A DNA stretch of 64,000 nt, from NCBI RefSeq assembly GCF_001510655.1, contig NZ_LMVC01000001.1, forward strand, positions 905,955 to 969,954, written 5' to 3'. Shown piece after piece: positions 1 to 64,000 of this stretch. This stretch comes from Fictibacillus sp. FJAT-27399. Its GTDB lineage: Bacteria > Bacillota > Bacilli > Bacillales > Fictibacillaceae. The position numbers and the translations under genes were made by a program. The notes beneath the pieces are model-generated. The model saw only the letters and a program-made list of their open reading frames with translations, did not search any database and was not told the origin of the DNA. Positions within the stretch are counted from its first letter, which is position 1; each line of letters begins with the position of its first letter.

Positions 1-288
1 CTGTTTGAGAATCTCAGGTACTGCATCGTCAATAATTCCAACACCGGCATCAGGAACGATTAAACCTTCTGTCCAATCATTATTAGATGCACAATGCAAA
101 TATTCAATTGTATGTCCTTCTGCTCTTAATGTTTCACCTATTGTATTTATGAAGGCAGATTTATCTGATCGTAACCCCCCTTGAAGTAAAAACACACGAT
201 TCAATCCCCTTAATGCAGAGTCATAAAGACTAATATATCCTTTAGCTGTATTTCCACCTGCATAATAATGAAGCACTTTTCCACCCAT
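1..288 (-). CDS. ATPase-like protein with degenerate P-loop (partial, N-terminal 96 residues)
   Basis: Reads leftward from an ATG at 288-286 and runs off the window. AAAGGATG lies a few bases upstream as ribosome binding site. The opening residues (MGGKVLHYYAGGNTAKGYIS) and the later EYLHCASNND segment resemble the Bacillus PRK06851-type ATPase family of about 370 residues, which I recall from memory. In that family a Walker A of the form GGPGTGKS sits near residue 37. Here the corresponding stretch reads GGLRSDKS, so the loop glycines and the GK dipeptide are lost. The protein may therefore not bind ATP in this half, or the gene may be decaying. Only the start of the gene is visible, so a second intact P-loop further on cannot be excluded. 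The biochemical role is unknown. Confidence 0.55.
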   Translation of the reverse strand, partial: MGGKVLHYYAGGNTAKGYISLYDSALRGLNRVFLLQGGLRSDKSAFINTIGETLRAEGHTIEYLHCASNNDWTEGLIVPDAGVGIIDDAVPEILKQ

Positions 289-381
289 ACAATCATCCTT
301 TCCCTTTTCTGCTAACATATGTTCACCATATATAAGGGTGAATGCCTACCTTTAAAAAGATAAAGCTCTTTTCTAAAAGAT

Positions 382-568
382 TGTTGCTTTTGGGTCATTT
401 TAGTAAACAGCCATCATTGACAAGTTGATTGGAGTGTAAGGTGCGAGACTCCTGCGGGAAAAGCGGGACAGGTGAGACCCACAGGCGCGTGCGCCGAGGA
501 GGCTCACCGCACGCCCCGCGGAAAGCGAGCATCCTGAAACGGAAATCAACCACTCCTAAGAGCAACAA
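382..568. repeat. Dispersed palindromic repeat, copy 1
   Basis: A GC-rich element in AT-rich surroundings. The core 424-550 is bounded by GTTGATT and AATCAAC and contains GTGCGAGACTCCTGCGGGA, a nested hairpin (GGTGAG ... GGCGC-GT-GCGCC ... CTCACC) and CACGCCCCGCGGAAAGCGAG. A short outer inverted pair, TTGTTGCT (382-389) and AGCAACAA (561-568), encloses it. A second copy lies at 2072-2300. Elements of this appearance are common in Bacillaceae intergenic DNA. I see no ORF in it. Confidence 0.8.
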
Positions 569-570
569 AG

Positions 571-963
571 GTTACGAAAACAGCCAAAGATAAAAAGCCT
601 TTTCTAGACCATTACCTAACTTTCGAACCTCTTCCATTTCTTTCACAAGCTAATGGTTGCCCTCGATGATCTCAGGGAAATGAGCGTTTGCCAAAAACAA
701 AACTAAGCGATCCAAATACAGGTTTAATGTGTTTATTTAATAATTCTTTATAATCTACACACTAATCTTTTATATTTACGTATTAAACTATTAACTGAAA
801 GAACGGTAATGAATGCCTATTGTAATTTACGCAAACGGCAACTTAACCATGTGTTTCATTGCATCACTCAAAAATACGTAGTAGATTGGACGATATTCGC
901 GACTCAGACAGTAACCGATTAAACGTTTAATGAAGATATTAGACAACATTGAAGGAGGAAACG
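571..963. other. Gene-poor AT-rich spacer
   Basis: Between repeat copy 1 and the 38-residue ORF at 964. I find no convincing ORF, RNA gene or terminator. The minus strand around 610-720 can be read as a short protein-like stretch interrupted by a stop, which may be a decayed gene but cannot be assigned. Confidence 0.4.
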
Positions 964-1080
964 ATGACATTAACAAACGAACAAATTCTTACTGAGTTAT
1001 CGGATCATCAACGAGCCATAGCAAAAACAGGTGGCCCTGCAATTACGGTAAAGTCTTTCTCCTGGAGTTTTGCCTTATGA
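964..1080 (+). CDS. 38-residue ORF translationally coupled to the STAS protein
   Basis: A short ORF with a near-consensus ribosome binding site (GAAGGAGGAAACG directly before ATG 964). It ends in ATGA, where its TGA (1078-1080) overlaps the ATG (1077) of the STAS-domain gene. That arrangement is typical of translational coupling. The peptide begins MTLTNEQILTELSDHQ and ends in WSFAL. It has no signal peptide, membrane segment or family that I recognise. It could be a leader peptide, a small partner protein, or the truncated front of a longer gene. The good ribosome binding site and coupling favour real translation. Confidence 0.5.
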   Translation: MTLTNEQILTELSDHQRAIAKTGGPAITVKSFSWSFAL

Positions 1081-1439
1081 GTATGTCAATGGGGAATGTT
1101 ATGGATCTTAAAATTACACATGAAAAATTGAACGGCACTCATTATTTGGAATTAGTAGGAGAAGTTCAGAGCTACACGGCACCCAAGTTGAAAAAAATAC
1201 TTGTCCCATTATCAGAAAAAACTAAACAAGACATAATTATTGATGTTGAAAAGATTGATTTCATAGATAGTGTTGGGTTAGGAGTTTTCGCTGGCGTGCT
1301 TAGATCAACGAAAAGGAACAACTGTACGTTAATGCTAAGAGGTATGTCGAATCGCGTCCGCCGATTATTTGAGGTAACAGGGCTTATAGAAATGGTTGAA
1401 TCCAGCAAGAACAAGAAGACCATAGAAACGTTTGCCTAA
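1077..1439 (+). CDS. RsbV/SpoIIAA-like anti-anti-sigma factor (STAS domain)
   Basis: A small single-domain cytoplasmic protein of the STAS family. Its EVQSYTAPKLKKILVPL and IDFIDSVGLGVFAGVL segments match RsbV, the antagonist of the anti-sigma kinase RsbW in the general stress pathway. The serine of the DSxGLG loop is the site that RsbW-type kinases phosphorylate to switch such proteins off, and it is present near residue 64. Length (about 112-120 residues) is normal. No rsbW, rsbX or sigB follows, so this is an orphan paralogue whose partner kinase is encoded elsewhere. The listed ATG overlaps the stop of the upstream small ORF. An internal ATG before DLKITHEK (position 1101) would give a length closer to RsbV. 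Confidence 0.8.
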   Translation: MSMSMGNVMDLKITHEKLNGTHYLELVGEVQSYTAPKLKKILVPLSEKTKQDIIIDVEKIDFIDSVGLGVFAGVLRSTKRNNCTLMLRGMSNRVRRLFEVTGLIEMVESSKNKKTIETFA

Positions 1440-1653
1440 GTTCGGCTTGTAAAAAAGAAGTATTCTTAAAAGTCAAAATGCAGGATATCCTTTACCTCAT
1501 CTTTGTATTTTCGTCATTTACTTTTAAACCATTACTAGACTCAATGTTCTTATATTAAATTGAATAGAAAGTCTCATTCTACTCCTCATTCCCTTTGTAT
1601 ATGGATGATGGTGAAACAAAAATTCAATGCAAAATTATTTTGAGGGGAATGAG

Positions 1654-2049
1654 ATGATGAAGCGAATTCGTGTCTGGTATTGGGTCTTCACAGCATTGTT
1701 AGCAGCCTTAATGCTCGCAGGTTCCATTCCTGATATTCTCTCTGTTTCTGCTGCTGTGGATTTATTTAATCATTTGGGCTATCCTGACTATCTTTTGCCT
1801 TTTCTCGGAATTGCCAAATTGTTAGGTGTTATCGCCATTCTGGTGCCAGGCGTTCCAAGATTAAAAGAGTGGGCCTATGCCGGTTTTTTCTTCGATCTGG
1901 CCGGTGCGATGTATTCTACGATCGCTGTTGGAGATCCCTTCAGTTCTTGGGTAATCTTTTTTGTTGGATTTATCTTGATTGCAGGTTCGTACGTTTTCCA
2001 TCATAAGAAGTTAGCTGCAGTAACATTGAAAGATTCTACCCACACTTAA
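1654..2049 (+). CDS. DoxX-like small membrane protein
   Basis: About 131 residues with four predicted membrane helices. The pattern (RVWYWVFTALLAALMLAGS at the N-terminus, then LPFLGIAKLLGVIAILVPG, EWAYAGFFFDLAGAMYS and WVIFFVGFILIAGSYVF) is that of the DoxX_2 family, whose members are small inner-membrane proteins of unclear, often redox or stress-related, function. I chose ATG 1654 because GAGGGGA (1642-1648) sits six to nine bases before it. An in-frame ATG at 1627 lies upstream of that ribosome binding site. The gene stands alone. The hairpin-rich repeat immediately downstream could serve as its terminator. Confidence 0.8.
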   Translation: MMKRIRVWYWVFTALLAALMLAGSIPDILSVSAAVDLFNHLGYPDYLLPFLGIAKLLGVIAILVPGVPRLKEWAYAGFFFDLAGAMYSTIAVGDPFSSWVIFFVGFILIAGSYVFHHKKLAAVTLKDSTHT

Positions 2050-2071
2050 ACCCCGATTTCATCAAACCTCA

Positions 2072-2300
2072 AAAGGGGCTGTCCTGAAAGTCGAAAATTG
2101 ACCTTCAGGCAGCTCCTTTGACGTGAAAAATCTTCAATGAAAAGTTGATAGGAGTGCAAGGTGCGAGACTCCTGCGGGACTAGCGTGACAGGTGAGACTC
2201 CCGCAGGCGCTTGCGCCAAGAGGCTCACCGCACGCCCCGCGGAAAGCGAGCAGACTGGAGCGGAGATCAACAGCTACCAGACTTCTTGGACAGCCCCTTT
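2072..2300. repeat. Dispersed palindromic repeat, copy 2, with 13-bp terminal inverted repeats
   Basis: The ends are AAAGGGGCTGTCC (2072-2084) and its exact complement GGACAGCCCCTTT (2288-2300). Inside, a core at 2144-2271 is closely similar to the element at 424-550 (GTGCGAGACTCCTGCGGGA, nested GGTGAG...CTCACC hairpin, CACGCCCCGCGGAAAGCGAG). The matching ends make it look like a small non-autonomous mobile element. It fills the gap between two convergent genes and may also stop transcription. Confidence 0.8.
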
Positions 2301-2316
2301 AATGATTTGTTAGGAG

Positions 2317-3531
2317 CTATTTCAAAAAATTATGTGCGGAAAGAGTGTAAAGTTTCACAGTTTCAACAAGTTCTTTAATATCAACATATTCATCGGCATG
2401 GTGCGGGATATACCGATCACCTGCTCCTGTTGTAACGATTGGCACCCCTGCAAGATGAAGAAAAGTACCATCTGTTGCACCTGGTACACCGTTATAAACA
2501 GGATCCTTGCCCGTAACTTGGGTATATGCCTGTGCCATCGCTTGTACAAATTCATGATCTTTTGGCGTCTCAGTCCAAGGACGGTCTTCAATCAGTTCGA
2601 GTGTTGCTTTAAAATCATCATCATCTTCACTAAGCCGCTCAATAATATCTTCAATTTTGCTTCTTAATTGTTCGTGCTCCTGTCCCGGTACCGTCCGAAT
2701 ATCAAGAGTGGCCATACACTGTGCAGGAACTACATTGATTTGCGGCTCCCCCTTTACTGGTGCTTGGAGAATTGTAGGCGTGATACTTGGCCATCCGAGA
2801 TAAGGATGTTCTCCCAGTCTTTCTTTTTCTGTTTGTTCCAGTTTATCCAATTCTACGATTAATTTAGCCATTCTTGTAACAGGATTTATTCCTGTGAGCG
2901 GCATAGCGCCATGAGCCATTTTTCCATATGTGTTCAAAACGATCCTCATCGCACCTTTTTGGGTAATGCATAGCTGATTCTCCTCTGGTTCACAAATAAT
3001 GGCACCATGCACATCATTCGCCCAGCCATTCTTTATAAAATGTTTAATACCAATCATCATGCCTTCTTCGTCACATGGGATACAAAGTATAATTTTACCT
3101 TTGAATGCTGCGCCTGATTTTTTCATAGAATGAACAGCAGAAATTGCAGCCGCTAAATTCCCTTTTGTATCACAAGAACCTCTTCCATAAATTTTACCGT
3201 TACTGATTTCTCCCCCAAAGGGGTCATACGTCCAGGAGTCCAGGTCTCCTTCAGTTACCACATCTGTATGCCCCTCAAACAGAAGGGTTTTTCCGGGAAT
3301 ACCAGAGTCATAGATTGCTATAACATTCGGGCGTCCAGGCACTACTTCTTCATAGTAAACTTCTAATCCTATGTCCTTAAGATAATCAACGATGAAACGG
3401 GCTACCTTTTCTTCGTTTCCGTCTTCAAGATTTGGGCGATAAACACTTTTAATACGGATAAGGCTTCTTGTCAGTTCGACTACTTCTTTTTCATCAACAT
3501 ATTGGAGAATAGATTCTATAGCAGTTGTCAT
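2317..3531 (-). CDS. M20-family amidohydrolase (ArgE/DapE/aminoacylase type)
   Basis: A cytoplasmic zinc-dependent amidohydrolase of 404 residues. The metal-site motifs are all present in order: GHTDVV near 88, the aspartate in GSCDTKGN near 119, the DEEG pair near 155, the acidic CEPEEN near 185 and the final histidine in PHHADEYVD near 382. The dimerisation insert lies in between. M20 enzymes of this type free an amino acid from an N-acyl-amino acid. ATG 3531 overlaps the upstream P1 peptidase stop as ATGA. A TTG at 3549 is possible but sits inside the purine-rich binding site. It is the last gene of the sigma-54 operon. Pantoyl-beta-alanine (pantothenate) has the N-acyl-amino acid form such enzymes hydrolyse, so I propose it or its neighbour as the pantothenase; this is inference. 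Confidence 0.85.
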   Translation of the reverse strand: MTTAIESILQYVDEKEVVELTRSLIRIKSVYRPNLEDGNEEKVARFIVDYLKDIGLEVYYEEVVPGRPNVIAIYDSGIPGKTLLFEGHTDVVTEGDLDSWTYDPFGGEISNGKIYGRGSCDTKGNLAAAISAVHSMKKSGAAFKGKIILCIPCDEEGMMIGIKHFIKNGWANDVHGAIICEPEENQLCITQKGAMRIVLNTYGKMAHGAMPLTGINPVTRMAKLIVELDKLEQTEKERLGEHPYLGWPSITPTILQAPVKGEPQINVVPAQCMATLDIRTVPGQEHEQLRSKIEDIIERLSEDDDDFKATLELIEDRPWTETPKDHEFVQAMAQAYTQVTGKDPVYNGVPGATDGTFLHLAGVPIVTTGAGDRYIPHHADEYVDIKELVETVKLYTLSAHNFLK

Positions 3532-4517
3532 TGCTCCCTTCCTTTCCAAAGTGATTTTTTGACATCTTTACTTGATGGAAAGTTCTTGATCCCTTCAGCC
3601 TTCATAATGGCCTGGATGACTGCCTGTGCTAAAACGTCTGCAGCAATGGTTCCAATCAGATCAACAGAAGCACTCATATCTCCAGTAGCCAAAGAAAATA
3701 TGGTGTCCCCATCATACATCGTATGCACAGGATAAATCGTTCTCGCTAATCCGTCATGAGCCATGGAGGCTACTTTCGAAGCTTGTGACTTCGTTAACTT
3801 AGCATTGCACGCGACAACTCCGATCGTTGTATTCGTGCCAGCAGTCAATGGAATTTCAGGTTGCTCAATCATCCATTCTAAGCTGCTTCTTATATTCCCT
3901 TGGTCATCTCTTGCACCCGCAATGACTTCTCCAGTTTCAGGATTTCGAATCTCCCCTATGGCATTAACGGCAACAATAGCACCCACAATTAAACCACTGG
4001 GCAAAATTAAAGACGCCGAACCGAGACCTCCCTTCATTGCTCGATGATGGCCAGCTACTTTACCAACCGTGGCCCCGTATCCTGCTCCTGAATTACCAAG
4101 TGGAAAATGTCCCCTTTCCGCGTTGGATGCTGCCTGATAACCCATTTCCCGATCTGGCCTTGCCGAAGGGTCACCAACAGGCAAATCAAAAAGGACAGCT
4201 GAGGGAACAATCGGAACAACTCCTACTCCAACATCCAAACCAATCCTTTTATCCTCTAAAAACTTCATGACCCCGCTTGCTGCATCCAGACCATAGGCAC
4301 TTCCTCCTGCCAGGCAAATACCGTGCACTTGCTCAACGAGATTCAGGGGGTTAAGCAGATCCGTTTCCCGAGTCCCTGGAGCAGCCCCCCGAACATCCAC
4401 ACCACAAACGGCGCCTTTTTGCATTATTAAAACAGTACATCCTGTATAACCTATACGGTCTTCTTCATTGCCGATTTTAATGCCAGGGACATCCGTAATA
4501 TTTTGAAAACATTCCAC
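3528..4517 (-). CDS. P1-family peptidase (DmpA/beta-peptidyl aminopeptidase fold)
   Basis: A 329-residue self-processing Ntn-type hydrolase of peptidase family S58. It shows DVPGIKIGN at the N-terminus, GVDVRGAAPGTRETD near 40-53, GICLAGGSAYGLDAA near 66-80 and NTTIGVVACNAKL near 229. The Thr after Asn 229 is the expected autocleavage site and nucleophile, and the family is matured into alpha and beta chains there. Known members cleave D-amides, esters or beta-amino-acid peptides. The start is GTG 4517, overlapping the TAG of the ECF S-component by one base (TAGTG), so translation is coupled. Its place next to a vitamin-type importer and an M20 amidohydrolase suggests amide-bond cleavage of the imported substrate. 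Confidence 0.85.
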   Translation of the reverse strand: MECFQNITDVPGIKIGNEEDRIGYTGCTVLIMQKGAVCGVDVRGAAPGTRETDLLNPLNLVEQVHGICLAGGSAYGLDAASGVMKFLEDKRIGLDVGVGVVPIVPSAVLFDLPVGDPSARPDREMGYQAASNAERGHFPLGNSGAGYGATVGKVAGHHRAMKGGLGSASLILPSGLIVGAIVAVNAIGEIRNPETGEVIAGARDDQGNIRSSLEWMIEQPEIPLTAGTNTTIGVVACNAKLTKSQASKVASMAHDGLARTIYPVHTMYDGDTIFSLATGDMSASVDLIGTIAADVLAQAVIQAIMKAEGIKNFPSSKDVKKSLWKGREQ

Positions 4518-5074
4518 TACATATCTCCAGAAATCTTGGATTTTCTGTTCCCGCTATGATCCAGTTTTTTCCAAGCTACAACTACTGCCAGGGTAATGAT
4601 AACGGAGACTATAGCTTCCGGTATGCCATTAGTAACCGCAATTGTAACCGCAACACCCGGTGCAATATAGCCTCTAACCACCGCCATGATTAAAACGAGG
4701 AGCGTATTGGTAAAAGCTCCGATAAAGCCAGCCACTCCAATAGCTGCATATTCGTTGACTCTCCGAAGTGAAATATAAGAGAAGTAAGCAGTGACACCAA
4801 TAAACAATCGAGGAAGGATGGCCACTAGTGGATCCTTGAATAGTGGTATCGTTGCATCCAAAAAAGATGAAACACCGAAGATTAATCCAATAACCAGTCC
4901 AACAAATGGCCCTTGCATAACTCCTCCAATGATTGCAGGAACATGCATGATGGTTGCATTTCCTGCTGCTGTTGGAACAGGAATAAAACCTAACCGAGTG
5001 ACACCAAGCAAAATAGCTACCGCTCCTAAGACACCTGCAATGACAATCTTTCTTGTGGTTAATCCTCTTTCCAT
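4517..5074 (-). CDS. ECF transporter S-component (PF12822 type, possibly pantothenate)
   Basis: A 185-residue membrane protein with about six hydrophobic segments. It supplies substrate specificity to the energy-coupling-factor transporter encoded immediately upstream. The stretch GFIPVPTAAGNATIMHVPAI followed by GPFVGLVIGLIFGVSS is the hallmark of the PF12822 family, which includes riboflavin, pantothenate and hydroxymethylpyrimidine S-components. It ends in a short basic tail. The gene sits between ecfT and the P1 peptidase, so it is a dedicated S-component rather than one sharing a housekeeping ECF module. The substrate cannot be read from sequence alone. Pantothenate is my inference from the operon's enzymes. 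Confidence 0.85.
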   Translation of the reverse strand: MERGLTTRKIVIAGVLGAVAILLGVTRLGFIPVPTAAGNATIMHVPAIIGGVMQGPFVGLVIGLIFGVSSFLDATIPLFKDPLVAILPRLFIGVTAYFSYISLRRVNEYAAIGVAGFIGAFTNTLLVLIMAVVRGYIAPGVAVTIAVTNGIPEAIVSVIITLAVVVAWKKLDHSGNRKSKISGDM

Positions 5075-5120
5075 TCGATTACCCTCCTTATTTTTTAAAA
5101 ATGATAGTTTGGTAGTGATT

Positions 5121-5969
5121 CTAGTAGGGAAAAGGGAATGCTAGTAAGAATGCAGCGAATAAAATACAAAAAAGAATAGCTATATAATCTTTGGTTTGAG
5201 CCTTATACTTTGTGTAAATTGACCGTTCACTTCCTGGTGTATAGCACCTTGCTTCCATTGCGAGCACTAAGTCCTCTGCCCGGGACATAGCAACATTGAA
5301 TAATGGAATAATAATAGGGAATACATCCTTTGTTCTTTGGATAATTCTCCACCAGGCACCCGTTCCAAACTCCGCTCCTCTGGATGCTTGGGCCTTCATC
5401 ATTTTTTCCATTTCCATAGCAAACGTTGGAACAAAACGGATTGCTATCGTAATAATCAGCGCAAATTCATGAACCGGAAACTTTACATGCTTTAATGGTC
5501 TTAATAAACTCTCAATCCCATGTGTAATTTGTGTTGTAGAAGTACTTAAGGTTAGTACACTGCTTAAAAAGATGATCTCGATAAAACGAAAGGCAGAAAC
5601 GACGACTAGCCTTATGCTGTTACTTGTTATCAGGATAAATCCATAATCCACTAAAACCGTTCCACCAGAAGCAACTTTGGTATAGAACAACAATTGCAGC
5701 ACGGCTAATATCAAAATGAATGGGATTGCAGGCTTGACTCCTGATAAACCATAGTTAATGGGAATACGTGACATGTAAAATAACCAACAGGCAAAAGCAA
5801 GAGCAATAATATTACCTCCGTAGGTGTCACATACAGCCATTGCAATGACTAGAATCGTGAAGGCTAAAAGCTTTACGCGGGGATCCATACGATGAACAAG
5901 TGAACCAGTAGGCAAGTACTGGCCAATCGTTATATTGCGTGTTAATTCAAATTCAAAACCAGCCAACAT
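5121..5969 (-). CDS. ecfT: ECF transporter transmembrane subunit EcfT
   Basis: An integral membrane scaffold of 282 residues that connects the two ATPases to the S-component. It opens with NITIGQYLPTGSLVHRMDPRVKLL, typical of EcfT. It carries both Ala-Arg-Gly-type coupling helices near the C-terminus: KAQASRGAEFG around 190 and AMEARCYTPGSER around 240, which dock into the ATPase grooves. Hydrophobic segments run through residues 35-135 and again at the C-terminus. I chose ATG 5969 because GGAGGTG lies five bases before it. A GTG at 5975 falls inside that ribosome binding site. It follows ecfA2 without a gap. Confidence 0.92.
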   Translation of the reverse strand: MLAGFEFELTRNITIGQYLPTGSLVHRMDPRVKLLAFTILVIAMAVCDTYGGNIIALAFACWLFYMSRIPINYGLSGVKPAIPFILILAVLQLLFYTKVASGGTVLVDYGFILITSNSIRLVVVSAFRFIEIIFLSSVLTLSTSTTQITHGIESLLRPLKHVKFPVHEFALIITIAIRFVPTFAMEMEKMMKAQASRGAEFGTGAWWRIIQRTKDVFPIIIPLFNVAMSRAEDLVLAMEARCYTPGSERSIYTKYKAQTKDYIAILFCILFAAFLLAFPFPY

Positions 5970-5971
5970 TA

Positions 5972-6838
5972 TCACCTCCTATGAAGGATAGAAACGATTT
6001 CCTGTGCGGCAGACTCCATTTCATATGCTTTAAGATTGACTGGATAACCCCGTTCTTTTAAACGTGCGAGAATCTCTACAGTTTGAGGTGCTCCAATATG
6101 GTGTTTAGCTAGGGTTTCCGAATTACCGAAAATGTCTCGGGGTGATCCTTCAACCAGATTCTTCCCTTCTGCCAACACATAAATCCTTTGAGCTAAATAG
6201 GCCACTTCCTCCATGTTGTGAGAAACAAAAATGACTGTCATGTTCTCTTTCTCGTTCAACTGACCTATTTTGTGCAAAAGTTCTTGTCTCGAATGGGGGT
6301 CAAGACCTGCTGTAGGTTCATCTAATACCAAAATTTTGGGTTGTAATGCCAGAACACCGGCCAAAGCAACTTTTCTTTTTTGTCCACCGCTCAGGGCATA
6401 GGTCACCCGGTCTTTCAGTCCCTCAAAAGAAAGTCCGACCAATTCCATTGCCCACTTGACACGATCCCTCACTTCTTTTAATGGGAGTCCCATTTTTAAA
6501 GGGCCATACGCGATATCATCACCGATCAGCTTTTCGAAAATCTGGTCTTCAGGGTTTTGAAACACGAGGCCTACTTTTCTTCTCAAAGCTTTTACATCAA
6601 GTTTTGAATCAGATAAATTTTGGCTATCCACCAATACTTCTCCGCGCTGAGGACGCATCAAACCGTTGAAATGCTGAATTAACGTGGATTTGCCGGATCC
6701 CGTATGACCAATAATCGCGATGCATTCCCCTTTTTTCACTTGTAAATTAATCCCTGAAAGCGCCTGGTATTCAAGAGGGGTCTTTTCCATGTACGTATGA
6801 TATAAATCTTTCACTTCTAAAATGGGAAGATCACTCAT
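5972..6838 (-). CDS. ecfA2: ECF transporter ATPase EcfA2
   Basis: The second ABC-type ATPase of the energy-coupling factor, 288 residues. Walker A is GHTGSGKST near 44, the Q-loop is VFQNPEDQIF near 92, the signature is LSGGQKRKVALAG near 148, Walker B is ILVLDEPTAGLDP near 170 and the switch histidine lies in FVSHNMEEV near 205. The C-terminal extension of about 60 residues is normal for EcfA subunits. Its ATG overlaps the TGA of ecfA1 (ATGA), so the two subunits of the heterodimer are translationally coupled. Confidence 0.93.
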   Translation of the reverse strand: MSDLPILEVKDLYHTYMEKTPLEYQALSGINLQVKKGECIAIIGHTGSGKSTLIQHFNGLMRPQRGEVLVDSQNLSDSKLDVKALRRKVGLVFQNPEDQIFEKLIGDDIAYGPLKMGLPLKEVRDRVKWAMELVGLSFEGLKDRVTYALSGGQKRKVALAGVLALQPKILVLDEPTAGLDPHSRQELLHKIGQLNEKENMTVIFVSHNMEEVAYLAQRIYVLAEGKNLVEGSPRDIFGNSETLAKHHIGAPQTVEILARLKERGYPVNLKAYEMESAAQEIVSILHRR

Positions 6839-7698
6839 CCTACAATCACCCCTCTTTTGGCTGATAGACGTACAACTTCTTGGACAATCTCGTTATTCTG
6901 GATTAAGTCTGCCTGAAATTCTTCGTCGTATTCATGAATCAATCTTGCTAATTGACTGGCAACAGGAACATCAAGCTTCAATTGATGCAACAGTTCATAC
7001 TGCTGAAAGATTTCTCTGGGCGGGCCGTCCATTACAATCTGGCCTTGTTCAATAACGATCACCCGGCTGGCCTCTGCTACTTCCGACATATGGTGGGTAA
7101 CGGATATTATGGTCATTCCGTCGTTATTCAGTTTGCGGACAACTTCCAAAATATCTCTTCTTCCATGGGTATCCAGCATACTGGTAGCTTCATCAAGTAC
7201 TAAACAATCTGGCTTCATTGCAATGATTCCCGCAATGGCGACCCGCTGTTTTTGTCCGCCTGATAGGTGATGTGGCGGTCTTTTTCGAAACTCGCTCATC
7301 CCTACTGCTTCCAATGCATATTCAATTCTTTCTTTCATCTCGGATGCGGGTACTTCAATATTCTCTAAACCAAAGGCGACATCGTCTTCAACGATTGTCG
7401 CAACAATCTGGTTATCGGGATGCTGAAATACCATACCTACCTTTTGGCGAATCTCCCGGATTACATTCGTTTCTTTTGTATTGTAACCGCTTACCAACAC
7501 ATCGCCATTACTTGGCTTAAGAATTCCATTCAGGTGTTTTGATAGGGTGGACTTGCCGGAGCCGTTATGTCCAACAATCGCAACATATTCTCCTGGAAAA
7601 ATATCAAAAGTAACTCCATTCAATACCGGTATGGAAGTATTGTTATTCACACTATATTCAAAACTAAGGTCGCTAACTTGAATAAGAGGTTTTGTCAT
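6835..7698 (-). CDS. ecfA1: ECF transporter ATPase EcfA1
   Basis: The first ATPase of the ECF module, 287 residues, cytoplasmic. It has Walker A GHNGSGKST near 43, Q-loop VFQHPDNQIVATIVEDDVAF near 91, signature LSGGQKQRVAIAG near 144, Walker B CLVLDEATSMLD near 166 and a switch histidine in SVTHHMSEV near 201. An ATG preceded by GGGGAAAGGGGA marks the start. It follows the MFS gene by about 30 bases. An A1-A2-T-S set in a catabolic operon is a dedicated (group I) arrangement, distinct from the housekeeping ECF genes that Firmicutes keep beside ribosomal protein genes. Confidence 0.93.
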   Translation of the reverse strand: MTKPLIQVSDLSFEYSVNNNTSIPVLNGVTFDIFPGEYVAIVGHNGSGKSTLSKHLNGILKPSNGDVLVSGYNTKETNVIREIRQKVGMVFQHPDNQIVATIVEDDVAFGLENIEVPASEMKERIEYALEAVGMSEFRKRPPHHLSGGQKQRVAIAGIIAMKPDCLVLDEATSMLDTHGRRDILEVVRKLNNDGMTIISVTHHMSEVAEASRVIVIEQGQIVMDGPPREIFQQYELLHQLKLDVPVASQLARLIHEYDEEFQADLIQNNEIVQEVVRLSAKRGVIVG

Positions 7699-7728
7699 TA
7701 AAATCCCCTTTCCCCTATGCTCTGGTAA

Positions 7729-9054
7729 CTATAACGTTTTCGTTTTTACCAGGGGTTCATCAGCCTTCATAACTGAGTTTTGCTTTTTTAAACTGAAAAC
7801 TAGCAAACTCGTCATTATTAAACTAAAGCCTAGAAAAAATAGCCCTGCCTCCATCTTTCCAGAAGCATCTTTTAAATAACCGATCATGTAAGGTCCGACA
7901 AATCCTCCTAAGTTACCAATCGAGTTAATCAGTGCTATTCCTACTGCTGCTGAGGCTTCTGTCAAAAATAAAGCAGGGAGTGACCAGAAGGGACCAAAAA
8001 AGCTGTAGATTCCAACGGTTGCAATGGACATCATTAAAATAGAAAGATAAGGATTAGACGTCATCCCTGCCCCAATTAAGCCTAGAGCCCCCAATAAAGG
8101 AGGTAGAGCCGTAAATAATCTTCGCTCACCTGTTCGATCTGACCGTCGGGCCCACCAAATCATACAAATTCCTCCAGCAATGTAAGGCACCATTGAAATA
8201 AGGCCGACTTGGGTGTTAGTGAGCAACGAAGAGAATGATTTTATGATGGTCGGCATCCAAAATCCAATGCCGTATAGACCGATAACCAGCGTTAAGTAGA
8301 TGAGTGATAGTTTCCAAACCAGAGGGTTGGTTAGCACTTGACGAGTTGAATGGTGTTTCAGGCTCCCTTTCTGTCCGTTTTCATGTTGAATTTCCTGGAT
8401 GAGCCACTCTTTTTCTTCTTTTTCCAGCCAATTTGCGTCTTGTGGACGATCCGTTAAGTAAAAAAACGTAACAATTCCAATGATGATTGCAGGTATTCCT
8501 TCTAAAACGAACATCCAGCGCCATCCAGGCATCCCTGCCCAATTAATAGAATCCATGATCCAAGTAGATAATGGAGCTCCAATGATATTTGAAGCTGCAA
8601 GAGCTGTCATAAATAAGGCGAAGGCTCTGGCCTGCTCTTTTGCCCGGAACCAGTAGGTAATATATAAAATAACTCCTGGAAAAAATCCCGCTTCCGCTAC
8701 TCCTAAAAGAAAACGCAAAACATAGAGGTGTGCAGCACTCTGAGCCCAAGCTGTCATAATAACAACTAATCCCCAGCTGATCATGATCCGTGCGATCCAC
8801 TTTCTTGCTCCTACTTTGTGCAAGAGTATATTGCTGGGAATTTCAAACAGAAAGTATCCAAAGAAGAAAATACCAGAGATTAAACCAAACGTAGAGCTTG
8901 CCAGTGCTAAATCTTTGTTCATATCTAATGCGGCATATCCAAGGTTTACTCGGTCAAGAAAGGCAACAATGTATAACAAAAAGATAAACGGAATGATTCT
9001 CCAAAATACTTTTTTTGTTGTACGCTCTTCAATTGATACATTAAGTTGATTCAT
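7729..9054 (-). CDS. MFS transporter, anion:cation symporter (ACS) family
   Basis: A 12-helix permease of 441 residues. The ACS-family signature is clear: RIIPFIFLLYIVAFLDRVNLGYA in helix 1, FFFGYFLFEIPSNILLHKVGARKW in helix 2 and 3, and RFLLGVAEAGFFPG in helix 4. The central cytoplasmic loop (TDRPQDANWLEKEEKEWL) is also typical. The family takes up organic anions such as tartrate, phthalate and hexuronates, and the yeast pantothenate carrier Fen2 belongs to it. A GAAGGGGAGG ribosome binding site precedes the ATG. It is the fourth gene from the sigma-54 promoter, between the oxidative enzymes and the ECF genes, so the operon encodes two importers. Confidence 0.9.
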   Translation of the reverse strand: MNQLNVSIEERTTKKVFWRIIPFIFLLYIVAFLDRVNLGYAALDMNKDLALASSTFGLISGIFFFGYFLFEIPSNILLHKVGARKWIARIMISWGLVVIMTAWAQSAAHLYVLRFLLGVAEAGFFPGVILYITYWFRAKEQARAFALFMTALAASNIIGAPLSTWIMDSINWAGMPGWRWMFVLEGIPAIIIGIVTFFYLTDRPQDANWLEKEEKEWLIQEIQHENGQKGSLKHHSTRQVLTNPLVWKLSLIYLTLVIGLYGIGFWMPTIIKSFSSLLTNTQVGLISMVPYIAGGICMIWWARRSDRTGERRLFTALPPLLGALGLIGAGMTSNPYLSILMMSIATVGIYSFFGPFWSLPALFLTEASAAVGIALINSIGNLGGFVGPYMIGYLKDASGKMEAGLFFLGFSLIMTSLLVFSLKKQNSVMKADEPLVKTKTL

Positions 9055-9100
9055 AAAAACCTCCCCTTCTCATTCTGATTTCTTAATACTTAAATTCAGA

Positions 9101-9874
9101 CTAGATTCCCCGGCCTCCATCGACATTCATAATTTCACCAGTGACGGCTTTTGCTAGATCAGAAGCTAGATATAAAGCTGCCTCCGCAATATCCTCCGGT
9201 TGAATCAAAGTGCCCAGAGGGACGCTGTCGAGAAAAATTTTCTTTTTGTCTTCCTCAACCTTTTCCTCATCACCAGGTAAGAATTTTCCCAGCATAGGAG
9301 TTTCAGCTGGTCCTGGATTAATGGCGTTAACCCGGATTTTATAAGGGGCTAATTCAAGTGCCAGTGCCTTGGTTAACATGATCGCCGCCCCTTTCGATGC
9401 ACAATAAGCGTTTAATCCAGGTCTGGCCCGTATTCCTGCAATGGAAGCGATATTAATTATCGATCCTTTTCTCATTTTTTTCATATGAGGAACAAGATGC
9501 CGTGTGGTCAAAAAAATCGATTTCGCATTGACGTTCATAATCTTATCCCATTCACCTATGCTCATTTCTTCAATGGGAGTGAAAAACTGTGGAACTCCCG
9601 CGCAATTTAGCAGGACGTCTAAATTTTTGTATTTATCGACGGCTTCCTTGATCAGGTATTGGACACTTTCATCATCTCCCACATCTGTCTGAACGACCAT
9701 TACTTCTCCTGCTTGTCCTATTTCTTCGGCTGTAAGGTTAGCAGCGTCTCTGTTTAAGTCTGCTAACACGACCTTTGCTCCTTGGGCTGCAAACACCTTA
9801 GCTGCAGCCTTCCCCATACCCGAGCCAGCCCCTGTAATTATAGCTGTTTTTCCTTCTAGCAATCCTGCAGTCAT
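9101..9874 (-). CDS. Short-chain dehydrogenase/reductase; candidate pantoate 4-dehydrogenase
   Basis: A classical SDR of 257 residues. The nucleotide-binding TGAGSGMGKAA lies near 15-25, NCAGVP near 90, the catalytic serine in NIASIAGI near 142, YCASKGAA (Tyr-x3-Lys) near 157 and the usual NAINPGPAETPM after it. Acidic residues after the second strand (VLADLNRD) predict NAD preference. The ATG overlaps the TGA of the upstream aldehyde dehydrogenase as ATGA. Between an aldehyde dehydrogenase and a decarboxylating malate-type dehydrogenase, its likely job is oxidising an alcohol to the aldehyde that the next enzyme uses. The pantoate substrate is inferred from the pathway fit. Confidence 0.88.
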   Translation of the reverse strand: MTAGLLEGKTAIITGAGSGMGKAAAKVFAAQGAKVVLADLNRDAANLTAEEIGQAGEVMVVQTDVGDDESVQYLIKEAVDKYKNLDVLLNCAGVPQFFTPIEEMSIGEWDKIMNVNAKSIFLTTRHLVPHMKKMRKGSIINIASIAGIRARPGLNAYCASKGAAIMLTKALALELAPYKIRVNAINPGPAETPMLGKFLPGDEEKVEEDKKKIFLDSVPLGTLIQPEDIAEAALYLASDLAKAVTGEIMNVDGGRGI

Positions 9875-11319
9875 AGATTCATCACCACCATACGTTCATC
9901 TGTCATTTCCTGAATGGCGTAATGCGGTCCTTCTTTTCCAATCCCGCTGTTTTTCACACCGCCATATGGCATTACATCATTACGATAAGTTGATACATCA
10001 TTTATGATTACCCCGCCGTATTGCAAAACTTTAGCCGCTCTCATCGCCAGCTGTAAATCACGGGTGAAAATGCCAGCCTGCAACCCATACTCTGATTGAT
10101 TGGCGCATTGGAATGCTTCTTCAATATCCTGATAAGGAATGATACTAACAATGGGAGCGAACACTTCCTTACATACCACTTTCATCTCAGGTTTCGTGTT
10201 GACGAGTACTGTTGGAAATAATAAGGCACCTTCCCTTTTTACAGGCAACAAGGATTTTGCTCCTTGTTCAATGGCTTCATTCACCCATTTCTCTGAACGA
10301 ATGGCTTCTTTTTCACTGATCATCGGACCTACGTCTGTTTCTGCTATTTCTGGATCCCCCACTTTCAATAGTTGTACATAATGTAAATAACGCTCTGTAA
10401 AATCATTCAGGAGAGATTGATGAACATATAGGCGCTGAACAGCTATGCATGCTTGTCCGGCATTATGAAAACTGCGGCTCGCCGTAAGTTTCGCAGCTAA
10501 CTCTAAATCTGCATCACTATGAACAATGTTCGGGGAATTGTTGCCCAGCTCAAGAGCTACTGGCCTTAAACCGCTTCGTTCTTTAATATGCCTTCCGACT
10601 TCACCTGAACCAGTAAATGTATACATCGCAATGCGCTCATCTTCCAAGAGCCATTCACCAACCTCACTGCCTGCACCGGTGACGATGTTTACATAGCCTT
10701 TCGGAAGACCTGCCTCCTCCAAAAGATCCACTAGCTGAAAAGTCGCCAGCGGGGTAGTGGTAGCAGGCTTAATTACAATGGTATTTCCAGCAGCAAGAGC
10801 GGGAGCAATTTTATGAACCCCTAACAGCAAAGGGTAATTGAATGGAGTAATGACTCCAATAACCCCTTTTGGAACACGTATTGTAAAGCCTAACCGGTTA
10901 TCTGCCCCTTCCGTCGCCTGCAGCGGAATCATTTCTCCGGCGATTCTTTTGGCTTCTTCCGAGGACAAACGGATCGTGTTAATCGTTCGGTCAAGTTCTC
11001 CCGCCGCATCTTTTTGGGTCTTACCCACTTCTTTTACTAATGAGAGTTCAAAATCCCTGCGTCTCTCCTCCATTAAATCAGCTGCTTTTGAAAGAATTGT
11101 AGATCGCTGGAAGGCTGTTAATTTGTCGGTCTTAAAGTTTTTTTTAGCCGCAGACACTGCCTGATCCACATGAAGCTTACTTGCTTTAGCGATGTTTGCA
11201 ATCACCTCCCCTGTGTACTTATGATAAACAGGAATAGTTTGTTCGGTTTGAACGTGTTTTCCATCAATGTACAAATAGAGTTTTTTATCATTCAATAATG
11301 AAGTTTGTGTCTCGGTCAT
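9871..11319 (-). CDS. NAD(P)-dependent aldehyde dehydrogenase; candidate 4-dehydropantoate dehydrogenase
   Basis: A full-length ALDH of 482 residues. The oxyanion asparagine is in TPFNYPLLL near 158, the coenzyme-binding lysine in VIKPATTTP near 181, FTGSGEVG near 236, the general-base glutamate in ALELGNNSP near 258 and the catalytic cysteine in NAGQACIA near 292. The EVFAPIV motif near 385 is also present. ALDHs convert an aldehyde to an acid irreversibly. It is 15 bases downstream of the decarboxylating dehydrogenase gene and coupled to the SDR. In the proposed route it would turn 4-dehydropantoate into 3,3-dimethylmalate. Confidence 0.9.
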   Translation of the reverse strand: MTETQTSLLNDKKLYLYIDGKHVQTEQTIPVYHKYTGEVIANIAKASKLHVDQAVSAAKKNFKTDKLTAFQRSTILSKAADLMEERRRDFELSLVKEVGKTQKDAAGELDRTINTIRLSSEEAKRIAGEMIPLQATEGADNRLGFTIRVPKGVIGVITPFNYPLLLGVHKIAPALAAGNTIVIKPATTTPLATFQLVDLLEEAGLPKGYVNIVTGAGSEVGEWLLEDERIAMYTFTGSGEVGRHIKERSGLRPVALELGNNSPNIVHSDADLELAAKLTASRSFHNAGQACIAVQRLYVHQSLLNDFTERYLHYVQLLKVGDPEIAETDVGPMISEKEAIRSEKWVNEAIEQGAKSLLPVKREGALLFPTVLVNTKPEMKVVCKEVFAPIVSIIPYQDIEEAFQCANQSEYGLQAGIFTRDLQLAMRAAKVLQYGGVIINDVSTYRNDVMPYGGVKNSGIGKEGPHYAIQEMTDERMVVMNL

Positions 11320-11334
11320 CCTTCATCCATCTCC

Positions 11335-12420
11335 CTAATTAAAATTCATACTCTTAAACGTCATTTGTTCATGAATGGCACTTCCAAATTCACTCGTCGT
11401 GTTTTTCCCGCCAAGATCTGGTGTTGATACCTTTCCTTCAAGGAGTACCTCTTCGATCGAGTCTACAATTAAGTCCGCAACTTCAGAAAAACCAAGATGC
11501 TCCATCATTAAGCTGATACTCCAGATCTGAGCAATGGGATTGGCTATTCCCTTTCCGGCGATGTCGGGCGCAGAACCATGAATCGGTTCAAACATTGAAG
11601 GGTACGTTTTTTCAGGGTTAATATTTCCTGAAGGGGCTAGTCCAAGGCCACCTACAATAGCTGCCCCAAGATCAGTTAAGATATCACCAAAAAGGTTACT
11701 TCCTACAACAACATCAAGTTCTTCAGGCCGTGTAATAAAATAGGCCGCCAGTGCATCAATATGATAAATATCAGTTCGTATAGATGGATGATTCCGGCTG
11801 ACTTCCTTTACGATTTCATCCCAGAAAGGCATTGAGTGATTAATACCGTTCGATTTAGTAGCTGCGGTCAGCCGTTTTTTGGTTCTTTTTTCAGCCAAGG
11901 AGTAGGCATATTTGATCACTCGTTCGGTTCCATATCTCGTAAACACATTGTTTTGTACAGCAAGTTCAAAGGGAGTATTCTCGTGTATCCGCCCTCCCAT
12001 GTTGGAGTATTCTCCCTCCGTATTTTCACGGACTACTACAAAATCCAAATCATCATGCGCTTTATAACGAAGAGGGCTGTCCAATCCTCTTAGAAGTTTA
12101 ATTGGACGTAAATTGATATATTGCTGAAAAGTCCTCCGAATAGGCAAGATCAGCTCCCAAACGGATATGTGGTCAGGTACAGATGGGGCTCCTATCGCTC
12201 CAAGCAGTATGACATCGTAATCCCGCAAAATTTCCAAACCATTTTCAGGCATCATCTTTCCATGTTTTAAATAGTAATCACAATTCCAATCAAAGGAGTC
12301 GATAGAAAAATGAATCCCTCCGTGAAGTTCCTCAATCCTTTTTAATGTTTTTAACCCTTCTGCCATCACTTCAGGCCCAATTCCATCTCCAGGTATGGCG
12401 GCAATCGAAAAATGCTTCAA
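11335..12420 (-). CDS. Decarboxylating D-malate/tartrate dehydrogenase-like; candidate 3,3-dimethylmalate dehydrogenase
   Basis: A 361-residue member of the isocitrate/isopropylmalate dehydrogenase family. IAAIPGDGIGPEV opens it. HGKMMPENGLEILRDYDVIL and GAPSVPDHISVWELILPIRR place it with the D-malate/tartrate dehydrogenase branch (DmlA, B. subtilis YcsA) rather than LeuB. VVVRENTEGEYS, TKSNGINHSM, the DALAAYF segment, NLFGDILTDL and EPIHGSAPDIAGKG hold the substrate, metal and NAD residues. The start is TTG 12420, with GAGGTGATAAC just before it. It is the first gene after the sigma-54 promoter. Dimethylmalate dehydrogenase activity (EC 1.1.1.84), giving 2-ketoisovalerate and CO2, would suit this family. 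That role is inferred. Confidence 0.88.
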   Translation of the reverse strand: MKHFSIAAIPGDGIGPEVMAEGLKTLKRIEELHGGIHFSIDSFDWNCDYYLKHGKMMPENGLEILRDYDVILLGAIGAPSVPDHISVWELILPIRRTFQQYINLRPIKLLRGLDSPLRYKAHDDLDFVVVRENTEGEYSNMGGRIHENTPFELAVQNNVFTRYGTERVIKYAYSLAEKRTKKRLTAATKSNGINHSMPFWDEIVKEVSRNHPSIRTDIYHIDALAAYFITRPEELDVVVGSNLFGDILTDLGAAIVGGLGLAPSGNINPEKTYPSMFEPIHGSAPDIAGKGIANPIAQIWSISLMMEHLGFSEVADLIVDSIEEVLLEGKVSTPDLGGKNTTSEFGSAIHEQMTFKSMNFN

Positions 12421-12458
12421 GTTATCACCTCATTTTGTTCTGTTAATGATAATTACTT

Positions 12459-12474
12459 TGCAAGTTTCGTGCCA
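12459..12474 (-). promoter_or_regulatory. Sigma-54 (-24/-12) promoter
   Basis: On the minus strand the sequence is TGGCAC-GAAAC-TTGCA, an essentially perfect match to the sigma-54 consensus TGGCAC-N5-TTGCW. The invariant GG and GC dinucleotides are correctly spaced. It lies about 40 bases before the TTG start of the dehydrogenase gene and directly downstream of the sigma-54 activator gene, as expected for a cognate pair. Confidence 0.93.
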
Positions 12475-12534
12475 ATTCTGTTAATTTTAAATTTTCTGAA
12501 CTTATCACGTAAAAAAATAGTACCGAAGAGAATT

Positions 12535-12555
12535 TTTGTTGCGTTTTACAACAAA
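12535..12555. promoter_or_regulatory. Probable enhancer (UAS) for the sigma-54 activator
   Basis: A perfect inverted repeat TTTGTTG-N7-CAACAAA. It lies about 60-80 bases upstream of the -24 element, in the gap between the activator gene and the operon. Bacterial enhancer-binding proteins with a Fis-type helix-turn-helix bind such palindromes as dimers. No other strong palindrome is visible in this gap. Confidence 0.7.
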
Positions 12556-12572
12556 CGTTTCAAAATAAAACA

Positions 12573-14408
12573 TTATAATCGGTATTCTTTCATTTTCCTC
12601 CAAAGAGTTGACCGGTCAATCCCAAGAGCATTTGCTGCCTCTGCTTTGCTCTCATATTTTTGAAGTGCTCCTTGAATTAACTCTTTTTCACTCTCTTTTA
12701 TTGTGATTGCACTGCTCTCTATTGTTCTTGTGTTGTTCTTCCTAAGCTTAGGGTAAAAAAAGGAAGCATCTTCAGCCAAAATTTCTGTTCCTTTTTGCAG
12801 TAAAACAATTCGCTCCAAGACATTTCTTAATTCACGGATGTTACCCGGCCAGTGGTAATGCTGCAAAACAGAAATAAAATCTTCTTCAACTTTTACTATT
12901 TGCCTGCGATGCATTTCGTTGAATTGCTCAATAAAATGTCCGGTAAGTAAAGGGATATCCCCCAGTCTATTTCGTAAAGGCGGCAATTCAAGAGAGAGTA
13001 CATTTAATCTATAATATAAATCTGTCCTAAATTCCTTCTTGGTAATTCCTTCTTCAATATTTGAATTTGTGGCTGCAATAATTCGAACATTAACAGGAAT
13101 CGTTCGTTGTCCACCAATTCTGCGTACAGACCTTTCCTGAAGAACACGCAAAAGGTGCGCCTGTATCTGCAAAGGCATTTCGCCAATTTCATCCAAAAAG
13201 AGGGTCCCTCCATGTGCTAATTCGAAGAGTCCTTGTTTACCGCCTTTTCTTGCACCTGAAAAACTTCCTTCTTCATAGCCAAACAATTCACTCTCCAGGA
13301 GACTTTCAGGAAAGGCTGCACAATTAACAGCAACAAAAGGACCAATAGCACGGCTGCTTTCCAGATGGATCCCTTGAGCAAATAATTCCTTACCTGTTCC
13401 AGACTCCCCTGTAATTAAAACCGTCGCATCCGTTTTCGAAAAGATCTTTGCCTGTTCTTTGGCTTCTCGGATCTCTTTTTCCTCTCCAATAATATCTTCG
13501 AGTCTGTATTTTGCTTCTAATCCGTGCTCATGCAACTTTTTCCTTAGTTTCATTTCCAGCCTTTGCAGGTCAGTGATTTCCTTAAAATTAGATACCGCTC
13601 CTACCACAGTATGGTTAAGAATGACTGGAAAACGATTAATAATAATTTGCCGATCGAGGATCTTAGCAACATCCCCTATTTCTTTCCTTCCAGTCTGAAG
13701 CACTCTAAGCATATCCGAGTGCGGAATAAATTCCGTTATGTACTTTCCAACGACTTCACCTTCAAGTCCTAAATACTTTTTTGCATTTTCATTGGTTAGA
13801 GTTATTTTCCCTTGGCGGTCTACCGCTATTAATCCATCATGAGCAGAATCGACGATGGCTTGTACCTGGTATTTTTCTTTGGACATCTCTCTGGTGACAC
13901 CCAAGAGGTTTATCGCCTGTCTTATAGAGGAAAATACGGTATCCATTGATGGTTGAACATAATATAGGTTCTCTTTTGTTTGTTGGGCAATGGGCAGATG
14001 ACTTTCCCAAGAAGGAATTAGGAAAGATGTGTTTATCTTTGCATTTCCAAAATCGATGTTGTCTTTGCTGCAAATTTCAAATGTTTTATTGTAAATCATT
14101 TGATTCTCATTATCCAGCCATTTTTTTTCATCATTTGATACGATAATGAGTGGTTTTTTTCCAAGAAGATCGTACTCGTCTATCGTTTTTTTAAAATCAC
14201 TTAAGTGCAAGGACAAGGGGACAATGGGAATCGAAAATGATTCAACCTCGTTTAAATAGATGGAAGGGGTAATAAGGACAAATGGATTCATAATATGATC
14301 TATGACTGTTTTTCTTGAATGAAATGAGGATGTTTGAATGCCACTCTTTATTAATATGTGAGTAATGAATTCCTCTAGCCCCTTATCCACTTTGTATAAT
14401 GCAATCAT
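12573..14408 (-). CDS. Sigma-54-dependent transcriptional activator, PrpR-type
   Basis: A 611-residue enhancer-binding protein. Residues 1-175 resemble the PrpR N-terminal sensory domain. A PAS domain follows (about 195-300, with [20 protein letters not shown]). The AAA+ domain has Walker A GESGTGKE, Walker [13 protein letters not shown], the arginine-finger region [11 protein letters not shown] and WPGNIREL. The C-terminal Fis-type helix-turn-helix ends [20 protein letters not shown]. The loop that contacts sigma-54, normally GAFTGA, reads GSFSGA here. The gene precedes the sigma-54 promoter and the ten-gene operon, which it most likely activates in response to a small ligand sensed by the N-terminal or PAS domain. 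Confidence 0.93.
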
Positions 14409-14650
14409 TGATCAACCTCTTTTCTTATAAGTTAGAATAAAAAAGGGGCGCATATCCTTTTGCTAATTAATTTCAAATCTAGTGTAACATAGTTATTTTT
14501 CAACTTATCTATTTAATAGTAAGGTTTTCTAGTGTTTTACTCAGTAGCGTAAAAAAGACTAACACTATAAAAAAAGAGAATAACCTGCACTCTTCAAATA
14601 AAAATTATCCAACTTCAAAAAAGCCTATCCACATTTCTCAAAAATGAAAA

Positions 14651-14679
14651 GCCTTTCTCTAATCGTTATAGAGAAAGGC
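14651..14679 (-). terminator. Rho-independent terminator of the ABC exporter operon
   Basis: An 11-bp perfect stem, GCCTTTCTCTA paired with TAGAGAAAGGC, around a seven-base loop. On the minus strand it is followed by TTTTCATTTTT. It sits 11 bases past the stop of the second ABC gene. Confidence 0.85.
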
Positions 14680-14690
14680 CTTTCATATAC

Positions 14691-16496
14691 TTACCCAACT
14701 TCAAGCCTTTTAAACTGTGAGAGGACCAGCCGGTAATATTCCTTCTCGAGCTCCATCAGCTCCTCGTGGCTTCCTTGTTCAATAATGTTTCCGTGATCGA
14801 GCACGATGATGTTATCGGCCTCTCGTATGGTGGAAAGGCGGTGCGCAACGATGATGGCCGTCCTCCCTGCAAGAAGGGTCTTCAGTGCTTTTTGAATGTT
14901 GACTTCGGTTTCAGTATCAATACTCGCGGTCGCCTCATCTAGAATAAGGATGCGTGGATCCGCAAGCAGGGCTCGTGCAAAAGACAAGAGCTGCCGCTCA
15001 CCTACAGACAGGACATTTCCCCGCTCTTCTACTTCCGTCTGGTAGCCATTCTTCAGCTTGTTGATAAATAAGTGAGCTCCTACCGCTTCAGCTGTTTTTT
15101 CTACTTCCTCATCCGTTGCGTCAGGCCGGCCAAACCGAATATTTTCCATAATGGTTCCTGAGAAGATGAAAGTATCTTGTAGAACAATACTCACTTTTTG
15201 GCGAAGACTATCAAGCTTCATGTCTTTAATATTAATATCGTCAATTTCAATGGTGCCCGCGGTCGCATCATAAAAGCGGCAGATTAGATTGGCAATGGTA
15301 GATTTTCCTGAACCGGTATGCCCGACTAAAGCAACGGTTTCTCCCGCTTTAATGATCAAATCGATGCCGTTTAGCGCTTTTCGTTTTCCATCGTAAGAAA
15401 ACTCCACCTCCTTAAACGTGACCTTTCCTCTTACATCTTCCAGTTCCACAGGATTCGTAATCTCCGCAACATTTGGCCTTTCATCTAAGAATTCAAAAAT
15501 CCGTTCTGAGGACGCCATACCGACAAGGAGCTGATTGTACACTTGGCCAATCCTTGAGATTGGCTCCCAGAACATACCGAGATAAAAGGCAAAAGATACG
15601 AACACCCCCATCTCAAGAGAGCCTTGCTGAATTAAATGCGACCCATACCAAATCAGAATGACGGTCCCAATGGCGTTCGATACATCAACAAAGGGACGGA
15701 ACATGGCGTTTAGCCTTGTCGCCTGTTTCCAGCTCAAAAGGTTGTCGTTGTTTATCCCTTCAAAGAAGTTCATATTCTCCTGTTCTTGAGTGTACGACTG
15801 AGTCACCCTGATGCCTTGAATGCTTTCGTTCAGATGAGAGTTAATCTTGGCTTGCCGGGCACGAACCACCTGCCAGGAACGGCGGATTCGGCGGCGGATA
15901 CTCGTTGAGATGATAAACATGAGCGGGACAACCACCATGATAGCCAATGCAAGCGGCGGACTGTAGACAAACATAAGTACAATGATTCCAATTAGCAAAA
16001 TTAAATCCATTAGGACATTGATGACCCCGTTCGTAAACAGGTCCTGAAGCGAGTTAACATCATTAATCACCCGCACAAGTATAGAGCCTGCCGAACGCTG
16101 ATCAAAGAAACGGTGGGACAGCCGCTGGATATGCTTAAACAAATGCTGTCGGATGTCACAGATAACGAGCTGCCCTAGTTCATTCATCCACCTGATTCGA
16201 TACGTGTTGGCGACCCATGAAACGATATACATGGTGCCAATGGCCGCGATCAGCTCAATCAGCAATGGTGTGTTTTTATTTTTGATCGCATGGTCAAAAG
16301 TCAGAACTCCGATAAAAATAGGCACGACGAGCCGGATCCCTGTCGTAAGCAGCATGGCCATCACCGCTTTTGGCAGCAGCGATTTTTTGTATGGCCTCAT
16401 ATACTCGAAGAGCCGGAGCATGAGCCCCCAGTTAAACGGCTTGTCAATGGGCGGTTCGCTGGAATAAAAGAACCGTTCTTTTTTTCGTTTCACCAT
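14691..16496 (-). CDS. ABC exporter half-transporter (YfiC-like), second subunit
   Basis: A half-transporter of about 601 residues: six membrane helices (roughly residues 40-320) fused to a nucleotide-binding domain. The domain has Walker A GHTGSGKST near 390, Q-loop VLQDTFIF, signature LSVGERQLLSFARALL near 495, Walker B ILILDEATASIDT and VAHRLSTI. LSVGE instead of LSGGQ, next to a partner with a canonical signature, is typical of heterodimeric exporters such as B. subtilis YfiB/YfiC. ATG 16496 begins two bases after the stop of the first subunit. A TTG at 16502 is the alternative. Substrate unknown; drugs or lipids are usual. Confidence 0.88.
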   Translation of the reverse strand: MVKRKKERFFYSSEPPIDKPFNWGLMLRLFEYMRPYKKSLLPKAVMAMLLTTGIRLVVPIFIGVLTFDHAIKNKNTPLLIELIAAIGTMYIVSWVANTYRIRWMNELGQLVICDIRQHLFKHIQRLSHRFFDQRSAGSILVRVINDVNSLQDLFTNGVINVLMDLILLIGIIVLMFVYSPPLALAIMVVVPLMFIISTSIRRRIRRSWQVVRARQAKINSHLNESIQGIRVTQSYTQEQENMNFFEGINNDNLLSWKQATRLNAMFRPFVDVSNAIGTVILIWYGSHLIQQGSLEMGVFVSFAFYLGMFWEPISRIGQVYNQLLVGMASSERIFEFLDERPNVAEITNPVELEDVRGKVTFKEVEFSYDGKRKALNGIDLIIKAGETVALVGHTGSGKSTIANLICRFYDATAGTIEIDDINIKDMKLDSLRQKVSIVLQDTFIFSGTIMENIRFGRPDATDEEVEKTAEAVGAHLFINKLKNGYQTEVEERGNVLSVGERQLLSFARALLADPRILILDEATASIDTETEVNIQKALKTLLAGRTAIIVAHRLSTIREADNIIVLDHGNIIEQGSHEELMELEKEYYRLVLSQFKRLEVG

Positions 16497-16498
16497 GT

Positions 16499-18256
16499 TC
16501 AATACCCCGCTGACACTCGTTTGGCTTCGAGTGCTTCTCTATCCTTATATTGAAATTCGTACGTACGTTTATATAGCCCTTCTTGCTGGATTAACTGTTC
16601 ATGAGTTCCTCTTGCGGCAATCCTGCCGTTCTCAAGCACTAAAATCTCATCCGCATGTTTCAGGGAAGAAATGCGATGGGCGATAATAAAAGTCGTTCGG
16701 CCTTTCATGACTTCCTGGAAGGCCTGTTGAATCTTAAATTCCGTTTCCATATCCACAGCGCTCGTCGCATCATCTAAAAGGAGGATGCCCGGATTGATGA
16801 GAAGCGCTCGCGCGATGGAAATCCGCTGCTTTTGGCCACCGGAAAGACCAAGTCCTCTTTCTCCAAGCTGAGTTTCATACTGCTGAGGAAGCTCCATAAT
16901 AAAATCATGTGCCTGTGCCATTATTGCTGCTGCGATAATGTTGTCCATGTCCGCATCCGGGTTACCATAGGCTATGTTATCTTTGATGGTCGAGGAGAAT
17001 AAAAACGATTCTTGAAACACAACGCCAATATGCTGCCGGAGTTTATTGGGATCATATGTTGATATTGATTTACCGTCAATCAGAATCTCGCCATGCTGAG
17101 GGTCGTAAAATTTGGAGATGAGCTGGGTGAGTGTCGTCTTACCGGAACCGGTCGCTCCCATCAATCCAATAATCTGGCCCTTCTTCGCATGAAATGAAAT
17201 GTCTTCAAGAGGAGGATTTTCTTCTGCTCCGTATCGGTGCGTAACCCCTTTAAATTCGATATCCCCTTCAATGTTTTCGATAGCTTCCGATTGATGGTTG
17301 AGCTCGCCAGGTTCATCCAGGAGCTCTACTAACCGTTCACCGGAAGCTTTTGATTGTGAGAAGGTATTAATAATAAATCCAAGCCCCATAATAGGTCCGA
17401 TAATGTACCAGACTAAACTGAAAAAGGCGACAAGCTCTCCAGGCATAAGCTTCCCTTGAATGACAAGATAGCCGCCATACGATAAAAGAAAGACGACACA
17501 AAGATTGCCGATCAATTCCATGAGAGGAAAGTATTTTGCCCAGATGCCAGCGGTAAAGATTTGTTTATCTTTATAATTGTTGTTGGTAGCCATAAACTTA
17601 CTAATCTCGAAATCTTCTCGGGATAGTGACTTTACCGTCTGCATCCCGCTGACATTTTCCTGGACCTTGGTGTTCAAGTTTCCCATTGACTTACGTATGG
17701 CTTGAAACGCAGGATGAACCGCTTTATCAAACCGATAGACCACAACTCCCAAAAATGGGAGTACGCCTAAGGTAACAAAAGCAAGCGGGACGGAGTAATA
17801 GAACATCACCATCAAGCTGAAACCAATGAGAAAGACAAAATTGATCAACTGTGCAAAGCCGAAAGAGAGGAAGAAACGAAAACCTTCAACATCTGCAGTG
17901 AGCCGGGACATAAGATCACCGGTTTTGGCATTATCGTAATAACCAAAAGGCAAGAACTGCAGTTTTTCATACAATGCTTTCCTCAGCCGGTAGACCGCAC
18001 TGACACCGAATAGATCGCCAAGATACTGATTAATAAAGGTGAATCCGCCTTTGGCTGCCATCAGGACAACGAAGGCCAAGGCAAGCTTAGGCACATTTTC
18101 GTACTTTCCTTTCAAAATAACATCATCTATCGTATATTGAAGCACCATCGGATAGATGACTGTCATGCCCGTTAAGATAATGAGTGTTAGGACTGACCAG
18201 ATGAAGTACCTTTTGTAGGGCCAATAAAATGCTTTCAATTTCCGGAATGTTTCCAC
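16499..18256 (-). CDS. ABC exporter half-transporter (YfiB-like), first subunit
   Basis: A half-transporter of about 585 residues with an N-terminal six-helix domain and a C-terminal ATPase: Walker A GATGSGKTT, Q-loop VFQESFLFSSTI, LGLSGGQKQRISIARALL, Walker B LLLDDATSAVD and IAHRISSL. The aspartate after Walker B (LLLDDATS) replaces the catalytic glutamate, so this site is probably the non-hydrolysing one of a heterodimer, as in BmrCD-type exporters. I chose GTG 18256, preceded by GGCGGGTGAG. A TTG 69 bases further upstream has no ribosome binding site, and a TATAAT hexamer falls in that stretch. It pairs with the following gene. Confidence 0.87.
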   Translation of the reverse strand: METFRKLKAFYWPYKRYFIWSVLTLIILTGMTVIYPMVLQYTIDDVILKGKYENVPKLALAFVVLMAAKGGFTFINQYLGDLFGVSAVYRLRKALYEKLQFLPFGYYDNAKTGDLMSRLTADVEGFRFFLSFGFAQLINFVFLIGFSLMVMFYYSVPLAFVTLGVLPFLGVVVYRFDKAVHPAFQAIRKSMGNLNTKVQENVSGMQTVKSLSREDFEISKFMATNNNYKDKQIFTAGIWAKYFPLMELIGNLCVVFLLSYGGYLVIQGKLMPGELVAFFSLVWYIIGPIMGLGFIINTFSQSKASGERLVELLDEPGELNHQSEAIENIEGDIEFKGVTHRYGAEENPPLEDISFHAKKGQIIGLMGATGSGKTTLTQLISKFYDPQHGEILIDGKSISTYDPNKLRQHIGVVFQESFLFSSTIKDNIAYGNPDADMDNIIAAAIMAQAHDFIMELPQQYETQLGERGLGLSGGQKQRISIARALLINPGILLLDDATSAVDMETEFKIQQAFQEVMKGRTTFIIAHRISSLKHADEILVLENGRIAARGTHEQLIQQEGLYKRTYEFQYKDREALEAKRVSAGY

Positions 18257-18484
18257 AATCTCACCCGCCACTTTTTTATATATTTTGAAAAGAGCCACAA
18301 TATAGATATTATAATGCGGGTCCAAATAAATAACTAATATTTGGGATTTAATCCGAAATTCCTAGCTTCTCCTTCCTCTCAGTTTCTATTTCGCTTTCTG
18401 CTGCAAGGGATTTTCCTAGGTCATTTCATGGATACTTTAATAATTTAAACGCGTGACTTATGAAGCATTTTTACTTTAAATGAA

Positions 18485-18531
18485 AAAACCCTCTTCCTAA
18501 ACACCGATTGAGTGTAATGGAAGAGGGTTTT
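18485..18531. terminator. Bidirectional terminator after the YesL-type gene
   Basis: A long stem, AAAACCCTCTTCC paired with GGAAGAGGGTTTT, with an inner ACAC/GTGT pair. It is flanked by A and T runs on both sides. It lies three bases beyond the stop of the gene at 18535 and upstream of the ABC exporter genes, so it separates the galactoside cluster from them. Confidence 0.85.
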
Positions 18532-18534
18532 AAA

Positions 18535-19188
18535 TTATTGGGTACCTATTGTCAGTGATCGGCCTTCTTGAACAGCACCTTTAACATTGATTTTTGAAAA
18601 AACATTGTGAGTGACGAGTGTAATCCAAAACGCGAGGACACTGCCACTGAAGAATAAAGAGAGGCCTTGGAAATTGTAGATAAACAGCAGGATGAAAAGT
18701 GCTCCGCACCATAGCAGAAAGCTATGGAGCGGGAACATGACGGCAATCAGGAAGACGTTCTTTATATACTGCAATGGTTTGCATTGGTAATGAACATACA
18801 CAGGGAAAAAATAAAGGTTGAACGTACCGAACAATACGACACACGCGAACCAAATGATCTTTGCATAAACCAAGGCTGTAGAAGTCTGGTTCATGTAAAA
18901 CTTGTAATCTAGGACAAACAGCAGCAAAGCGGCCATAAGCACAAGACCGATTTTTTGAGACTTGAAGAGTTCTTTGCGATATGTGTGCCAAAACAAATGG
19001 AACAGTTTGATATCCGTGTTGCCTTGTACCCATTTTCTTGTCACGGTGTACATGGCGATGGTTGAAGGAAACAATCCAAAAAGAACAAACCCCGCCAACG
19101 TAAATGCCAGCCAAAGTATGTTCAAATAAGCAATCCTCATGACCCATTCACACATATGATAAAGTTTCCCAATGTATCCTTTTTCCAC
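18535..19188 (-). CDS. YesL/DUF624 membrane protein
   Basis: About 217 residues with five to six membrane helices. The pattern is the YesL (DUF624) type: an N-terminal ILWLAFTLAGFVLFGLFPSTIAM helix followed by VTRKWVQGNTDIKLFHLFWHTYRKEL. These proteins accompany Firmicute ABC importers and glycosidase genes for oligosaccharides, with no firmly established function. GTG 19188 is chosen because AAGGAG lies eight bases before it; the GTG at 19197 overlaps that site. It is the last gene of the galactoside cluster. Confidence 0.85.
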   Translation of the reverse strand: MEKGYIGKLYHMCEWVMRIAYLNILWLAFTLAGFVLFGLFPSTIAMYTVTRKWVQGNTDIKLFHLFWHTYRKELFKSQKIGLVLMAALLLFVLDYKFYMNQTSTALVYAKIIWFACVVLFGTFNLYFFPVYVHYQCKPLQYIKNVFLIAVMFPLHSFLLWCGALFILLFIYNFQGLSLFFSGSVLAFWITLVTHNVFSKINVKGAVQEGRSLTIGTQ

Positions 19189-19223
19189 AACTGCCACTCC
19201 TTACTTTATATCGTCAGTGTCCA

Positions 19224-21536
19224 TCATAGTCTCATGACACGTACCACATGCTTCTCTGCCTGCTGAATTTCAATCCGCTCCTGAGGATCAACAATGACTT
19301 CTTTGTCATCCAAGTATATGGATTGATTAGAATCCATCGGAAGATCTAAAAGAATTTTCCATCCTTTATTTTTCATTGCAATCTCATAAACCGTTTCTTT
19401 CTCATTTTGTGTAATGGAAATATCGCATTCATTCTGTTTCTCTCCGAGCCCAATTTGTACATTCCTCACCGATAACGTATCCCAGCCTTGTGGAAGACGG
19501 GGCCTTATGGTCACTTCTTTCCAATACGCTCTCGGCTGAATGCCAAAGATATGAGTCAGCAGCGGCCATACTATGCCATAGGACGTCCATGCCTGTACGA
19601 AGCATCCGTAATCTGGAGACATTTCATGAATCGATCCAGGCAGTTTTTTATTGAATGTGCTTGCTATGAGATTAACAAACTTTAACGCTTCATCTATTCG
19701 GTCATACCGGCATTCCGCCACCGCCTGGACGCTTGTAGAAATCGTCATCATATGCGTACGGTACATGCCTGATAGATATGTACCCCACGGTCCGGTGAAT
19801 TCATTGGTTCCCATCCGGTCCAAGGCTTTGATCGCCTGTTCTCTTGGAGCAAGCCCTGTTTCCATCGGCGTATTGATCACCCAGTTTTTAAAAAGCCAAG
19901 GCTGCTGCACATTTCCATCTAGTTTTGACATCTTTTCTTTCATTTCTTGTAATTCTGCTGCAGCTTGATCGGCACCGCCTTCTCTCGCATTGCTGATGTA
20001 CAAATCTATTTTTTCAAGAACCAGATCTGGTGTTGCCATCGCATCAGCGTAGAGGCCTTCATCTTCCAGCCAAAAGTCACGGTTAATAATCTCGCCAAGC
20101 TGTTTACCTATTTGTTGATAATGAAGAGCTGTATCCTTTTCACCCATCAGCTCGGCCATCAATGCTCCTGTACGCAACGCTTCATACGTATAGACTGCTG
20201 TATCGATTAATTCAACGTTTAATCCTTCGATTTCAATGATTCCATATCCTTCCGGAAGCAGATCATGATCAGGATCCATCTCTTCAAACAGCCACTTAAT
20301 GCCTTTTTTTACTGACGGATACATCATCTTTATGAAATCCCTATCACCCGTCCAAAGAAATGTTTCCCATACACATTTAATAAAATGCGGTGTTTCTTGG
20401 GTATTACCTTTATTTGCTACGGCTCCGCTCGTCAGGATCTCATGAACAATGCGGCCGTTCCCGTTTTCTGTTTCTGATACTTTTTGAAGGAGTGATAAGG
20501 TTTGTTGCGCTAATTCCAGGTTGCCAAGTGGAAGGTTACCCAGCAGAGCATAGCTGCTGTCACAACCGAACCACCACGAGTACTCTGGATGGCCGGCTGC
20601 CAGCCCTCGGCCTAATCCCTCGACTTCCATTGTCAGCCAATCCATATTAAACTTGTTCCAATTGAACACCTTTTCCAGCTGCTTATCAGGAATGGAGATA
20701 GCTGTTTTGCTGAGCATCTCGTTATATCGTGTTTTCTTTGTTTCAAACAACTCTTTTGAATGTTCTTTCATGTTACTGAACGTTTTTAGTGCCGCTTCTG
20801 CCGATTGGTTGGATCCTGCTACAAAAAACGTTAAGCTAATTGTTTCACCTTGGCTGATTTCGAAAGACTCATAGGTTAGCTGACCCGAAATCCCTTGCCC
20901 AGCCGTATGCTCAGGACCAAAAAGAGAGCGGTCTATTTTACTTTTAACGAGTGGCCTGTCGGAGCCGAACACAACATACCATGGGTTCAACGTATCGGAT
21001 CCTATGAAGACATCGTTCTCTTCATCCAATTCACCGGCATCTTCTCCATCCTGTATTCCGATTTGATCGGAATACCAGACAGGGCTTAAGTCCGTTCTAC
21101 CTAAGAAAGAAGCTTGAAATACCCGCCTTTTGTCTGATTGATTCGTAACTTCATAGGTGACGACCGCACCTTCTGTTTGATCCGGACAAAACTGCCTTCT
21201 GATGACTGTCAGTTCACGTTCCTTAATCATATATTCATGCTCATTGTAAAAAGGATAGTTATGAAAGACGTCTGCTTCCTCGAGCCAGAACCCATGAGTT
21301 GAGTCCGTTTCTTGGAGATGCAGCCAGTATCCGTCCAATAGTTTGATCGGATGCGTCCACACACCTCCCATTTCATCCTTAACGTGATGCCCAAAATCGG
21401 GAAACAACCCACTTTGTGCTCCCACTATATAGCTTCGGTCGCCGGCACAAATGTACAGATCCGACAACATTTCTTTTTTTCTTTCGATAAAATCATTTAC
21501 TGCAGGATCATTCAATTGCTGTTCCTTAATAGTCAT
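19224..21536 (-). CDS. Six-hairpin glycosidase, amylo-alpha-1,6-glucosidase-like
   Basis: A 770-residue cytoplasmic protein without signal peptide. An N-terminal beta-rich region (about 1-270) is followed by an (alpha/alpha)6 barrel. Recognisable parts are HPEYSWWFGCDSSYALLGNL near 320, the HFIKCVWETFLWTGDRDFI stretch, and SPDYGCFVQAWTSYGIVWPL near 650. These resemble bacterial glycogen-debranching/GH63-like and GH78-like families. Conserved Asp and Glu residues in DCDSS-like and HEM/QAW positions could be catalytic, but the exact CAZy family cannot be fixed by eye. Its place behind an ABC sugar importer implies that it acts on imported oligosaccharides. Confidence 0.7.
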   Translation of the reverse strand: MTIKEQQLNDPAVNDFIERKKEMLSDLYICAGDRSYIVGAQSGLFPDFGHHVKDEMGGVWTHPIKLLDGYWLHLQETDSTHGFWLEEADVFHNYPFYNEHEYMIKERELTVIRRQFCPDQTEGAVVTYEVTNQSDKRRVFQASFLGRTDLSPVWYSDQIGIQDGEDAGELDEENDVFIGSDTLNPWYVVFGSDRPLVKSKIDRSLFGPEHTAGQGISGQLTYESFEISQGETISLTFFVAGSNQSAEAALKTFSNMKEHSKELFETKKTRYNEMLSKTAISIPDKQLEKVFNWNKFNMDWLTMEVEGLGRGLAAGHPEYSWWFGCDSSYALLGNLPLGNLELAQQTLSLLQKVSETENGNGRIVHEILTSGAVANKGNTQETPHFIKCVWETFLWTGDRDFIKMMYPSVKKGIKWLFEEMDPDHDLLPEGYGIIEIEGLNVELIDTAVYTYEALRTGALMAELMGEKDTALHYQQIGKQLGEIINRDFWLEDEGLYADAMATPDLVLEKIDLYISNAREGGADQAAAELQEMKEKMSKLDGNVQQPWLFKNWVINTPMETGLAPREQAIKALDRMGTNEFTGPWGTYLSGMYRTHMMTISTSVQAVAECRYDRIDEALKFVNLIASTFNKKLPGSIHEMSPDYGCFVQAWTSYGIVWPLLTHIFGIQPRAYWKEVTIRPRLPQGWDTLSVRNVQIGLGEKQNECDISITQNEKETVYEIAMKNKGWKILLDLPMDSNQSIYLDDKEVIVDPQERIEIQQAEKHVVRVMRL

Positions 21537-21557
21537 ATTGCTTCCCCCTTGCCGTAG

Positions 21558-22439
21558 TTAGCCCTTTACTCCGCCAGACAGCGAGATGCCTTCAATAAAA
21601 TATTTCTGTCCTACAAAGAAAAGAATAAGTGATGGCAGCATTGTAACAACGGATGCGGCCATTAAATAGTTCCATTGAACATCATTCTGGCTTTTAAAGA
21701 AATTGATTCCCAAAGCTAGTGTATAAAGGTCGGGCTTGCTTAAATAAAGCAGCGGGCCCATAAAATCATTCCATGCCCCATTAAACTGAAAAATAGCTAC
21801 CGTTATCAGCGCTGGCATGGTTAAAGGCACAATAATTTTCCATAGGATACCGAGCGTTCCAAGGCCATCAATTTTTGCTGCGTCTTCCAGCTCTGTTGGG
21901 ATAGACATATAGAATTGCCGCAAAAGAAAGATAAAAAAGGCATTTCCAAAGAAAGCGGGAACAATTAGCGGCAGAAATGTATTAATCCAACCTAAACTCT
22001 TAAATAAGTAAAAGACGGGAATCATCGTCACAGCGGTCGGCAGCATCATTGTAGCGAGCATGACCAAGAAAAGGACATTCTTGCCTTTTGCACGGAACCG
22101 CGCAAAACCATAAGCGACAACCGTACAGGAAAGCAGCGTGCCAATGATCGTGCTCACTGTAATGATCACTGTATTTCCGAGCCATTTTCCAAATGGAAGA
22201 GACTGAAACGTCGTCACATAGTTATCCCACCGGATTGGATCCGGAAGCCATTTCGGAGGAAACGAAAAGACCTGCCAAGATTCCTTTAAGGAGGCAGAAA
22301 CCATCCAGAAAAACGGAATGAGCATCACGATGGCTCCTAATATGAGTAACGAATAAACAATGAGCTGTCCGATGATCTTTGATGCTTTCAATTTTTTCTT
22401 ATCATGGTTCTTTGCTTTATGAATTACTGAAGTTGACAT
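21558..22439 (-). CDS. Carbohydrate ABC transporter permease (MalG type)
   Basis: A 293-residue inner-membrane permease with six helices. The EAA loop, ELEDAAKIDGLGTLGILWKIIVPLTMPAL, lies near 190-218 and contacts the ATPase. The start ATG is preceded by AGAGGTAA and follows the MalF-type gene by five bases. Together with the partner permease and lipoprotein it forms a CUT1-type sugar importer. No ATPase gene is present, so a shared MsmX-like ATPase encoded elsewhere must drive it, as in B. subtilis. Confidence 0.92.
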   Translation of the reverse strand: MSTSVIHKAKNHDKKKLKASKIIGQLIVYSLLILGAIVMLIPFFWMVSASLKESWQVFSFPPKWLPDPIRWDNYVTTFQSLPFGKWLGNTVIITVSTIIGTLLSCTVVAYGFARFRAKGKNVLFLVMLATMMLPTAVTMIPVFYLFKSLGWINTFLPLIVPAFFGNAFFIFLLRQFYMSIPTELEDAAKIDGLGTLGILWKIIVPLTMPALITVAIFQFNGAWNDFMGPLLYLSKPDLYTLALGINFFKSQNDVQWNYLMAASVVTMLPSLILFFVGQKYFIEGISLSGGVKG

Positions 22440-22444
22440 CGCCG

Positions 22445-23407
22445 TTACCTCTTTTCTCCTTCATAATGCACCCATAAGGCGGAAGATCGAAAAACGAGCA
22501 GGGTAAAAATGAAGATGATGATAAATAAAATCCAAGCAAGGGCAGAAGCATAGCCCATATCAAATTCTTCAAATGCTTTTCGGAATAAATAATAGTTAAA
22601 GAACAAGGTGGAGTTTAAAGGTCCTCCCTTAGTCATCACATATGCCTCGCCAAAGGTTTGCAGCGCACCAATAATACCGGTAATTAAGTTGAAAAAGATG
22701 GTCGGAGTGAGCATCGGAACCGTAATATGCATGAACTTTTGAAACTTGCTTGCTCCATCAAGGTCAGCAGCTTCATATAAATAATCTGGTATGCCATTGA
22801 GACCAGCGAGCCAGATTATGATGCCGCCGCCTACACCCCATAAACTCATGATGACAATAGACAACAACGCCCACTTAGGGTCAAAGATCCAGCCAGGCCC
22901 CTTGATTCCAAAATAACCAAGGACGGTATTTAAAAGTCCAATCTGGGGATTAAAAATGTACATCCAAAGAACCATAACTGATACTCCACTTACGACCGCA
23001 GGGAGGTAATAGATCGTTCTAAAGATGCTCATTCCCCGTACAGCCTGATTCAGCAACATTGCCACCCCAAGTGAAACAATCAGTCCAATAGGAACGGAGA
23101 ACAATGAATAAATCATGGTTACTTTGAGTGCCTGCCAGAATAAAGGATCGCCTGTAAAGGCTTTTACATAATTATCGAGGCCTGTCCATTTGACAGGCGT
23201 CAATAGATCCCAGTCTGTAAAGCTGATATATAGAGAAGCAATCATCGGACCCAAAATAAAAAAAAGAAAACCGAGCAGCCAAGGAGAAATGAGTAAATAA
23301 AAGGTGAGTCCTTCTCTTCTCTCTGAATTCAGCCATCTTTTTTTCGTTTTTGCCTGATAGATCAGCGGACGTTCAGTAACAGTATTCAAATTAGATTCTC
23401 TATGCAT
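22445..23407 (-). CDS. Carbohydrate ABC transporter permease (MalF type)
   Basis: A 320-residue permease with a cytoplasmic N-terminus and six helices. The EAA motif, YLYEAADLDGASKFQKFMHITVPML, lies near 210-235. It also has the family segment TKGGPLNSTLFFNYYLFRKAFEEFDMGYASA near the end. I chose ATG 23407 because GAGAGGTGAAATC precedes it; the ATG at 23422 would place the binding site inside the gene. It works with the MalG-type subunit at 21558 and the lipoprotein at 23482. Confidence 0.92.
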   Translation of the reverse strand: MHRESNLNTVTERPLIYQAKTKKRWLNSERREGLTFYLLISPWLLGFLFFILGPMIASLYISFTDWDLLTPVKWTGLDNYVKAFTGDPLFWQALKVTMIYSLFSVPIGLIVSLGVAMLLNQAVRGMSIFRTIYYLPAVVSGVSVMVLWMYIFNPQIGLLNTVLGYFGIKGPGWIFDPKWALLSIVIMSLWGVGGGIIIWLAGLNGIPDYLYEAADLDGASKFQKFMHITVPMLTPTIFFNLITGIIGALQTFGEAYVMTKGGPLNSTLFFNYYLFRKAFEEFDMGYASALAWILFIIIFIFTLLVFRSSALWVHYEGEKR

Positions 23408-23481
23408 GATTTCACCTCTCATCTACTGATTAAGGTGAGTCTGTCATTGACCCACCTCAATCTATTGATTCCATAATCCTC

Positions 23482-24771
23482 TTATTTTTGTGCTTTACCT
23501 AACTCTTCATCAGAATTTTTAGCCGCCTGATCCAACTCTTTATCAATGTTCATTTTTTTGCCAAGCATGAATCGTTCCATCAAGTTAGCTACTTCCTTGC
23601 TGCCAGTCGCTTGATAGTAAGGACTGATTCTTTCAGGGAACATTTGAACATTTTGAATCCCATCTACAAACGGTTTAAAGTCCTTGTCTGTTGTTTGACC
23701 TTTTTCTTCAGCTACTTTCTTAACAGCTGTAAAAGCATGGTCGGCAAATACTTTACCGCCTTCAGCACCTGTAAGGTACTTTAAGTAATCCCATGCTGCT
23801 TTTTTGTGTTCAGACTTAGAATACAATCCATAGCCTGCATAAAAGATACTGTTTACTTCACCCTTAGGTCCTTTAGGTACATCCACAGTTCCGAATTTCA
23901 AATCTGGATTTTTTCGATAGTCCATGATCGGCCATCGTCCACCTAGGGCCATCGCGGTTTTTTGAGCTCCAAAAAGATCTACACCTTTAAATGCTTCCGA
24001 ATCAGAGGTCGTAGGTACGATCTTGTCTTTAAAGTACATATCATGGTAGAAGTTCAGCGCGTCTTTTGAACCGTCGCTGTTTAAATATCCTTCAAACTTC
24101 TTCCCGTCATTGCTGATAAAGCTGCCACCATATCCGTATAGAAGCGGAATTAGGAAGCGCTGTTCAGCTCCGCCCATCTCCGTTCCCCAATGAACAATGT
24201 TGCCATTTTCCTTTTTGGTTAATTTCTTAGCTGTGGCGTAAAAATCATCCCACGTCCATCCTTTTTTGGGATAAGGAATCTTTGCTTCATCAAACATTTT
24301 CTTGTTGTAGTAAACGGCAAGCGTGCTGTAATCCTTTGGAAGCGTATACAGTTTACCGTCAATCTTTCCTACATCTAAAACGTTTTGGTAATAATCGTCA
24401 TAATTAATCCCGTTTTTTCCTTTGGCATAGTCGGAGAGATTTTCAAAAGCGCCTTTTTCCATATAAAGCCTGATGTCGCCATCACCAACTTGAAAGATAT
24501 CAGGAGCGTCTCCGCCTGCAATCTGCGTCAGAAGCTTCGTACCGTACTGATCAGGGACCGATTCAATTTCAATTTTCACATTCGGATGTTTCTTCATATA
24601 GGAATCGGCGACTTTTTGCTGCAAGGCCTGGCCTTCTCCGCCTTCCCATGTTCCAACTCTCAGGGTGATCTGGTCGCCTTTGGCATCAGTACTGGTGTCC
24701 TTGCTGCACCCAGTTAACATTAGTCCTGCCGCTAGAGACATGGTTAAAAGCATCTTTCCGGCTTTTTTCAT
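23482..24771 (-). CDS. Sugar-binding lipoprotein of the ABC importer
   Basis: A 429-residue extracellular solute-binding protein of the family-1 (MalE-like) type. A lipoprotein signal peptide with lipobox LTGC (Cys 22) anchors it to the membrane. The mature part has TLRVGTWEGGEGQALQQKVA, GGDAPDIFQVGDGD and LYTLPKDYSTLAVYYNKKMF, typical of this family. It is the first gene of the importer unit, 153 bases downstream of the LacI gene. Two LacI-type operator palindromes flank its promoter region. Likely ligand: alpha-galactosides or related oligosaccharides, judged from the GH36 gene in the cluster. Confidence 0.92.
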   Translation of the reverse strand: MKKAGKMLLTMSLAAGLMLTGCSKDTSTDAKGDQITLRVGTWEGGEGQALQQKVADSYMKKHPNVKIEIESVPDQYGTKLLTQIAGGDAPDIFQVGDGDIRLYMEKGAFENLSDYAKGKNGINYDDYYQNVLDVGKIDGKLYTLPKDYSTLAVYYNKKMFDEAKIPYPKKGWTWDDFYATAKKLTKKENGNIVHWGTEMGGAEQRFLIPLLYGYGGSFISNDGKKFEGYLNSDGSKDALNFYHDMYFKDKIVPTTSDSEAFKGVDLFGAQKTAMALGGRWPIMDYRKNPDLKFGTVDVPKGPKGEVNSIFYAGYGLYSKSEHKKAAWDYLKYLTGAEGGKVFADHAFTAVKKVAEEKGQTTDKDFKPFVDGIQNVQMFPERISPYYQATGSKEVANLMERFMLGKKMNIDKELDQAAKNSDEELGKAQK

Positions 24772-24835
24772 TTCGTTGTTCCCCCTTCAATCCATTTTTA
24801 TATTGTTAGTGGTTAAACCACGGACAACCGGAAAA

Positions 24836-24851
24836 CCCAAAACGTTTCGGG
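24836..24851. promoter_or_regulatory. LacI-type operator O1
   Basis: CCCAAAACGTTTCGGG, a 16-bp near-perfect palindrome with the central CG step that LacI-family proteins kink. It sits 65 bases upstream of the binding-protein gene. Related sites lie at 24884 and 25950. Confidence 0.75.
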
Positions 24852-24883
24852 TTTATGCGTTAGTATAATATGTATAGTTGTCT

Positions 24884-24897
24884 CGAAAACGGTTTCG
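24884..24897. promoter_or_regulatory. LacI-type operator O2
   Basis: CGAAAACGGTTTCG, an imperfect palindrome of the same type as O1, 33 bases further upstream and close to the end of the lacI-like gene. The AT-rich stretch between O1 and O2 contains TATTATACT on the minus strand, a plausible -10 region, so the two sites would bracket the promoter. Confidence 0.65.
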
Positions 24898-24923
24898 GAT
24901 TTTTAGAAGAGACTGCCCCTCAT

Positions 24924-25937
24924 TTAAAGGATGGATGCAGTTGATTCTCTTATAACTAATTTGCTGTTTAGAACTCTTTGATGAGGCTCCACTTGGTTCT
25001 CCAGTATACTGATTAGCATTTCAGCTGCTTGATAGCCCATCTGGTATTTATCTTGAGAGATTGTAGTTAGAGCAGGAGTAACATAGGATGCCAAAACAAT
25101 ATCGTCATAGCCGATAATGGATAGTTCATCCGGCATCTGAATATTTAATTTTTTTGCCGCCCTTATGACTCCCAAAGCCATTAAATCACTTGCACAAAAT
25201 ATTGCTGTGATCTCCGGATGGTTCTGAAGCATCTGCAACGCCTTTTCTTCGGCTATAACTTCTGAAAAAGCACCATTGGCAATCCATTCCCTGCGAACGA
25301 TGATTTCATTCTCAAGCAGAGCCTTCGAGTATCCTTCTAATCGATTCTTGCTGACAAAAGCAAAATCGTGTCCGTTCATAAACCCAATGTTCTTATGGCC
25401 TAACTCGATCAAATATTCAACAGCGGTCTTTGCTCCAAGAACACTATCTGTTGTAATAAAGCCGACTTTGTTCGAACGGATGGGAATATCAATGAGTACA
25501 CATGGGATATCGCTTGTTACAATTTCTTTAAGATAGAGGTCATTGGTTTTTATACCGGAAATAATCACCCCGTCTACTCTTCTTTCCCTGCAAACTTGAG
25601 CATACGTTTTAACTTTCTGTTTGGCGGAACTGGTACTGAACAGCACCAAATCATAGTCATGCTGTCCTGTACAATCATTGATTCCACAAAGGACTTCATA
25701 AGTAAAGTTATCTTTTACCCCTTCCCTGAACATTTCAGAAACGAGAAGTCCGATTGTTCTTGTTTTCTTCATTACTAGGCTGCGGGCAATGGAGTTCGGA
25801 CTGTAGTTCAAATCTCTGGCCGCTTGCTTAACTCTTTGTTTTGTTTTTTCACTGACATCGTAATAATCATTAAGCGCGCGGGAAACCGTTGTAATGGAAA
25901 GTCCGACCCTTTTGGCAATGTCTTTTATCGTGGTCAA
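24924..25937 (-). CDS. LacI-family transcriptional repressor
   Basis: About 337 residues. The N-terminal helix-turn-helix is TTIKDIAKRVGLSITTVSRALNDY and is followed by a hinge helix (YSPNSIARSLVMKK) and a periplasmic-binding-protein-like sensor domain (IGLLVSEMF, VDGVIISG, GFMNGHDFAFVSKNRLEGY, IIGYDDIVLASYVTPALTTI). I chose TTG 25937 because GGAGG lies eight to nine bases before it; the reading frame is open 69 bases further upstream, but that part overlaps an operator. It probably represses the importer genes and itself through the CG-centred palindromes at 24836, 24884 and 25950. Confidence 0.93.
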   Translation of the reverse strand: MTTIKDIAKRVGLSITTVSRALNDYYDVSEKTKQRVKQAARDLNYSPNSIARSLVMKKTRTIGLLVSEMFREGVKDNFTYEVLCGINDCTGQHDYDLVLFSTSSAKQKVKTYAQVCRERRVDGVIISGIKTNDLYLKEIVTSDIPCVLIDIPIRSNKVGFITTDSVLGAKTAVEYLIELGHKNIGFMNGHDFAFVSKNRLEGYSKALLENEIIVRREWIANGAFSEVIAEEKALQMLQNHPEITAIFCASDLMALGVIRAAKKLNIQMPDELSIIGYDDIVLASYVTPALTTISQDKYQMGYQAAEMLISILENQVEPHQRVLNSKLVIRESTASIL

Positions 25938-25949
25938 GTTCCATTTCCT

Positions 25950-25963
25950 CCAAAACGTTTTGG
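25950..25963. promoter_or_regulatory. LacI-type operator O3, overlapping the repressor's ribosome binding site
   Basis: CCAAAACGTTTTGG, a perfect 14-bp palindrome immediately upstream of the repressor start. It touches the GGAGG ribosome binding site, so it suggests autoregulation. A second inverted repeat, ATAACGC-N10-GCGTTAT, follows at 25980-26003 between this site and the GH36 stop codon. Confidence 0.8.
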
Positions 25964-26024
25964 TAATGCTACAAAAATTATAACGCAATATCGAAAGCGT
26001 TATCAATATTTATTTTTATAATTT

Positions 26025-27953
26025 TCAGATATTTTTAATCGCTTCAATAATGAAGACAGATGATTCACTCTTACCGTGTTTCGATACAGTCATTCCCTCT
26101 TGAAGAAGCTGTTCCCCGCTCCGTATGATCGAATGTCCACTATCCATATCCGTAACGATGTAATCTGACATTGAGTTAAGCCCTTTGCATTTTAACTTTA
26201 TTTCTTCCTGTTGCTCATAGATTGAAAAATAGAAGACGAGACTGCTATCCTCATCCGACAATACATATTGAAAGCCACCATAACTTATCTTATTATCATT
26301 TTCATCACGGTTGCATTGTTCATTTAAACGATATAGGTCCCCGTTCTGCACAAAGGGAAATACCTTTTCCTTATAAAACTTGATGTTTTTTTTCACTTCC
26401 TGCCTTACTCGTTCTTTCCATTCTGGCAATGGATGAGAGAGACCAAAACGATGAATCATAGCTGTCCTCATATGAAATGCTATCTCTTTTTCCGTACACT
26501 CATTCAGCCTCAGTGGCGGAAAAGCATAATCACCGTTCACATTCGGTTTGGATTGAGACCAGGCAAAATGCAAACAAGCAGAAGGGGGCAATAAAAGGCT
26601 TGAGGCCCAAAATACCTGAAGCTGGTGGAGCAAATAGTCAGGGTCACTTAAAAAATTTACATGATTATGCTTCATGATTCCCAAATCTGTCCGCAAGCCC
26701 CCGGATGAACAATTTTCTAAAATAACATGAGGATGCTTTTTTCGAATCATATCCAATACTCTGTAGTAGCCAAGGTAATGCTCAAACAGTCCATCTCCAG
26801 CGCCATGTCCATGATCTGTACGGCTGCATCCAGCGTGAGGATCAAGATTAAAGTCTAATTTCAGCCAATCACACTGATAGTCGATAATTAAACGGTCCAG
26901 GACTGAAATGGCCCAATCTTGTGCTTCCACATTTCCGAAACAAATGTAACCAAGATGCTCTCCGTTTCGTTTAGCAATAAAATCTTCACGTCTGGAGCCG
27001 ATTTCTGCCTTTTTCCCCAGTCCTTCAATTTCACACCAGAAACCAAACTTCATGTTTCTTTCATGGACTTCATCACTTAACGCTCTTATCCCTGAAGAAA
27101 AACGATATGTGTTTACCTTATCCCAATCACCCCGCCAATCAAACCATTCTGAGTGGCCATCCGGCGGACCAAACCATCCGGCATCCAATGTGCAGACATC
27201 GATTCCAAGAGATTGTGCAATAGCAGCATTCTCTTTAAAGATGATCTCATTGATTTCACTGTCTTCATAGGTCCACCAATGATTCCATTCCACTAGAGGA
27301 TTATCTAATTCTTTGTTGGCAGGAATCCAAAACTCCCTTGCCCAGCGGTTAAATCGAACAGCCATCTCATTCATGTCGTGGCAGTCTGATTCAATAGTAA
27401 GGATACGAACACTTTCCATATCTTCCTCAGGAAACAACTCTTTGTAAAACTCCCAATCTGAAAGTCCTCCACTGAGATGGACACCTTTCATGCTGGGCTG
27501 AAAACGCAGCACCCAGTTTCCGGACCAGGCGACCGTAACCATACGAACACTGCTTTCAGTGTTCAAAAAAACAAAGGGATGAACGGACGCTGAAGACCGG
27601 CCCAACCGATTCTCCAGAATTACTTCTTCATTTATTATTGTTTTAAAAGGCTGATATTCATTTCCCCAACCACTCTTGAAGCAGGTTAGTTCAGAAGCTG
27701 TTGGGATCCATTCATTAATACTGTCTATCCTATCAATTCTTAATATCTCCTTTGAGATATTCTTAACGGTATTCCAAAGTTCCTGTACCCCAGAGCCGGT
27801 GTATAATTTCTTGAAGTACTCCACTCTGAAGTTCTGAGATTCATACGTAAAACAACGTAAAATGAATGTTTTTTCATGACGTTCTTTTTCTTCTACAAAC
27901 TTTAAATCTTCTAAATGATACTGCTGTCCATCACACGTTACAGAAAACCCCAT
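26025..27953 (-). CDS. GH36 alpha-galactosidase
   Basis: A 642-residue cytoplasmic glycosidase. The beta-sandwich N-terminal domain (about 1-215) leads into a TIM barrel. The expected nucleophile is the aspartate in CDWLKLDFN near 376, and the acid/base aspartate lies in FLSDPDYLL near 450. VCTLDAGWFG and ILENCSSGGLRTD are further clan GH-D motifs. It releases terminal alpha-galactose from melibiose- or raffinose-type sugars. The ATG is preceded by AAAGGAATGAAGAG. It heads the leftward cluster with the LacI repressor and importer, which together define a galactoside utilisation unit. Confidence 0.88.
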   Translation of the reverse strand: MGFSVTCDGQQYHLEDLKFVEEKERHEKTFILRCFTYESQNFRVEYFKKLYTGSGVQELWNTVKNISKEILRIDRIDSINEWIPTASELTCFKSGWGNEYQPFKTIINEEVILENRLGRSSASVHPFVFLNTESSVRMVTVAWSGNWVLRFQPSMKGVHLSGGLSDWEFYKELFPEEDMESVRILTIESDCHDMNEMAVRFNRWAREFWIPANKELDNPLVEWNHWWTYEDSEINEIIFKENAAIAQSLGIDVCTLDAGWFGPPDGHSEWFDWRGDWDKVNTYRFSSGIRALSDEVHERNMKFGFWCEIEGLGKKAEIGSRREDFIAKRNGEHLGYICFGNVEAQDWAISVLDRLIIDYQCDWLKLDFNLDPHAGCSRTDHGHGAGDGLFEHYLGYYRVLDMIRKKHPHVILENCSSGGLRTDLGIMKHNHVNFLSDPDYLLHQLQVFWASSLLLPPSACLHFAWSQSKPNVNGDYAFPPLRLNECTEKEIAFHMRTAMIHRFGLSHPLPEWKERVRQEVKKNIKFYKEKVFPFVQNGDLYRLNEQCNRDENDNKISYGGFQYVLSDEDSSLVFYFSIYEQQEEIKLKCKGLNSMSDYIVTDMDSGHSIIRSGEQLLQEGMTVSKHGKSESSVFIIEAIKNI

Positions 27954-28196
27954 CTCTTCATTCCTTTCTGTTCATTTGCAGAAACCTGTGACATTTTTCT
28001 ACAAAACTATTAATTCACCACTTATTAAGGATTCCCTTGTGAAAAATACAAATAAATGGCCTGACTCTTACTCCTAATTTATACCGATCAGCCTTTAAGA
28101 AAATAGAGGAATTGGATAAGAAGATGTCAAACAGTTAGTTAACACCTTGGAAAAGACGATGACGTTAAATTACTAGTAAAGGTGGCAGTTTGGATT

Positions 28197-29681
28197 ATGA
28201 ATACCATTCACGGTGTCTTGGAACGAAACGCCCGGAAGTTCGAAACGAAAGAAGCTTTTATTTCTGGCACAGCACGATTGACGTACGCGGATATGAACGG
28301 CAAAGCCAATCAGCTTGCCCGACTACTGATTGAAAACGGCGTCAGGAAGAACGAACGAATGGCGATCATGTCGCGAAACAATGAGCATTTCTTCTATGCG
28401 TATTTTGCATTATTAAAAGCGGGAGCCATTCCTGTTCCTCTCAACACACGGCTCAAGTCGACCGAGGTCCATTCTATTTTAGAAAGAATGGATTGCAGAG
28501 GAATCCTTTATGAGCAATCTTTTCAGTCATGCGTTTCACAGGAGGCTATAGTATTACCACTTCTGGCGGTTTCCTTGGAACATGCCGTTAACCAATCCCA
28601 CCCCTTCTCATCCGATAATCTGAACTTCTCGATTGATACGAACGAGATTTGTGAGATCATGCTCACTTCAGGAACGACAGGTCTCCCTAAAGGAGTAATG
28701 CTTACTCATGCTCAGGTTTCCTCTGTTGCCATGGCGATCGCAGTAGAATTCCATTTAACTCACCAGGACCGTATACTCTCTCAGATGCCTCTTTCCCATT
28801 CTGCTCCCCTGAATTGTTTTTTCATGGGCGGGCTTTATTGCGGTGCTTCTCATGTTCTTGGAGATTTCACACCTCAGAACTTTCTCCAAAGGATCCATCA
28901 AGAAAAAACGACATTCACCTTTGCCTCTCCTATCGCATATTTGCTTGCAGCCAAAGAACCTTCCCTATCGAATTATGATCTATCCAGCATGCGGGTATTC
29001 GCCTATGGCGGTGGAGCCATGCCGCTTGCTTCCTATCATTTCGTAACGAAAGCCTTTCATAACAAAAACTTTTATCAGGTATACGGGTTGACGGAAGCCG
29101 GGCCGAACGGGTCCCTTTTGCGCCCGGAGGAACATGAACATAAACCAGGAAGCATTGGTAAAACCCCGGTAGTAAATATGGAGATGAAAGTCATCAATGA
29201 TGATGGAACAGAAACTGCTCCTGGCGAATACGGTGAAATTATTTTAGCGGGCGACAGTGTCATGTCCGGCTATTTCAACAACAAAGACGCCACCGAGGAA
29301 ATTCTTCGTGAAGGGTGGATTTATACCGGTGACATTGCTTACCGAGACGAAGATGGCTATCTATTCATTGTTGACCGTAAAAAAGACATGATCATTCCGG
29401 GCGGAGTCAATGTGTATCCCCGGGAAATCGAAGAAACACTGACGAAACATCCAGATGTTCTTCAGGCTTGCGTTGTTGGGGTTCAAGATCAGGAGTGGGG
29501 CGAAACCATCAAGGCTGTTATTGTAAGAAAAGAAGATTCAGAGGTCTCAGAGGGTGAACTTAGAAGCTTTTTGTCTGGCCATCTTGCTGCGTATAAGTGC
29601 CCACGTACATACAGTTTTGTTACTGAACTGCCGTACAATGCCAACGGTAAAATCTTAAAACAGCTCGTAAAGGAGATGTGA
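28197..29681 (+). CDS. AMP-binding acyl-CoA synthetase
   Basis: A 494-residue adenylate-forming enzyme. It has the P-loop-like IMLTSGTTGLPKGVMLTH near 158, YGLTEAGP near 295, WIYTGDIAYRDEDGYLF near 383, the hinge VDRKKDMIIPGG near 402 and the C-terminal catalytic lysine in NANGKILK near 485. It activates a carboxylic acid to its CoA thioester. I chose ATG 28197; an in-frame GTG at 28182 overlaps the AAAGGTGG ribosome binding site. It is followed after three bases by an acyl-CoA dehydrogenase, so the pair probably handles a fatty or branched acid. The exact chain length is not visible. Confidence 0.9.
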   Translation: MNTIHGVLERNARKFETKEAFISGTARLTYADMNGKANQLARLLIENGVRKNERMAIMSRNNEHFFYAYFALLKAGAIPVPLNTRLKSTEVHSILERMDCRGILYEQSFQSCVSQEAIVLPLLAVSLEHAVNQSHPFSSDNLNFSIDTNEICEIMLTSGTTGLPKGVMLTHAQVSSVAMAIAVEFHLTHQDRILSQMPLSHSAPLNCFFMGGLYCGASHVLGDFTPQNFLQRIHQEKTTFTFASPIAYLLAAKEPSLSNYDLSSMRVFAYGGGAMPLASYHFVTKAFHNKNFYQVYGLTEAGPNGSLLRPEEHEHKPGSIGKTPVVNMEMKVINDDGTETAPGEYGEIILAGDSVMSGYFNNKDATEEILREGWIYTGDIAYRDEDGYLFIVDRKKDMIIPGGVNVYPREIEETLTKHPDVLQACVVGVQDQEWGETIKAVIVRKEDSEVSEGELRSFLSGHLAAYKCPRTYSFVTELPYNANGKILKQLVKEM

Positions 29682-29684
29682 CAC

Positions 29685-31412
29685 GTGAAAAACAGTTTAA
29701 AGAACAGCGGCTGTATCGACTATACAAAATGGAAGGAAGGAAATGAAGCCAATTGGTATAATGACGATCCGATCCTTGTCCGCTATGCGAAACGTTATTT
29801 ATCAGTTCCGATGTTTACATATGTTGAATCCGCCTTTCAAAAAACAGGAGAGCTTGCCTCTGGCCCAATTGATCAGCGGGCTGTACATACCGATCGCGAT
29901 GGAGCTCCGAAACTGATCCGTTATAACCGCAAAGGGGAAGAAATCAATAAAGTCTGGTATAACGAGGGATATTTGCAAACGGTAAAGGACGGTTATGGAA
30001 CAGGTGTCGTATCCTATCGCTATGATGAGAACGCCCCTGAAAAAGTTCCTTTTATGGTAAACTCCATTTTGCTTTATTTGCTGTGTCAGGCCGAAAACGG
30101 TTTCACTTGCCCGGTAGGACTTTCCCAGTCTGTTGCCTTCGTTCTCGAGAAATTTGGTTCGACTCAGCAAAAGAACGATTACCTTTCCCGCCTGTCCTCT
30201 ACCGATCCTAAAGTACACGCTCAAGGAGCGACATTTTTAACCGAGATACAAGGCGGGTCAGATGTGGGAGCAACCCAAACCATTGCAGTTAAACACGGCG
30301 ACCACTATCTCCTGACAGGGGAAAAATGGTTCGCGAGCAATTGTGATGCCGAAATTGCCATTGCCCTCGCAAGAGTCAGCGAAAAACCATCTACAAAGGG
30401 ACTCGGACTTTTTATCGTGCCAAGGACACTGTCAGATGGGACAAAAAACAAGGTAACGATAAGAAGGCTTAAGGATAAACTGGGTGTCCGTGCAGTCGCC
30501 AGTGGGGAACTCATCTTAAAGGAGGCAGTCGGATATCTCATTGGTGAAGAAGAGAACGGCTTTAAATACATGGCAGAAGCTCTCAATGTTTCAAGGCTTG
30601 GCACCTCACTCGCAGGGCTTGCAGTTGCAAGAAGAGCACTTCTCGAAGCGGCCGTCTACACAAGCCATCGTAATGCATTCGGGGCAGCGGTTATCTCTTA
30701 TCCCATGGTACAGGAATCATTGACGAACATGATGACTGAAATTGAGGCAGCATGGTCGATCTCCACTCAAATGATTTCTTTATTCGACCGGGTGCATACC
30801 TTTAATGAATCCACCCCTGGAAGTACAGCCCTCCTCAGGATCCTGCTCTCACTAGCCAAATACCGGTGCAGCGAGCTAGGCGTATCTGCTGCCAAGGAGG
30901 CGCTTGAACTGCATGGAGGCAATGGATACATTGAAGAGTATGTTACCCCTCGCCTTCTTCGGGATGCTGTCGTTAATCCGGTTTGGGAAGGAACCGCAAG
31001 CATCCAATCGCTCGAAGTGCTAAAAACGCTACAGAAGGGCGGAACAGTACCGTTTTTAGAAGATTTGAATCAAACCCTGAACCAAATCGAAAATTCCGAA
31101 CTTCTTCAGCTCCGAACCCAAATAAAGATGGAAGTTCAACGAATGGAAGAACTGTTTGAACATGTATTAAAACAAGATGGTCAGCAGCAAAGTGCCCTCG
31201 CGAAGAAAATGGCGGATTTTATGTATGATGTGTATACAGCCGTCCATCTACTGGAAGAAGCGCAATATGATCTTCAACATACGGGAGATAACAGGAGAAT
31301 GATCGTCGCAGAACACTGGTACAGAATAAGATTTGATCGTTCTCCTGATCGCGGGATCCTGGGTGATACCATTACCGATGAGAAGTTTGAGAAAATCGTC
31401 TGCTTTCATTGA
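29685..31412 (+). CDS. Acyl-CoA dehydrogenase, AidB-like branch
   Basis: A 575-residue flavoprotein, longer than the usual 380. The core shows GATFLTEIQGGSDVGATQT near 183, EKWFASNCDAEIAI near 210, KDKLGVRAVASGEL near 265, SRLGTSLAGLAVARRAL near 305, and LHGGNGYIEEYVTPRLLRDAVVNPVWEGT near 405-433. Length and the VNPVWEGTASIQSLEVL end of the core place it near the AidB-like group. The start is GTG 29685 behind AAAGGAGATGTGACAC. It is cotranscribed with the acyl-CoA synthetase. The physiological substrate is unknown. Confidence 0.85.
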   Translation: MKNSLKNSGCIDYTKWKEGNEANWYNDDPILVRYAKRYLSVPMFTYVESAFQKTGELASGPIDQRAVHTDRDGAPKLIRYNRKGEEINKVWYNEGYLQTVKDGYGTGVVSYRYDENAPEKVPFMVNSILLYLLCQAENGFTCPVGLSQSVAFVLEKFGSTQQKNDYLSRLSSTDPKVHAQGATFLTEIQGGSDVGATQTIAVKHGDHYLLTGEKWFASNCDAEIAIALARVSEKPSTKGLGLFIVPRTLSDGTKNKVTIRRLKDKLGVRAVASGELILKEAVGYLIGEEENGFKYMAEALNVSRLGTSLAGLAVARRALLEAAVYTSHRNAFGAAVISYPMVQESLTNMMTEIEAAWSISTQMISLFDRVHTFNESTPGSTALLRILLSLAKYRCSELGVSAAKEALELHGGNGYIEEYVTPRLLRDAVVNPVWEGTASIQSLEVLKTLQKGGTVPFLEDLNQTLNQIENSELLQLRTQIKMEVQRMEELFEHVLKQDGQQQSALAKKMADFMYDVYTAVHLLEEAQYDLQHTGDNRRMIVAEHWYRIRFDRSPDRGILGDTITDEKFEKIVCFH

Positions 31413-31429
31413 AAATTGAAGGATGAAGG

Positions 31430-31457
31430 AGCGGGGAAAACTCCGCTTTTTTTTTTT
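31430..31457 (+). terminator. Rho-independent terminator
   Basis: AGCGGGGAAAACTCCGCT forms a hairpin followed directly by an uninterrupted T run. It closes the acyl-CoA synthetase/dehydrogenase operon, 18 bases after its last stop codon. Confidence 0.92.
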
Positions 31458-31618
31458 GCAAAAAAAGAACCGAATCAAAAGGATCCGGCTGCTCAAAGAG
31501 GGTATTTCATTAGGGGGTGTGTCAAGAGATTGTTTAATCCCAACGATTATACTCCATATCATACCACAACGCTTTAATAAGTAAACGCTTTTATGCATTA
31601 AATTAATAAAATTATTTT

Positions 31619-32455
31619 TTACACACCTGAAAAAGCCATAAATCCACCATCTACTGGAACAGTAATACCCGTCACAAATCCGGAGTATGATTCATCCGCT
31701 AACCAAAGCATCGTTCCTAGTAAGTCCTTTGGTTTCCCAAACCTCTTCATCGGAGTGCTTCCTATAATTTTACTTGACCGGTCTGTATAGCTTCCATTTT
31801 CCTTCAAAAGCAGTCCGCGATTTTGTGTCGTTAAAAAGAACCCCGGTGCAATCGCATTCACACGCAGGCCTGTTTCCGCAAAATGGACGGCCATCCACAT
31901 CGTAAAATTATTGATCGATGCTTTTGCCGCACTATAAGCAGGCACTTTTGTCATGGGTGAGTAAGCACTCATGGATGAAATATTGATAACAGCCGGTGAT
32001 TCTGCCTGCAGCAATGCCTTGCCGAATACTTGAGATGCAAGAAAAGTGCCGGTAAAGTTAGTTGAGAACACGTTGGAAAATCCGTTCTCATCCATATCAA
32101 AAAATGATTTTCCTGAAGCTTCTTCGTCGTATGTCTCAAAGTCAGTGATCGCACCAGGATGGTTGCCTCCAGCCCCATTGATCAGTAGATCGATGGAACC
32201 AAACGATTCTAAAATCTCCTCTTTCGCCTTTTCTAATGATTCCCGGTTCAAAACGTCAGCGGAGACAGAAAGAGCGGTGCCGCCAGACTGCCGGATCTCG
32301 TCGGCAACCTTTTGCCCTTTTTCAGCGGTACGGTTCAGAACTGCCACTTTCATGCCGTGCCGGGCGAGCTCACGGGCCATCTCGGAACAAAGGACCCCGC
32401 TGCCGCCGGTGATGACCGCTGTTTTATGGTTTAAGGTTTCATGCACGGAAATCAT
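31619..32455 (-). CDS. uxuB: UxuB-type D-mannonate oxidoreductase (SDR family)
   Basis: A 278-residue SDR of the Bacillus UxuB (YjmF) type, which interconverts fructuronate and mannonate. It has the TGGSGVLCSEMARELARHG nucleotide site near 17-35, INGAGGNHPGA near 91, the catalytic serine in NISSMSAYSPM near 157, YSAAKAS (Tyr-x3-Lys) near 172 and the long substrate loop APGFFLTTQNRGLL near 203, which is characteristic of the mannonate group. The ATG overlaps the TGA of the truncated uxuA as ATGA. With uxuA broken and no uxaC or kdg genes nearby, the step is probably an orphan here. Confidence 0.82.
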   Translation of the reverse strand: MISVHETLNHKTAVITGGSGVLCSEMARELARHGMKVAVLNRTAEKGQKVADEIRQSGGTALSVSADVLNRESLEKAKEEILESFGSIDLLINGAGGNHPGAITDFETYDEEASGKSFFDMDENGFSNVFSTNFTGTFLASQVFGKALLQAESPAVINISSMSAYSPMTKVPAYSAAKASINNFTMWMAVHFAETGLRVNAIAPGFFLTTQNRGLLLKENGSYTDRSSKIIGSTPMKRFGKPKDLLGTMLWLADESYSGFVTGITVPVDGGFMAFSGV

Positions 32456-32796
32456 ACGCTAACTCCTTTTTTACGCATGAAGTTGTAGCAGATGACCTTT
32501 ACTCCAAATTCAGAAAGGTTGCGGATCGTTTGCTTATAATTTTCAATATAACGATTGCGTTCTTCATTGCCGAGTTTGATCGCTTCATGGATATTCACAC
32601 TTTCTACAACCTCTGCATGAAATCCCTTTGATTGAATGTACTCCACTTCAGCCTTTATTTCTTCCTTATCCCATACTTCCCCGACAGGCTTTTGGTGCAG
32701 CGCCCAAACGATTCCCTTCACTCCTGGAATTTGTTTAACATAATCCAGTGTGACCGTATCGTTCCCGCGGCCGTACCATCGAAATGTGATATTCAT
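32452..32796 (-). pseudogene. uxuA: uxuA remnant: mannonate dehydratase, N-terminal third only
   Basis: It starts well, with GGAGGTG before ATG 32796 and MNITFRWYGRGNDTVTLDYV matching Firmicute mannonate dehydratase. The similarity continues through VKGIVWALHQKP, VVESVNIHEAIKLG and FGVKVICYNFM near residue 107. There the family normally goes on for about 250 more residues that carry the metal-binding His, Cys and Asp ligands. Here seven unrelated or C-terminal residues (RKKGVSV) and a stop follow, and the stop overlaps the uxuB start. The simplest reading is an internal deletion that removed the middle and most of the end of the gene. The product cannot be an active dehydratase. Confidence 0.85.
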
Positions 32797-32849
32797 CTTA
32801 CACCTCCGTATCGTTCAGTGGTTAAGTAAATAGATTAAGAGAGTACACT

Positions 32850-33746
32850 CTACTTCTTTTGGGACCTAAAGTCAGGATTTCTTTTTAAAGCCGCTCCAAT
32901 AAGTGCTGCCTTTCCGTCAAGATGGCTAATGAACAATCTGTCTACTGTTCCTTGCTGTTCCGGCAAGACTAAGTCCTTTAAAGAATCCTTGATTGATCGT
33001 AACAAAAAGGGGTTTTGGGTTATTACACTACCTCCGATGATTATTTTATGAGGATCTAACAAATTAATAATGGTGTAAATTCCCTTACTAAACGTTTTGA
33101 TCACATCATCCATCAATACAATGGAACACGAATCACCTTTATAATAGTTCTTGACCCATTCCTTTGTGGAAAAATGCTGACCGGTTTGAACCCTTCCTCT
33201 TCTGGAAATAGCTGGGCCACTTGCAAGCTCCTCGATTCTCTGATTGCTTGATGTAACAAAAGATAATCCAAGTTCTCCGGCAAAACCACGTCCATTGAGG
33301 ACTGATCCCTTATACAAGGTGCAGCAAGCAATACCGGTACTCCATGTGATATACACAAAAATTTCGTTTGATTTACTGTTAGCATGCAGCCACTCGCCAT
33401 ATGCAGCCATAACGACATCATTATCAATCCAGACTTCCGTTTGAAATGTATTTCTTAACCTTTCTGCAATGGGAAAGGACGACCAGGAAAGATTGTTTTG
33501 ATAGACAGCCATTCCTTTTTCCACATCCACTTTTCCAGGAACACCTGCACCAATACCATGAATATCTTTCCATGAAACACAAGCATCTGACACCACTCTT
33601 TTAATGCAATTCACAACTTGATCGAACATTTCTTCAGGGTGATGAGGCTTGCTTTGAATGGTTTTTACTTCCTGGCAACTTCCTTGTTCATCGACCAGAC
33701 AAGCCGCAATTTTGGTACCGCCGATATCTACACCAATAGAATACAT
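32850..33746 (-). CDS. ROK-family sugar kinase without the zinc motif
   Basis: A 298-residue kinase. The phosphate-1 loop is IGVDIGGTKIAACLVD, followed by GIGAGVPGKVD near 66, the catalytic WIDNDVVMAAYGEW near 106 and LLDPHKIIIGGSV near 230. ROK kinases usually carry a His and Cys-x-Cys-GxxGC zinc site after GxxGExGH. Here the stretch reads GFAGELGLSFV and the cysteines are absent, as in some zinc-free ROK kinases. It is the last gene of the leftward operon with an AgaS-like protein, a LacC-like kinase and a GatY-like aldolase. It probably phosphorylates an incoming hexose or N-acetylhexosamine at C6. GGAGGTCAACC precedes the ATG. Confidence 0.82.
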   Translation of the reverse strand: MYSIGVDIGGTKIAACLVDEQGSCQEVKTIQSKPHHPEEMFDQVVNCIKRVVSDACVSWKDIHGIGAGVPGKVDVEKGMAVYQNNLSWSSFPIAERLRNTFQTEVWIDNDVVMAAYGEWLHANSKSNEIFVYITWSTGIACCTLYKGSVLNGRGFAGELGLSFVTSSNQRIEELASGPAISRRGRVQTGQHFSTKEWVKNYYKGDSCSIVLMDDVIKTFSKGIYTIINLLDPHKIIIGGSVITQNPFLLRSIKDSLKDLVLPEQQGTVDRLFISHLDGKAALIGAALKRNPDFRSQKK

Positions 33747-33757
33747 CGGTTGACCTC

Positions 33758-34792
33758 CTATGAAGAAAAGCTAATCTTAACCACCTGATTAAGATTTCTA
33801 GGATGGTCGGGGTTTAATCCTAGCGCAGTTGCCCGATAATAGGCTAGTATTTGTAAATAAGGCATTAGACACAGTAAAGCTGCTTTACACTTGGAACTGC
33901 ATGGAACGGTAATAACAAGGTCTGCTCCTAATCGTTCATGCTGGTTTCCAATCAGGACTGTCCGCCCGCCGAATGACTGAACATCGAGAAGCAGCGATTC
34001 TTCTATTTTTCTTGGCAGCTCACCTGTTGATAACAATAATACAACGGTCTTTTCATCTACCATTGAGATGGGGCCATGCCTAAATTCAAGGGCAGAATAA
34101 GCCTCACATTCGGTTTGTGTCATCTCTTTTAATTTGAGGCAGCCTTCTTCCGCTAATCCAAAAGAGCTTCCCGTTCCAAGAAAAATAAACCGTTGATTCT
34201 GCTCAGTCTCAGCAATCTCACGCATCATTTCTGTATCCTTCAACGTCTCTTTTACTATTTGGGGAACAAGCAGTAAATCATGCAGCTCAAGCTGAGCCAG
34301 TCTGGCAGAATATAGCTGTAGTGCGTACAGCATGTTCGTGAACGATTGAGTCATGACAACACTTTTTTCTTGTACGTGATTCAATATGATAGATTCTCCA
34401 CTTAATTGAGTAATTTCGGAATCGGCATGGCAAGTCACAGCAAGGGTTGCAATTTTCTTATTTCCTTTTACCGATTTTAATGCGTGCAGAACTTCAGATG
34501 TTGTTCCAGACCGGGAAATAGCGATTAGTTTATAATGGCAATCTTGTGCAAATGTCTGTTGAGGATGTAAAAAAACTTCCGAAGCTGGAACCGCTTGAGC
34601 AGCCATTCCTGTTGTTTCTTGAAAAAAACGAGAAGCAGAAATGGCAAGATAATAAGAGGTTCCGCATCCAATAAACAAGTGAACACATTTATTTTCAGGT
34701 TTCTTTATTGAAAGATCCAACATAAGTTTTTGGGTTGTTTCCAATGTTGCTGCCTGTGAATGGATTTCTTGAAACGTATATGAGCTACTCAT
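33758..34792 (-). CDS. SIS-domain sugar isomerase/deaminase (AgaS-like)
   Basis: A 344-residue protein with two SIS domains of the GlmS C-terminal type. The first contains LFIGCGTSYYLAISASRF near 40 and AISRSGTTSEVL near 90; the second contains IFLGTGSSFGLAEEGCLKLKE near 205 and SALEFRHGP near 235. The C-terminus LNPDHPRNLNQVV matches the ketose-binding tail of GlmS and AgaS. AgaS converts galactosamine 6-phosphate to tagatose 6-phosphate with loss of ammonia. The next two genes encode exactly the tagatose 6-phosphate kinase and tagatose bisphosphate aldolase types. Its ATG overlaps the stop of the kinase gene by one base (TAATG). Confidence 0.8.
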   Translation of the reverse strand: MSSSYTFQEIHSQAATLETTQKLMLDLSIKKPENKCVHLFIGCGTSYYLAISASRFFQETTGMAAQAVPASEVFLHPQQTFAQDCHYKLIAISRSGTTSEVLHALKSVKGNKKIATLAVTCHADSEITQLSGESIILNHVQEKSVVMTQSFTNMLYALQLYSARLAQLELHDLLLVPQIVKETLKDTEMMREIAETEQNQRFIFLGTGSSFGLAEEGCLKLKEMTQTECEAYSALEFRHGPISMVDEKTVVLLLSTGELPRKIEESLLLDVQSFGGRTVLIGNQHERLGADLVITVPCSSKCKAALLCLMPYLQILAYYRATALGLNPDHPRNLNQVVKISFSS

Positions 34793-35751
34793 TAATAGTA
34801 CTCCTTTCCATTACGTAAGATGGCTACACTTTTTTTCAATTCGTTCCATTTTTCCAGCGATATAACTCCAGCTCTTTCTTCCATGGCATTAGCAGCTGCT
34901 GCAGCTGCTGCAGCTCGCAATACTTCGGCTGTTTTTTTACCTTCTATCATTTTTGCAATGAGAGCGGCAATGAGTGTATCTCCGCAGCCAACCGTATTTA
35001 CTGCTTGTAATTTAGGAGGCACCACTTTCCATCTCTCACCATGGATGACGGCAAACAATCCGTTTTCCCCCATCGATACAAAAGGATAAGAGATACCTAG
35101 ATTTTGGCAGTGTATGATCCAATCATAAATATCATCCTCTGACCAAGTTGTTCGGTTTGTCATCTCTATAAGCTCCTGAAAATTCGGCTTGATCATAAAT
35201 GGCTTAGCTTTAATTGCTTCCTTTAAGGACTCACCGCTTGTATCCACGACCGCCTTTACGCCTAAAAGTTGAACTATACCTACCAAATCCTTGTAGGTGT
35301 ATGAAGGCAAACCAGAAGGAAGACTGCCCGAAAAAACAACAAATTCACTTATCTTTGCAAGCTTCTGCAGGCGGCGGCGAAACCCGCCATATTCTTCCTC
35401 TGAAATGACAGGTCCTTTCTCCAATAGTTCTGTTTGGCTCCCTGCCTCTTCCTCCAGTATCGTCATACACAGTCGGGATTCACCTGCTGCAGGTTCAAAA
35501 TCATGTTTCACTGCAGAGAGATCCAGCATGTTACATATGCTCTTTCCGTTAAAGCCCCCAGCAAACCCAGTGGCAATGACAGGAATATGGAAAGCTTTTA
35601 ATACTTTTGCCACATTGATACCCTTGCCTCCCGGTTCTTTGTGACATGTTCCTACCCGGTGTATGTGGCCGGTTCTGAGGCTGGAAAGTTTATAAGTAAT
35701 ATCAATAGCAGCATTTAGGGTAACTGTCGTAACAAATTTCTGATTTGTCAT
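34792..35751 (-). CDS. PfkB-family tagatose-6-phosphate/1-phosphofructokinase (LacC-like)
   Basis: A 319-residue sugar-phosphate kinase. It has TVTLNAAIDITY at the N-terminus, the substrate motif PGGKGINVAKVLKAF near 41, FSGSLPSGLPSYTY near 142, KPNFQEL near 190 and the ATP-site NTVGCGDTLIAALIAKM near 252, whose Asp is the catalytic base. The family phosphorylates tagatose 6-phosphate or fructose 1-phosphate; the neighbouring AgaS- and GatY-like genes favour tagatose. A run of eight alanines near 275, encoded by GCT/GCA repeats (about 34880-34917), is unusually long for this helix. The ATG overlaps the aldolase stop (ATGA). Confidence 0.85.
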   Translation of the reverse strand: MTNQKFVTTVTLNAAIDITYKLSSLRTGHIHRVGTCHKEPGGKGINVAKVLKAFHIPVIATGFAGGFNGKSICNMLDLSAVKHDFEPAAGESRLCMTILEEEAGSQTELLEKGPVISEEEYGGFRRRLQKLAKISEFVVFSGSLPSGLPSYTYKDLVGIVQLLGVKAVVDTSGESLKEAIKAKPFMIKPNFQELIEMTNRTTWSEDDIYDWIIHCQNLGISYPFVSMGENGLFAVIHGERWKVVPPKLQAVNTVGCGDTLIAALIAKMIEGKKTAEVLRAAAAAAAANAMEERAGVISLEKWNELKKSVAILRNGKEYY

Positions 35752-36599
35752 TGTACGGCTTTTGGAATGGGCTTCAGCAGCAATAGTTTTTCTTTCACGA
35801 TGGATTTTACAGCTTCTCTTGATGTCACGAAAACCTTACGCGGATCATTCTGAAGAGGATTTTCATGTAAAAAATGGGACAGCTCTTTAAAAAAAGCCTG
35901 CTTTAACTCTGTTGAGAAATTCACTTTACTTACGCCACAGCCTATCGCCCGTTTTAGGTCTTCATCCGGAACTCCGGACGCTCCATGCATAACGATAGGA
36001 ACTCCGGTTTGTTCCGAGATTTTTTTTACACGGTCAAAATCGAGCCTTGGCGCCTTTTTATACTGACCATGAGCTGTACCAAATGCTGCAGCTAAAAAGT
36101 CAATCTTCGTTCTATACACAAACTCCTCTGCCATGGAAGGGTCTGTATAATATTCCATGTCTTGTGATTCATCGTCTGCCTTTCCGATAGCTCCCAATTC
36201 TGCTTCTACTGGTACATCTACATCGTGGCAAACACTAACTACTTGTTTAACCAAATCGATGTTCTCTTCAAATGGGAGGAGAGAACCATCAATCATTATG
36301 GAATTATAGCCTCCACGCACACATTGATGTACGGTTCTTATGCTTTCTCCATGATCCAGGTGGAGGGATACTGGAACACTGACACCGTCAGCTGCGGTTT
36401 TAACCATGCTTACCATATGATCCATTCCCATATAATAAATGGTTGCAGGTGTGGATTGTAAAATTATCGGTACGTTCAAATCATCAGCAGCTTCAGTAAT
36501 GGCTCGAATCATTTCCAAGTTATGAGCGGGAAATGCTCCGATCGCATAATGGTTTCGATAGGCATCATTCACCATTTCCTTTGAGCTAACTAACGGCAT
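35748..36599 (-). CDS. Class II tagatose-1,6-bisphosphate aldolase (GatY/KbaY-like)
   Basis: A 283-residue zinc-dependent aldolase. The zinc histidines lie in SLHLDHGES near 80, FGTAHGQYK near 179 and VMHGASGVPDEDL near 207. VEAELGAIGKADDE near 131 and the phosphate-binding KVNFSTELKQAF near 229 complete the active site. It splits a ketohexose bisphosphate into DHAP and glyceraldehyde 3-phosphate. With the LacC-like kinase and AgaS-like protein it completes the tagatose route for galactosamine. AAAGGAGGATACC precedes the ATG, which overlaps the end of the DHDPS-family gene by 14 bases. Confidence 0.85.
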   Translation of the reverse strand: MPLVSSKEMVNDAYRNHYAIGAFPAHNLEMIRAITEAADDLNVPIILQSTPATIYYMGMDHMVSMVKTAADGVSVPVSLHLDHGESIRTVHQCVRGGYNSIMIDGSLLPFEENIDLVKQVVSVCHDVDVPVEAELGAIGKADDESQDMEYYTDPSMAEEFVYRTKIDFLAAAFGTAHGQYKKAPRLDFDRVKKISEQTGVPIVMHGASGVPDEDLKRAIGCGVSKVNFSTELKQAFFKELSHFLHENPLQNDPRKVFVTSREAVKSIVKEKLLLLKPIPKAVQ

Positions 36600-37686
36600 T
36601 GGTATCCTCCTTTACATCATTGATTTTCCTTTTAAAGCGGTTCTTTTTCACAAAATCATCGTCATTTAAGTGGGGATATTGATGATAGAGCCGATTAATT
36701 TCCTCCATTTGTCCCGGTGATAGATCTTCCTTTTGATTTAAACACCATCTTCCTTCCAGCATTCCTTGCCTTCGAAGTATTTCATGGATGCCAGGAATAC
36801 ATCCAGAAAACTGATGGGCAGCATCAAAAATTACAGCATTAGCATCCGTTATTTCTATATTCCGTTGCAATAAGTCATCATAACTTACTGCGTTCGGAGC
36901 ATTCTGCAGCCTTTTTTTTATGTCCTCCAATAGTTCCACTGCTTTCTTGGTCCAGACTGCCCAATGGCCAAGCAGTCCTCCGACAATTCTTTTCTCAACC
37001 AATCGGCCATCGATAACAAAACGGTAAGGTGTGAGTAAATCAGCTACAATATTGTCGTCATTCCCCGTGTAAAGTGCTATTTCCTCTGTTCTTCCTGATT
37101 CACAGACTGCTCTTACAACGTCTATTGTTTGATAACGATTGAACGGAGCAATCTTGATTGCCATCACATTTGATAGGTTCGCTATTCTTTTCCAGAACTC
37201 ATAACTTAGGATTCTCCCGCCAACAGAAGGCTGCAAATAAAAACCAAAGACCGGAATAATGGAAGAGATGGCTTCCATTCGTTCAAAAAGCTGTTGTTCT
37301 GTCCATTCAGACAGCCCACCCATGCTGACCAAACCTAAATCGTAGCCAAGCTCTCTTGCCAGCCTTGCCTCTTTTAACGCTTGATCTGTTGGTCCGCAAA
37401 TTCCTGCAACCATAACAAACGGCCTGTTAAGGCTTGCGCCAGCTGCTTCCTCTATCGCTAATCTCAAGACCTCTTCAAACATTTTTGGCTGATCGCGAAT
37501 TTCAAACTGGGTGGTATGCACTCCTACTGCAAGACCACCGGCACCTGATGCAATGTAATACCTTGTTAAACTTTTTTGGCGTTCTCTATCCAGTTGCCGT
37601 GAAGAAGTAAGGGCTAAAGGGTGGGCGGGTATTACCATACCCGATAAAAGAGCTTTATGCTTTTCTGGGCAAAGCTGTGCATTCAT
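36586..37686 (-). CDS. Dihydrodipicolinate synthase-family lyase
   Basis: A 366-residue protein with a DHDPS-like (beta/alpha)8 barrel. It shows GMVIPAHPLALTSSRQLDRE at the front, YYIASGAGGLAVGVHTTQF near 43, VMVAGICGPTDQA near 92, FGFYLQPSVGGRILSYEFW near 148 and VMAIKIAPFNRYQTID near 173. The lysine in AIKIAP is where the Schiff-base lysine is expected. The product is longer than DapA (about 290) because of a C-terminal extension of about 70 residues. It directly follows the epimerase-like gene, with the ATG next to its stop. The substrate is unknown; a 2-keto-3-deoxy-type sugar acid is possible. Confidence 0.75.
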   Translation of the reverse strand: MNAQLCPEKHKALLSGMVIPAHPLALTSSRQLDRERQKSLTRYYIASGAGGLAVGVHTTQFEIRDQPKMFEEVLRLAIEEAAGASLNRPFVMVAGICGPTDQALKEARLARELGYDLGLVSMGGLSEWTEQQLFERMEAISSIIPVFGFYLQPSVGGRILSYEFWKRIANLSNVMAIKIAPFNRYQTIDVVRAVCESGRTEEIALYTGNDDNIVADLLTPYRFVIDGRLVEKRIVGGLLGHWAVWTKKAVELLEDIKKRLQNAPNAVSYDDLLQRNIEITDANAVIFDAAHQFSGCIPGIHEILRRQGMLEGRWCLNQKEDLSPGQMEEINRLYHQYPHLNDDDFVKKNRFKRKINDVKEDTNAVS

Positions 37687-38703
37687 TTAAAAAGCTCCTT
37701 CCCGTTGCTGAAAATGAGTCGGCTTGTTAATCATTATTCCGTCTTTTTCGACCCACCGGGCAACCCATTCAATCATCTGCTGAAGCGGCACATTGGGATA
37801 ACCCAATAATTGATGAGCTTTTGATGCATTGCTTAATAACGCTGTTTCTTTTTCTTCATTTAGAAAAACGGGTTCCTTTTGCAGCAGATTTCCAAACTGT
37901 CTGGCAAGCCCGCGGATAGAGATGGTTTCTGGACCTGTTACATTTATAATCAATGGCGAAGAGTCTGCCAATCTTAAACTTCGGATGGCCATTTCGTTGG
38001 CGTCTCCCTGCCATATGACATTTACATGCCCCATATTTAAATCAATGGGTTTTCTTTCTTTTACTTGCCTTGCCACATCCAGCAGCACACCATACCGTAA
38101 ATCAATGGCATAATTTAATCGGAAATGGACGATTTTGATTTGATGCAGGTGAGCAAAATATTCAAAAATACGTTCTCTCCCCAAGCAGGATTGAGCGTAT
38201 TCCCCTATTGGGCCAGTTGGATGGGTTTCTGTGGCTCCACCTTTTGATACAGGTGTCAAGGGATATACATTTCCAGACGAGAAATTGACAATATTTGCTC
38301 CTTTAAATTTTTGGGCCACACATGCTGGCAAGTAAGTATTCATAGCCCATGTATAGGCCTCATTGCCGACCGTTCCAAATTTAAATCCAGCCATATGGAT
38401 AACATTTTCAGCTTCTGGGAGTTGATTCAGCTGATGAGGATCCAATAAATCCGCAGCGATAGTTTCTACTCCTTCTTGCTCTAATTCTATTCGGGCTGGG
38501 TGGTTGCTGAAGCGGGATACAGCAATGATTCTTTTTGAGAGCCCCGCTTTATCTGCAGCCCTTCTTGCCATCTTTGCCAAAGTTGGCCCCATTTTCCCGC
38601 CTGCCCCAAGAATGATAATGTTACCGGAAATGCTTCTTATATCTTCAATTAATCTTGGTGATGGTTCCGAAAGCTTGTTTTCTAATTCCGCTATTGTATT
38701 CAT
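37687..38703 (-). CDS. Extended-SDR NAD(P)-dependent epimerase/dehydratase-like protein, catalytic Lys replaced
   Basis: About 338 residues. The Rossmann motif IIILGAGGKMGPTLAKMA lies near 28-45 and VIHMAGFKFG near 107. NFSSGNVYPLT near 143 carries the Ser region. The expected Tyr-x3-Lys reads EYAQSCLGRERIFEYF, so Tyr is kept but Lys is Cys. The protein is the first gene of the leftward operon down to the ROK kinase. The start is uncertain: ATG 38703 is far from AAGGAG, and TTG 38715 is very close to it. A 21-bp AGAC-box lies just upstream at 38728. Function unknown; the altered triad argues against a standard sugar epimerase. Confidence 0.72.
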   Translation of the reverse strand: MNTIAELENKLSEPSPRLIEDIRSISGNIIILGAGGKMGPTLAKMARRAADKAGLSKRIIAVSRFSNHPARIELEQEGVETIAADLLDPHQLNQLPEAENVIHMAGFKFGTVGNEAYTWAMNTYLPACVAQKFKGANIVNFSSGNVYPLTPVSKGGATETHPTGPIGEYAQSCLGRERIFEYFAHLHQIKIVHFRLNYAIDLRYGVLLDVARQVKERKPIDLNMGHVNVIWQGDANEMAIRSLRLADSSPLIINVTGPETISIRGLARQFGNLLQKEPVFLNEEKETALLSNASKAHQLLGYPNVPLQQMIEWVARWVEKDGIMINKPTHFQQREGAF

Positions 38704-38727
38704 AGTCTCTATCAACTCTCCTTTTTA

Positions 38728-38748
38728 AGACAAGTCTTTTTAGTGTCT
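38728..38748 (-). promoter_or_regulatory. AGAC-box, site A
   Basis: On the minus strand: AGAC-N7-AGAC-TT-GTCT, identical in layout to the boxes at 44143, 51248 and 53887. It lies 25 bases before ATG 38703 and points at the epimerase-led operon. A clean promoter with the box at -35 is not apparent here. A possible TTGTCA/TATAAA pair (38781 to 38755, spacer 15) would put the box at the transcription start. Confidence 0.75.
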
Positions 38749-38769
38749 CTAATTTTTATAACCCGTTCC

Positions 38770-40875
38770 TTACGTTGACAATAAACAAATGTCAACGACT
38801 TCATATTCTTTAATTGTGGGCAGTTGGATCGTTGCCCATCCTCCGTGCTGGACAAAGTCTGGGCTTTTTTTGCTTCGTAAAAATGTAATAGAATCAATCT
38901 CTTTTGGTAATCGGATGTTTATCGTCAAATCTGATAAAGGCAGTACTTCAGTAATCGGTCTCGTCATCGAAGCAGTGTAATTGATTACATGAATAAGAAT
39001 GCGGTTCTCCCCTTGATTTCTCAAGGATACATGAATGGATTCTGTATTTTGTACAGTACCGACGTAGATTGGAATTTCCACAAGTGACTTCACCGCATTC
39101 TCCATTAGCTTCCTGTATTCCGGAAGAGCAAACGCTTCATAAAATTTGCCTACATTTCCGGCAAAGTAAATACTTTCTCCCAATCCATAGCCATTTTTAA
39201 CGATATAGGGGTGCGATGTCTTTCGGGGAAGCTCACAATATCTCGAGATCTGTTTTTCCCGGTAGAACATCACGCTTTCTGCACCATGATTGCTAGCAAC
39301 TTCAGTTCCTAACCGTGCAGCTGGAATTAACTGCTGGTCAATGGATGTAAGCAAATCATGACGTGAATCACATTCAATATGATCGTATTGGCAGTGGCGA
39401 ATAGCACGTAACGTTATGCCAAACACTTCCGCTAACAAAGGCTGATTCCTTTTCTGCCCATCTTCCTGATAAAGAGAAGTATCAAATGATCCTATGATCT
39501 TCCCTCCTCTATTAACATAAGCTTTGATACGGTTGGCCTCTTCCTCGTTCATGACACTCACATTGGGCAAAATTAAAAGTTCATACTTTGCAAATGAACC
39601 ATCTGTTATTGATGCATTGTCTACAATATCAAACGGTATCCTGCTTCTTGATAAAACATCATACCACCCCATAAAGGATCCTCGGGCATCGCTCTTGTCA
39701 GGATCTTTCAATTTGTCCTGGCCAGCTGTAAAATCGGTTTCTTCTGCGGAAGATTGATAAAAATTGGCGGTATCATAAGACCACATTAAAGCAACAGATG
39801 CCATTGATTTTGTATCGGTATAACACCCTTCATTCTCTTCAAGAAAGGTATTGATTTCCCTCACCGTTTGCATTCTTTGGTCAAGATTATTGTCATTGTA
39901 AACTCCATACCAAGTGTTGGCACCGTGAGATACAGCCATTGCATGTGTCAGCCATGTTTCAGCTGCCGATAATAAATAACGGGACCAGGGGGCAAGCCGG
40001 CCTGCAATCGCTACACAATAAGGTTTGCCAGCAGACTGGGTTTCAAGCAGTTGAGCTGTGGCGGCAGGTTTCCAGATCGGGACCTGTCTCAGATCATCAC
40101 TTAAAAATCCTCCTTCGGCTAAGAGCATATCTTGATGTTCAACGGTAAGCCGGTTATCCCGGCTGCAATAAATGGTTGGGACCAGTTGAGGACTGTTCAT
40201 GTAAATCATGGCATCCGGTTTTTTGCTTTTTAATAGCCGGCTTGCTGTCTTCATAAAAAGGGCAATGGACTCCCTTTTAAAACGAAATAAATCCTTTCTT
40301 TCTTGAGGCGTTGCTTTTTCCCACACAGGAAGTTCATAATGAAAAGCCTTTTGGAAATCATGTTTACAGCTTCTACAATAGCATCCTTCAATACGAAAAA
40401 AGGGACCATCCAGGAAAATCCCTTTTATTTTATAAGCTGCCAGATTTCTTATGACTTGAAAGGCGTACTCGCGAAAAGGGGAATTTATGCAAGAATATGC
40501 CCCAGATCCGTAAGCACTTGGTATGGGCTGGCCATCCGAATAAACCTGCTGATAGTCAGGATGCTGCACAGCAAGCGAGGATGAAAGCCAATGAACATTG
40601 AAGTATACAATAGGGTTAATTTCCAGCTTGTCATACTCGGCCTCTATTTGTTCTAAAATATTTTTTCTTACTTCTACAGCGCAATCAGATGGATAGAACG
40701 TTATTCCGGACTCTCCTTCGGCAATATCATGTACTTCTACGTGTTCACAATTAAAGCCCAGGCTTTTTCGAATGAGAAACTGCTCTTGAAGGTCAAGCCT
40801 TTCATAAACTTCAGGCCCGGGTGGAATAAAATCCACAATCCTCAGCGGCTTTTGTTTCCATGTTAATGTTTTCAT
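38770..40875 (-). CDS. Glycoside hydrolase-like protein, GHL6/beta-galactosidase-trimerisation architecture
   Basis: A 701-residue cytoplasmic protein. The first 330 residues form a TIM-barrel like the hypothetical glycosyl hydrolase 6 family (NPIVYFNVHWLSSSLAVQHP, INSPFREYAFQVIRNLAAYKIKGIFLDGPFFR, the cysteine-rich GCYCRSCKHDF). A GATase-like trimerisation domain of the GH42 type follows at about 365-560 (YELLILPNVSVMNEEEANRI, GKIIGSFDTSLY). A small beta domain ends it. The ECR-like CYCRSC motif could bind a metal. It is the last gene after the ABC importer at 40892-44037, so it likely attacks the imported glycan. The bond specificity is unknown. Confidence 0.72.
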   Translation of the reverse strand: MKTLTWKQKPLRIVDFIPPGPEVYERLDLQEQFLIRKSLGFNCEHVEVHDIAEGESGITFYPSDCAVEVRKNILEQIEAEYDKLEINPIVYFNVHWLSSSLAVQHPDYQQVYSDGQPIPSAYGSGAYSCINSPFREYAFQVIRNLAAYKIKGIFLDGPFFRIEGCYCRSCKHDFQKAFHYELPVWEKATPQERKDLFRFKRESIALFMKTASRLLKSKKPDAMIYMNSPQLVPTIYCSRDNRLTVEHQDMLLAEGGFLSDDLRQVPIWKPAATAQLLETQSAGKPYCVAIAGRLAPWSRYLLSAAETWLTHAMAVSHGANTWYGVYNDNNLDQRMQTVREINTFLEENEGCYTDTKSMASVALMWSYDTANFYQSSAEETDFTAGQDKLKDPDKSDARGSFMGWYDVLSRSRIPFDIVDNASITDGSFAKYELLILPNVSVMNEEEANRIKAYVNRGGKIIGSFDTSLYQEDGQKRNQPLLAEVFGITLRAIRHCQYDHIECDSRHDLLTSIDQQLIPAARLGTEVASNHGAESVMFYREKQISRYCELPRKTSHPYIVKNGYGLGESIYFAGNVGKFYEAFALPEYRKLMENAVKSLVEIPIYVGTVQNTESIHVSLRNQGENRILIHVINYTASMTRPITEVLPLSDLTINIRLPKEIDSITFLRSKKSPDFVQHGGWATIQLPTIKEYEVVDICLLST

Positions 40876-40891
40876 AGGTTACCAATGCTCC

Positions 40892-41737
40892 TTAGCCTTT
40901 AATCGATCCTTGCAGCCCGCTTACAAAATGACGCTGCATGGCAATGTAAAAAATAATAACGGGAACAAGGGAAATAACAACTCCAGCAGCCATTGTTTTT
41001 ACATCCGTACCAAACGTTCCGGATAAGTAAGCAAGCCCTAAAGAAATCGGGAACAAACTGTCATCTTTTAATATGATGAGCGGCCACATGAATGAATTCC
41101 AAACAGAAATAAATGCAAAAACACTTAAAGCGGCAAGCGTTGGCCTTGTTAATGGCAGTATGATACTCCACCACACACGAAAAGGACCACAGCCATCAAT
41201 AATCGCTGCTTCCTCAATTTCTTTGGGAATGGCCAAATAGGCCTGCCTCATTAAAAAGATAGAAAAACCTCCTACTAGACCTGGTAAAATAAGTCCCCAC
41301 CATGAATCTACCAATCCCAGCTTTTCCACAATGATATACAAGGGTACCAATTTCCCTTCTTCAGGGAGAAACATCGTTGCAATAATGGCATAAAAGATAA
41401 AATTTCTTCCCGGAAAATTCATTCGGGCCAAAGGATAGGCTGTTAACGCCGTTAAAAAAATGTGGGCAGGAACCATGATGATGATTAATAGAAATGAATT
41501 TAACAGATAACGCGGAAAAGGAATAGCCGTCCACGCTTCAATAAAATGGTCAAAAACAGCGGGTTTTGGAATAAAACTTGGCGGAAAACTGAAAACATCC
41601 TGGCTGTTCGACTTGAATGCAGTAGATAAAAGCCATAAAAATGGTCCTATGAAGATGCAGGCTACCCCAATTAACAGCAAATACAAGAGAGCAAGTTTAC
41701 TAACTTTCTTCCAATTTGTTTTTTGTCTATTCATCAT
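40892..41737 (-). CDS. Carbohydrate ABC transporter permease (MalG type), second importer
   Basis: A 281-residue permease with six helices. The EAA loop EIEEAAIIDGCGPFRVWWSIILPLTRPTL lies near 180-208 and YFP-like FSFPPSFIPKP near 50. ATG 41737 overlaps the stop of the MalF-type gene (ATGATGA); the reading frame is open further upstream, but that part lies inside the partner gene. Like the first importer in this window it lacks an ATPase gene and would rely on a shared one. It is probably induced with the rest of the unit from the AGAC-box promoter at 44120-44148. Confidence 0.92.
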   Translation of the reverse strand: MMNRQKTNWKKVSKLALLYLLLIGVACIFIGPFLWLLSTAFKSNSQDVFSFPPSFIPKPAVFDHFIEAWTAIPFPRYLLNSFLLIIIMVPAHIFLTALTAYPLARMNFPGRNFIFYAIIATMFLPEEGKLVPLYIIVEKLGLVDSWWGLILPGLVGGFSIFLMRQAYLAIPKEIEEAAIIDGCGPFRVWWSIILPLTRPTLAALSVFAFISVWNSFMWPLIILKDDSLFPISLGLAYLSGTFGTDVKTMAAGVVISLVPVIIFYIAMQRHFVSGLQGSIKG

Positions 41738-42669
41738 TGTATGGATTGACCCCCTCTTGAAAGCTTGTAATTGATGATGGTCAGGACCATAAGGATCAGC
41801 CACAATACCATTCCCATAGCAGTAGCGTAGCCCATATCAAATTCAACAAACGCTTTTTGATAGATATAAAGCGGTAGAGACATTGTACTGTCCAGCGGGC
41901 CTCCACCTGTCATTACGTAGATGCTCGTAAACATTTGAACCGTTCCGAGTGTGGCCATAACAACTGTGACAGCAAAAACAGGCCGCAGCTGGGGCAAGTA
42001 TACATGCCAAAGAATTCGGATTTTTGAAGCCCCGTCAATTTTTGCCGCTTCGATCAACTCCTTGGAAACCGTCTGCAAGCCAGCTAAATAAATCAGCATA
42101 TAAAAGCCCGCCGCCTTCCAAGCTTCCAGCATAGAAACCGCCGGAAGTGCTGTATTTTTATTCAACAGCCAATTTATGTCTGCATGATCCCATCCTATTC
42201 CATGAAGGGCTGCATTAATTAAACCGGTTGGATGATATAAATATTTCCACACGATGGCTACAGCCACCATCGCTGTTACAACAGGGAGATAATAAATAAC
42301 ACGGAAGAGAGTGATTCCTTTAATCGAACGGTTTACAAGTATGGCCAAAAATAAAGGGAGGATGACCAGCATAGGGACGGTTATAACAAAGTATTTCATG
42401 GAGTTGCCCAGTGCAATCCAAAATTTTTCGTCCTCCATCATCATTTGGTAGTTTTTAAGCCCCGTCCATTCAGCAGGAGATAAAATATGATATTCGGTAA
42501 AAGAATAATAGAAAGCGTTCAGAGTCGGAACATATTCAAAAACGAGGAGGAGCACAATTGCCGGCAGCAGGAATACATAAGGAACATAGTTGAATTTTTT
42601 CTTTTTCTTTTGTTTAACGGAAGCTTTGACCGTTTGGTGGATATTTGTTTCTACTTGGTGGACGGCCAT
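41734..42669 (-). CDS. Carbohydrate ABC transporter permease (MalF type), second importer
   Basis: About 311 residues. A cytoplasmic lysine-rich N-terminus (KQKKKKKFNYVPYVFLLP) precedes six helices. The EAA motif ELIEAAKIDGASKIRILWHVYLPQLRP lies near 200-228 and GGPLDSTMSLPLYIYQKAFVEFDMGYA near the end. I chose ATG 42669 because AAAGGAGTGG stands four bases before it; the upstream in-frame start at 42690 precedes that site. It forms the membrane pore with the MalG-type subunit for the sugar bound by the lipoprotein at 42742. Confidence 0.92.
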   Translation of the reverse strand: MAVHQVETNIHQTVKASVKQKKKKKFNYVPYVFLLPAIVLLLVFEYVPTLNAFYYSFTEYHILSPAEWTGLKNYQMMMEDEKFWIALGNSMKYFVITVPMLVILPLFLAILVNRSIKGITLFRVIYYLPVVTAMVAVAIVWKYLYHPTGLINAALHGIGWDHADINWLLNKNTALPAVSMLEAWKAAGFYMLIYLAGLQTVSKELIEAAKIDGASKIRILWHVYLPQLRPVFAVTVVMATLGTVQMFTSIYVMTGGGPLDSTMSLPLYIYQKAFVEFDMGYATAMGMVLWLILMVLTIINYKLSRGGQSIQ

Positions 42670-42741
42670 TTTACCACTCCTTTCAATCAAACAGTAGCAG
42701 CGGACGGGAAACCCTCCGCTGCTCTTTTTAAGTACTAAACG

Positions 42742-44037
42742 TTATTGGTTCTTTAGTGCTTGATTCCAATAGTCTACCGATTTATCCAGTGCTTCTTTTG
42801 CCGATTGTTCACCCATCAAGGCAGCACGGATTTGTTCAGTAAAATAGTCTCTTAACTTTTCCTCATCTTTGATCCCTAAAATATTAACCTTTAAATGCGG
42901 AGCTGTTTCCACCATAATTTTCCTTGCTTCATCATGAATGGTCTTCCCCTTTGATTCTTTAAAAAACGGGTCTTCCAATGTTTCAGTAGTCGATGGGAAT
43001 ATAGGAACAAGTTTGGCAAAATCCAATTGATTCTTTGCGTTAGTAACAAAAAGAGCAAACTTAGCGGCTTCTTTTGGATGCTCTGATTTCTTTGGTACGA
43101 CAAAGGTTTGAATGGCTTTAACAGCTACGGTTCCATCTCCTCCGGTTACAGGTTTTGTCACTTTAATCTTCTTAATTTCATTAGGAGCATTTTTTTCCAG
43201 ATTGAGTAAGGTGGCTGCTACGGACTGCCCAGCCTGTGCCTGCTGCTTATTTTCATAGGTTTGCTGAAGCTGACGGTCATCCTTCGTTACCGCCCCGGGA
43301 GCAATTGCTCCATTCTTGTAGCCGTCTACAAACATTTGTACAAATTTCACGTGTTCGTCTGAATTAAATACCGCTTTTGTATGATCATCATTAAGGATGG
43401 GAAGCCCTTGGCTCACAAAAACTTCAATACCTGGCAAGTCATTGGAACCAAATACTTTTGGGAGTTTCTTATGAATCATTTTTCCGTTTTCCAAGCTTTC
43501 TTCCCATGTTTTTGGTGGATTGTTGGGATCTAATCCTGCCATTTTATACACTTCTGTATTAATGGTGCCAATTGGAGGTCCGCCATAGTACCACGGAAGC
43601 CCTTGAAGTTCATCCTGGAATGTTAAGCTGTCAATCAATCCAGGAATATACGCATTCAATTCATCTTTGGAGATAAGTTTATTAAGCGGGGACAGAACAT
43701 TGTACTGCTGAATCATGGAGATATCACTGCTGGCCAGATTGACCACATCCGGCACTTTCCTGCTTTGTAAGGATGTCAAAAACTTTTTGGATGCATCGGC
43801 ACCCGGAACATCTACCCATTTAATCTTGATATTCGGATTGGCCTTCTCGTAATCATTGATCATACCCTGAATATAATCATTAAAATTCTTCTTTAAATTA
43901 ATCGTCCAAAATTCAAGTTCCACCTTTTCTCCGTTTTTGCTGTCACTTGATGCTTTTTCCTCGTTTGAACAAGCTAACAAGGGAATAAATGCAAGTAGAA
44001 AGACCAAAAATAGAAACGCCAGTTTTTTCCTTTTCAC
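42742..44037 (-). CDS. Sugar-binding lipoprotein, second importer
   Basis: A 431-residue solute-binding protein. The signal peptide MKRKKLAFLFLVFLLAFIP ends in the lipobox LLAC (Cys 23). The mature protein has ELEFWTINLKKNFNDYIQ, IKWVDVPGADASKKFLTSL, LQGLPWYYGGPPIGTIN and the C-terminal VDYWNQALKN, all of the MalE/UgpB type. The start is GTG 44037. A strong TTGTCT-N17-TATAAT promoter lies upstream at 44148 to 44120. Its -35 is part of an AGAC-box, and a perfect 10-bp inverted repeat follows in the leader. Ligand probably an amino-sugar oligosaccharide, inferred from the neighbouring GH20 and aga/nag genes. Confidence 0.92.
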   Translation of the reverse strand: MKRKKLAFLFLVFLLAFIPLLACSNEEKASSDSKNGEKVELEFWTINLKKNFNDYIQGMINDYEKANPNIKIKWVDVPGADASKKFLTSLQSRKVPDVVNLASSDISMIQQYNVLSPLNKLISKDELNAYIPGLIDSLTFQDELQGLPWYYGGPPIGTINTEVYKMAGLDPNNPPKTWEESLENGKMIHKKLPKVFGSNDLPGIEVFVSQGLPILNDDHTKAVFNSDEHVKFVQMFVDGYKNGAIAPGAVTKDDRQLQQTYENKQQAQAGQSVAATLLNLEKNAPNEIKKIKVTKPVTGGDGTVAVKAIQTFVVPKKSEHPKEAAKFALFVTNAKNQLDFAKLVPIFPSTTETLEDPFFKESKGKTIHDEARKIMVETAPHLKVNILGIKDEEKLRDYFTEQIRAALMGEQSAKEALDKSVDYWNQALKNQ

Positions 44038-44075
44038 GTAAGCCCCTCCCCAACCATCAAATTTGATTTAACCAG

Positions 44076-44111
44076 GTTTATGAAAGCATTTTTGTAAAGG
44101 TTTTCATAAAC
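44076..44111. promoter_or_regulatory. Perfect 10-bp inverted repeat in the importer leader
   Basis: GTTTATGAAA-N16-TTTCATAAAC, directly downstream of the -10 TATAAT (44125 to 44120) and before the GTG start at 44037. It could be a second operator for a repressor, or form a hairpin in the 5-prime leader of the mRNA. The spacer GCATTTTTGTAAAGGT is not a U-tract, so a terminator is unlikely. Confidence 0.6.
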
Positions 44112-44119
44112 TTGACTTC

Positions 44120-44163
44120 ATTATAATGACCACTTTATTTATAGACAAGTCTTTTAACTGTCT
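44120..44163 (-). promoter_or_regulatory. Promoter with AGAC-box, site B
   Basis: On the minus strand, TTGTCT (44148 to 44143), a 17-base spacer and TATAAT (44125 to 44120) form a good sigma-A promoter for the lipoprotein gene. The box AGAC-N7-AGAC-TT-GTCT spans 44163 to 44143, so its last half-site is also the -35 hexamer. A regulator bound here would touch RNA polymerase at -35. Confidence 0.82.
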
Positions 44164-44186
44164 TTAAATATATGATTTTTCAACAT

Positions 44187-46073
44187 TTACAAAGGATTGG
44201 CAGAAACAATCCGCTGATATTTAATTTCCTTCCCTACCCCTTTCTTTGAGTAACGGGAAAATGAATCATAAAATAGCTTTTCCTCCTCCATTTCATCCAG
44301 TGTGTCAATTCGTCCATCAATAAAAGACATAAGCCGATCCCGTACTGTCTCTATCCTTGCCAGCAGTCCGCCATAACGAATATCAAGGATTTCCCATCCA
44401 AATGGTTTGTTATTTGTAAACCATTGTCTTCGATGGATCATACGAAGCTCCTTAACGGCTTCTTCTAAAAGGTTCAATTCTTTTATAGCTATTTCCTTTA
44501 GTTCTTCCTTCCTGTTTCCATGGTAAAATTCACTTATTTTTAATCCTAATTCACTCTTAATGCTTAGTACCGTACACAGCTTCATCATGAACGAGTAAAG
44601 AGATTTCCAAGGAGAAGATGTCCCCAAATATCTTTGCAGTTCGTCTTTAATGTCTTGAAAATGCTGTGAAAATCCGAGGCCATCTATATTTTTATCGAAC
44701 AATCCGAGTAAAATATCCTGCCACAGCAGGTACTTTGCGGGACTGTCGGGAATCAGGGCATGTATGTTAGCTTGAGGATGCACATCTAACTTTCCCATCG
44801 TTAAAAATGCCTCATAATTTCCACCCGTGCAGAATTCAAACCGCTTTTTCAGCTTGTGTTCGTCAACAATGCTGTTATACCCATGTTCCGCAAATAACTG
44901 CAAACCTAAAAGGGCAAAAAAGAAATTGCTTTCCGCGCCATTATCACCCCACAATGTCGCAAAAACCTCTCTCACGCCTTTTCTTTTGCATACAGCCAAG
45001 GCAGGATTGCTTGTATGAAACGTCTTTTCATAATGAATCGTAGGACCATGCCAGGTCCAGATTCCTCCTGCAAAAATCGGGAGACTTCCGAAAGCAGCAT
45101 GTTTGTCAATATACTGCTCATAAAAGCCTTCTTCCTCATTGTAATAATCCCAATACACCATTTGTACTTGTTTAGAGACTTGTTTTGTCTCTTCTTCAGG
45201 GATTTCAATATTTAAATCATAATAGGCATCTGTTTCAGACCATACTCGAAAGTACATATCACTCCAAATCATGGGACGCAATTTATACTTTTTCAGGATA
45301 TCTTCGACCAGCTTTAAATGTTGAGTCATTAAGGAATAACGGTTTTTTTTCCCTTGCTGGTCAAGGTAGTTTCCCCTGCCTAGTCCATGTGCTTCGTCCA
45401 TTCCAATATGGATTCGCTTACTTCTAAAAGGAGATGAAGCTGATACAATCATTTTTTCTATGAACTCATATGTGTTTTGATTCCCGACCAGCAAGACGTC
45501 TTCCGTGTCTCTGATCGCTGAAGTGTGGGACCATTTTAAATACGTTGATAAATGGGCTAACGTCTGTATGCAGGGAATCACTTCGATTCCTAAAGAGTAG
45601 GCGTAATCATCGATTTCTTGAAGCTCCTCATTACTATATCGTCCGCGCATATAGCCAAAATACGGATCACCATCAATCGTATAAGTGTCTTCTGTATACA
45701 GCATCATGACATTTAAGCCCATAATGGCCATATAACGAAGAAAAGTTTTGGCCGTTTCGGTTTTCATGACAGCGTTTCGGGAACAGTCAAACATTGCCCC
45801 ATTCATATCAAAATAGGGCTGTTCTGTTATGTGGAACGTTTCTTTTTCACGCGTTGCTTCCACAAATAATCCCAGCGCCCGGAAAAAATGTATTTTATCG
45901 TGGTAACCAATCAAACCTTGGCCATTTTCCAGCTGAACGTCTAGATGCGAGTTTGAAGATTTTACTACATGAATGGGAAGTCCATCTTCACATATCTCAA
46001 TGCCAAGCAGTTGAGCAATTTTTTCAATTCCTTCTTGCAATGTCTCCAACTCACCCAGAAATGACACTTTCAT
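44187..46073 (-). CDS. GH20 beta-N-acetylhexosaminidase (exo-acting, cytoplasmic)
   Basis: About 628 residues, no signal peptide. The catalytic Asp-Glu pair of GH20 lies in KRIHIGMDEAHGLGRG near 223-230. The preceding barrel strands carry FDMNGAMFDCSRNAV, LGLNVMMLYTEDTYTI and GIEVIPCIQTLAHLS, and W- and D-rich segments follow (MIWSDMYFR, IFAGGIWTWHG, ATLWGDNGAES). The HIGMDEAHxLGxG form resembles the GH20C subgroup, which removes terminal GlcNAc or GalNAc. ATG 46073 has GGAGG six bases upstream; ATG 46079 is too close to it. It is the last gene of the run that starts with the Gfo/Idh gene and acts on imported amino-sugar oligosaccharides. Confidence 0.85.
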   Translation of the reverse strand: MKVSFLGELETLQEGIEKIAQLLGIEICEDGLPIHVVKSSNSHLDVQLENGQGLIGYHDKIHFFRALGLFVEATREKETFHITEQPYFDMNGAMFDCSRNAVMKTETAKTFLRYMAIMGLNVMMLYTEDTYTIDGDPYFGYMRGRYSNEELQEIDDYAYSLGIEVIPCIQTLAHLSTYLKWSHTSAIRDTEDVLLVGNQNTYEFIEKMIVSASSPFRSKRIHIGMDEAHGLGRGNYLDQQGKKNRYSLMTQHLKLVEDILKKYKLRPMIWSDMYFRVWSETDAYYDLNIEIPEEETKQVSKQVQMVYWDYYNEEEGFYEQYIDKHAAFGSLPIFAGGIWTWHGPTIHYEKTFHTSNPALAVCKRKGVREVFATLWGDNGAESNFFFALLGLQLFAEHGYNSIVDEHKLKKRFEFCTGGNYEAFLTMGKLDVHPQANIHALIPDSPAKYLLWQDILLGLFDKNIDGLGFSQHFQDIKDELQRYLGTSSPWKSLYSFMMKLCTVLSIKSELGLKISEFYHGNRKEELKEIAIKELNLLEEAVKELRMIHRRQWFTNNKPFGWEILDIRYGGLLARIETVRDRLMSFIDGRIDTLDEMEEEKLFYDSFSRYSKKGVGKEIKYQRIVSANPL

Positions 46074-46075
46074 TG

Positions 46076-47308
46076 TCATCCTCCTCCCATGACGGGAAGA
46101 TGCGACTGAGCGACTTTTTTAACGGCCTTTGCCGCATCATAAATCCCTTCTTCATCTTCCAGCAGCACGGTTTGGGTGATCCACAAAACCTGCTGGTCAC
46201 CCATTCGTTCAGCAACGGGACAAGTCTGTATCCTTCTTTCTCCTGTCCATTCCTCAATTGAATTCTGTATGGCGTCGTATTTCGTAAGAGACGTATATCC
46301 GCTTGCACAGGGAATTCCTTCTGCAGAAAGCCGTTTCATGAACTCAGCTTTATGAAAAGACCTGGCGAACTCTTCTTCCAGATAAAACATATAGAGGTGA
46401 TAACCGTTACGGGTCACCCGTAAATCGTCTCTAAACAATTGTATCCCGTCAATGTCTTTGAGCAACTGATCCAAAAGAATCGCATTGCGATTGCGCCGTT
46501 CCACCTGTTCTTCAAGCCGCTGCATCTGTCCGAGCAATACTGCTGCCTGAAATTCAGTAAGACGCAGATTCCATCCTATCGTGTCGTGCTGGTACCAAGC
46601 ACCGTCACGGCTCCTTCCTACGTTGCACAAAGACCATGCCTTGTCAGCTAGAGTACGGTCGTTTGAAACGATCATTCCTCCTTCACCAGCTGTTAAATTT
46701 TTGCTTGATTGAAAACTGAACGTGCCAATATCGCCAATGGCTCCTACTCCTTTTCCTTTCCATTGAGATCCTACCGCCTGGGCTGCATCCTCAATCAATG
46801 CAATCCCATGTTTCCTCGCGACAGCGCTTAACCGGTCCAAATCTGCTACCGTCCCTCCGATATGAACAGCAATAATGGCTTTTGTCCTTGGGGTGATGGC
46901 TTCCTCCACCTTCTCTGGGTCGAGAAGCATAGTATCTTCTTCTACATCCACGAACACAGGTATCGCTCCAAACATTAACGGGGCCGTTGCTGTAGCTATA
47001 AAAGTATAAGGGGGCATGATTACTTCATCGTATGGCTTTACTCCCGCTGCCTGCAAAGCAACGGTGATAGCAACGGTTCCATTTACAACACTAACGCCGT
47101 AACCAGCATCTTGAAAACTTGCAAACTTGTTCTCGAAAATAGGAAGTTTTGCTTCATAACCTGCTAGATTTGCTCCACCTGAACCTCCCCATTTTCCTGA
47201 GTCTATCACTTCGTACAGCAGCCGTTTTTCTTCCTCTTCACTAATGGGCCAGATGGGATAGGGTTTGTTCCTGACGGGAACGCCTCCATGTATGGCGAGC
47301 TTATCCAT
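46076..47308 (-). CDS. DegT/DnrJ/EryC1-type PLP aminotransferase (second of a tandem pair)
   Basis: A 410-residue fold-type I aminotransferase. The PLP lysine is in FSFQSSKNLTAGEGGMI near 195, preceded by ALIEDAAQAVGSQW near 165, PPYTFIATATAPLM near 100 and NVGRSRDGAWYQHDTIGWNLRLTEFQAAVLL near 225. DegT enzymes transfer amino groups to or from keto-sugars or keto-cyclitols. ATG 47308 has AAAGGAGG six bases before it and overlaps the previous gene by eight bases. Together with the paralogue upstream it is unusual in a catabolic locus. It could remove the amino group of an imported sugar. Confidence 0.85.
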   Translation of the reverse strand: MDKLAIHGGVPVRNKPYPIWPISEEEEKRLLYEVIDSGKWGGSGGANLAGYEAKLPIFENKFASFQDAGYGVSVVNGTVAITVALQAAGVKPYDEVIMPPYTFIATATAPLMFGAIPVFVDVEEDTMLLDPEKVEEAITPRTKAIIAVHIGGTVADLDRLSAVARKHGIALIEDAAQAVGSQWKGKGVGAIGDIGTFSFQSSKNLTAGEGGMIVSNDRTLADKAWSLCNVGRSRDGAWYQHDTIGWNLRLTEFQAAVLLGQMQRLEEQVERRNRNAILLDQLLKDIDGIQLFRDDLRVTRNGYHLYMFYLEEEFARSFHKAEFMKRLSAEGIPCASGYTSLTKYDAIQNSIEEWTGERRIQTCPVAERMGDQQVLWITQTVLLEDEEGIYDAAKAVKKVAQSHLPVMGGG

Positions 47309-48575
47309 GTGATCCTCCTTTCTGTAACGTACCGGCAACTTTTTGTTTTAGGTAAAAACGCGCTACTTTCTGAATGGCCGCAATCATTGCTTCGATATCT
47401 GTCTTTGTATAAAACTCATTGACAGGAAGCCGTAAGGCGGTTTTCAGTATGTTTTCAGCTTCAGGGCACAATACCCCTTCATAGGCAGCACCAGTCACGT
47501 CAAAAGGAAAGGTACTGTTTTGATAAGCTGAACGCTTTTGGAATAATCCGCTTTTGTAGACCACTTCAGGAATATAGCCTGCTGATGCAGGAATTCCTTC
47601 TTCTTTCAAGGCAGCCGCAAATTCATCCCTAGTGCAATGAAATTTGGAAGGTTCAATACGGAACATATAGAACCAATAGGTGCAAACATTGCCAGCATCT
47701 ACTTTATGTGGATGAATACCATCTAGCTCTTGAATTCCTGCTGTAATCTTGTTTCCATATGCTGTTCGGATGGAACAAATCCCAGAAAGCTTTTTCAGCT
47801 GTGCGATTCCAACGGCTCCTTGAAGTTCCGTCATTCTGTAGTTGGGAGCAAGGTAAGAAAGATCTCTATTTACAATGCCACCCAGTCTTAAATAATTCTT
47901 GTCAGCAAAAGCATGAGTCAATTTATAATCCTGCTCATCAGCAGAATTTACGGTTACCATACCGCCATCACCTGTGCTGATATGCTTAAAATCATTTGTG
48001 CTGAAACAGCCATAATCACCAATGGTACCTGCCAGCCTTCCTTTGTACGAAGCAAGATAGCTCTGTGCACAGTCTTCAATCACTTTTAACCGGTACTTTT
48101 TTGCAAGAGCCATGATCTCATTCATATCTGCAGGATTGCCTGCTAAATGAACGACTAAAATCGCTTTCGTCCTGGGTGTTATGCACGCTTCAATGGATTT
48201 TGGGTCCATATTATACGTGTGAGGATTAAGATCAGCAAAAACAGGGATGGCATTTTGATAAAGAATTCCAATTAAAGTCCCTTGATCGGTGATGGGGCTC
48301 GTAATGACTTCATCGCCTACAGTAATCCCAGCTGCACCCAGTGCTGTATGGATAGCTGCAGTACCAGATGAAACTGCCACACTGTAGGAAATCCCGTACA
48401 TTTCATTAAACGTCTTGAGAAACGTTTTTACTTTTTCTCCTGTATGATAAAAGAGCGTATTTTGTTCAAGAGCCTCCAGTAATTCCTTAGCCTCTTCTAT
48501 TCCAAACCGTTTGCCTGTTCCAAACGGAGTATCCTTGACTTTCCTGCCGCCATGAACAGCCAGTTTTTCACTCAT
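47301..48575 (-). CDS. DegT/DnrJ/EryC1-type PLP aminotransferase (first of a tandem pair)
   Basis: A 424-residue relative of the next gene. Both start with a similar block (KLAVHGGRKVKDTPF here, KLAIHGGVPVRNKPY there). The PLP lysine lies in GCFSTNDFKHISTGDGGMV near 195, with VIEDCAQSYLASYKG near 165, SSGTAAIHTALGAAGI near 72 and NYRMTELQGAVGIAQL near 245. ATG 48575 overlaps the end of the NodB-like gene (its TGA is at 48570-48568). An apparent upstream extension of 33 residues in the ORF lies in that gene and is not needed. Possible role as in the paralogue; the donor/acceptor pair is unknown. Confidence 0.85.
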   Translation of the reverse strand: MSEKLAVHGGRKVKDTPFGTGKRFGIEEAKELLEALEQNTLFYHTGEKVKTFLKTFNEMYGISYSVAVSSGTAAIHTALGAAGITVGDEVITSPITDQGTLIGILYQNAIPVFADLNPHTYNMDPKSIEACITPRTKAILVVHLAGNPADMNEIMALAKKYRLKVIEDCAQSYLASYKGRLAGTIGDYGCFSTNDFKHISTGDGGMVTVNSADEQDYKLTHAFADKNYLRLGGIVNRDLSYLAPNYRMTELQGAVGIAQLKKLSGICSIRTAYGNKITAGIQELDGIHPHKVDAGNVCTYWFYMFRIEPSKFHCTRDEFAAALKEEGIPASAGYIPEVVYKSGLFQKRSAYQNSTFPFDVTGAAYEGVLCPEAENILKTALRLPVNEFYTKTDIEAMIAAIQKVARFYLKQKVAGTLQKGGSHG

Positions 48576-50262
48576 GGAACTTCGTCTCCTTCCCAGGAAG
48601 CACCATTTCTTCAGTTCCTGCTTCCACTTTCTGCTTTTTGCAGTAAACTCCGAATCGTTCGATATAAGTACCACTGTTTTCTTTTTGTTTTACCGGAATG
48701 CAAATGACTGCACCTAAGCATCCGTCCGTATATTCCACTTCTCCTTCTGGCATTATTCCTTGAATCTTCATCCTGGTACGGCGCCTTACCCACTCGTTGA
48801 TCTGGTCTCCGGTCCAAAAATGGTAACCCATCTCTTTTGCCTGACGCACCACTTGTTTCAGTGCCTCCTTCACCGTTGGTTCCCTGTGAAGATGGATCTG
48901 ATGAAATAAAAAGTGGGCAACTCCTCGCACCTCCTTCGCCTTTGTTAAAAACGGCTTAATGATGGACGTATCTGCTAATCTTGATAAATCCACATCCTGT
49001 GTTAAAAATCCTATTTCTAATACATCATAGATACGGTTTTGTTTATCTGCCCATGCAATAGGAAAATAGGGGTGGCATGTGCCAAACAAAAAGCCAACAT
49101 TCCCTTTTTTACTAGGTCCTCTCGTTTGATCCGACTGGATGCCGATACTTTCACACCATTCAAATAGTTCTCCCCAGTTTTGAAAAATCGTGTAATGGTT
49201 CTTATTGGAGATAATTGGCTCTACACTACTCACTATATGGAGCCAGTGTAACTGTCTTTCCATTTCCAAGTTACTCCAAGAACCACCGTCCTCTTTCCTG
49301 GCATTGTAGTGAAGTGCAATTTCATGGCCTTTCTGACGGATAACAGGATATATAGCAGGGCTGTATCCCGGCTCCATCATGCACCAGGTGCTATGAATAT
49401 CACATTCTTCTAAAATAGCTAGAGTGGTATACGCAGATTCATCGTCATTTACATCACTATCATGAGAGACCATGGCTAACTGCTCTATGCCATCTGGCCA
49501 ATAATCAAGAAAAGGCAGTGTCAATCCCTGATCAAGGACGGTTTTCATCAAATGAGAAATCATAGCTTCTTTCCATAAATCAGCATAAGGAACAGAAAAA
49601 TATGGCTGGCCAGTAGAGGTTCGCAAACGATCCATCTCCCAATCCATTGCAAACCCATCGTCTGCCTTTAACAGCCCATCATCTAAATTAGCCGTGCCAT
49701 CCGGAGCTGGCGGCCCATCTTTTGTTACAGGTTCTCTTCCCTGCTGCATCCCGACAATGGCTCCAATGATATCCACCGTCCAGCGATGAAGGATGCCTTT
49801 TCCTATGTCCCATTTCTCAAGCAAGGCGCCAGTACTTCGTCCTTCCCTAGAACCTGATTTGATTTCTCCGGACTTTTGGCAATGAAACAGAGAGGGTGAT
49901 GCAGTCCAAGGAAATGCGTGAAAAAAACGTAAAAATTGCTGATTGTAAACGCCATAACCACCATCTATTAGGTACTCTTTCAAGCCCATGCGTCGGGCAA
50001 ACTCCCCTAATGTGCCAAAGGAAATAACAGAGCCTCCCGAGTGGATGTAATCCCATAGATCCTCTGTCTCCTCAAGCTTTAGTGGCGGCAATGCCAGCAC
50101 AACAATGTCAAAGTGATGTAGTTGTTTTGTTTCTTCTATTGGTGTGAATGGGATTCCCGCATACTGAAATAAAGAACTACAATAACATTCAAAAACGTTT
50201 TCGCCTCTTCCCCAATTATGGATGGCGCGTTCTTTATCCAGATACACACCTACCCTTGCCAT
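48568..50262 (-). CDS. Polysaccharide deacetylase-like (NodB-fold) protein with N-terminal GATase-like domain
   Basis: A 564-residue cytoplasmic protein. Residues 1-190 look like a Rossmann/glutamine-amidotransferase-like domain (FDIVVLALPPLKLEETEDLWDYIHSGGSVISFGT). Residues about 255-490 resemble a NodB homology domain: AMVSHDSDVNDDESAYTTLAILEE carries the catalytic-type Asp pair, and GHEIALHYNARKE the metal-binding histidines, with a further WTGDQINEW near the end. Enzymes of this fold remove N- or O-acetyl groups. ATG 50262 is chosen over TTG 50268, which overlaps the Gfo/Idh stop. Located between a Gfo/Idh oxidoreductase and two aminotransferases, it may deacetylate an N-acetylated sugar. 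Assignment is moderate. Confidence 0.68.
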   Translation of the reverse strand: MARVGVYLDKERAIHNWGRGENVFECYCSSLFQYAGIPFTPIEETKQLHHFDIVVLALPPLKLEETEDLWDYIHSGGSVISFGTLGEFARRMGLKEYLIDGGYGVYNQQFLRFFHAFPWTASPSLFHCQKSGEIKSGSREGRSTGALLEKWDIGKGILHRWTVDIIGAIVGMQQGREPVTKDGPPAPDGTANLDDGLLKADDGFAMDWEMDRLRTSTGQPYFSVPYADLWKEAMISHLMKTVLDQGLTLPFLDYWPDGIEQLAMVSHDSDVNDDESAYTTLAILEECDIHSTWCMMEPGYSPAIYPVIRQKGHEIALHYNARKEDGGSWSNLEMERQLHWLHIVSSVEPIISNKNHYTIFQNWGELFEWCESIGIQSDQTRGPSKKGNVGFLFGTCHPYFPIAWADKQNRIYDVLEIGFLTQDVDLSRLADTSIIKPFLTKAKEVRGVAHFLFHQIHLHREPTVKEALKQVVRQAKEMGYHFWTGDQINEWVRRRTRMKIQGIMPEGEVEYTDGCLGAVICIPVKQKENSGTYIERFGVYCKKQKVEAGTEEMVLPGKETKFHE

Positions 50263-50264
50263 CC

Positions 50265-51176
50265 TCAATGGCGGGCCATCCTTTCCCCGAGCTGAACAGT
50301 TTTACCAGTCTGCCGGCTTTCATTCGCCGCTTCGATAAAGCGGATTAATTCCATGGATTCTTCCATGCCAACCGGAGGTGCTCCGGTTAAAAACATTTTC
50401 ATTACTTCTTCAAGCAAGCTCGCGTAATGCGGCTTTGTACCTTTTTGGCAATCCACAAATGCTGTACCTGAACCTCGGTGGACCAAAGCGCCAAATTGAT
50501 TATTTCCTGTACGATTTCCTCTAACCGTTCCTATTCTTCCATCCGCCCACTTGCCAACGATGACATCGTGATCATGATTTACGGTGCAGCTTACCTGTTC
50601 GCACCCGGCTCCCATGACGGTAAACAGCATCTCTACCGAATGAATCCCATACCAAAAAAGGCCGGGCAACGGAGGTTCAATTTTCATGGGACCGTATGTA
50701 TCTGCCCCGATGATCGAGCCTTTTTCCATGGCGGCTTGCTGAAGTTCTTCAGAAAATCTCAAGGATGAGCTGCTGCTGACTGGCACGTGGTACTGCTGTG
50801 CCAGCTCAAAAATCTGACGGGCATCAGCTGACGAACAGGCTAATGGTTTATCAATATAAATTGGTTTTCCATAAGGAACAATTCTTTTAAATTGTTCAAG
50901 GTGGACTCTTCCGTCTACCGAAGTTAATAAAATTGCATCTGTTTGTTCCGCTACTTCTTCTGGACTCCCGGTCATTTTCACATTGTAGTTTTCTTCCAGC
51001 TGCCGTGTAATCGATCCTACCCGCGAAATGCTTAGTTCAAAATCCGGCGAGCCCCCCGGATAAGCAGCCACAATCTTACCCCCCTTGATATAATGAGGAT
51101 TTTTCTCATTATTTAAAAGATCGGTAAAAGCTGGACAGTGAGTGGTATCAAGACCAATCATTCCAATTTTCAGCAT
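50265..51176 (-). CDS. Gfo/Idh/MocA-family oxidoreductase
   Basis: A 303-residue NAD(P)-dependent sugar dehydrogenase. The Rossmann start is MLKIGMIGLDTTHCPAF. The catalytic lysine is in GKPIYIDKPLA near 119 (EKP in most relatives, DKP here), and a GIHSVEMLFTVMG segment near 175 carries the usual His. The C-terminal domain is short. It oxidises a sugar hydroxyl to a ketone reversibly. It is the first gene of the operon with the NodB-like, two DegT and GH20 genes, transcribed from the promoter at 51224-51253 that carries an AGAC-box. An oxidoreductase paired with a PLP transaminase is the standard set for moving an amino group on or off a sugar ring. Confidence 0.85.
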   Translation of the reverse strand: MLKIGMIGLDTTHCPAFTDLLNNEKNPHYIKGGKIVAAYPGGSPDFELSISRVGSITRQLEENYNVKMTGSPEEVAEQTDAILLTSVDGRVHLEQFKRIVPYGKPIYIDKPLACSSADARQIFELAQQYHVPVSSSSSLRFSEELQQAAMEKGSIIGADTYGPMKIEPPLPGLFWYGIHSVEMLFTVMGAGCEQVSCTVNHDHDVIVGKWADGRIGTVRGNRTGNNQFGALVHRGSGTAFVDCQKGTKPHYASLLEEVMKMFLTGAPPVGMEESMELIRFIEAANESRQTGKTVQLGERMARH

Positions 51177-51223
51177 TTTGATGATGTAGACCTCCTCCTG
51201 AAATTTTCTGAATAATCAATCTC

Positions 51224-51268
51224 ATTATAAGGGCAAAGTTTATTTAAAGACAAGTCTATAAAAAGTCT
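51224..51268 (-). promoter_or_regulatory. Promoter with AGAC-box, site C, in the divergent region
   Basis: On the minus strand TTGTCT (51253 to 51248), an 18-base spacer and TATAAT (51229 to 51224) form the promoter of the Gfo/Idh operon. The box AGAC-N7-AGAC-TT-GTCT spans 51268 to 51248. On the other strand a TATAAT at 51291-51296 precedes the regulator gene. Its -35 position directly abuts the box, so the box could also affect the regulator's own expression. Confidence 0.82.
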
Positions 51269-51335
51269 TTTTTTCTTAATTTCCTTCAGCTATAATAAAT
51301 TCAACATGTCTGATTTTTGGAGGTAAGTAAATCGT

Positions 51336-52703
51336 ATGGCGTCTCATTCTCCGGAGGAAACGGAAAACGGTGTTGCTATTGGTGTGATCGGCCCTTCAGC
51401 TTTAATTGAAAAAGCCCGTGAAGCGCTGCACTCTTTTCCATCTTTCATACCACTTTTGCGCAGTTATGAAGAAGAAAGTGAAGTGATGGATCTTACAAAA
51501 GACTTACTAGCGAACGTAGAGGTATTGCTTTTCCTCGAATATCACTTGTTCAGGAAGGTAAAAGAACAGCTTCATTTTCATATTCCCGTCCATTACGTAC
51601 CCCTTATGGGAACAGGTTTGTATCGTTCTTTGTTTCGAAGTAAAAGCCTTTATGGTTTAAGGATGCTGACCATCGATTCGGTTCCTAACCAGTATGTGAA
51701 TCAAATTTTAACTGAGCTTAACGAAAAGAACACAGTCCTGCATATTTTTGAAGGAAGTCCGTTGGCTACGACGGAAGAAATGGTGAATTTTCATTTATCA
51801 CATTTTGACAACAGGCCAGGCTCTTCCGTGTTGACAGGTATTGAAGCTGTTTCCGAAAAACTTACCGCTCTCGGAATACCAAATGAATGGGTCACCCCTA
51901 CCCATCAGGATTTAATCGTATCGTTGGAGCGGGCGTTATTAGCCACCCGTACAAGGAGAAACAAAGAATCTCAAATTGTCGTTGGTTTAGTAAACATTGA
52001 TCAGTTTCGCAAGATGGTGGACAGCTATCCATCAGAACATGAGGTTCAAAAGCTGAAACTTGATTTACACCGGCTGCTGCTCGATTACGTGAAACTTCTC
52101 GACGGCCACTTAACAAGCCTCGGCGGAGGAGAATATTTATTTTTCACTACAAGAGGCATCTTTGAAAGAGAAACAAGAGGTTATAAATATTTGCCTGTCC
52201 TGGATGAGGCTGATAAACTGTTGGGCATTTCCTTAAGTGTTGGAATCGGCTTTGGCCGAACAGCCACCGATGCGGGAAACCATGCGAGAGTGGCACTCCG
52301 ACAGTGCAAGGAATTTGGCGGAAAAGCCTGCTATATCGTCAGGGAGGATCTCAGTGTGATCGGGCCAGTAGAAATTACCCATCCGATGATCTATGACCTT
52401 TCCATAACGGATGACAAACTTCTTGAGGAAGCAGAAAAGGCTGGAATGTCGGCTGCTTATATGAGCAAATTGATGGCACAAGTCGCCCGGTACAAAAAAG
52501 CTAACTACACTGCTCAGGAACTCGCTTCCATCCTCGGTATTACCATCCGAAGTTCCCACCGAATCCTTGGACAATGGATAGATGCAGGTTTGGTAGACGT
52601 GGTGGGAGAAGAAAAAATTTCATCAAAAGGCCGTCCCCGCCAAATTTACCGGCTGTCTTTTGTTGCCGACCATTTAAAAAAAATAAGAGAAGCAGTGGAA
52701 TAG
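51336..52703 (+). CDS. Transcriptional regulator with PrpR-like sensory, degenerate GGDEF-like and winged-helix domains
   Basis: A 455-residue cytoplasmic protein that I cannot place in a named family. Residues 12-200 (IGVIGPSALIEKAREALHSF, VEVLLFLEYHLFRKVKEQL) resemble a Rossmann-type sensory domain as in PrpR. Residues about 215-335 look like a nucleotide-cyclase fold: QIVVGLVNIDQFRKMV, then HLTSLGGGEYLFFTT at the position of GGDEF, LSVGIGFGRTATDAGNHARVALRQCK and KACYIVRED. The C-terminus (about 380-450, YTAQELASILGITIRSSHRILGQWIDAGLV) is a helix-turn-helix. It is divergent from the Gfo/Idh operon with an AGAC-box between them, and is the best candidate for the protein that binds those boxes. 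Confidence 0.72.
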   Translation: MASHSPEETENGVAIGVIGPSALIEKAREALHSFPSFIPLLRSYEEESEVMDLTKDLLANVEVLLFLEYHLFRKVKEQLHFHIPVHYVPLMGTGLYRSLFRSKSLYGLRMLTIDSVPNQYVNQILTELNEKNTVLHIFEGSPLATTEEMVNFHLSHFDNRPGSSVLTGIEAVSEKLTALGIPNEWVTPTHQDLIVSLERALLATRTRRNKESQIVVGLVNIDQFRKMVDSYPSEHEVQKLKLDLHRLLLDYVKLLDGHLTSLGGGEYLFFTTRGIFERETRGYKYLPVLDEADKLLGISLSVGIGFGRTATDAGNHARVALRQCKEFGGKACYIVREDLSVIGPVEITHPMIYDLSITDDKLLEEAEKAGMSAAYMSKLMAQVARYKKANYTAQELASILGITIRSSHRILGQWIDAGLVDVVGEEKISSKGRPRQIYRLSFVADHLKKIREAVE

Positions 52704-52717
52704 ACTCTATTCCACTG
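52693..52717. terminator. Bidirectional hairpin formed by the ends of two convergent genes
   Basis: CAGTGGAATAG (52693-52703), three bases, then the exact complement CTATTCCACTG (52707-52717). Both TAG stop codons lie within the stem, so each gene's last codons (both ending Val-Glu-stop) form one arm. A T-rich tract follows on the minus-strand side after about ten bases. Confidence 0.7.
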
Positions 52718-53828
52718 TATAGTTTTGAAGCTTTTCACTACTAACCTTACAGCCTATCCCGTACCGATCACCAAGGTATACGGTTCCTTCTTCCCGTACA
52801 GGCCCCTCCGAAACAGGATCATCTGCAAGAAAAAAAGGTCCATTTAAATCTACTGGTGCTGATATTTGCAAGTAATTAAAAAGATGGGCACTCGCTGCCA
52901 GACCAAGTGTAGATTCGGTCAAGCCCCCTCCGAGTAAAGCCAGCCCCGCTTCCTTTGCAATTTCCCCGCAAATTTTTGCACGGTACAAACCAGCCATTTT
53001 AGTCAGCTTAATGACAGCCGTATCACATGCTTCCATCCGAATCGCCTGTAGTAGATCACCTGAACTCCAAATGCTTTCATCAAGTGCAATAGGAATGTGC
53101 ACTTTCCTTCGAATTTCCGCGTGTCCTAAGAGATTATTTGCACTAAGCGGCTGTTCGAATACATCCACTCCTAATTTCTCAAGTTTCCTTGCAACATAGA
53201 TGGCTTGTGCCACAGTATAGCCCTGGTTCGCATCAACCCGGAAAAATAGGCCGGGAGCAGCTTCCCTTACCGCTTCTGCCAAATGGATATCGTGATCAGG
53301 ATCAAATCCGATCTTAACATCCAGCCCCTTGTACCCTTTTCTGTTAGCTTCTGTGGCTTTTTGAACCGCTTCATTCACGTCTCTTGTACTAATAAGATAA
53401 GACAGGCTGATCGTTGAATTCGTTGAACCCATCCATAATTCTCCAATGGTTTTTTTATTCCTTTGTCCGATTAAATCATGCAGCGCTGTATCGATCGCAG
53501 CTTTGGCAATCGGTTGGCCAACAGTCAATCCACTCTTAATTTCCTGGTTCATCACTTGGTGCACATAAGAAATGTCGTCAATCCTTTTCCCTATGAGAGC
53601 CGGAATGAAATAGTTGTTGATGGTGGTGGTAACTGATTCGATTGTTTCATAGCTCCATCGATGACTGGGCCGTGCCTCCCCCCACCCGCTTATTCCATCC
53701 TTATCCGTTATTTTTACATAAACATGTGGAGCACCTGCTTGCTTATTACCTACTGAACCACCTGAAATCCTAAAGTCCTGAAGCATGGGTAATGTTAAAG
53801 GAAAAACTTCTATTTTAGAAATAAACAT
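52707..53828 (-). CDS. Enolase-superfamily enzyme (muconate-lactonising/dipeptide epimerase subgroup)
   Basis: A 373-residue barrel enzyme. The Mg ligands are Asp in FFRVDANQGY near 193, Glu in DVFEQPLS near 219 and Asp in PIALDESIW near 244. The catalytic lysines lie in GLDVKIGFD near 163 and TAVIKLTKMAG near 268. GGSVGNKQAGAPHVYVKI in the capping domain is substrate-specifying. This is the MLE subgroup pattern, which includes dipeptide epimerases, o-succinylbenzoate synthases and cycloisomerases. ATG 53828 has AAAGGAGC six bases before it. An AGAC-box lies about 60 bases upstream but points the other way, so joint regulation is possible rather than shown. Substrate unknown. Confidence 0.82.
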   Translation of the reverse strand: MFISKIEVFPLTLPMLQDFRISGGSVGNKQAGAPHVYVKITDKDGISGWGEARPSHRWSYETIESVTTTINNYFIPALIGKRIDDISYVHQVMNQEIKSGLTVGQPIAKAAIDTALHDLIGQRNKKTIGELWMGSTNSTISLSYLISTRDVNEAVQKATEANRKGYKGLDVKIGFDPDHDIHLAEAVREAAPGLFFRVDANQGYTVAQAIYVARKLEKLGVDVFEQPLSANNLLGHAEIRRKVHIPIALDESIWSSGDLLQAIRMEACDTAVIKLTKMAGLYRAKICGEIAKEAGLALLGGGLTESTLGLAASAHLFNYLQISAPVDLNGPFFLADDPVSEGPVREEGTVYLGDRYGIGCKVSSEKLQNYTVE

Positions 53829-53886
53829 CTTAAAGCTCCTTTCTTGAAGCATGACTAACTTCCTAATTTTTTCCTAAACTATTAAT

Positions 53887-53907
53887 AGACATTTTATAGA
53901 CGTGTCT
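53887..53907 (+). promoter_or_regulatory. AGAC-box, site D
   Basis: AGAC-N7-AGAC-GT-GTCT on the plus strand, pointing at the secreted protein gene that starts 66 bases downstream at 53973. Half-site spacing is identical to sites A-C. If the final GTGTCT serves as -35, the -10 position falls on AGCTAC, a poor match, so activation may be needed. Confidence 0.75.
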
Positions 53908-53972
53908 TTTTTTGATAACGTTAAGCTACAGAGAAAGCTACAAAGAAAATTGCCTGAAAAAGGAGGATTACT

Positions 53973-55640
53973 ATGAAAAGAAAAATGAGTGTGATCGTAC
54001 TCTTGTCTTCCATCTTGATGTACAGCCTGCTGACAGGTTGGGCTCCTCTTCCAAGAGCGGCGGCTCAGACCGACGGACAACCCGGTGAGATTTTAGCTGA
54101 TTATGCTGGTGTTGTCAGGGAAACATCCCCTCGCTCTGATGGGATTTACCACATTGATACCCCGAGATCCATTCAAAAACTGAAAGAACTTCATATCAAT
54201 ACGTACTACTACCTCGTTTGGCATGAGAAAACGGATTGGGACGATTTAAAGAATGAGTTTTTGCCTGCAGCCCGTGATGCCAATATCAATATTGTTGTCT
54301 ATCTCGTACCTCCCTCTGAATCTACCGGCGTTCGAAAATCTTATCCTTACACCACCGATTACATTGCATGGTCAAAAGCTATTGCCCAACTCTCCCTTGA
54401 CTTCCCTAATCTTATTGGATGGGCCATTGATGATTTCAACCACAACCTGTCTACTTACACACCTCAATATATGGCACAAATGAAACAAACTTCTGAGGCC
54501 ATTAACCCAAAACTCATGTTTACTCCGCAAATGTATACCGACTCCTTGAACGAAAGCTTTTTACAAACAAGAGGTGCTTATATTGATGGCGTCATATTGG
54601 CTTTCAGAGATGGAATCTATCGAAATACGCAAGTCTATGAATCTGCTCAACAGCAAATTGATACCGCTTACAACCTATTAAGTTCCTATGACCTTCCGCT
54701 TTATTGGATGCTGTATGCTTCACAGCTTTCCCTTACCCCGGCAAACCCTTCAGCAAACTACGTAAGAGAAGTCGTGCAAATTGCCTTGGATAACATGAAA
54801 ACAGGCAAAATTAAAGGGGTCACTACGTATGTTCTTAAAAAGAACTTTGAACCTGAACCAATAGACGACAAGGCCTTTAATGATACTGGGTATCTTAACA
54901 TTTTTGTTGGAGCAGGTGCACCTACCACAGCCGGAGATTATGAGGAAGCTTCACAGAACATCCGTGTGGACCGAAAATCTGATCAATACTCGTTAACATT
55001 CCAGACAATGGATCATGGCCCCAATGCGATGGGTTACCATAAAAAACAATTGCTGATCGATAGCCAGGTGGTGTGGGAACAGGACACAGCCGAAATTCTG
55101 ACGGATTTGCAGTGGAATACCATTCACGTTGATCTTACTCCGTATTTAAGCGGAAAGAAGAATGCCCGTCTCTCCTTTCGTTTTTATGAAGCCCGCCCTG
55201 TCAACAATTTCTGGACTTATGCTGGTTTTGATGGTCTGCAGCCAGAAGGATTTTCTGTAGAGAATGGTGATTTTGCAGATAATAGCTCCTGGGCATTTTC
55301 CTCTATCTCTGCCGCCATTATTGGTGAGATTATGCATTACGACGAAAATCGAGCCGGAAGAGCCTATGAACAAACAAAAAGATCCTATTTAACCTATGAG
55401 TTGTATCACTCTATTTATACTGCAGATCTTAAGCCAGAAACAAAGACCGATTTAGCAGAAAAAGCTGAGATGGTAATGGATGAATACTTTTCCGAAAATA
55501 ATCAAAAAGCGATCATTAAGCTTCGTCAGCTGAAAAACAAAATACGGATTAAAAGCGGACGGGAGATTTCCCTGGAAATGGCAGAGAAATGGGAATCAAT
55601 ATGTGACGAACTGCTAACCTACTATGAAAGCGAGATGTGA
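53973..55640 (+). CDS. Secreted TIM-barrel protein, putative extracellular glycan hydrolase
   Basis: A 555-residue exported protein. The signal peptide has a basic start (MKRKMSVIV), a hydrophobic core and a likely cleavage after PRAAA near 31. Residues 40-300 look like a TIM barrel: GEILADYAGVVRETSPRSDG, LKELHINTYYYLVWHEKTDWDD, IGWAIDDFNHNLSTYTPQYM near 150 with an Asp pair, KLMFTPQMYTDS and LPLYWMLYASQLS. Residues about 310-450 are beta-rich (LTFQTMDHGPNAMGYHKKQLL), like a carbohydrate-binding module, and a helical tail ends it. I cannot assign a CAZy family. Clues to a polysaccharide substrate are its export, its AGAC-box and its place in an amino-sugar glycan locus. Confidence 0.65.
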   Translation: MKRKMSVIVLLSSILMYSLLTGWAPLPRAAAQTDGQPGEILADYAGVVRETSPRSDGIYHIDTPRSIQKLKELHINTYYYLVWHEKTDWDDLKNEFLPAARDANINIVVYLVPPSESTGVRKSYPYTTDYIAWSKAIAQLSLDFPNLIGWAIDDFNHNLSTYTPQYMAQMKQTSEAINPKLMFTPQMYTDSLNESFLQTRGAYIDGVILAFRDGIYRNTQVYESAQQQIDTAYNLLSSYDLPLYWMLYASQLSLTPANPSANYVREVVQIALDNMKTGKIKGVTTYVLKKNFEPEPIDDKAFNDTGYLNIFVGAGAPTTAGDYEEASQNIRVDRKSDQYSLTFQTMDHGPNAMGYHKKQLLIDSQVVWEQDTAEILTDLQWNTIHVDLTPYLSGKKNARLSFRFYEARPVNNFWTYAGFDGLQPEGFSVENGDFADNSSWAFSSISAAIIGEIMHYDENRAGRAYEQTKRSYLTYELYHSIYTADLKPETKTDLAEKAEMVMDEYFSENNQKAIIKLRQLKNKIRIKSGREISLEMAEKWESICDELLTYYESEM

Positions 55641-55647
55641 AGAATGT

Positions 55648-55669
55648 CCCTCTGGAATTTTCCAGAGGG
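55648..55669. terminator. Bidirectional terminator between convergent genes
   Basis: CCCTCTGGAA-TT-TTCCAGAGGG, a perfect 10-bp stem followed by TTTATTT on the plus strand. It lies between the stop codons of the secreted protein gene (55640) and the CE7-like gene (55678). Confidence 0.88.
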
Positions 55670-55677
55670 TTTATTTC

Positions 55678-56628
55678 TTATAAATGCTTATTGACGAACT
55701 CAAGGGTTTTATCAATATGTTCTTGGCTTCCTGGAGCATTGTGTGTCGAGAAAGGATAAACCTCTATTGATTTTTCGGAAGTTATGTGATTATACACGCC
55801 AAAAATCGTTTTTGGAGGGCACACCGCATCCTTTAACGCGACAGATAATCTGACTTTGCTTTTAATATTTGAAGCGAAATTAAGATTGTCAAAATAAGTT
55901 AGGTTTTCAAAAACCTTTTCCGTGTATTGGGGATACCTTGCTAAAAAATTCTCGATAAATACGAGAGAGCCTTCTGTTTTTAATTGAATCGCCAGCTCCA
56001 AATCACACATATTCGGAACGTCTGCCACTACCAATTGCGGCCGAGGATCCAGAGCAGCCACAGCTAAAGCAATCCCCCCTCCCAAACTTGACCCTATTAA
56101 ACAGATTTTTTGTGGATTTACCTCTGGACGCGTTAAACAATAATCAATGGCCCGTTTAGAGTCCAGATAGACTTTATAATAGTAGTATTCTTTCTTGTTC
56201 ATAAGCCCCTGTGTTGCCCAGCTGCCTAGTGTTCCCGAACTATAACAGGAATCATCCCCCGTCTCTCCCATTCCCCTGCAATCCACTGCCAATACAGCAT
56301 AGTCCTGAATCAGCCACTGCATATACTGGGAAATGGATCCTTTGCTGCTGTTGTATCCGTGAAAAAAGATAAGGCATTTAAGATTCCGTTCCAGTCTTTT
56401 TGGTTTTAGAAAAATCCCCTTTATCAGAGATCCGTATGCTCCGCGATAAGCAACCTTTTCACATTGGATTTGTTTAATGGGATATTCCATCATTTCTGCC
56501 TGTTCATTTAACTCAATACATTCCAGCTCTTTCAGTGCCTGTGACCAAAATGAATGAAAATCATGTCTTGCCGATAGAAGTGGTTTGTAGGCACTGTATT
56601 CTTCAATTGCTTCACGAACTTGCCTCAT
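55678..56628 (-). CDS. CE7-like acetyl esterase (acetyl xylan esterase/cephalosporin deacetylase family)
   Basis: A 316-residue alpha/beta hydrolase without signal peptide. The serine elbow is CLIGSSLGGGIALAVA near 180, the oxyanion region LIFFHGYNSSKGS near 87, and DCRGMGETGDDS near 117 corresponds to the CE7 RGQ motif with Met in place of Gln. YSTHNAPGSQE-like residues near 298 supply the last histidine, and KDAVCPP near 267 the acid. CE7 enzymes remove O-acetyl groups from short oligosaccharides in the cytoplasm. It follows the ROK repressor by 44 bases and is the last gene of the nag-type operon, so it may deacetylate an imported O-acetylated amino sugar. Confidence 0.8.
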   Translation of the reverse strand: MRQVREAIEEYSAYKPLLSARHDFHSFWSQALKELECIELNEQAEMMEYPIKQIQCEKVAYRGAYGSLIKGIFLKPKRLERNLKCLIFFHGYNSSKGSISQYMQWLIQDYAVLAVDCRGMGETGDDSCYSSGTLGSWATQGLMNKKEYYYYKVYLDSKRAIDYCLTRPEVNPQKICLIGSSLGGGIALAVAALDPRPQLVVADVPNMCDLELAIQLKTEGSLVFIENFLARYPQYTEKVFENLTYFDNLNFASNIKSKVRLSVALKDAVCPPKTIFGVYNHITSEKSIEVYPFSTHNAPGSQEHIDKTLEFVNKHL

Positions 56629-56672
56629 ATCATCATTCCCTTCTTCGGTAGATGGAACAAAATTAATAGATT

Positions 56673-57794
56673 TTAGCTATTCAGAAGAATAGAAACCGCT
56701 GCTCCCTTCGCTGGAGAATAGAACTCTTTTGAAAAAACAATCTTCGTCTGAGCAAAAGCGTCGGAAAGAGTACGTTGCTTTGCGGAAGAAATCGTCTTCT
56801 CCTGAAATTCATAAATTTGGTTATAAGGTGCTTCTATAACGATTTCTTGAGGATTTAGCAAATGAATCACCTGCACCAGAGCACGGCCCAAATAATTTCC
56901 GTATTCTTCTATCTCTTGGTGTACCCTGTGGTCTTGCTTAGCTAACTTTGTAAGATCCATGTCATTTTTATCTGAAGGAGTATAAGAGAGGCTTTGAAGA
57001 AATTCCCGAAAAGCTTCCATACTGATTATTTTTTCAAGACAACCCTTCTGGCCGCACTTGCATATTGGACCATGTGAAGCCACAGATAGATGGCCAATTT
57101 CACCGGCTGTCCAGCTGTTGCCATTCATTACTTGATTGTCTGCCACATAGGCTCCTCCGATCCCCTCGCCAATCCTTATATAAAAGAAACTAGATCGCAA
57201 TTTTGGTTTGACCGTTTCTTTACCTCTTTCCGCTGCAATTTTCACATTGTTAAAAACCTCGACAGGCACATTAACCTCGGTGCTAAGAATTTTTTTTAAA
57301 TCCACATCCTTCCAATTCAAATTTGCCGATTGGTATACATACCCTCTTGTCGGGTCAACAATGCCAGGTATGGCAATCCCAATCCCTTTTGCCTTATGAA
57401 ATCTGCTTGCTAAGTTTTTTGAGAGGTTGATCACTTCATCCAAGACGGATTGGCTTTTTATGGATACTGACCCCTCCTCTAGTTCATTTAATTGAAAATC
57501 CAATACGATATATGAGATGTTGTCTTGCTGAACCATTAACCCAATGGTTTGAAACGCATCTGGCCTTAAGCGCAGCAAAACTTTTGGTCTTCCTGCTCCA
57601 ATCGGTTCTTTTATTCCCGACTCAGCAATCATGTTTTGTTTCAGCAATTGTTCAACGATAAGAGACACTGTATTTTTGCTTACCTTTAACGCTTGGGCGA
57701 TCTCCTTTCTTGAACATGGTTCATGTGTCCGAATATAGTCCAAAATATTTTTTTGATTGATTTCCCGTAACAGAGCAGTACCTTTTACCGGCAT
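56673..57794 (-). CDS. ROK-family transcriptional repressor (NagC/XylR type)
   Basis: A 373-residue regulator. The N-terminal helix-turn-helix (EPCSRKEIAQALKVSKNTVSLIVEQLLKQ) is fused to a ROK sugar-binding domain with GIGIAIPGIVDPTRG near 130, GEGIGGAYVADNQVMNGN near 205 and the zinc motif GHLSVASHGPICKCGQKGCLEKI near 225-247. ATG 57794 has AGGAG eight bases upstream; the frame is open further but would run into the SIS gene. It sits inside the nag-type operon, 31 bases after the SIS gene, and would control it through a palindrome at 61839. Inducer: probably an amino-sugar phosphate or the free sugar. Confidence 0.9.
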   Translation of the reverse strand: MPVKGTALLREINQKNILDYIRTHEPCSRKEIAQALKVSKNTVSLIVEQLLKQNMIAESGIKEPIGAGRPKVLLRLRPDAFQTIGLMVQQDNISYIVLDFQLNELEEGSVSIKSQSVLDEVINLSKNLASRFHKAKGIGIAIPGIVDPTRGYVYQSANLNWKDVDLKKILSTEVNVPVEVFNNVKIAAERGKETVKPKLRSSFFYIRIGEGIGGAYVADNQVMNGNSWTAGEIGHLSVASHGPICKCGQKGCLEKIISMEAFREFLQSLSYTPSDKNDMDLTKLAKQDHRVHQEIEEYGNYLGRALVQVIHLLNPQEIVIEAPYNQIYEFQEKTISSAKQRTLSDAFAQTKIVFSKEFYSPAKGAAVSILLNS

Positions 57795-57825
57795 TCTATA
57801 TTCTCCTGTCCTTTTCCGTACTTCT

Positions 57826-58584
57826 TTATAGCTTTTTAATCTTTCCTTTAAACCGATCGATAAATTGGGCATTCCATTCATCCCCTCCTGAGGCGTTTCC
57901 ACTCATCCAAATGGGCGGCTGAATGCCTTCAGCCACAAGCAAAGCGATCGCTTCAGCTGTCATGGCATTCAACAGATAGGCATTCGCAAATGTAGAAATA
58001 GCGGCTACTTTTTGCTCCAATCCGCTGATTTGCAATATCGCATCGCCTACTCCAACCTTGCTGTCCAAAACGACATCCACCAATTCATGCAAGTTTTGCT
58101 TGGAAGGGTGACGGGCAGGGTGGTCAGCAGGAGTACTTGATGCATGCTCCACAGAGGTTACACCAATTGTTTTTACACCTCGCCGTTTGGCTTCCAAGGC
58201 CGCATCGATGGTCGCTGCATTAATGCCATAAGCATTAACAATGATCAGAAGATCGTCTTTCACAAGTCCATAGTCTTCGATCACAATTTTCCCATAACCC
58301 GGTGTCCGCTCGATCGCCATCGAACGAAGAGCTCCTCCACTTAGAAGCGTTCCTTCATCCAGCATAGCACTGATGTGCATAAGACCACCGGCACGAAAAA
58401 ACAGCTCCTGTGAACCTAAATTGGAGTGGCCGCCAGGACCATAAGCGAAAACAAGTTTATCCTGCTTCACTTGTTGTGCCACCAACTTCGCAGCCTCTGT
58501 AATAGCATGCTGCTCTTCTTTGTGTATTTTTTCCAAGTGACGGATAATCCCCTGCAAATATTCAGTCATTAACGGTGTTTTCAT
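57826..58584 (-). CDS. SIS-domain sugar isomerase-like protein (UPF0309 type)
   Basis: A 252-residue protein with one SIS domain. It has LVFAYGPGGHSNLGSQELFFRAGGL near 44-68, LLIIVNAYGINAATIDAALEAKRRGVKTIGVTSVEHASS near 107-146 and DAILQISGLEQKVAAISTFANAYLLNAM. This is the UPF0309/sugar-isomerase-domain family, related to MurQ and GmhA, which bind phosphosugars. The ATG has GGGAGG nine bases before it and overlaps the nagA stop. Inside a nagA-nagB operon it may be a second amino-sugar phosphate isomerase or etherase. The reaction is not known. Confidence 0.82.
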   Translation of the reverse strand: MKTPLMTEYLQGIIRHLEKIHKEEQHAITEAAKLVAQQVKQDKLVFAYGPGGHSNLGSQELFFRAGGLMHISAMLDEGTLLSGGALRSMAIERTPGYGKIVIEDYGLVKDDLLIIVNAYGINAATIDAALEAKRRGVKTIGVTSVEHASSTPADHPARHPSKQNLHELVDVVLDSKVGVGDAILQISGLEQKVAAISTFANAYLLNAMTAEAIALLVAEGIQPPIWMSGNASGGDEWNAQFIDRFKGKIKKL

Positions 58585-59746
58585 GAAAATAAGCCTCCCT
58601 ATTCATATATACAGAAACTCCATTTTTGTACGTTTCGGTTATGGTTAATTCATTCTTTTCTGATTGGTGAAGCAATAGAAAATCTGCTGGTGCACCTTCA
58701 CAGATGCCTTTCTGTTGCGGCAAATTCATCACCGTGGAAGGATGGATTGAGGCCAGGTCCACAGCAAGAGATAAGCTGCACAGTCCCCGCCTGATCAAAT
58801 GGTTAATCCCCCATGACTGCGTTTGAGCTGACCCTGCCAAAAGATCGGCATTATCATTCATATATAGCCTTCCGCTCTTATCCAGTACAACATCACCGCC
58901 AATATGAAGATGATAAGAACCTTCAGGCATTCCGGCTAATGAGACACAATCACTGACCAGAATGGCCAGCTTCCCTTTCATCCTCAGGATGACCTTTATG
59001 ACTGAATCGGGGAGATGAAATCCATCAGCAATCATGCAGGCGGCAAGCTCATCGCTTGCCAGCTGTTCCCAAAGGTAGTTAGGATGCCTCTTTAACATGA
59101 CATGAGCACCATTTCCTAAATGGGTAGACATCTTCGCTCCCGCCTCAATCGCGTTTTGGATGTTTTCAGGGGTGGCAGATGTATGGCCTATGGAAACGAG
59201 AACACCATGATTTGTACATTTTTTTATAAACGATGCGGACCCAGGCCATTCGGGTGATACGGTGAGGATGGAAATCCGTCCCCCAGAAGCTTCTTGCCAC
59301 ATCTGAAATTCAGTCCAGTCAGGAGCTTTAACGAATTGTTCAGCATGAGCTCCCCGAGGTCCATCCTGGGGAGATAAGTAAGGCCCCTCTAAATGAATGC
59401 CCGGAATGGCTTGATTGACCGTTTTGTTTGTTCCTGCTGCTTTTTGGAATACGGACAACGAGTTTATTATGTTTTCCGGGTGATTGGTGATGATCGTAGG
59501 ATAAAATGTAGTTACTCCCTGGCTCCATAAATGTCGAACGGTAGATTCGATAGAAGCAGGTGTGAGCGTTGCGTCATTATAATCAATTCCTCTATACCCA
59601 TTGACTTGTAGATCAACAAAACCCGGTGCTATGATCGGTAGTTCTTTTCGCTGTTCATCCTCTTCAATAGAAAGAAACACTCCATCTTCAAAACTCACTT
59701 TTACTGCTTTGCCAGTTTTATAGTGAATCGCAGAAACTTGTTTCAC
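58562..59746 (-). CDS. nagA: N-acetylglucosamine/galactosamine-6-phosphate deacetylase (NagA/AgaA)
   Basis: A 394-residue amidohydrolase. It has IIAPGFVDLQVNGYRGIDYND near 39-58, GIHLEGPYLSPQDGPRGAH near 124 with the metal Glu, VSIGHTSATPENI near 184 with a metal His, STHLGNGAHVMLKRHPN near 207 and the catalytic Asp in LAILVSDCVSLAGMPEG near 265. It removes the acetyl group from N-acetylhexosamine 6-phosphate. It starts one base after the nagB stop and overlaps the SIS gene. The product, glucosamine or galactosamine 6-phosphate, is the substrate of the NagB-type protein upstream or of the AgaS-like protein at 33758. Confidence 0.88.
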   Translation of the reverse strand: MKQVSAIHYKTGKAVKVSFEDGVFLSIEEDEQRKELPIIAPGFVDLQVNGYRGIDYNDATLTPASIESTVRHLWSQGVTTFYPTIITNHPENIINSLSVFQKAAGTNKTVNQAIPGIHLEGPYLSPQDGPRGAHAEQFVKAPDWTEFQMWQEASGGRISILTVSPEWPGSASFIKKCTNHGVLVSIGHTSATPENIQNAIEAGAKMSTHLGNGAHVMLKRHPNYLWEQLASDELAACMIADGFHLPDSVIKVILRMKGKLAILVSDCVSLAGMPEGSYHLHIGGDVVLDKSGRLYMNDNADLLAGSAQTQSWGINHLIRRGLCSLSLAVDLASIHPSTVMNLPQQKGICEGAPADFLLLHQSEKNELTITETYKNGVSVYMNREAYFHENTVND

Positions 59747-60517
59747 TTAACAGCCACCGCCAAATGAATCTTGATCTAGATATAATGTACAATTTTTGTG
59801 TTTTCGAAGAACGGAAGCAGGACAATCTTGTGTAATTGTTCCATGAAGCACCGATTGTACAGCATGTGCTTTTGTCTTGCCTGGCACCACACAGTACAGG
59901 AATTCAGCTGAAACCAATGCAGGTATCGTTAATGTAAGCGCCTCTTTTGGCACCTCATCGAGAGAAGAGAAACAGGCATCATTCACTTGCTGTCGCCGGG
60001 ATGCCTCGTCTAATGTCACCACTTTCATTGTTTTTGGATCATGAAAATCTGCAACTGGAGGATCGTTGAAGGCAATATGGCCGTTCTCACCGATACCCAA
60101 ACAAACAATATCAACAGGTTTTTCTTTGATTAGTTTTGTGTAACGATCACATTCTTCTTCTGCTCCATTCGTCGTTTGAATAAGATGGACTTCTCTTGGA
60201 TGAACTCGATCATATAACTTATCTTTTAAAAAGGAACCAAAGCTTTTAGAAGATCCGGATGGCAAGTCCATATATTCATCCATATGGAAAACTGTAATCC
60301 GGCTCCAGTCAATGCTGTTATCTGCTGCAAGATTATCCAGCAATTCGTTTTGAGAAGGAGCCGATGCAAAAACCATCCGTAGATTTTCCTGAATCGAGAG
60401 AAGTTCCTTAATCTTGCTGCTAACATCACTTGCTGCTTGCTGTCCCATCTCTTTTCTCGTTTCAAATACCTTTACATTTAAACGATCTGATCTACTCGTT
60501 AATGGATAAACCGTCAT
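59747..60517 (-). CDS. nagB: Glucosamine/galactosamine-6-phosphate deaminase (NagB/AgaI-like)
   Basis: A 256-residue isomerase-deaminase. The catalytic motifs are FHMDEYMDLP near 82, where the Asp is the proton-transfer base, and LGIGENGHIAFNDPP near 138, with the His of the ring-opening site. VVPGKTKAHAVQSVLHG near 215 binds phosphate. It is close to NagB in length, but wording such as ASAPSQNELLDNL differs from the strict NagB group, so galactosamine specificity (AgaI) is possible. ATG 60517 has GGGAGG just before it and overlaps the ceramidase-like gene by 26 bases. Confidence 0.85.
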   Translation of the reverse strand: MTVYPLTSRSDRLNVKVFETRKEMGQQAASDVSSKIKELLSIQENLRMVFASAPSQNELLDNLAADNSIDWSRITVFHMDEYMDLPSGSSKSFGSFLKDKLYDRVHPREVHLIQTTNGAEEECDRYTKLIKEKPVDIVCLGIGENGHIAFNDPPVADFHDPKTMKVVTLDEASRRQQVNDACFSSLDEVPKEALTLTIPALVSAEFLYCVVPGKTKAHAVQSVLHGTITQDCPASVLRKHKNCTLYLDQDSFGGGC

Positions 60518-61811
60518 ATTCCTCCCTCTCTTTCTTCTGGATAAGGTTATCAATTGCTTCTAATATTCTGTTTTCAACCGTTCGTGAAAACGGGGATGGA
60601 AGCGCAAAATAATAAATAGAGTCCTTGGCTTCATAGCCTCCTTCACTCAGTTGGGCTGCTGTTGAAACATAACCAATCATTCCATTGCTGTACGGAAGGG
60701 GTATGATTCGTCCTCCATACTTTTCTTTCAACTTCAGACCATATTCTGTAACCATTTCGGCGTTCATGGATAGAAAGGACAGATCTTCACAAAACGTCAT
60801 CAAACGGAGCTTTAAAGGTACCCCCGCCTCAAAGTCCGAAACACGCTCTTTCATAATGGTGCACCATTCCATCATCAAAAGGTCTTTAGGATAAGCTGCT
60901 GGTTCATAATGCTCGTCAGAAAGTAATTGCTCAAAGTCCAAGGACAAAACGGTGGTTGAAGTATGTACTTTTGCAGATATTACGTCCTTCCAATGCCTTT
61001 CATTAAAGCAATCCAATACTGAGCTTGCTAATCGTGAACCAAGTCGTTTTACATCCTCTTCTTCTCCCCTGTAAAAGGCATCACCTTTAATAAGGGCCGG
61101 CCGGATGTCACCGCAGCACCCCTGTAAATAACCAGCTATACATCCATTGCCTATTTTCATTTCTACAATCTCAAGCGCAGTTCCAGGAAATTCGGAAGAT
61201 ACATGGTTATTTCCGGTTGTAGTCGGATGGCATGCATAATGAATCAACAAAGCTTTCGTCTTTTGGCAGTGGGTTTCAAAGCGAACGAGTATGACTTCAT
61301 TGTCCACTAAACCATCAGGATTAGGGGCCATGATGATCTCACCGTTTACTGCCTTTCTGCGGTTAATCCCTATATCAGAGGAAGTAGCTCCTTTTTTTAC
61401 CGTCACTTCTTCCGCATTTTGTTTTGCAGACTCAATCGCAAGAAGAAGTTGTTTCTCCAAAAAATCAATATAGGAGTTACTGTAAATCCCCAGATAGGAA
61501 GTAAACAATCTGCTTGTTTGCGGACCGGAATGATTGTGTGTCGCGTGAAAAATAATGGACTCTGCGGGGATAGAAAATTGTTCAGCGATTTTCTTTTCAA
61601 GTTTAGAAACTAGATCTGACCCCCACCAAATTAAATCAGCAATAATTAACAACGAAGGGTTCTTATTTGTTTCTTCAAAGAAACAAAAAACACGGACATA
61701 CAGCTTCGATTTAATTCCTGTGAAAGGGTCTTTACGATGTGCAAAACCAGCCAAATGAACTGGCTGAAAAGGAGTAATATCCTGTTTGGACGTTCCTAAC
61801 CATATACTCAT
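60492..61811 (-). CDS. Neutral/alkaline ceramidase-like amidohydrolase
   Basis: A 439-residue cytoplasmic protein of the neutral ceramidase N-terminal (PF04734) fold. Zinc-site motifs are visible: FHATHNHSGPQTS near 88-100 (two His), LLIHYACHPTTTG near 190 and GYLQGCCGDIRPAL near 228. YSNGMIGYVSTAAQLSEGGYEA near 390 is the conserved C-terminal block. Secreted ceramidases are about 650 residues and carry a C-terminal immunoglobulin-like domain; here both that domain and the signal peptide are missing. It is the first gene of the nag-type operon, behind a sigma-A promoter. An amide of an amino sugar is a more likely substrate than ceramide, but this is inference. Confidence 0.8.
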   Translation of the reverse strand: MSIWLGTSKQDITPFQPVHLAGFAHRKDPFTGIKSKLYVRVFCFFEETNKNPSLLIIADLIWWGSDLVSKLEKKIAEQFSIPAESIIFHATHNHSGPQTSRLFTSYLGIYSNSYIDFLEKQLLLAIESAKQNAEEVTVKKGATSSDIGINRRKAVNGEIIMAPNPDGLVDNEVILVRFETHCQKTKALLIHYACHPTTTGNNHVSSEFPGTALEIVEMKIGNGCIAGYLQGCCGDIRPALIKGDAFYRGEEEDVKRLGSRLASSVLDCFNERHWKDVISAKVHTSTTVLSLDFEQLLSDEHYEPAAYPKDLLMMEWCTIMKERVSDFEAGVPLKLRLMTFCEDLSFLSMNAEMVTEYGLKLKEKYGGRIIPLPYSNGMIGYVSTAAQLSEGGYEAKDSIYYFALPSPFSRTVENRILEAIDNLIQKKEREEYDGLSINE

Positions 61812-61838
61812 TTATTTTCCGCCCTTTTTGTTCATAAT

Positions 61839-61857
61839 TAATCATAGTCTATGACTA
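61839..61857. promoter_or_regulatory. Candidate ROK-repressor operator
   Basis: TAATCATAGTCTATGACTA, a 19-bp palindrome with one mismatched pair around a central base. It lies 14 bases downstream of the -10 hexamer of the nag-type operon promoter, where a repressor would block transcription. Confidence 0.55.
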
Positions 61858-61870
61858 AATATTCATCTAA

Positions 61871-61899
61871 AAAATACCACCTTAATCAATGAAAGTCAA
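61871..61899 (-). promoter_or_regulatory. Sigma-A promoter of the nag-type operon
   Basis: On the minus strand TTGACT (61899 to 61894), a 17-base spacer and TATTTT (61876 to 61871). It is 60 bases before the first gene start at 61811. Confidence 0.7.
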
Positions 61900-62099
61900 T
61901 TAATATTTTGAAAATTTTAATTATAAGTTGCTTGTAGTCTTTAAGTATATGACACTTTAATTTGCGATAATAAATTTCAAAACAAATTTTTCTCTAAACC
62001 TTCATCTTGAAGAATAACCGGTAACTGGGAATATAGATATATATTACTCCTTTAAATAGGGGTTAGGAATGATACAATGTGCACACGGAGGTGTGGGAT

Positions 62100-62702
62100 A
62101 TGTTATTTCAAAAAAAGGAAGAAATAAAGAAAGACTCTACAAGTCTCAATTTAGAACTAACGAAATTAGAACTTATTAATATTCTTAGCGTTTTAAAAAA
62201 TCGTTGGGTGAACATTGTTGAGTTTAACAAGCAGCACTTTCTAATTTTCGACATTAAAAGGTCTGCTCATGTAAAAGGAACAGAACTATCAGACATAAAA
62301 TATGACTTCTGTTTAAAGGTGCCCCTACATCATGAATTTGACCTAAACGGATTAAATGTATTAAAACCAGAATTCCAAGATGGAAAGGGTCAAAAGAAAA
62401 CGGCCAAAATTGATTTTGAAAATGCGATTTTGGTAGTGGTAGAGTCAACGGCACCATTGTTCTCTATCCATAAAAAGATAGTAGGTGTTCCAAAAGAGGA
62501 TGAAGACTTCGAGGGCGTGTTTGATACTATAAAATTTAATGCTGGAACCGTGGAATATCTAAAAGAACGATACACAGATAGATACGATAGGCCCCAGTTT
62601 GAAAAGTTCATCAATGAAGTCAAAGTAAATGAAGTAGTTAAAAGACAACATAAATGGATACAAAGTTACCGGAAGAAAGTCGATAAATACTTCATTGTAT
62701 AA
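62100..62702 (+). CDS. Protein of unknown function, about 200 residues
   Basis: I do not recognise a family. The ATG at 62100 has CGGAGGTG seven to eight bases upstream; the frame is open to 62079. The product is soluble and charged, about 35 percent Lys, Glu and Asp by eye, with no signal peptide or membrane helix. Its N-terminal part (LNLELTKLELINILSVLKNRWVNIVEF) is probably helical, and the middle is beta-like (FLIFDIKRSAHVKG, AILVVVESTAPLFSI). It stands alone between the nag-type operon and a broken zinc-ribbon ORF. The strongly AT-rich codons differ from the sugar genes next door and may mean separate acquisition. Confidence 0.65.
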   Translation: MLFQKKEEIKKDSTSLNLELTKLELINILSVLKNRWVNIVEFNKQHFLIFDIKRSAHVKGTELSDIKYDFCLKVPLHHEFDLNGLNVLKPEFQDGKGQKKTAKIDFENAILVVVESTAPLFSIHKKIVGVPKEDEDFEGVFDTIKFNAGTVEYLKERYTDRYDRPQFEKFINEVKVNEVVKRQHKWIQSYRKKVDKYFIV

Positions 62703-62893
62703 TACCCACTTTTGCAATTCTTTATATATTGATAACCAATATAAAAAGTTATCCCTTTGTCAAGGTCAACAGAAGGCGTTCTTACGAACCCTTCTGTTTT
62801 TCGTTTTCAAGCTTTTTTTCTTTCATTCAAATAACATTCTCCATTTACATTAATGAGCCCAATTATCCTGCCCGTAAACTTAATAATTGTGCT

Positions 62894-63209
62894 ATGACAG
62901 ATTTCGAATGTGTTTTTTGTGGTAAACCTCACTTATGAAGGTAGAATTTGTCCTAATTGCAAGCATAACAATTCCTTAAACCAGTATCAAGAAAGTGAAG
63001 TCCGTTATTTAAGATATGTAGACGAAGTTCTTGATTTTATTGTTTCTAATGTTCATTTTGAATACGATACACGCCAAAATATTAAACATCTTAACAAATA
63101 TGAAACTACACTTCATTCAGCTACACAAAGGACGGTGCTCCCATCAATTTGTTCATTTAGTATTCTTAATTTATTTAACGACATTCCGAAGTTCCCCGCC
63201 TTTCCCTAA
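62894..63209 (+). pseudogene. Small zinc-ribbon protein, probably frameshifted
   Basis: From ATG 62894 the frame reads MTDFECVFCGKPHL and stops at once. The frame beside it continues with YEGRICPNCKHNN and then about 70 residues to 63209. Together they would form one Cys-x2-Cys ... Cys-x2-Cys zinc ribbon, which suggests a one-base slip around 62910-62940, near the T run in tgtgttttttgtgg. There is no good ribosome binding site. It may be a pseudogene, a programmed shift or a sequencing error in the homopolymer. Family unknown. Confidence 0.4.
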
Positions 63210-63361
63210 GTATTGTAAAGTTGAAATGACCAGGATATATTAAACCCTGCGTTCTGTTCATATCCCTTCTTCGCTAAATGGTGCGCTTCTTAAGTAAGAA
63301 AGCGTCTTCTTTACAAATAAAAAGGGTCCTTTTGAATAGGTCCAGTTTATGGAGTAACGAA

Positions 63362-63405
63362 AAAAGCCCAAGTTCTCAATCTTAATGTTGAAATTGGGCT
63401 TTTTA
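63362..63405. terminator. Bidirectional terminator
   Basis: AAAAAGCCCAA (63362-63372) pairs with TTGGGCTTTTT (63395-63405). A run of A on the left and T on the right allow function in both directions. It lies downstream of the phytase-esterase-like gene, 100 bases past its stop. The rest of 63210-63504 shows nothing else. Confidence 0.85.
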
Positions 63406-63504
63406 ATATTAGAATTTCAATAAAAATCAAACATTATATGAGTTACGAGTTTTTTATTGTTATTGGTACATGATACATCTGTCTTAAGAAGCAAAGCAGT
63501 TGGT

Positions 63505-64000
63505 TTAATTACTGATTCCAATCTTCCATAGTTCAGTTGGAGTTCCGTTTTGGGAAGTATTGGTGATGCTAAAGTCATTATCATTCATCACAGCTAAGGA
63601 ATGGTCGTTGGTCATGGTTAAACCTTCAAGTTTTTCAAACGGATAGCCTAGTTTTAGCATATCAACCACTAAACTTTGTTTTGGAAAAGCGATACCGGCT
63701 TTCTCCATTTCATCCACCGTCATTTGTTCTAAGCTTTTTGTTGTTCCGGTCGGGCTATTATATTTACCTTGTATATTTGTAGCTTCCGAAAGATCGATTT
63801 GATAAATTTTTTTTACTTGAGATTCACTTCCTCCAAAGCTGTCCCTTTTATCGACAAGGAGAGTATGGTCATCCTTCGCATATAGATCAGAAACATAAAT
63901 GTTCGATTGTTTCAAATCATTATATTGTTTTTCGTCATCTGTTAAATAAACATATTCTCCAGCCACTTTTAATGTTTCCAGGTTGATTTTAAGAATCCTG
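63505..64000 (-). CDS. Esterase-like/phytase-like beta-propeller protein, C-terminal part (partial)
   Basis: The reading frame enters from the right edge (…RILKINLETLKVAGEYVYLT) and ends at 63505. About 164 residues are visible. LLVDKRDSFGG and KIYQIDLSEATNI, then KLEGLTMTNDHSLAVMNDNDFSI and ELWKIGISN at the end, match the C-terminal blades of the phytase-like esterase family (PF13449), in which the EGLTM/NDNDF residues are typical. These are exported proteins, usually longer than 400 residues. The signal peptide lies outside the window. Confidence 0.75.
   Translation of the reverse strand, partial: RILKINLETLKVAGEYVYLTDDEKQYNDLKQSNIYVSDLYAKDDHTLLVDKRDSFGGSESQVKKIYQIDLSEATNIQGKYNSPTGTTKSLEQMTVDEMEKAGIAFPKQSLVVDMLKLGYPFEKLEGLTMTNDHSLAVMNDNDFSITNTSQNGTPTELWKIGISN

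Follow-up and report, generated by a model that had tools for sequence, protein, structure and literature searches.

Four copies of an AGAC box in a Fictibacillus gene cluster and their putative regulator with PrpR-like, cyclase-like and winged-helix parts

A stretch of 64,000 nucleotides from Fictibacillus sp. FJAT-27399, analyzed here as a whole and called the window, carries four copies of a box with three half-sites among genes for an epimerase-like protein, a sugar importer, a Gfo/Idh operon and a 555-aa protein. A preliminary description had proposed that the boxes define a local regulon and put forward the product of a gene starting at 51336 for testing as the shared regulator. We asked which protein is likely to read these boxes and what its binding would do to the genes behind them. 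The features concerned are listed below by position in the window.

31619..36599, minus strand: remaining gene row after the target pair (class II aldolase, PfkB kinase, SIS protein, ROK protein, 114-aa ORF, short-chain dehydrogenase)
36586..37686, minus strand: DHDPS/N-acetylneuraminate-lyase-like gene, second of the target pair
37687..38715, minus strand: epimerase-like gene (Pfam Epimerase), first of the target pair seen in most relatives
38728..38748, minus strand: site A, three half-sites in front of the epimerase-like gene; 32.0 bits
38770..40875, minus strand: 701-aa protein with a beta-galactosidase-trimerisation-like domain; stop 22 bp before site A
40892..44037, minus strand: sugar importer (binding protein and two permeases), behind site B
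44120..44163, minus strand: site B with promoter; box 44143-44163, -10 TATAAT 44120-44125; 41.0 bits; before the importer genes
44187..51176, minus strand: site C operon (Gfo/Idh, 566-aa protein lacking a Pfam match, two DegT aminotransferases, GH20C)
51224..51268, minus strand: site C with promoter; box 51248-51268, -10 TATAAT 51224-51229; 38.2 bits; before the Gfo/Idh operon
51336..52703, plus strand: 455-aa protein, the likely regulator (PrpR-like fold at the N terminus, GGDEF/GTP cyclohydrolase III-like middle domain, C-terminal winged helix); co-occurs with the motif
53887..53907, plus strand: site D, 65 bp upstream of the gene for the 555-aa protein; centre GT; 33.0 bits
53973..55640, plus strand: 555-aa protein without Pfam match, behind site D; taken as secreted in the preliminary description

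A pattern scan of the window confirmed all four boxes as exact AGAC-N7-AGAC-NN-GTCT at the coordinates first reported for them. Their description as identical 21-bp boxes holds for the 12 fixed bases, which are the same in all, and fails for the spacers, which differ between sites. The exact motif was found four times in the window and not once in 100 shuffles. The claim that the window holds no further copy was borne out and could be extended to the entire genome (4,503,641 bases), where the same four copies, all in this cluster, are the only ones; the reversed pattern, used as a control, occurs once. The exact motif is thus restricted to this cluster and does not recur at chance frequency. 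When up to two mismatches were allowed and A/T was demanded at four spacer positions, the genome gave 35 matches vs. 31 for the reversed control, two of the matches having a single mismatch. Beyond the four exact copies, genome matches to the motif are at background level. We also scored the window with a matrix derived from 61 distinct sites of relatives, from which all Fictibacillus sites had been excluded. Sites A-D received 32.0 to 41.0 bits, and the runner-up, at 4.0 bits, was the opposite strand of D. The box is therefore present at several transcription units and only there, the unit of site A being uncertain.

The four sites differ in their surroundings. At B and C the last half-site coincides with a -35 hexamer, as had been proposed, with TTGTCT-N17-TATAAT at B and TTGTCT-N18-TATAAT at C; the latter sits between the Gfo/Idh operon and the divergent regulator gene. 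The claim that every site stands at an operon head does not hold for site A, which lies inside a gene row with no clear operon head. It occupies a 54-bp gap between same-strand genes, from the stop of the 38770-40875 gene to the listed start of the epimerase ORF; the likely epimerase ATG is 24 bp beyond the site, and no -10 box follows at 17-18 bp. For these reasons site A may be internal to a longer transcript. No -10-like box was seen at 17-18 bp from site D or from its counterpart in Fictibacillus terranigra, the species with the closest regulator relative (96% identical) among the best 80 of 199. The site-D-type gene of relatives has such a box at 18 bp for 3/4 of its upstream sites.

Conservation was examined around homologs of the 51336 protein. 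Named genomes were scanned with an alignment of the regulator and the best 80 of 199 relatives were kept; several of these loci come from genomes that also belong to the other genome sets used here, and the tests share species to that extent. Exact sites were found in 72 copies at 45 of the 80 loci. In a grid of 72 spacing combinations over the same loci, no other spacing exceeded 8 copies. The eight N8 copies all lie at most about 160 bp upstream of the regulator, and two overlap an exact site on the opposite strand. A matrix site was present in 76/80 loci (weakest best site 17.1 bits; maximum in reversed loci 5.5), yet because 45 loci had supplied the matrix, the fairer count is 31/35 loci that gave no training site. 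The loci without a matrix site are L090, where the regulator is at a contig edge, L094, L095 and L115. L094 and L095 both retain TTGTCT-N18-TACAAT upstream of the epimerase gene but show no clear half-sites further upstream. Of all matrix sites, 161/166 fall outside ORFs longer than 150 aa. The consensus of 76 exact sites (75 distinct; the four of the window included) is ATTTAA-AGAC-A-n-TTTA-n-AGAC-TT-GTCT-TTTAAT. Three half-sites of approximately WTTWAA-AGAC make it up: a tandem pair with 11-bp spacing, and a third in inverted orientation. The motif is thus conserved, with exact spacing, upstream of orthologous genes.

The most constant part of these loci is the pair of epimerase-like and DHDPS-like genes, both present in 70/80. 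The epimerase gene alone is present in 73/80 loci, and in 66 of the 73 a site in the same direction lies no more than 260 bp upstream. Other neighbors, such as importers, Gfo/Idh proteins and GH20C, vary between loci. In the DHDPS-like protein, a lysine and a tyrosine align with the catalytic lysine and tyrosine of the lyases. Several products in the window (GH20C, an SIS protein nearest the GlmD/GlmS models and a LacC-like kinase) hint at amino sugars. Except for a hexose-kinase subfamily, these candidates scored below the curated cut-offs for named enzymes. An amino-sugar pathway is a candidate rather than a conclusion, given the missed cut-offs and given that the commonest targets do not fix the substrate.

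The putative regulator was modelled with a mean pLDDT of 84.7 and has three parts. Residues 10-208 match the N-terminal domain of PrpR, the regulator of propionate catabolism (2pju: Z 16.6, 2.7 Å over 183 residues), and its Clostridium relative (2q5c: Z 17.8, 2.7 Å over 184). Residues 212-339 match GTP cyclohydrolase III (2qv6: Z 16.6, 2.1 Å over 121) and GGDEF domains by fold. The C-terminal part, modelled alone, is predicted to consist of helices and two strands; its top listed matches were mostly winged-helix proteins, with a moderate best Z of 7.5, and the predicted structure includes a recognition helix and a wing. In 54 homologs, R405, R409 and G432-R433-P434 are invariant. The alignment drew on 39 of the 80 named loci and 14 others; L154 was left out since its translation contains a stop.

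A PDB sequence search up to E 1 returned only GTP cyclohydrolase III (2qv6, E 1e-4), and Pfam GCH_III passed its cut-off in residues 223-325 only. Membership of the GTP cyclohydrolase III family was rejected, with 26.1 bits for NCBIfam NF002587 vs. a whole-protein cut-off of 306. Membership of the GGDEF diguanylate cyclases was rejected as well, as the protein has GGGEY at 263-267 in place of GG[DE]EF. Residues 212-339 are therefore alike in fold to GTP cyclohydrolase III, GGDEF proteins and class III cyclases, but not in enzyme-model score or GGDEF signature. PrpR itself belongs to the sigma-54 activators and carries an AAA+ domain. The N-terminal sensor fold is common to both proteins, whereas the middle and DNA-binding parts of the 51336 protein differ; no Pfam match to PrpR_N was found in the regulator, and no sigma-54 AAA+ domain matched at E 0.001, on which ground PrpR membership was rejected. 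PucR/CdaR-type regulators such as MabR likewise combine a sensor, a GGDEF-like domain and a DNA-binding end in one protein (PMC11617747), and the 51336 protein shares this three-part layout; their effector domain is reported there to be all-alpha, in contrast to the winged helix with two strands predicted here. The best Pfam HTH match of the 51336 protein was Crp-like (24.9 bits vs. a cut-off of 27) and no PucR/CdaR HTH was listed, and membership of this type was rejected.

We then related the sites to their promoters. For 163 matrix sites above 20 bits, TAnnnT occurs 17 or 18 bp past GTCT in 84% overall, and by target in 94% of 62 epimerase sites, 45/45 importer sites and 8/8 Gfo/Idh sites. 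In a second test, the centre was masked from scoring and 166 sites above 17 bits were considered. The centre reads TT in 124 of the 126 sites that have a -10-like box 17-18 bp away, in 13/22 without such a box and in 0/18 sites close upstream of the regulator gene. The centre TT is probably kept as the TTG of the -35 box, since a symmetric binder would not need it. A -10-like box lies on the side of the inverted half in 138/166 sites (20 of these have one on both sides), and on the other side alone in 1. Close upstream of the regulator gene, 12/18 sites also have TAnnnT at 17 bp; some of these may serve a weak second promoter that points outward instead of blocking the regulator's own.

We favor, with a probability of roughly 0.55, a reading in which the 51336-52703 protein binds all four boxes, which would be its operators and mark its regulon, and represses at the -35 box, from which a ligand would release it. 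The groove contacts that we infer involve the winged helix, whose recognition helix would probably read AGAC and whose GRP wing would read the A/T run. Such wings resemble AT-hook motifs, which suits the A/T run beside AGAC. One protomer would probably occupy each of the three half-sites of an operator. As the inverted half-site doubles as the -35 box at B and C, bound regulator and RNA polymerase would compete there, and a pathway ligand would free the promoter. Candidates for this ligand are oxo-acid or sugar-acid intermediates of the epimerase/aldolase pathway, which the PrpR-like domain would bind; a nucleotide may sit in the GGDEF-like domain. Repression is favored for two reasons: half-site and -35 box share bases, and the position of some sites seems to be at or beyond the start point. 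With promoters judged by eye, the latter appears to be so for site A, for L034 and for an ATAC form of the box. The odds of repression are reduced by the -10-like box at 17 bp in 12/18 regulator-upstream sites.

The same regulator could instead activate from the same sites, a serious alternative to which we give somewhat less credence. Bound at about -51 to -31 in a class II-like position, it would aid polymerase at weak promoters and limit its own gene. This would fit the fixed polarity (138/166 vs. 1) and the 17-18 bp spacing shared by targets of different kinds, and also the poor match of TTGTCT to a -35 hexamer and the many imperfect -10 boxes. However, a -35 box inside the operator imposes the 17-18 bp spacing under either sign of control, so the spacing does not decide between them. 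Activation also fits less well with the covering of the -35 box itself by the inverted half-site, with a TTG kept in the operator as if polymerase required it, and with site A, where no matching -10 is present.

Both of these readings name the 51336 protein as the binder, and the distribution of the box across genomes points the same way. Of 60 genomes, our own included, seven carry a regulator that is at least 58% identical, and every one of them has exact sites close by, 22 in total, while 8 of the other 53 (regulator below 58% or none) have an exact copy. In 398 genomes of the class, the regulator was found in 24 (E≤1e-100), and in 13/24 an exact site lies within 20 kb of it. The epimerase gene was found in 41/398, including 24/24 with the regulator. 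A matrix match above 8 bits within 600 bp upstream of this gene was obtained in 15/24 genomes with the regulator vs. 0/17 without (lowest hit 24.4 bits, highest score without regulator -0.1; Fisher p 3e-5, uncorrected for kinship). It follows that the box tracks the regulator rather than its target gene. Nine regulator genomes gave no matrix hit in front of the epimerase gene; five of them carry an exact copy in another position close to the regulator, and in four none was seen. A regulator encoded elsewhere, with the 51336 protein as a mere neighbor, would account for the exact copies found somewhere in 52/374 class genomes counted as lacking the regulator, although genomes so counted may hold a weaker homolog, as G008 does at 37% identity (cut-offs in the class counts were E≤1e-100, 1e-90 and 1e-90). 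It would also account for genomes of the window's own genus (G002-G004) whose regulators of 45-46% identity have no matching site nearby. Against the 15/24 vs. 0/17 split and the 22/22 exact sites close to the regulator in the seven relatives with at least 58% identity, such an outside regulator appears improbable. Chance or a dispersed repeat was ruled out: two-mismatch near-matches do stand at background, but the shuffles were empty, exact copies are confined to this cluster, the spacing is kept in 45/80 loci and nearly all matrix sites (161/166) avoid the longer ORFs. A shared local regulator, as first proposed, is thus well supported by confinement to the cluster together with conservation across species, and the 51336-52703 protein, which the preliminary description had singled out for testing, is on its co-occurrence with the motif very probably the binder.

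In local catabolic regulons such as those of LacI, GntR or DeoR regulators, a single regulator gene neighbors a small number of operons for uptake and breakdown, which have operators in common. The cluster has the same layout; it differs in the regulator family, in the three-half-site operator and in the epimerase-like and aldolase-like core targets. A search of the open-access literature, outside which most subscription papers fall, found no publication that deals with the regulator or with its motif, though this is only weak evidence that none exists. Regulons of the local catabolic kind are familiar, while the regulator architecture and the operator look undescribed. We tentatively consider that the protein may represent an uncharacterised, widespread Bacilli family of one-component regulators, in which a PrpR-like sensor, a cyclase-like nucleotide pocket and a winged helix with a GRP wing would join a metabolite signal to a nucleotide signal at operators of three half-sites merged with the -35 box. 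In such a family, members that have diverged would retain the geometry and change the letters (AGAC to ATAC). The two sensor-like domains raise the question of whether two signals are read at once. For regulators that sequence searches class with the relatives of GTP cyclohydrolase III, the results offer a precise operator together with a likely binder; they also mark an epimerase/aldolase pathway common to many Bacillus, Brevibacillus, Sporosarcina and Paenibacillus relatives. With operator and -35 box combined, the system is also a clean one for asking how one box serves regulator and polymerase.

Among distant homologs, a generic search for 4-letter half-sites in the same geometry over 12 loci gave 4 hits at N7/N2 and 2 to 16 at other spacings. 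Since N7/N2 hits are no more frequent than those at other spacings, the ATAC half-sites seen in two related genomes are no more than suggestive. The gene pair was absent from three loci with regulators of 26-31% identity and present in 7/7 with regulators of 33-48% identity. In G006, whose regulator is 42% identical, a site with one mismatch precedes the epimerase gene.

In relatives' loci, 18 matches to the AGAC-box matrix were found close upstream of the regulator gene, as a second and frequently weaker site, for example:
L086, L098 and L130, each at locus position 9925: second site, matrix match
L119, locus position 9946: second site, matrix match
The two central bases between the last two half-sites were AT or AC in these 18 sites and TT in none. 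The second site could possibly serve autoregulation or an additional outward promoter.

Box-like sequences were also seen near diverged regulators. The loci of two regulators with 33-37% identity carry the form ATAC-N7-ATAC-AT-GTAT, which has the geometry of the AGAC box and a different half-site:
L072, 9373-9393, minus strand: ATAC-type box
L073, 9508-9528, minus strand: ATAC-type box
In both loci it lies immediately beyond the TTGACT-N17-TATTAT-like promoter of an importer gene. A general search for half-sites in the box geometry, across the loci of distant homologs, did not rise above background. Distant paralogs of the regulator, at 25-27% identity (L046, L050, L052, L053), each follow a gene that by eye resembles an M20-type amidohydrolase, and the regulator is likely one of a larger family that has other targets.

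In two genomes without a close regulator (G445, G170; loci L207, L209), the epimerase gene is preceded by a site-like stretch with one extra base between the last two half-sites, in G445 GGAC-N7-AGAC-GTT-GTCT. The importer gene in L068-L071 is preceded by an (A)CCAG direct repeat with 11-bp spacing, after a TTGAC-type promoter, and the AGAC box is absent there; the repeat is perhaps the operator of a different regulator. Three genomes from a different genus of the family (L007, L008, L010) contain AGACTCGTCTGAGACGAGTCT, a perfect palindrome of 21 bases that matches the AGAC-box pattern on both strands and is probably unrelated to it.

Three proteins of the regulon region were compared with known structures and families:
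window 48568-50268, minus strand: 566-aa regulon protein, no Pfam or NCBIfam match
window 53973-55640, plus strand: 555-aa regulon protein, no Pfam or NCBIfam match
window 52707-53852, minus strand: enolase-superfamily protein
A PDB search revealed a convincing relative for neither of the first two; the best match of the third was 2p88, an N-succinyl-amino-acid racemase.
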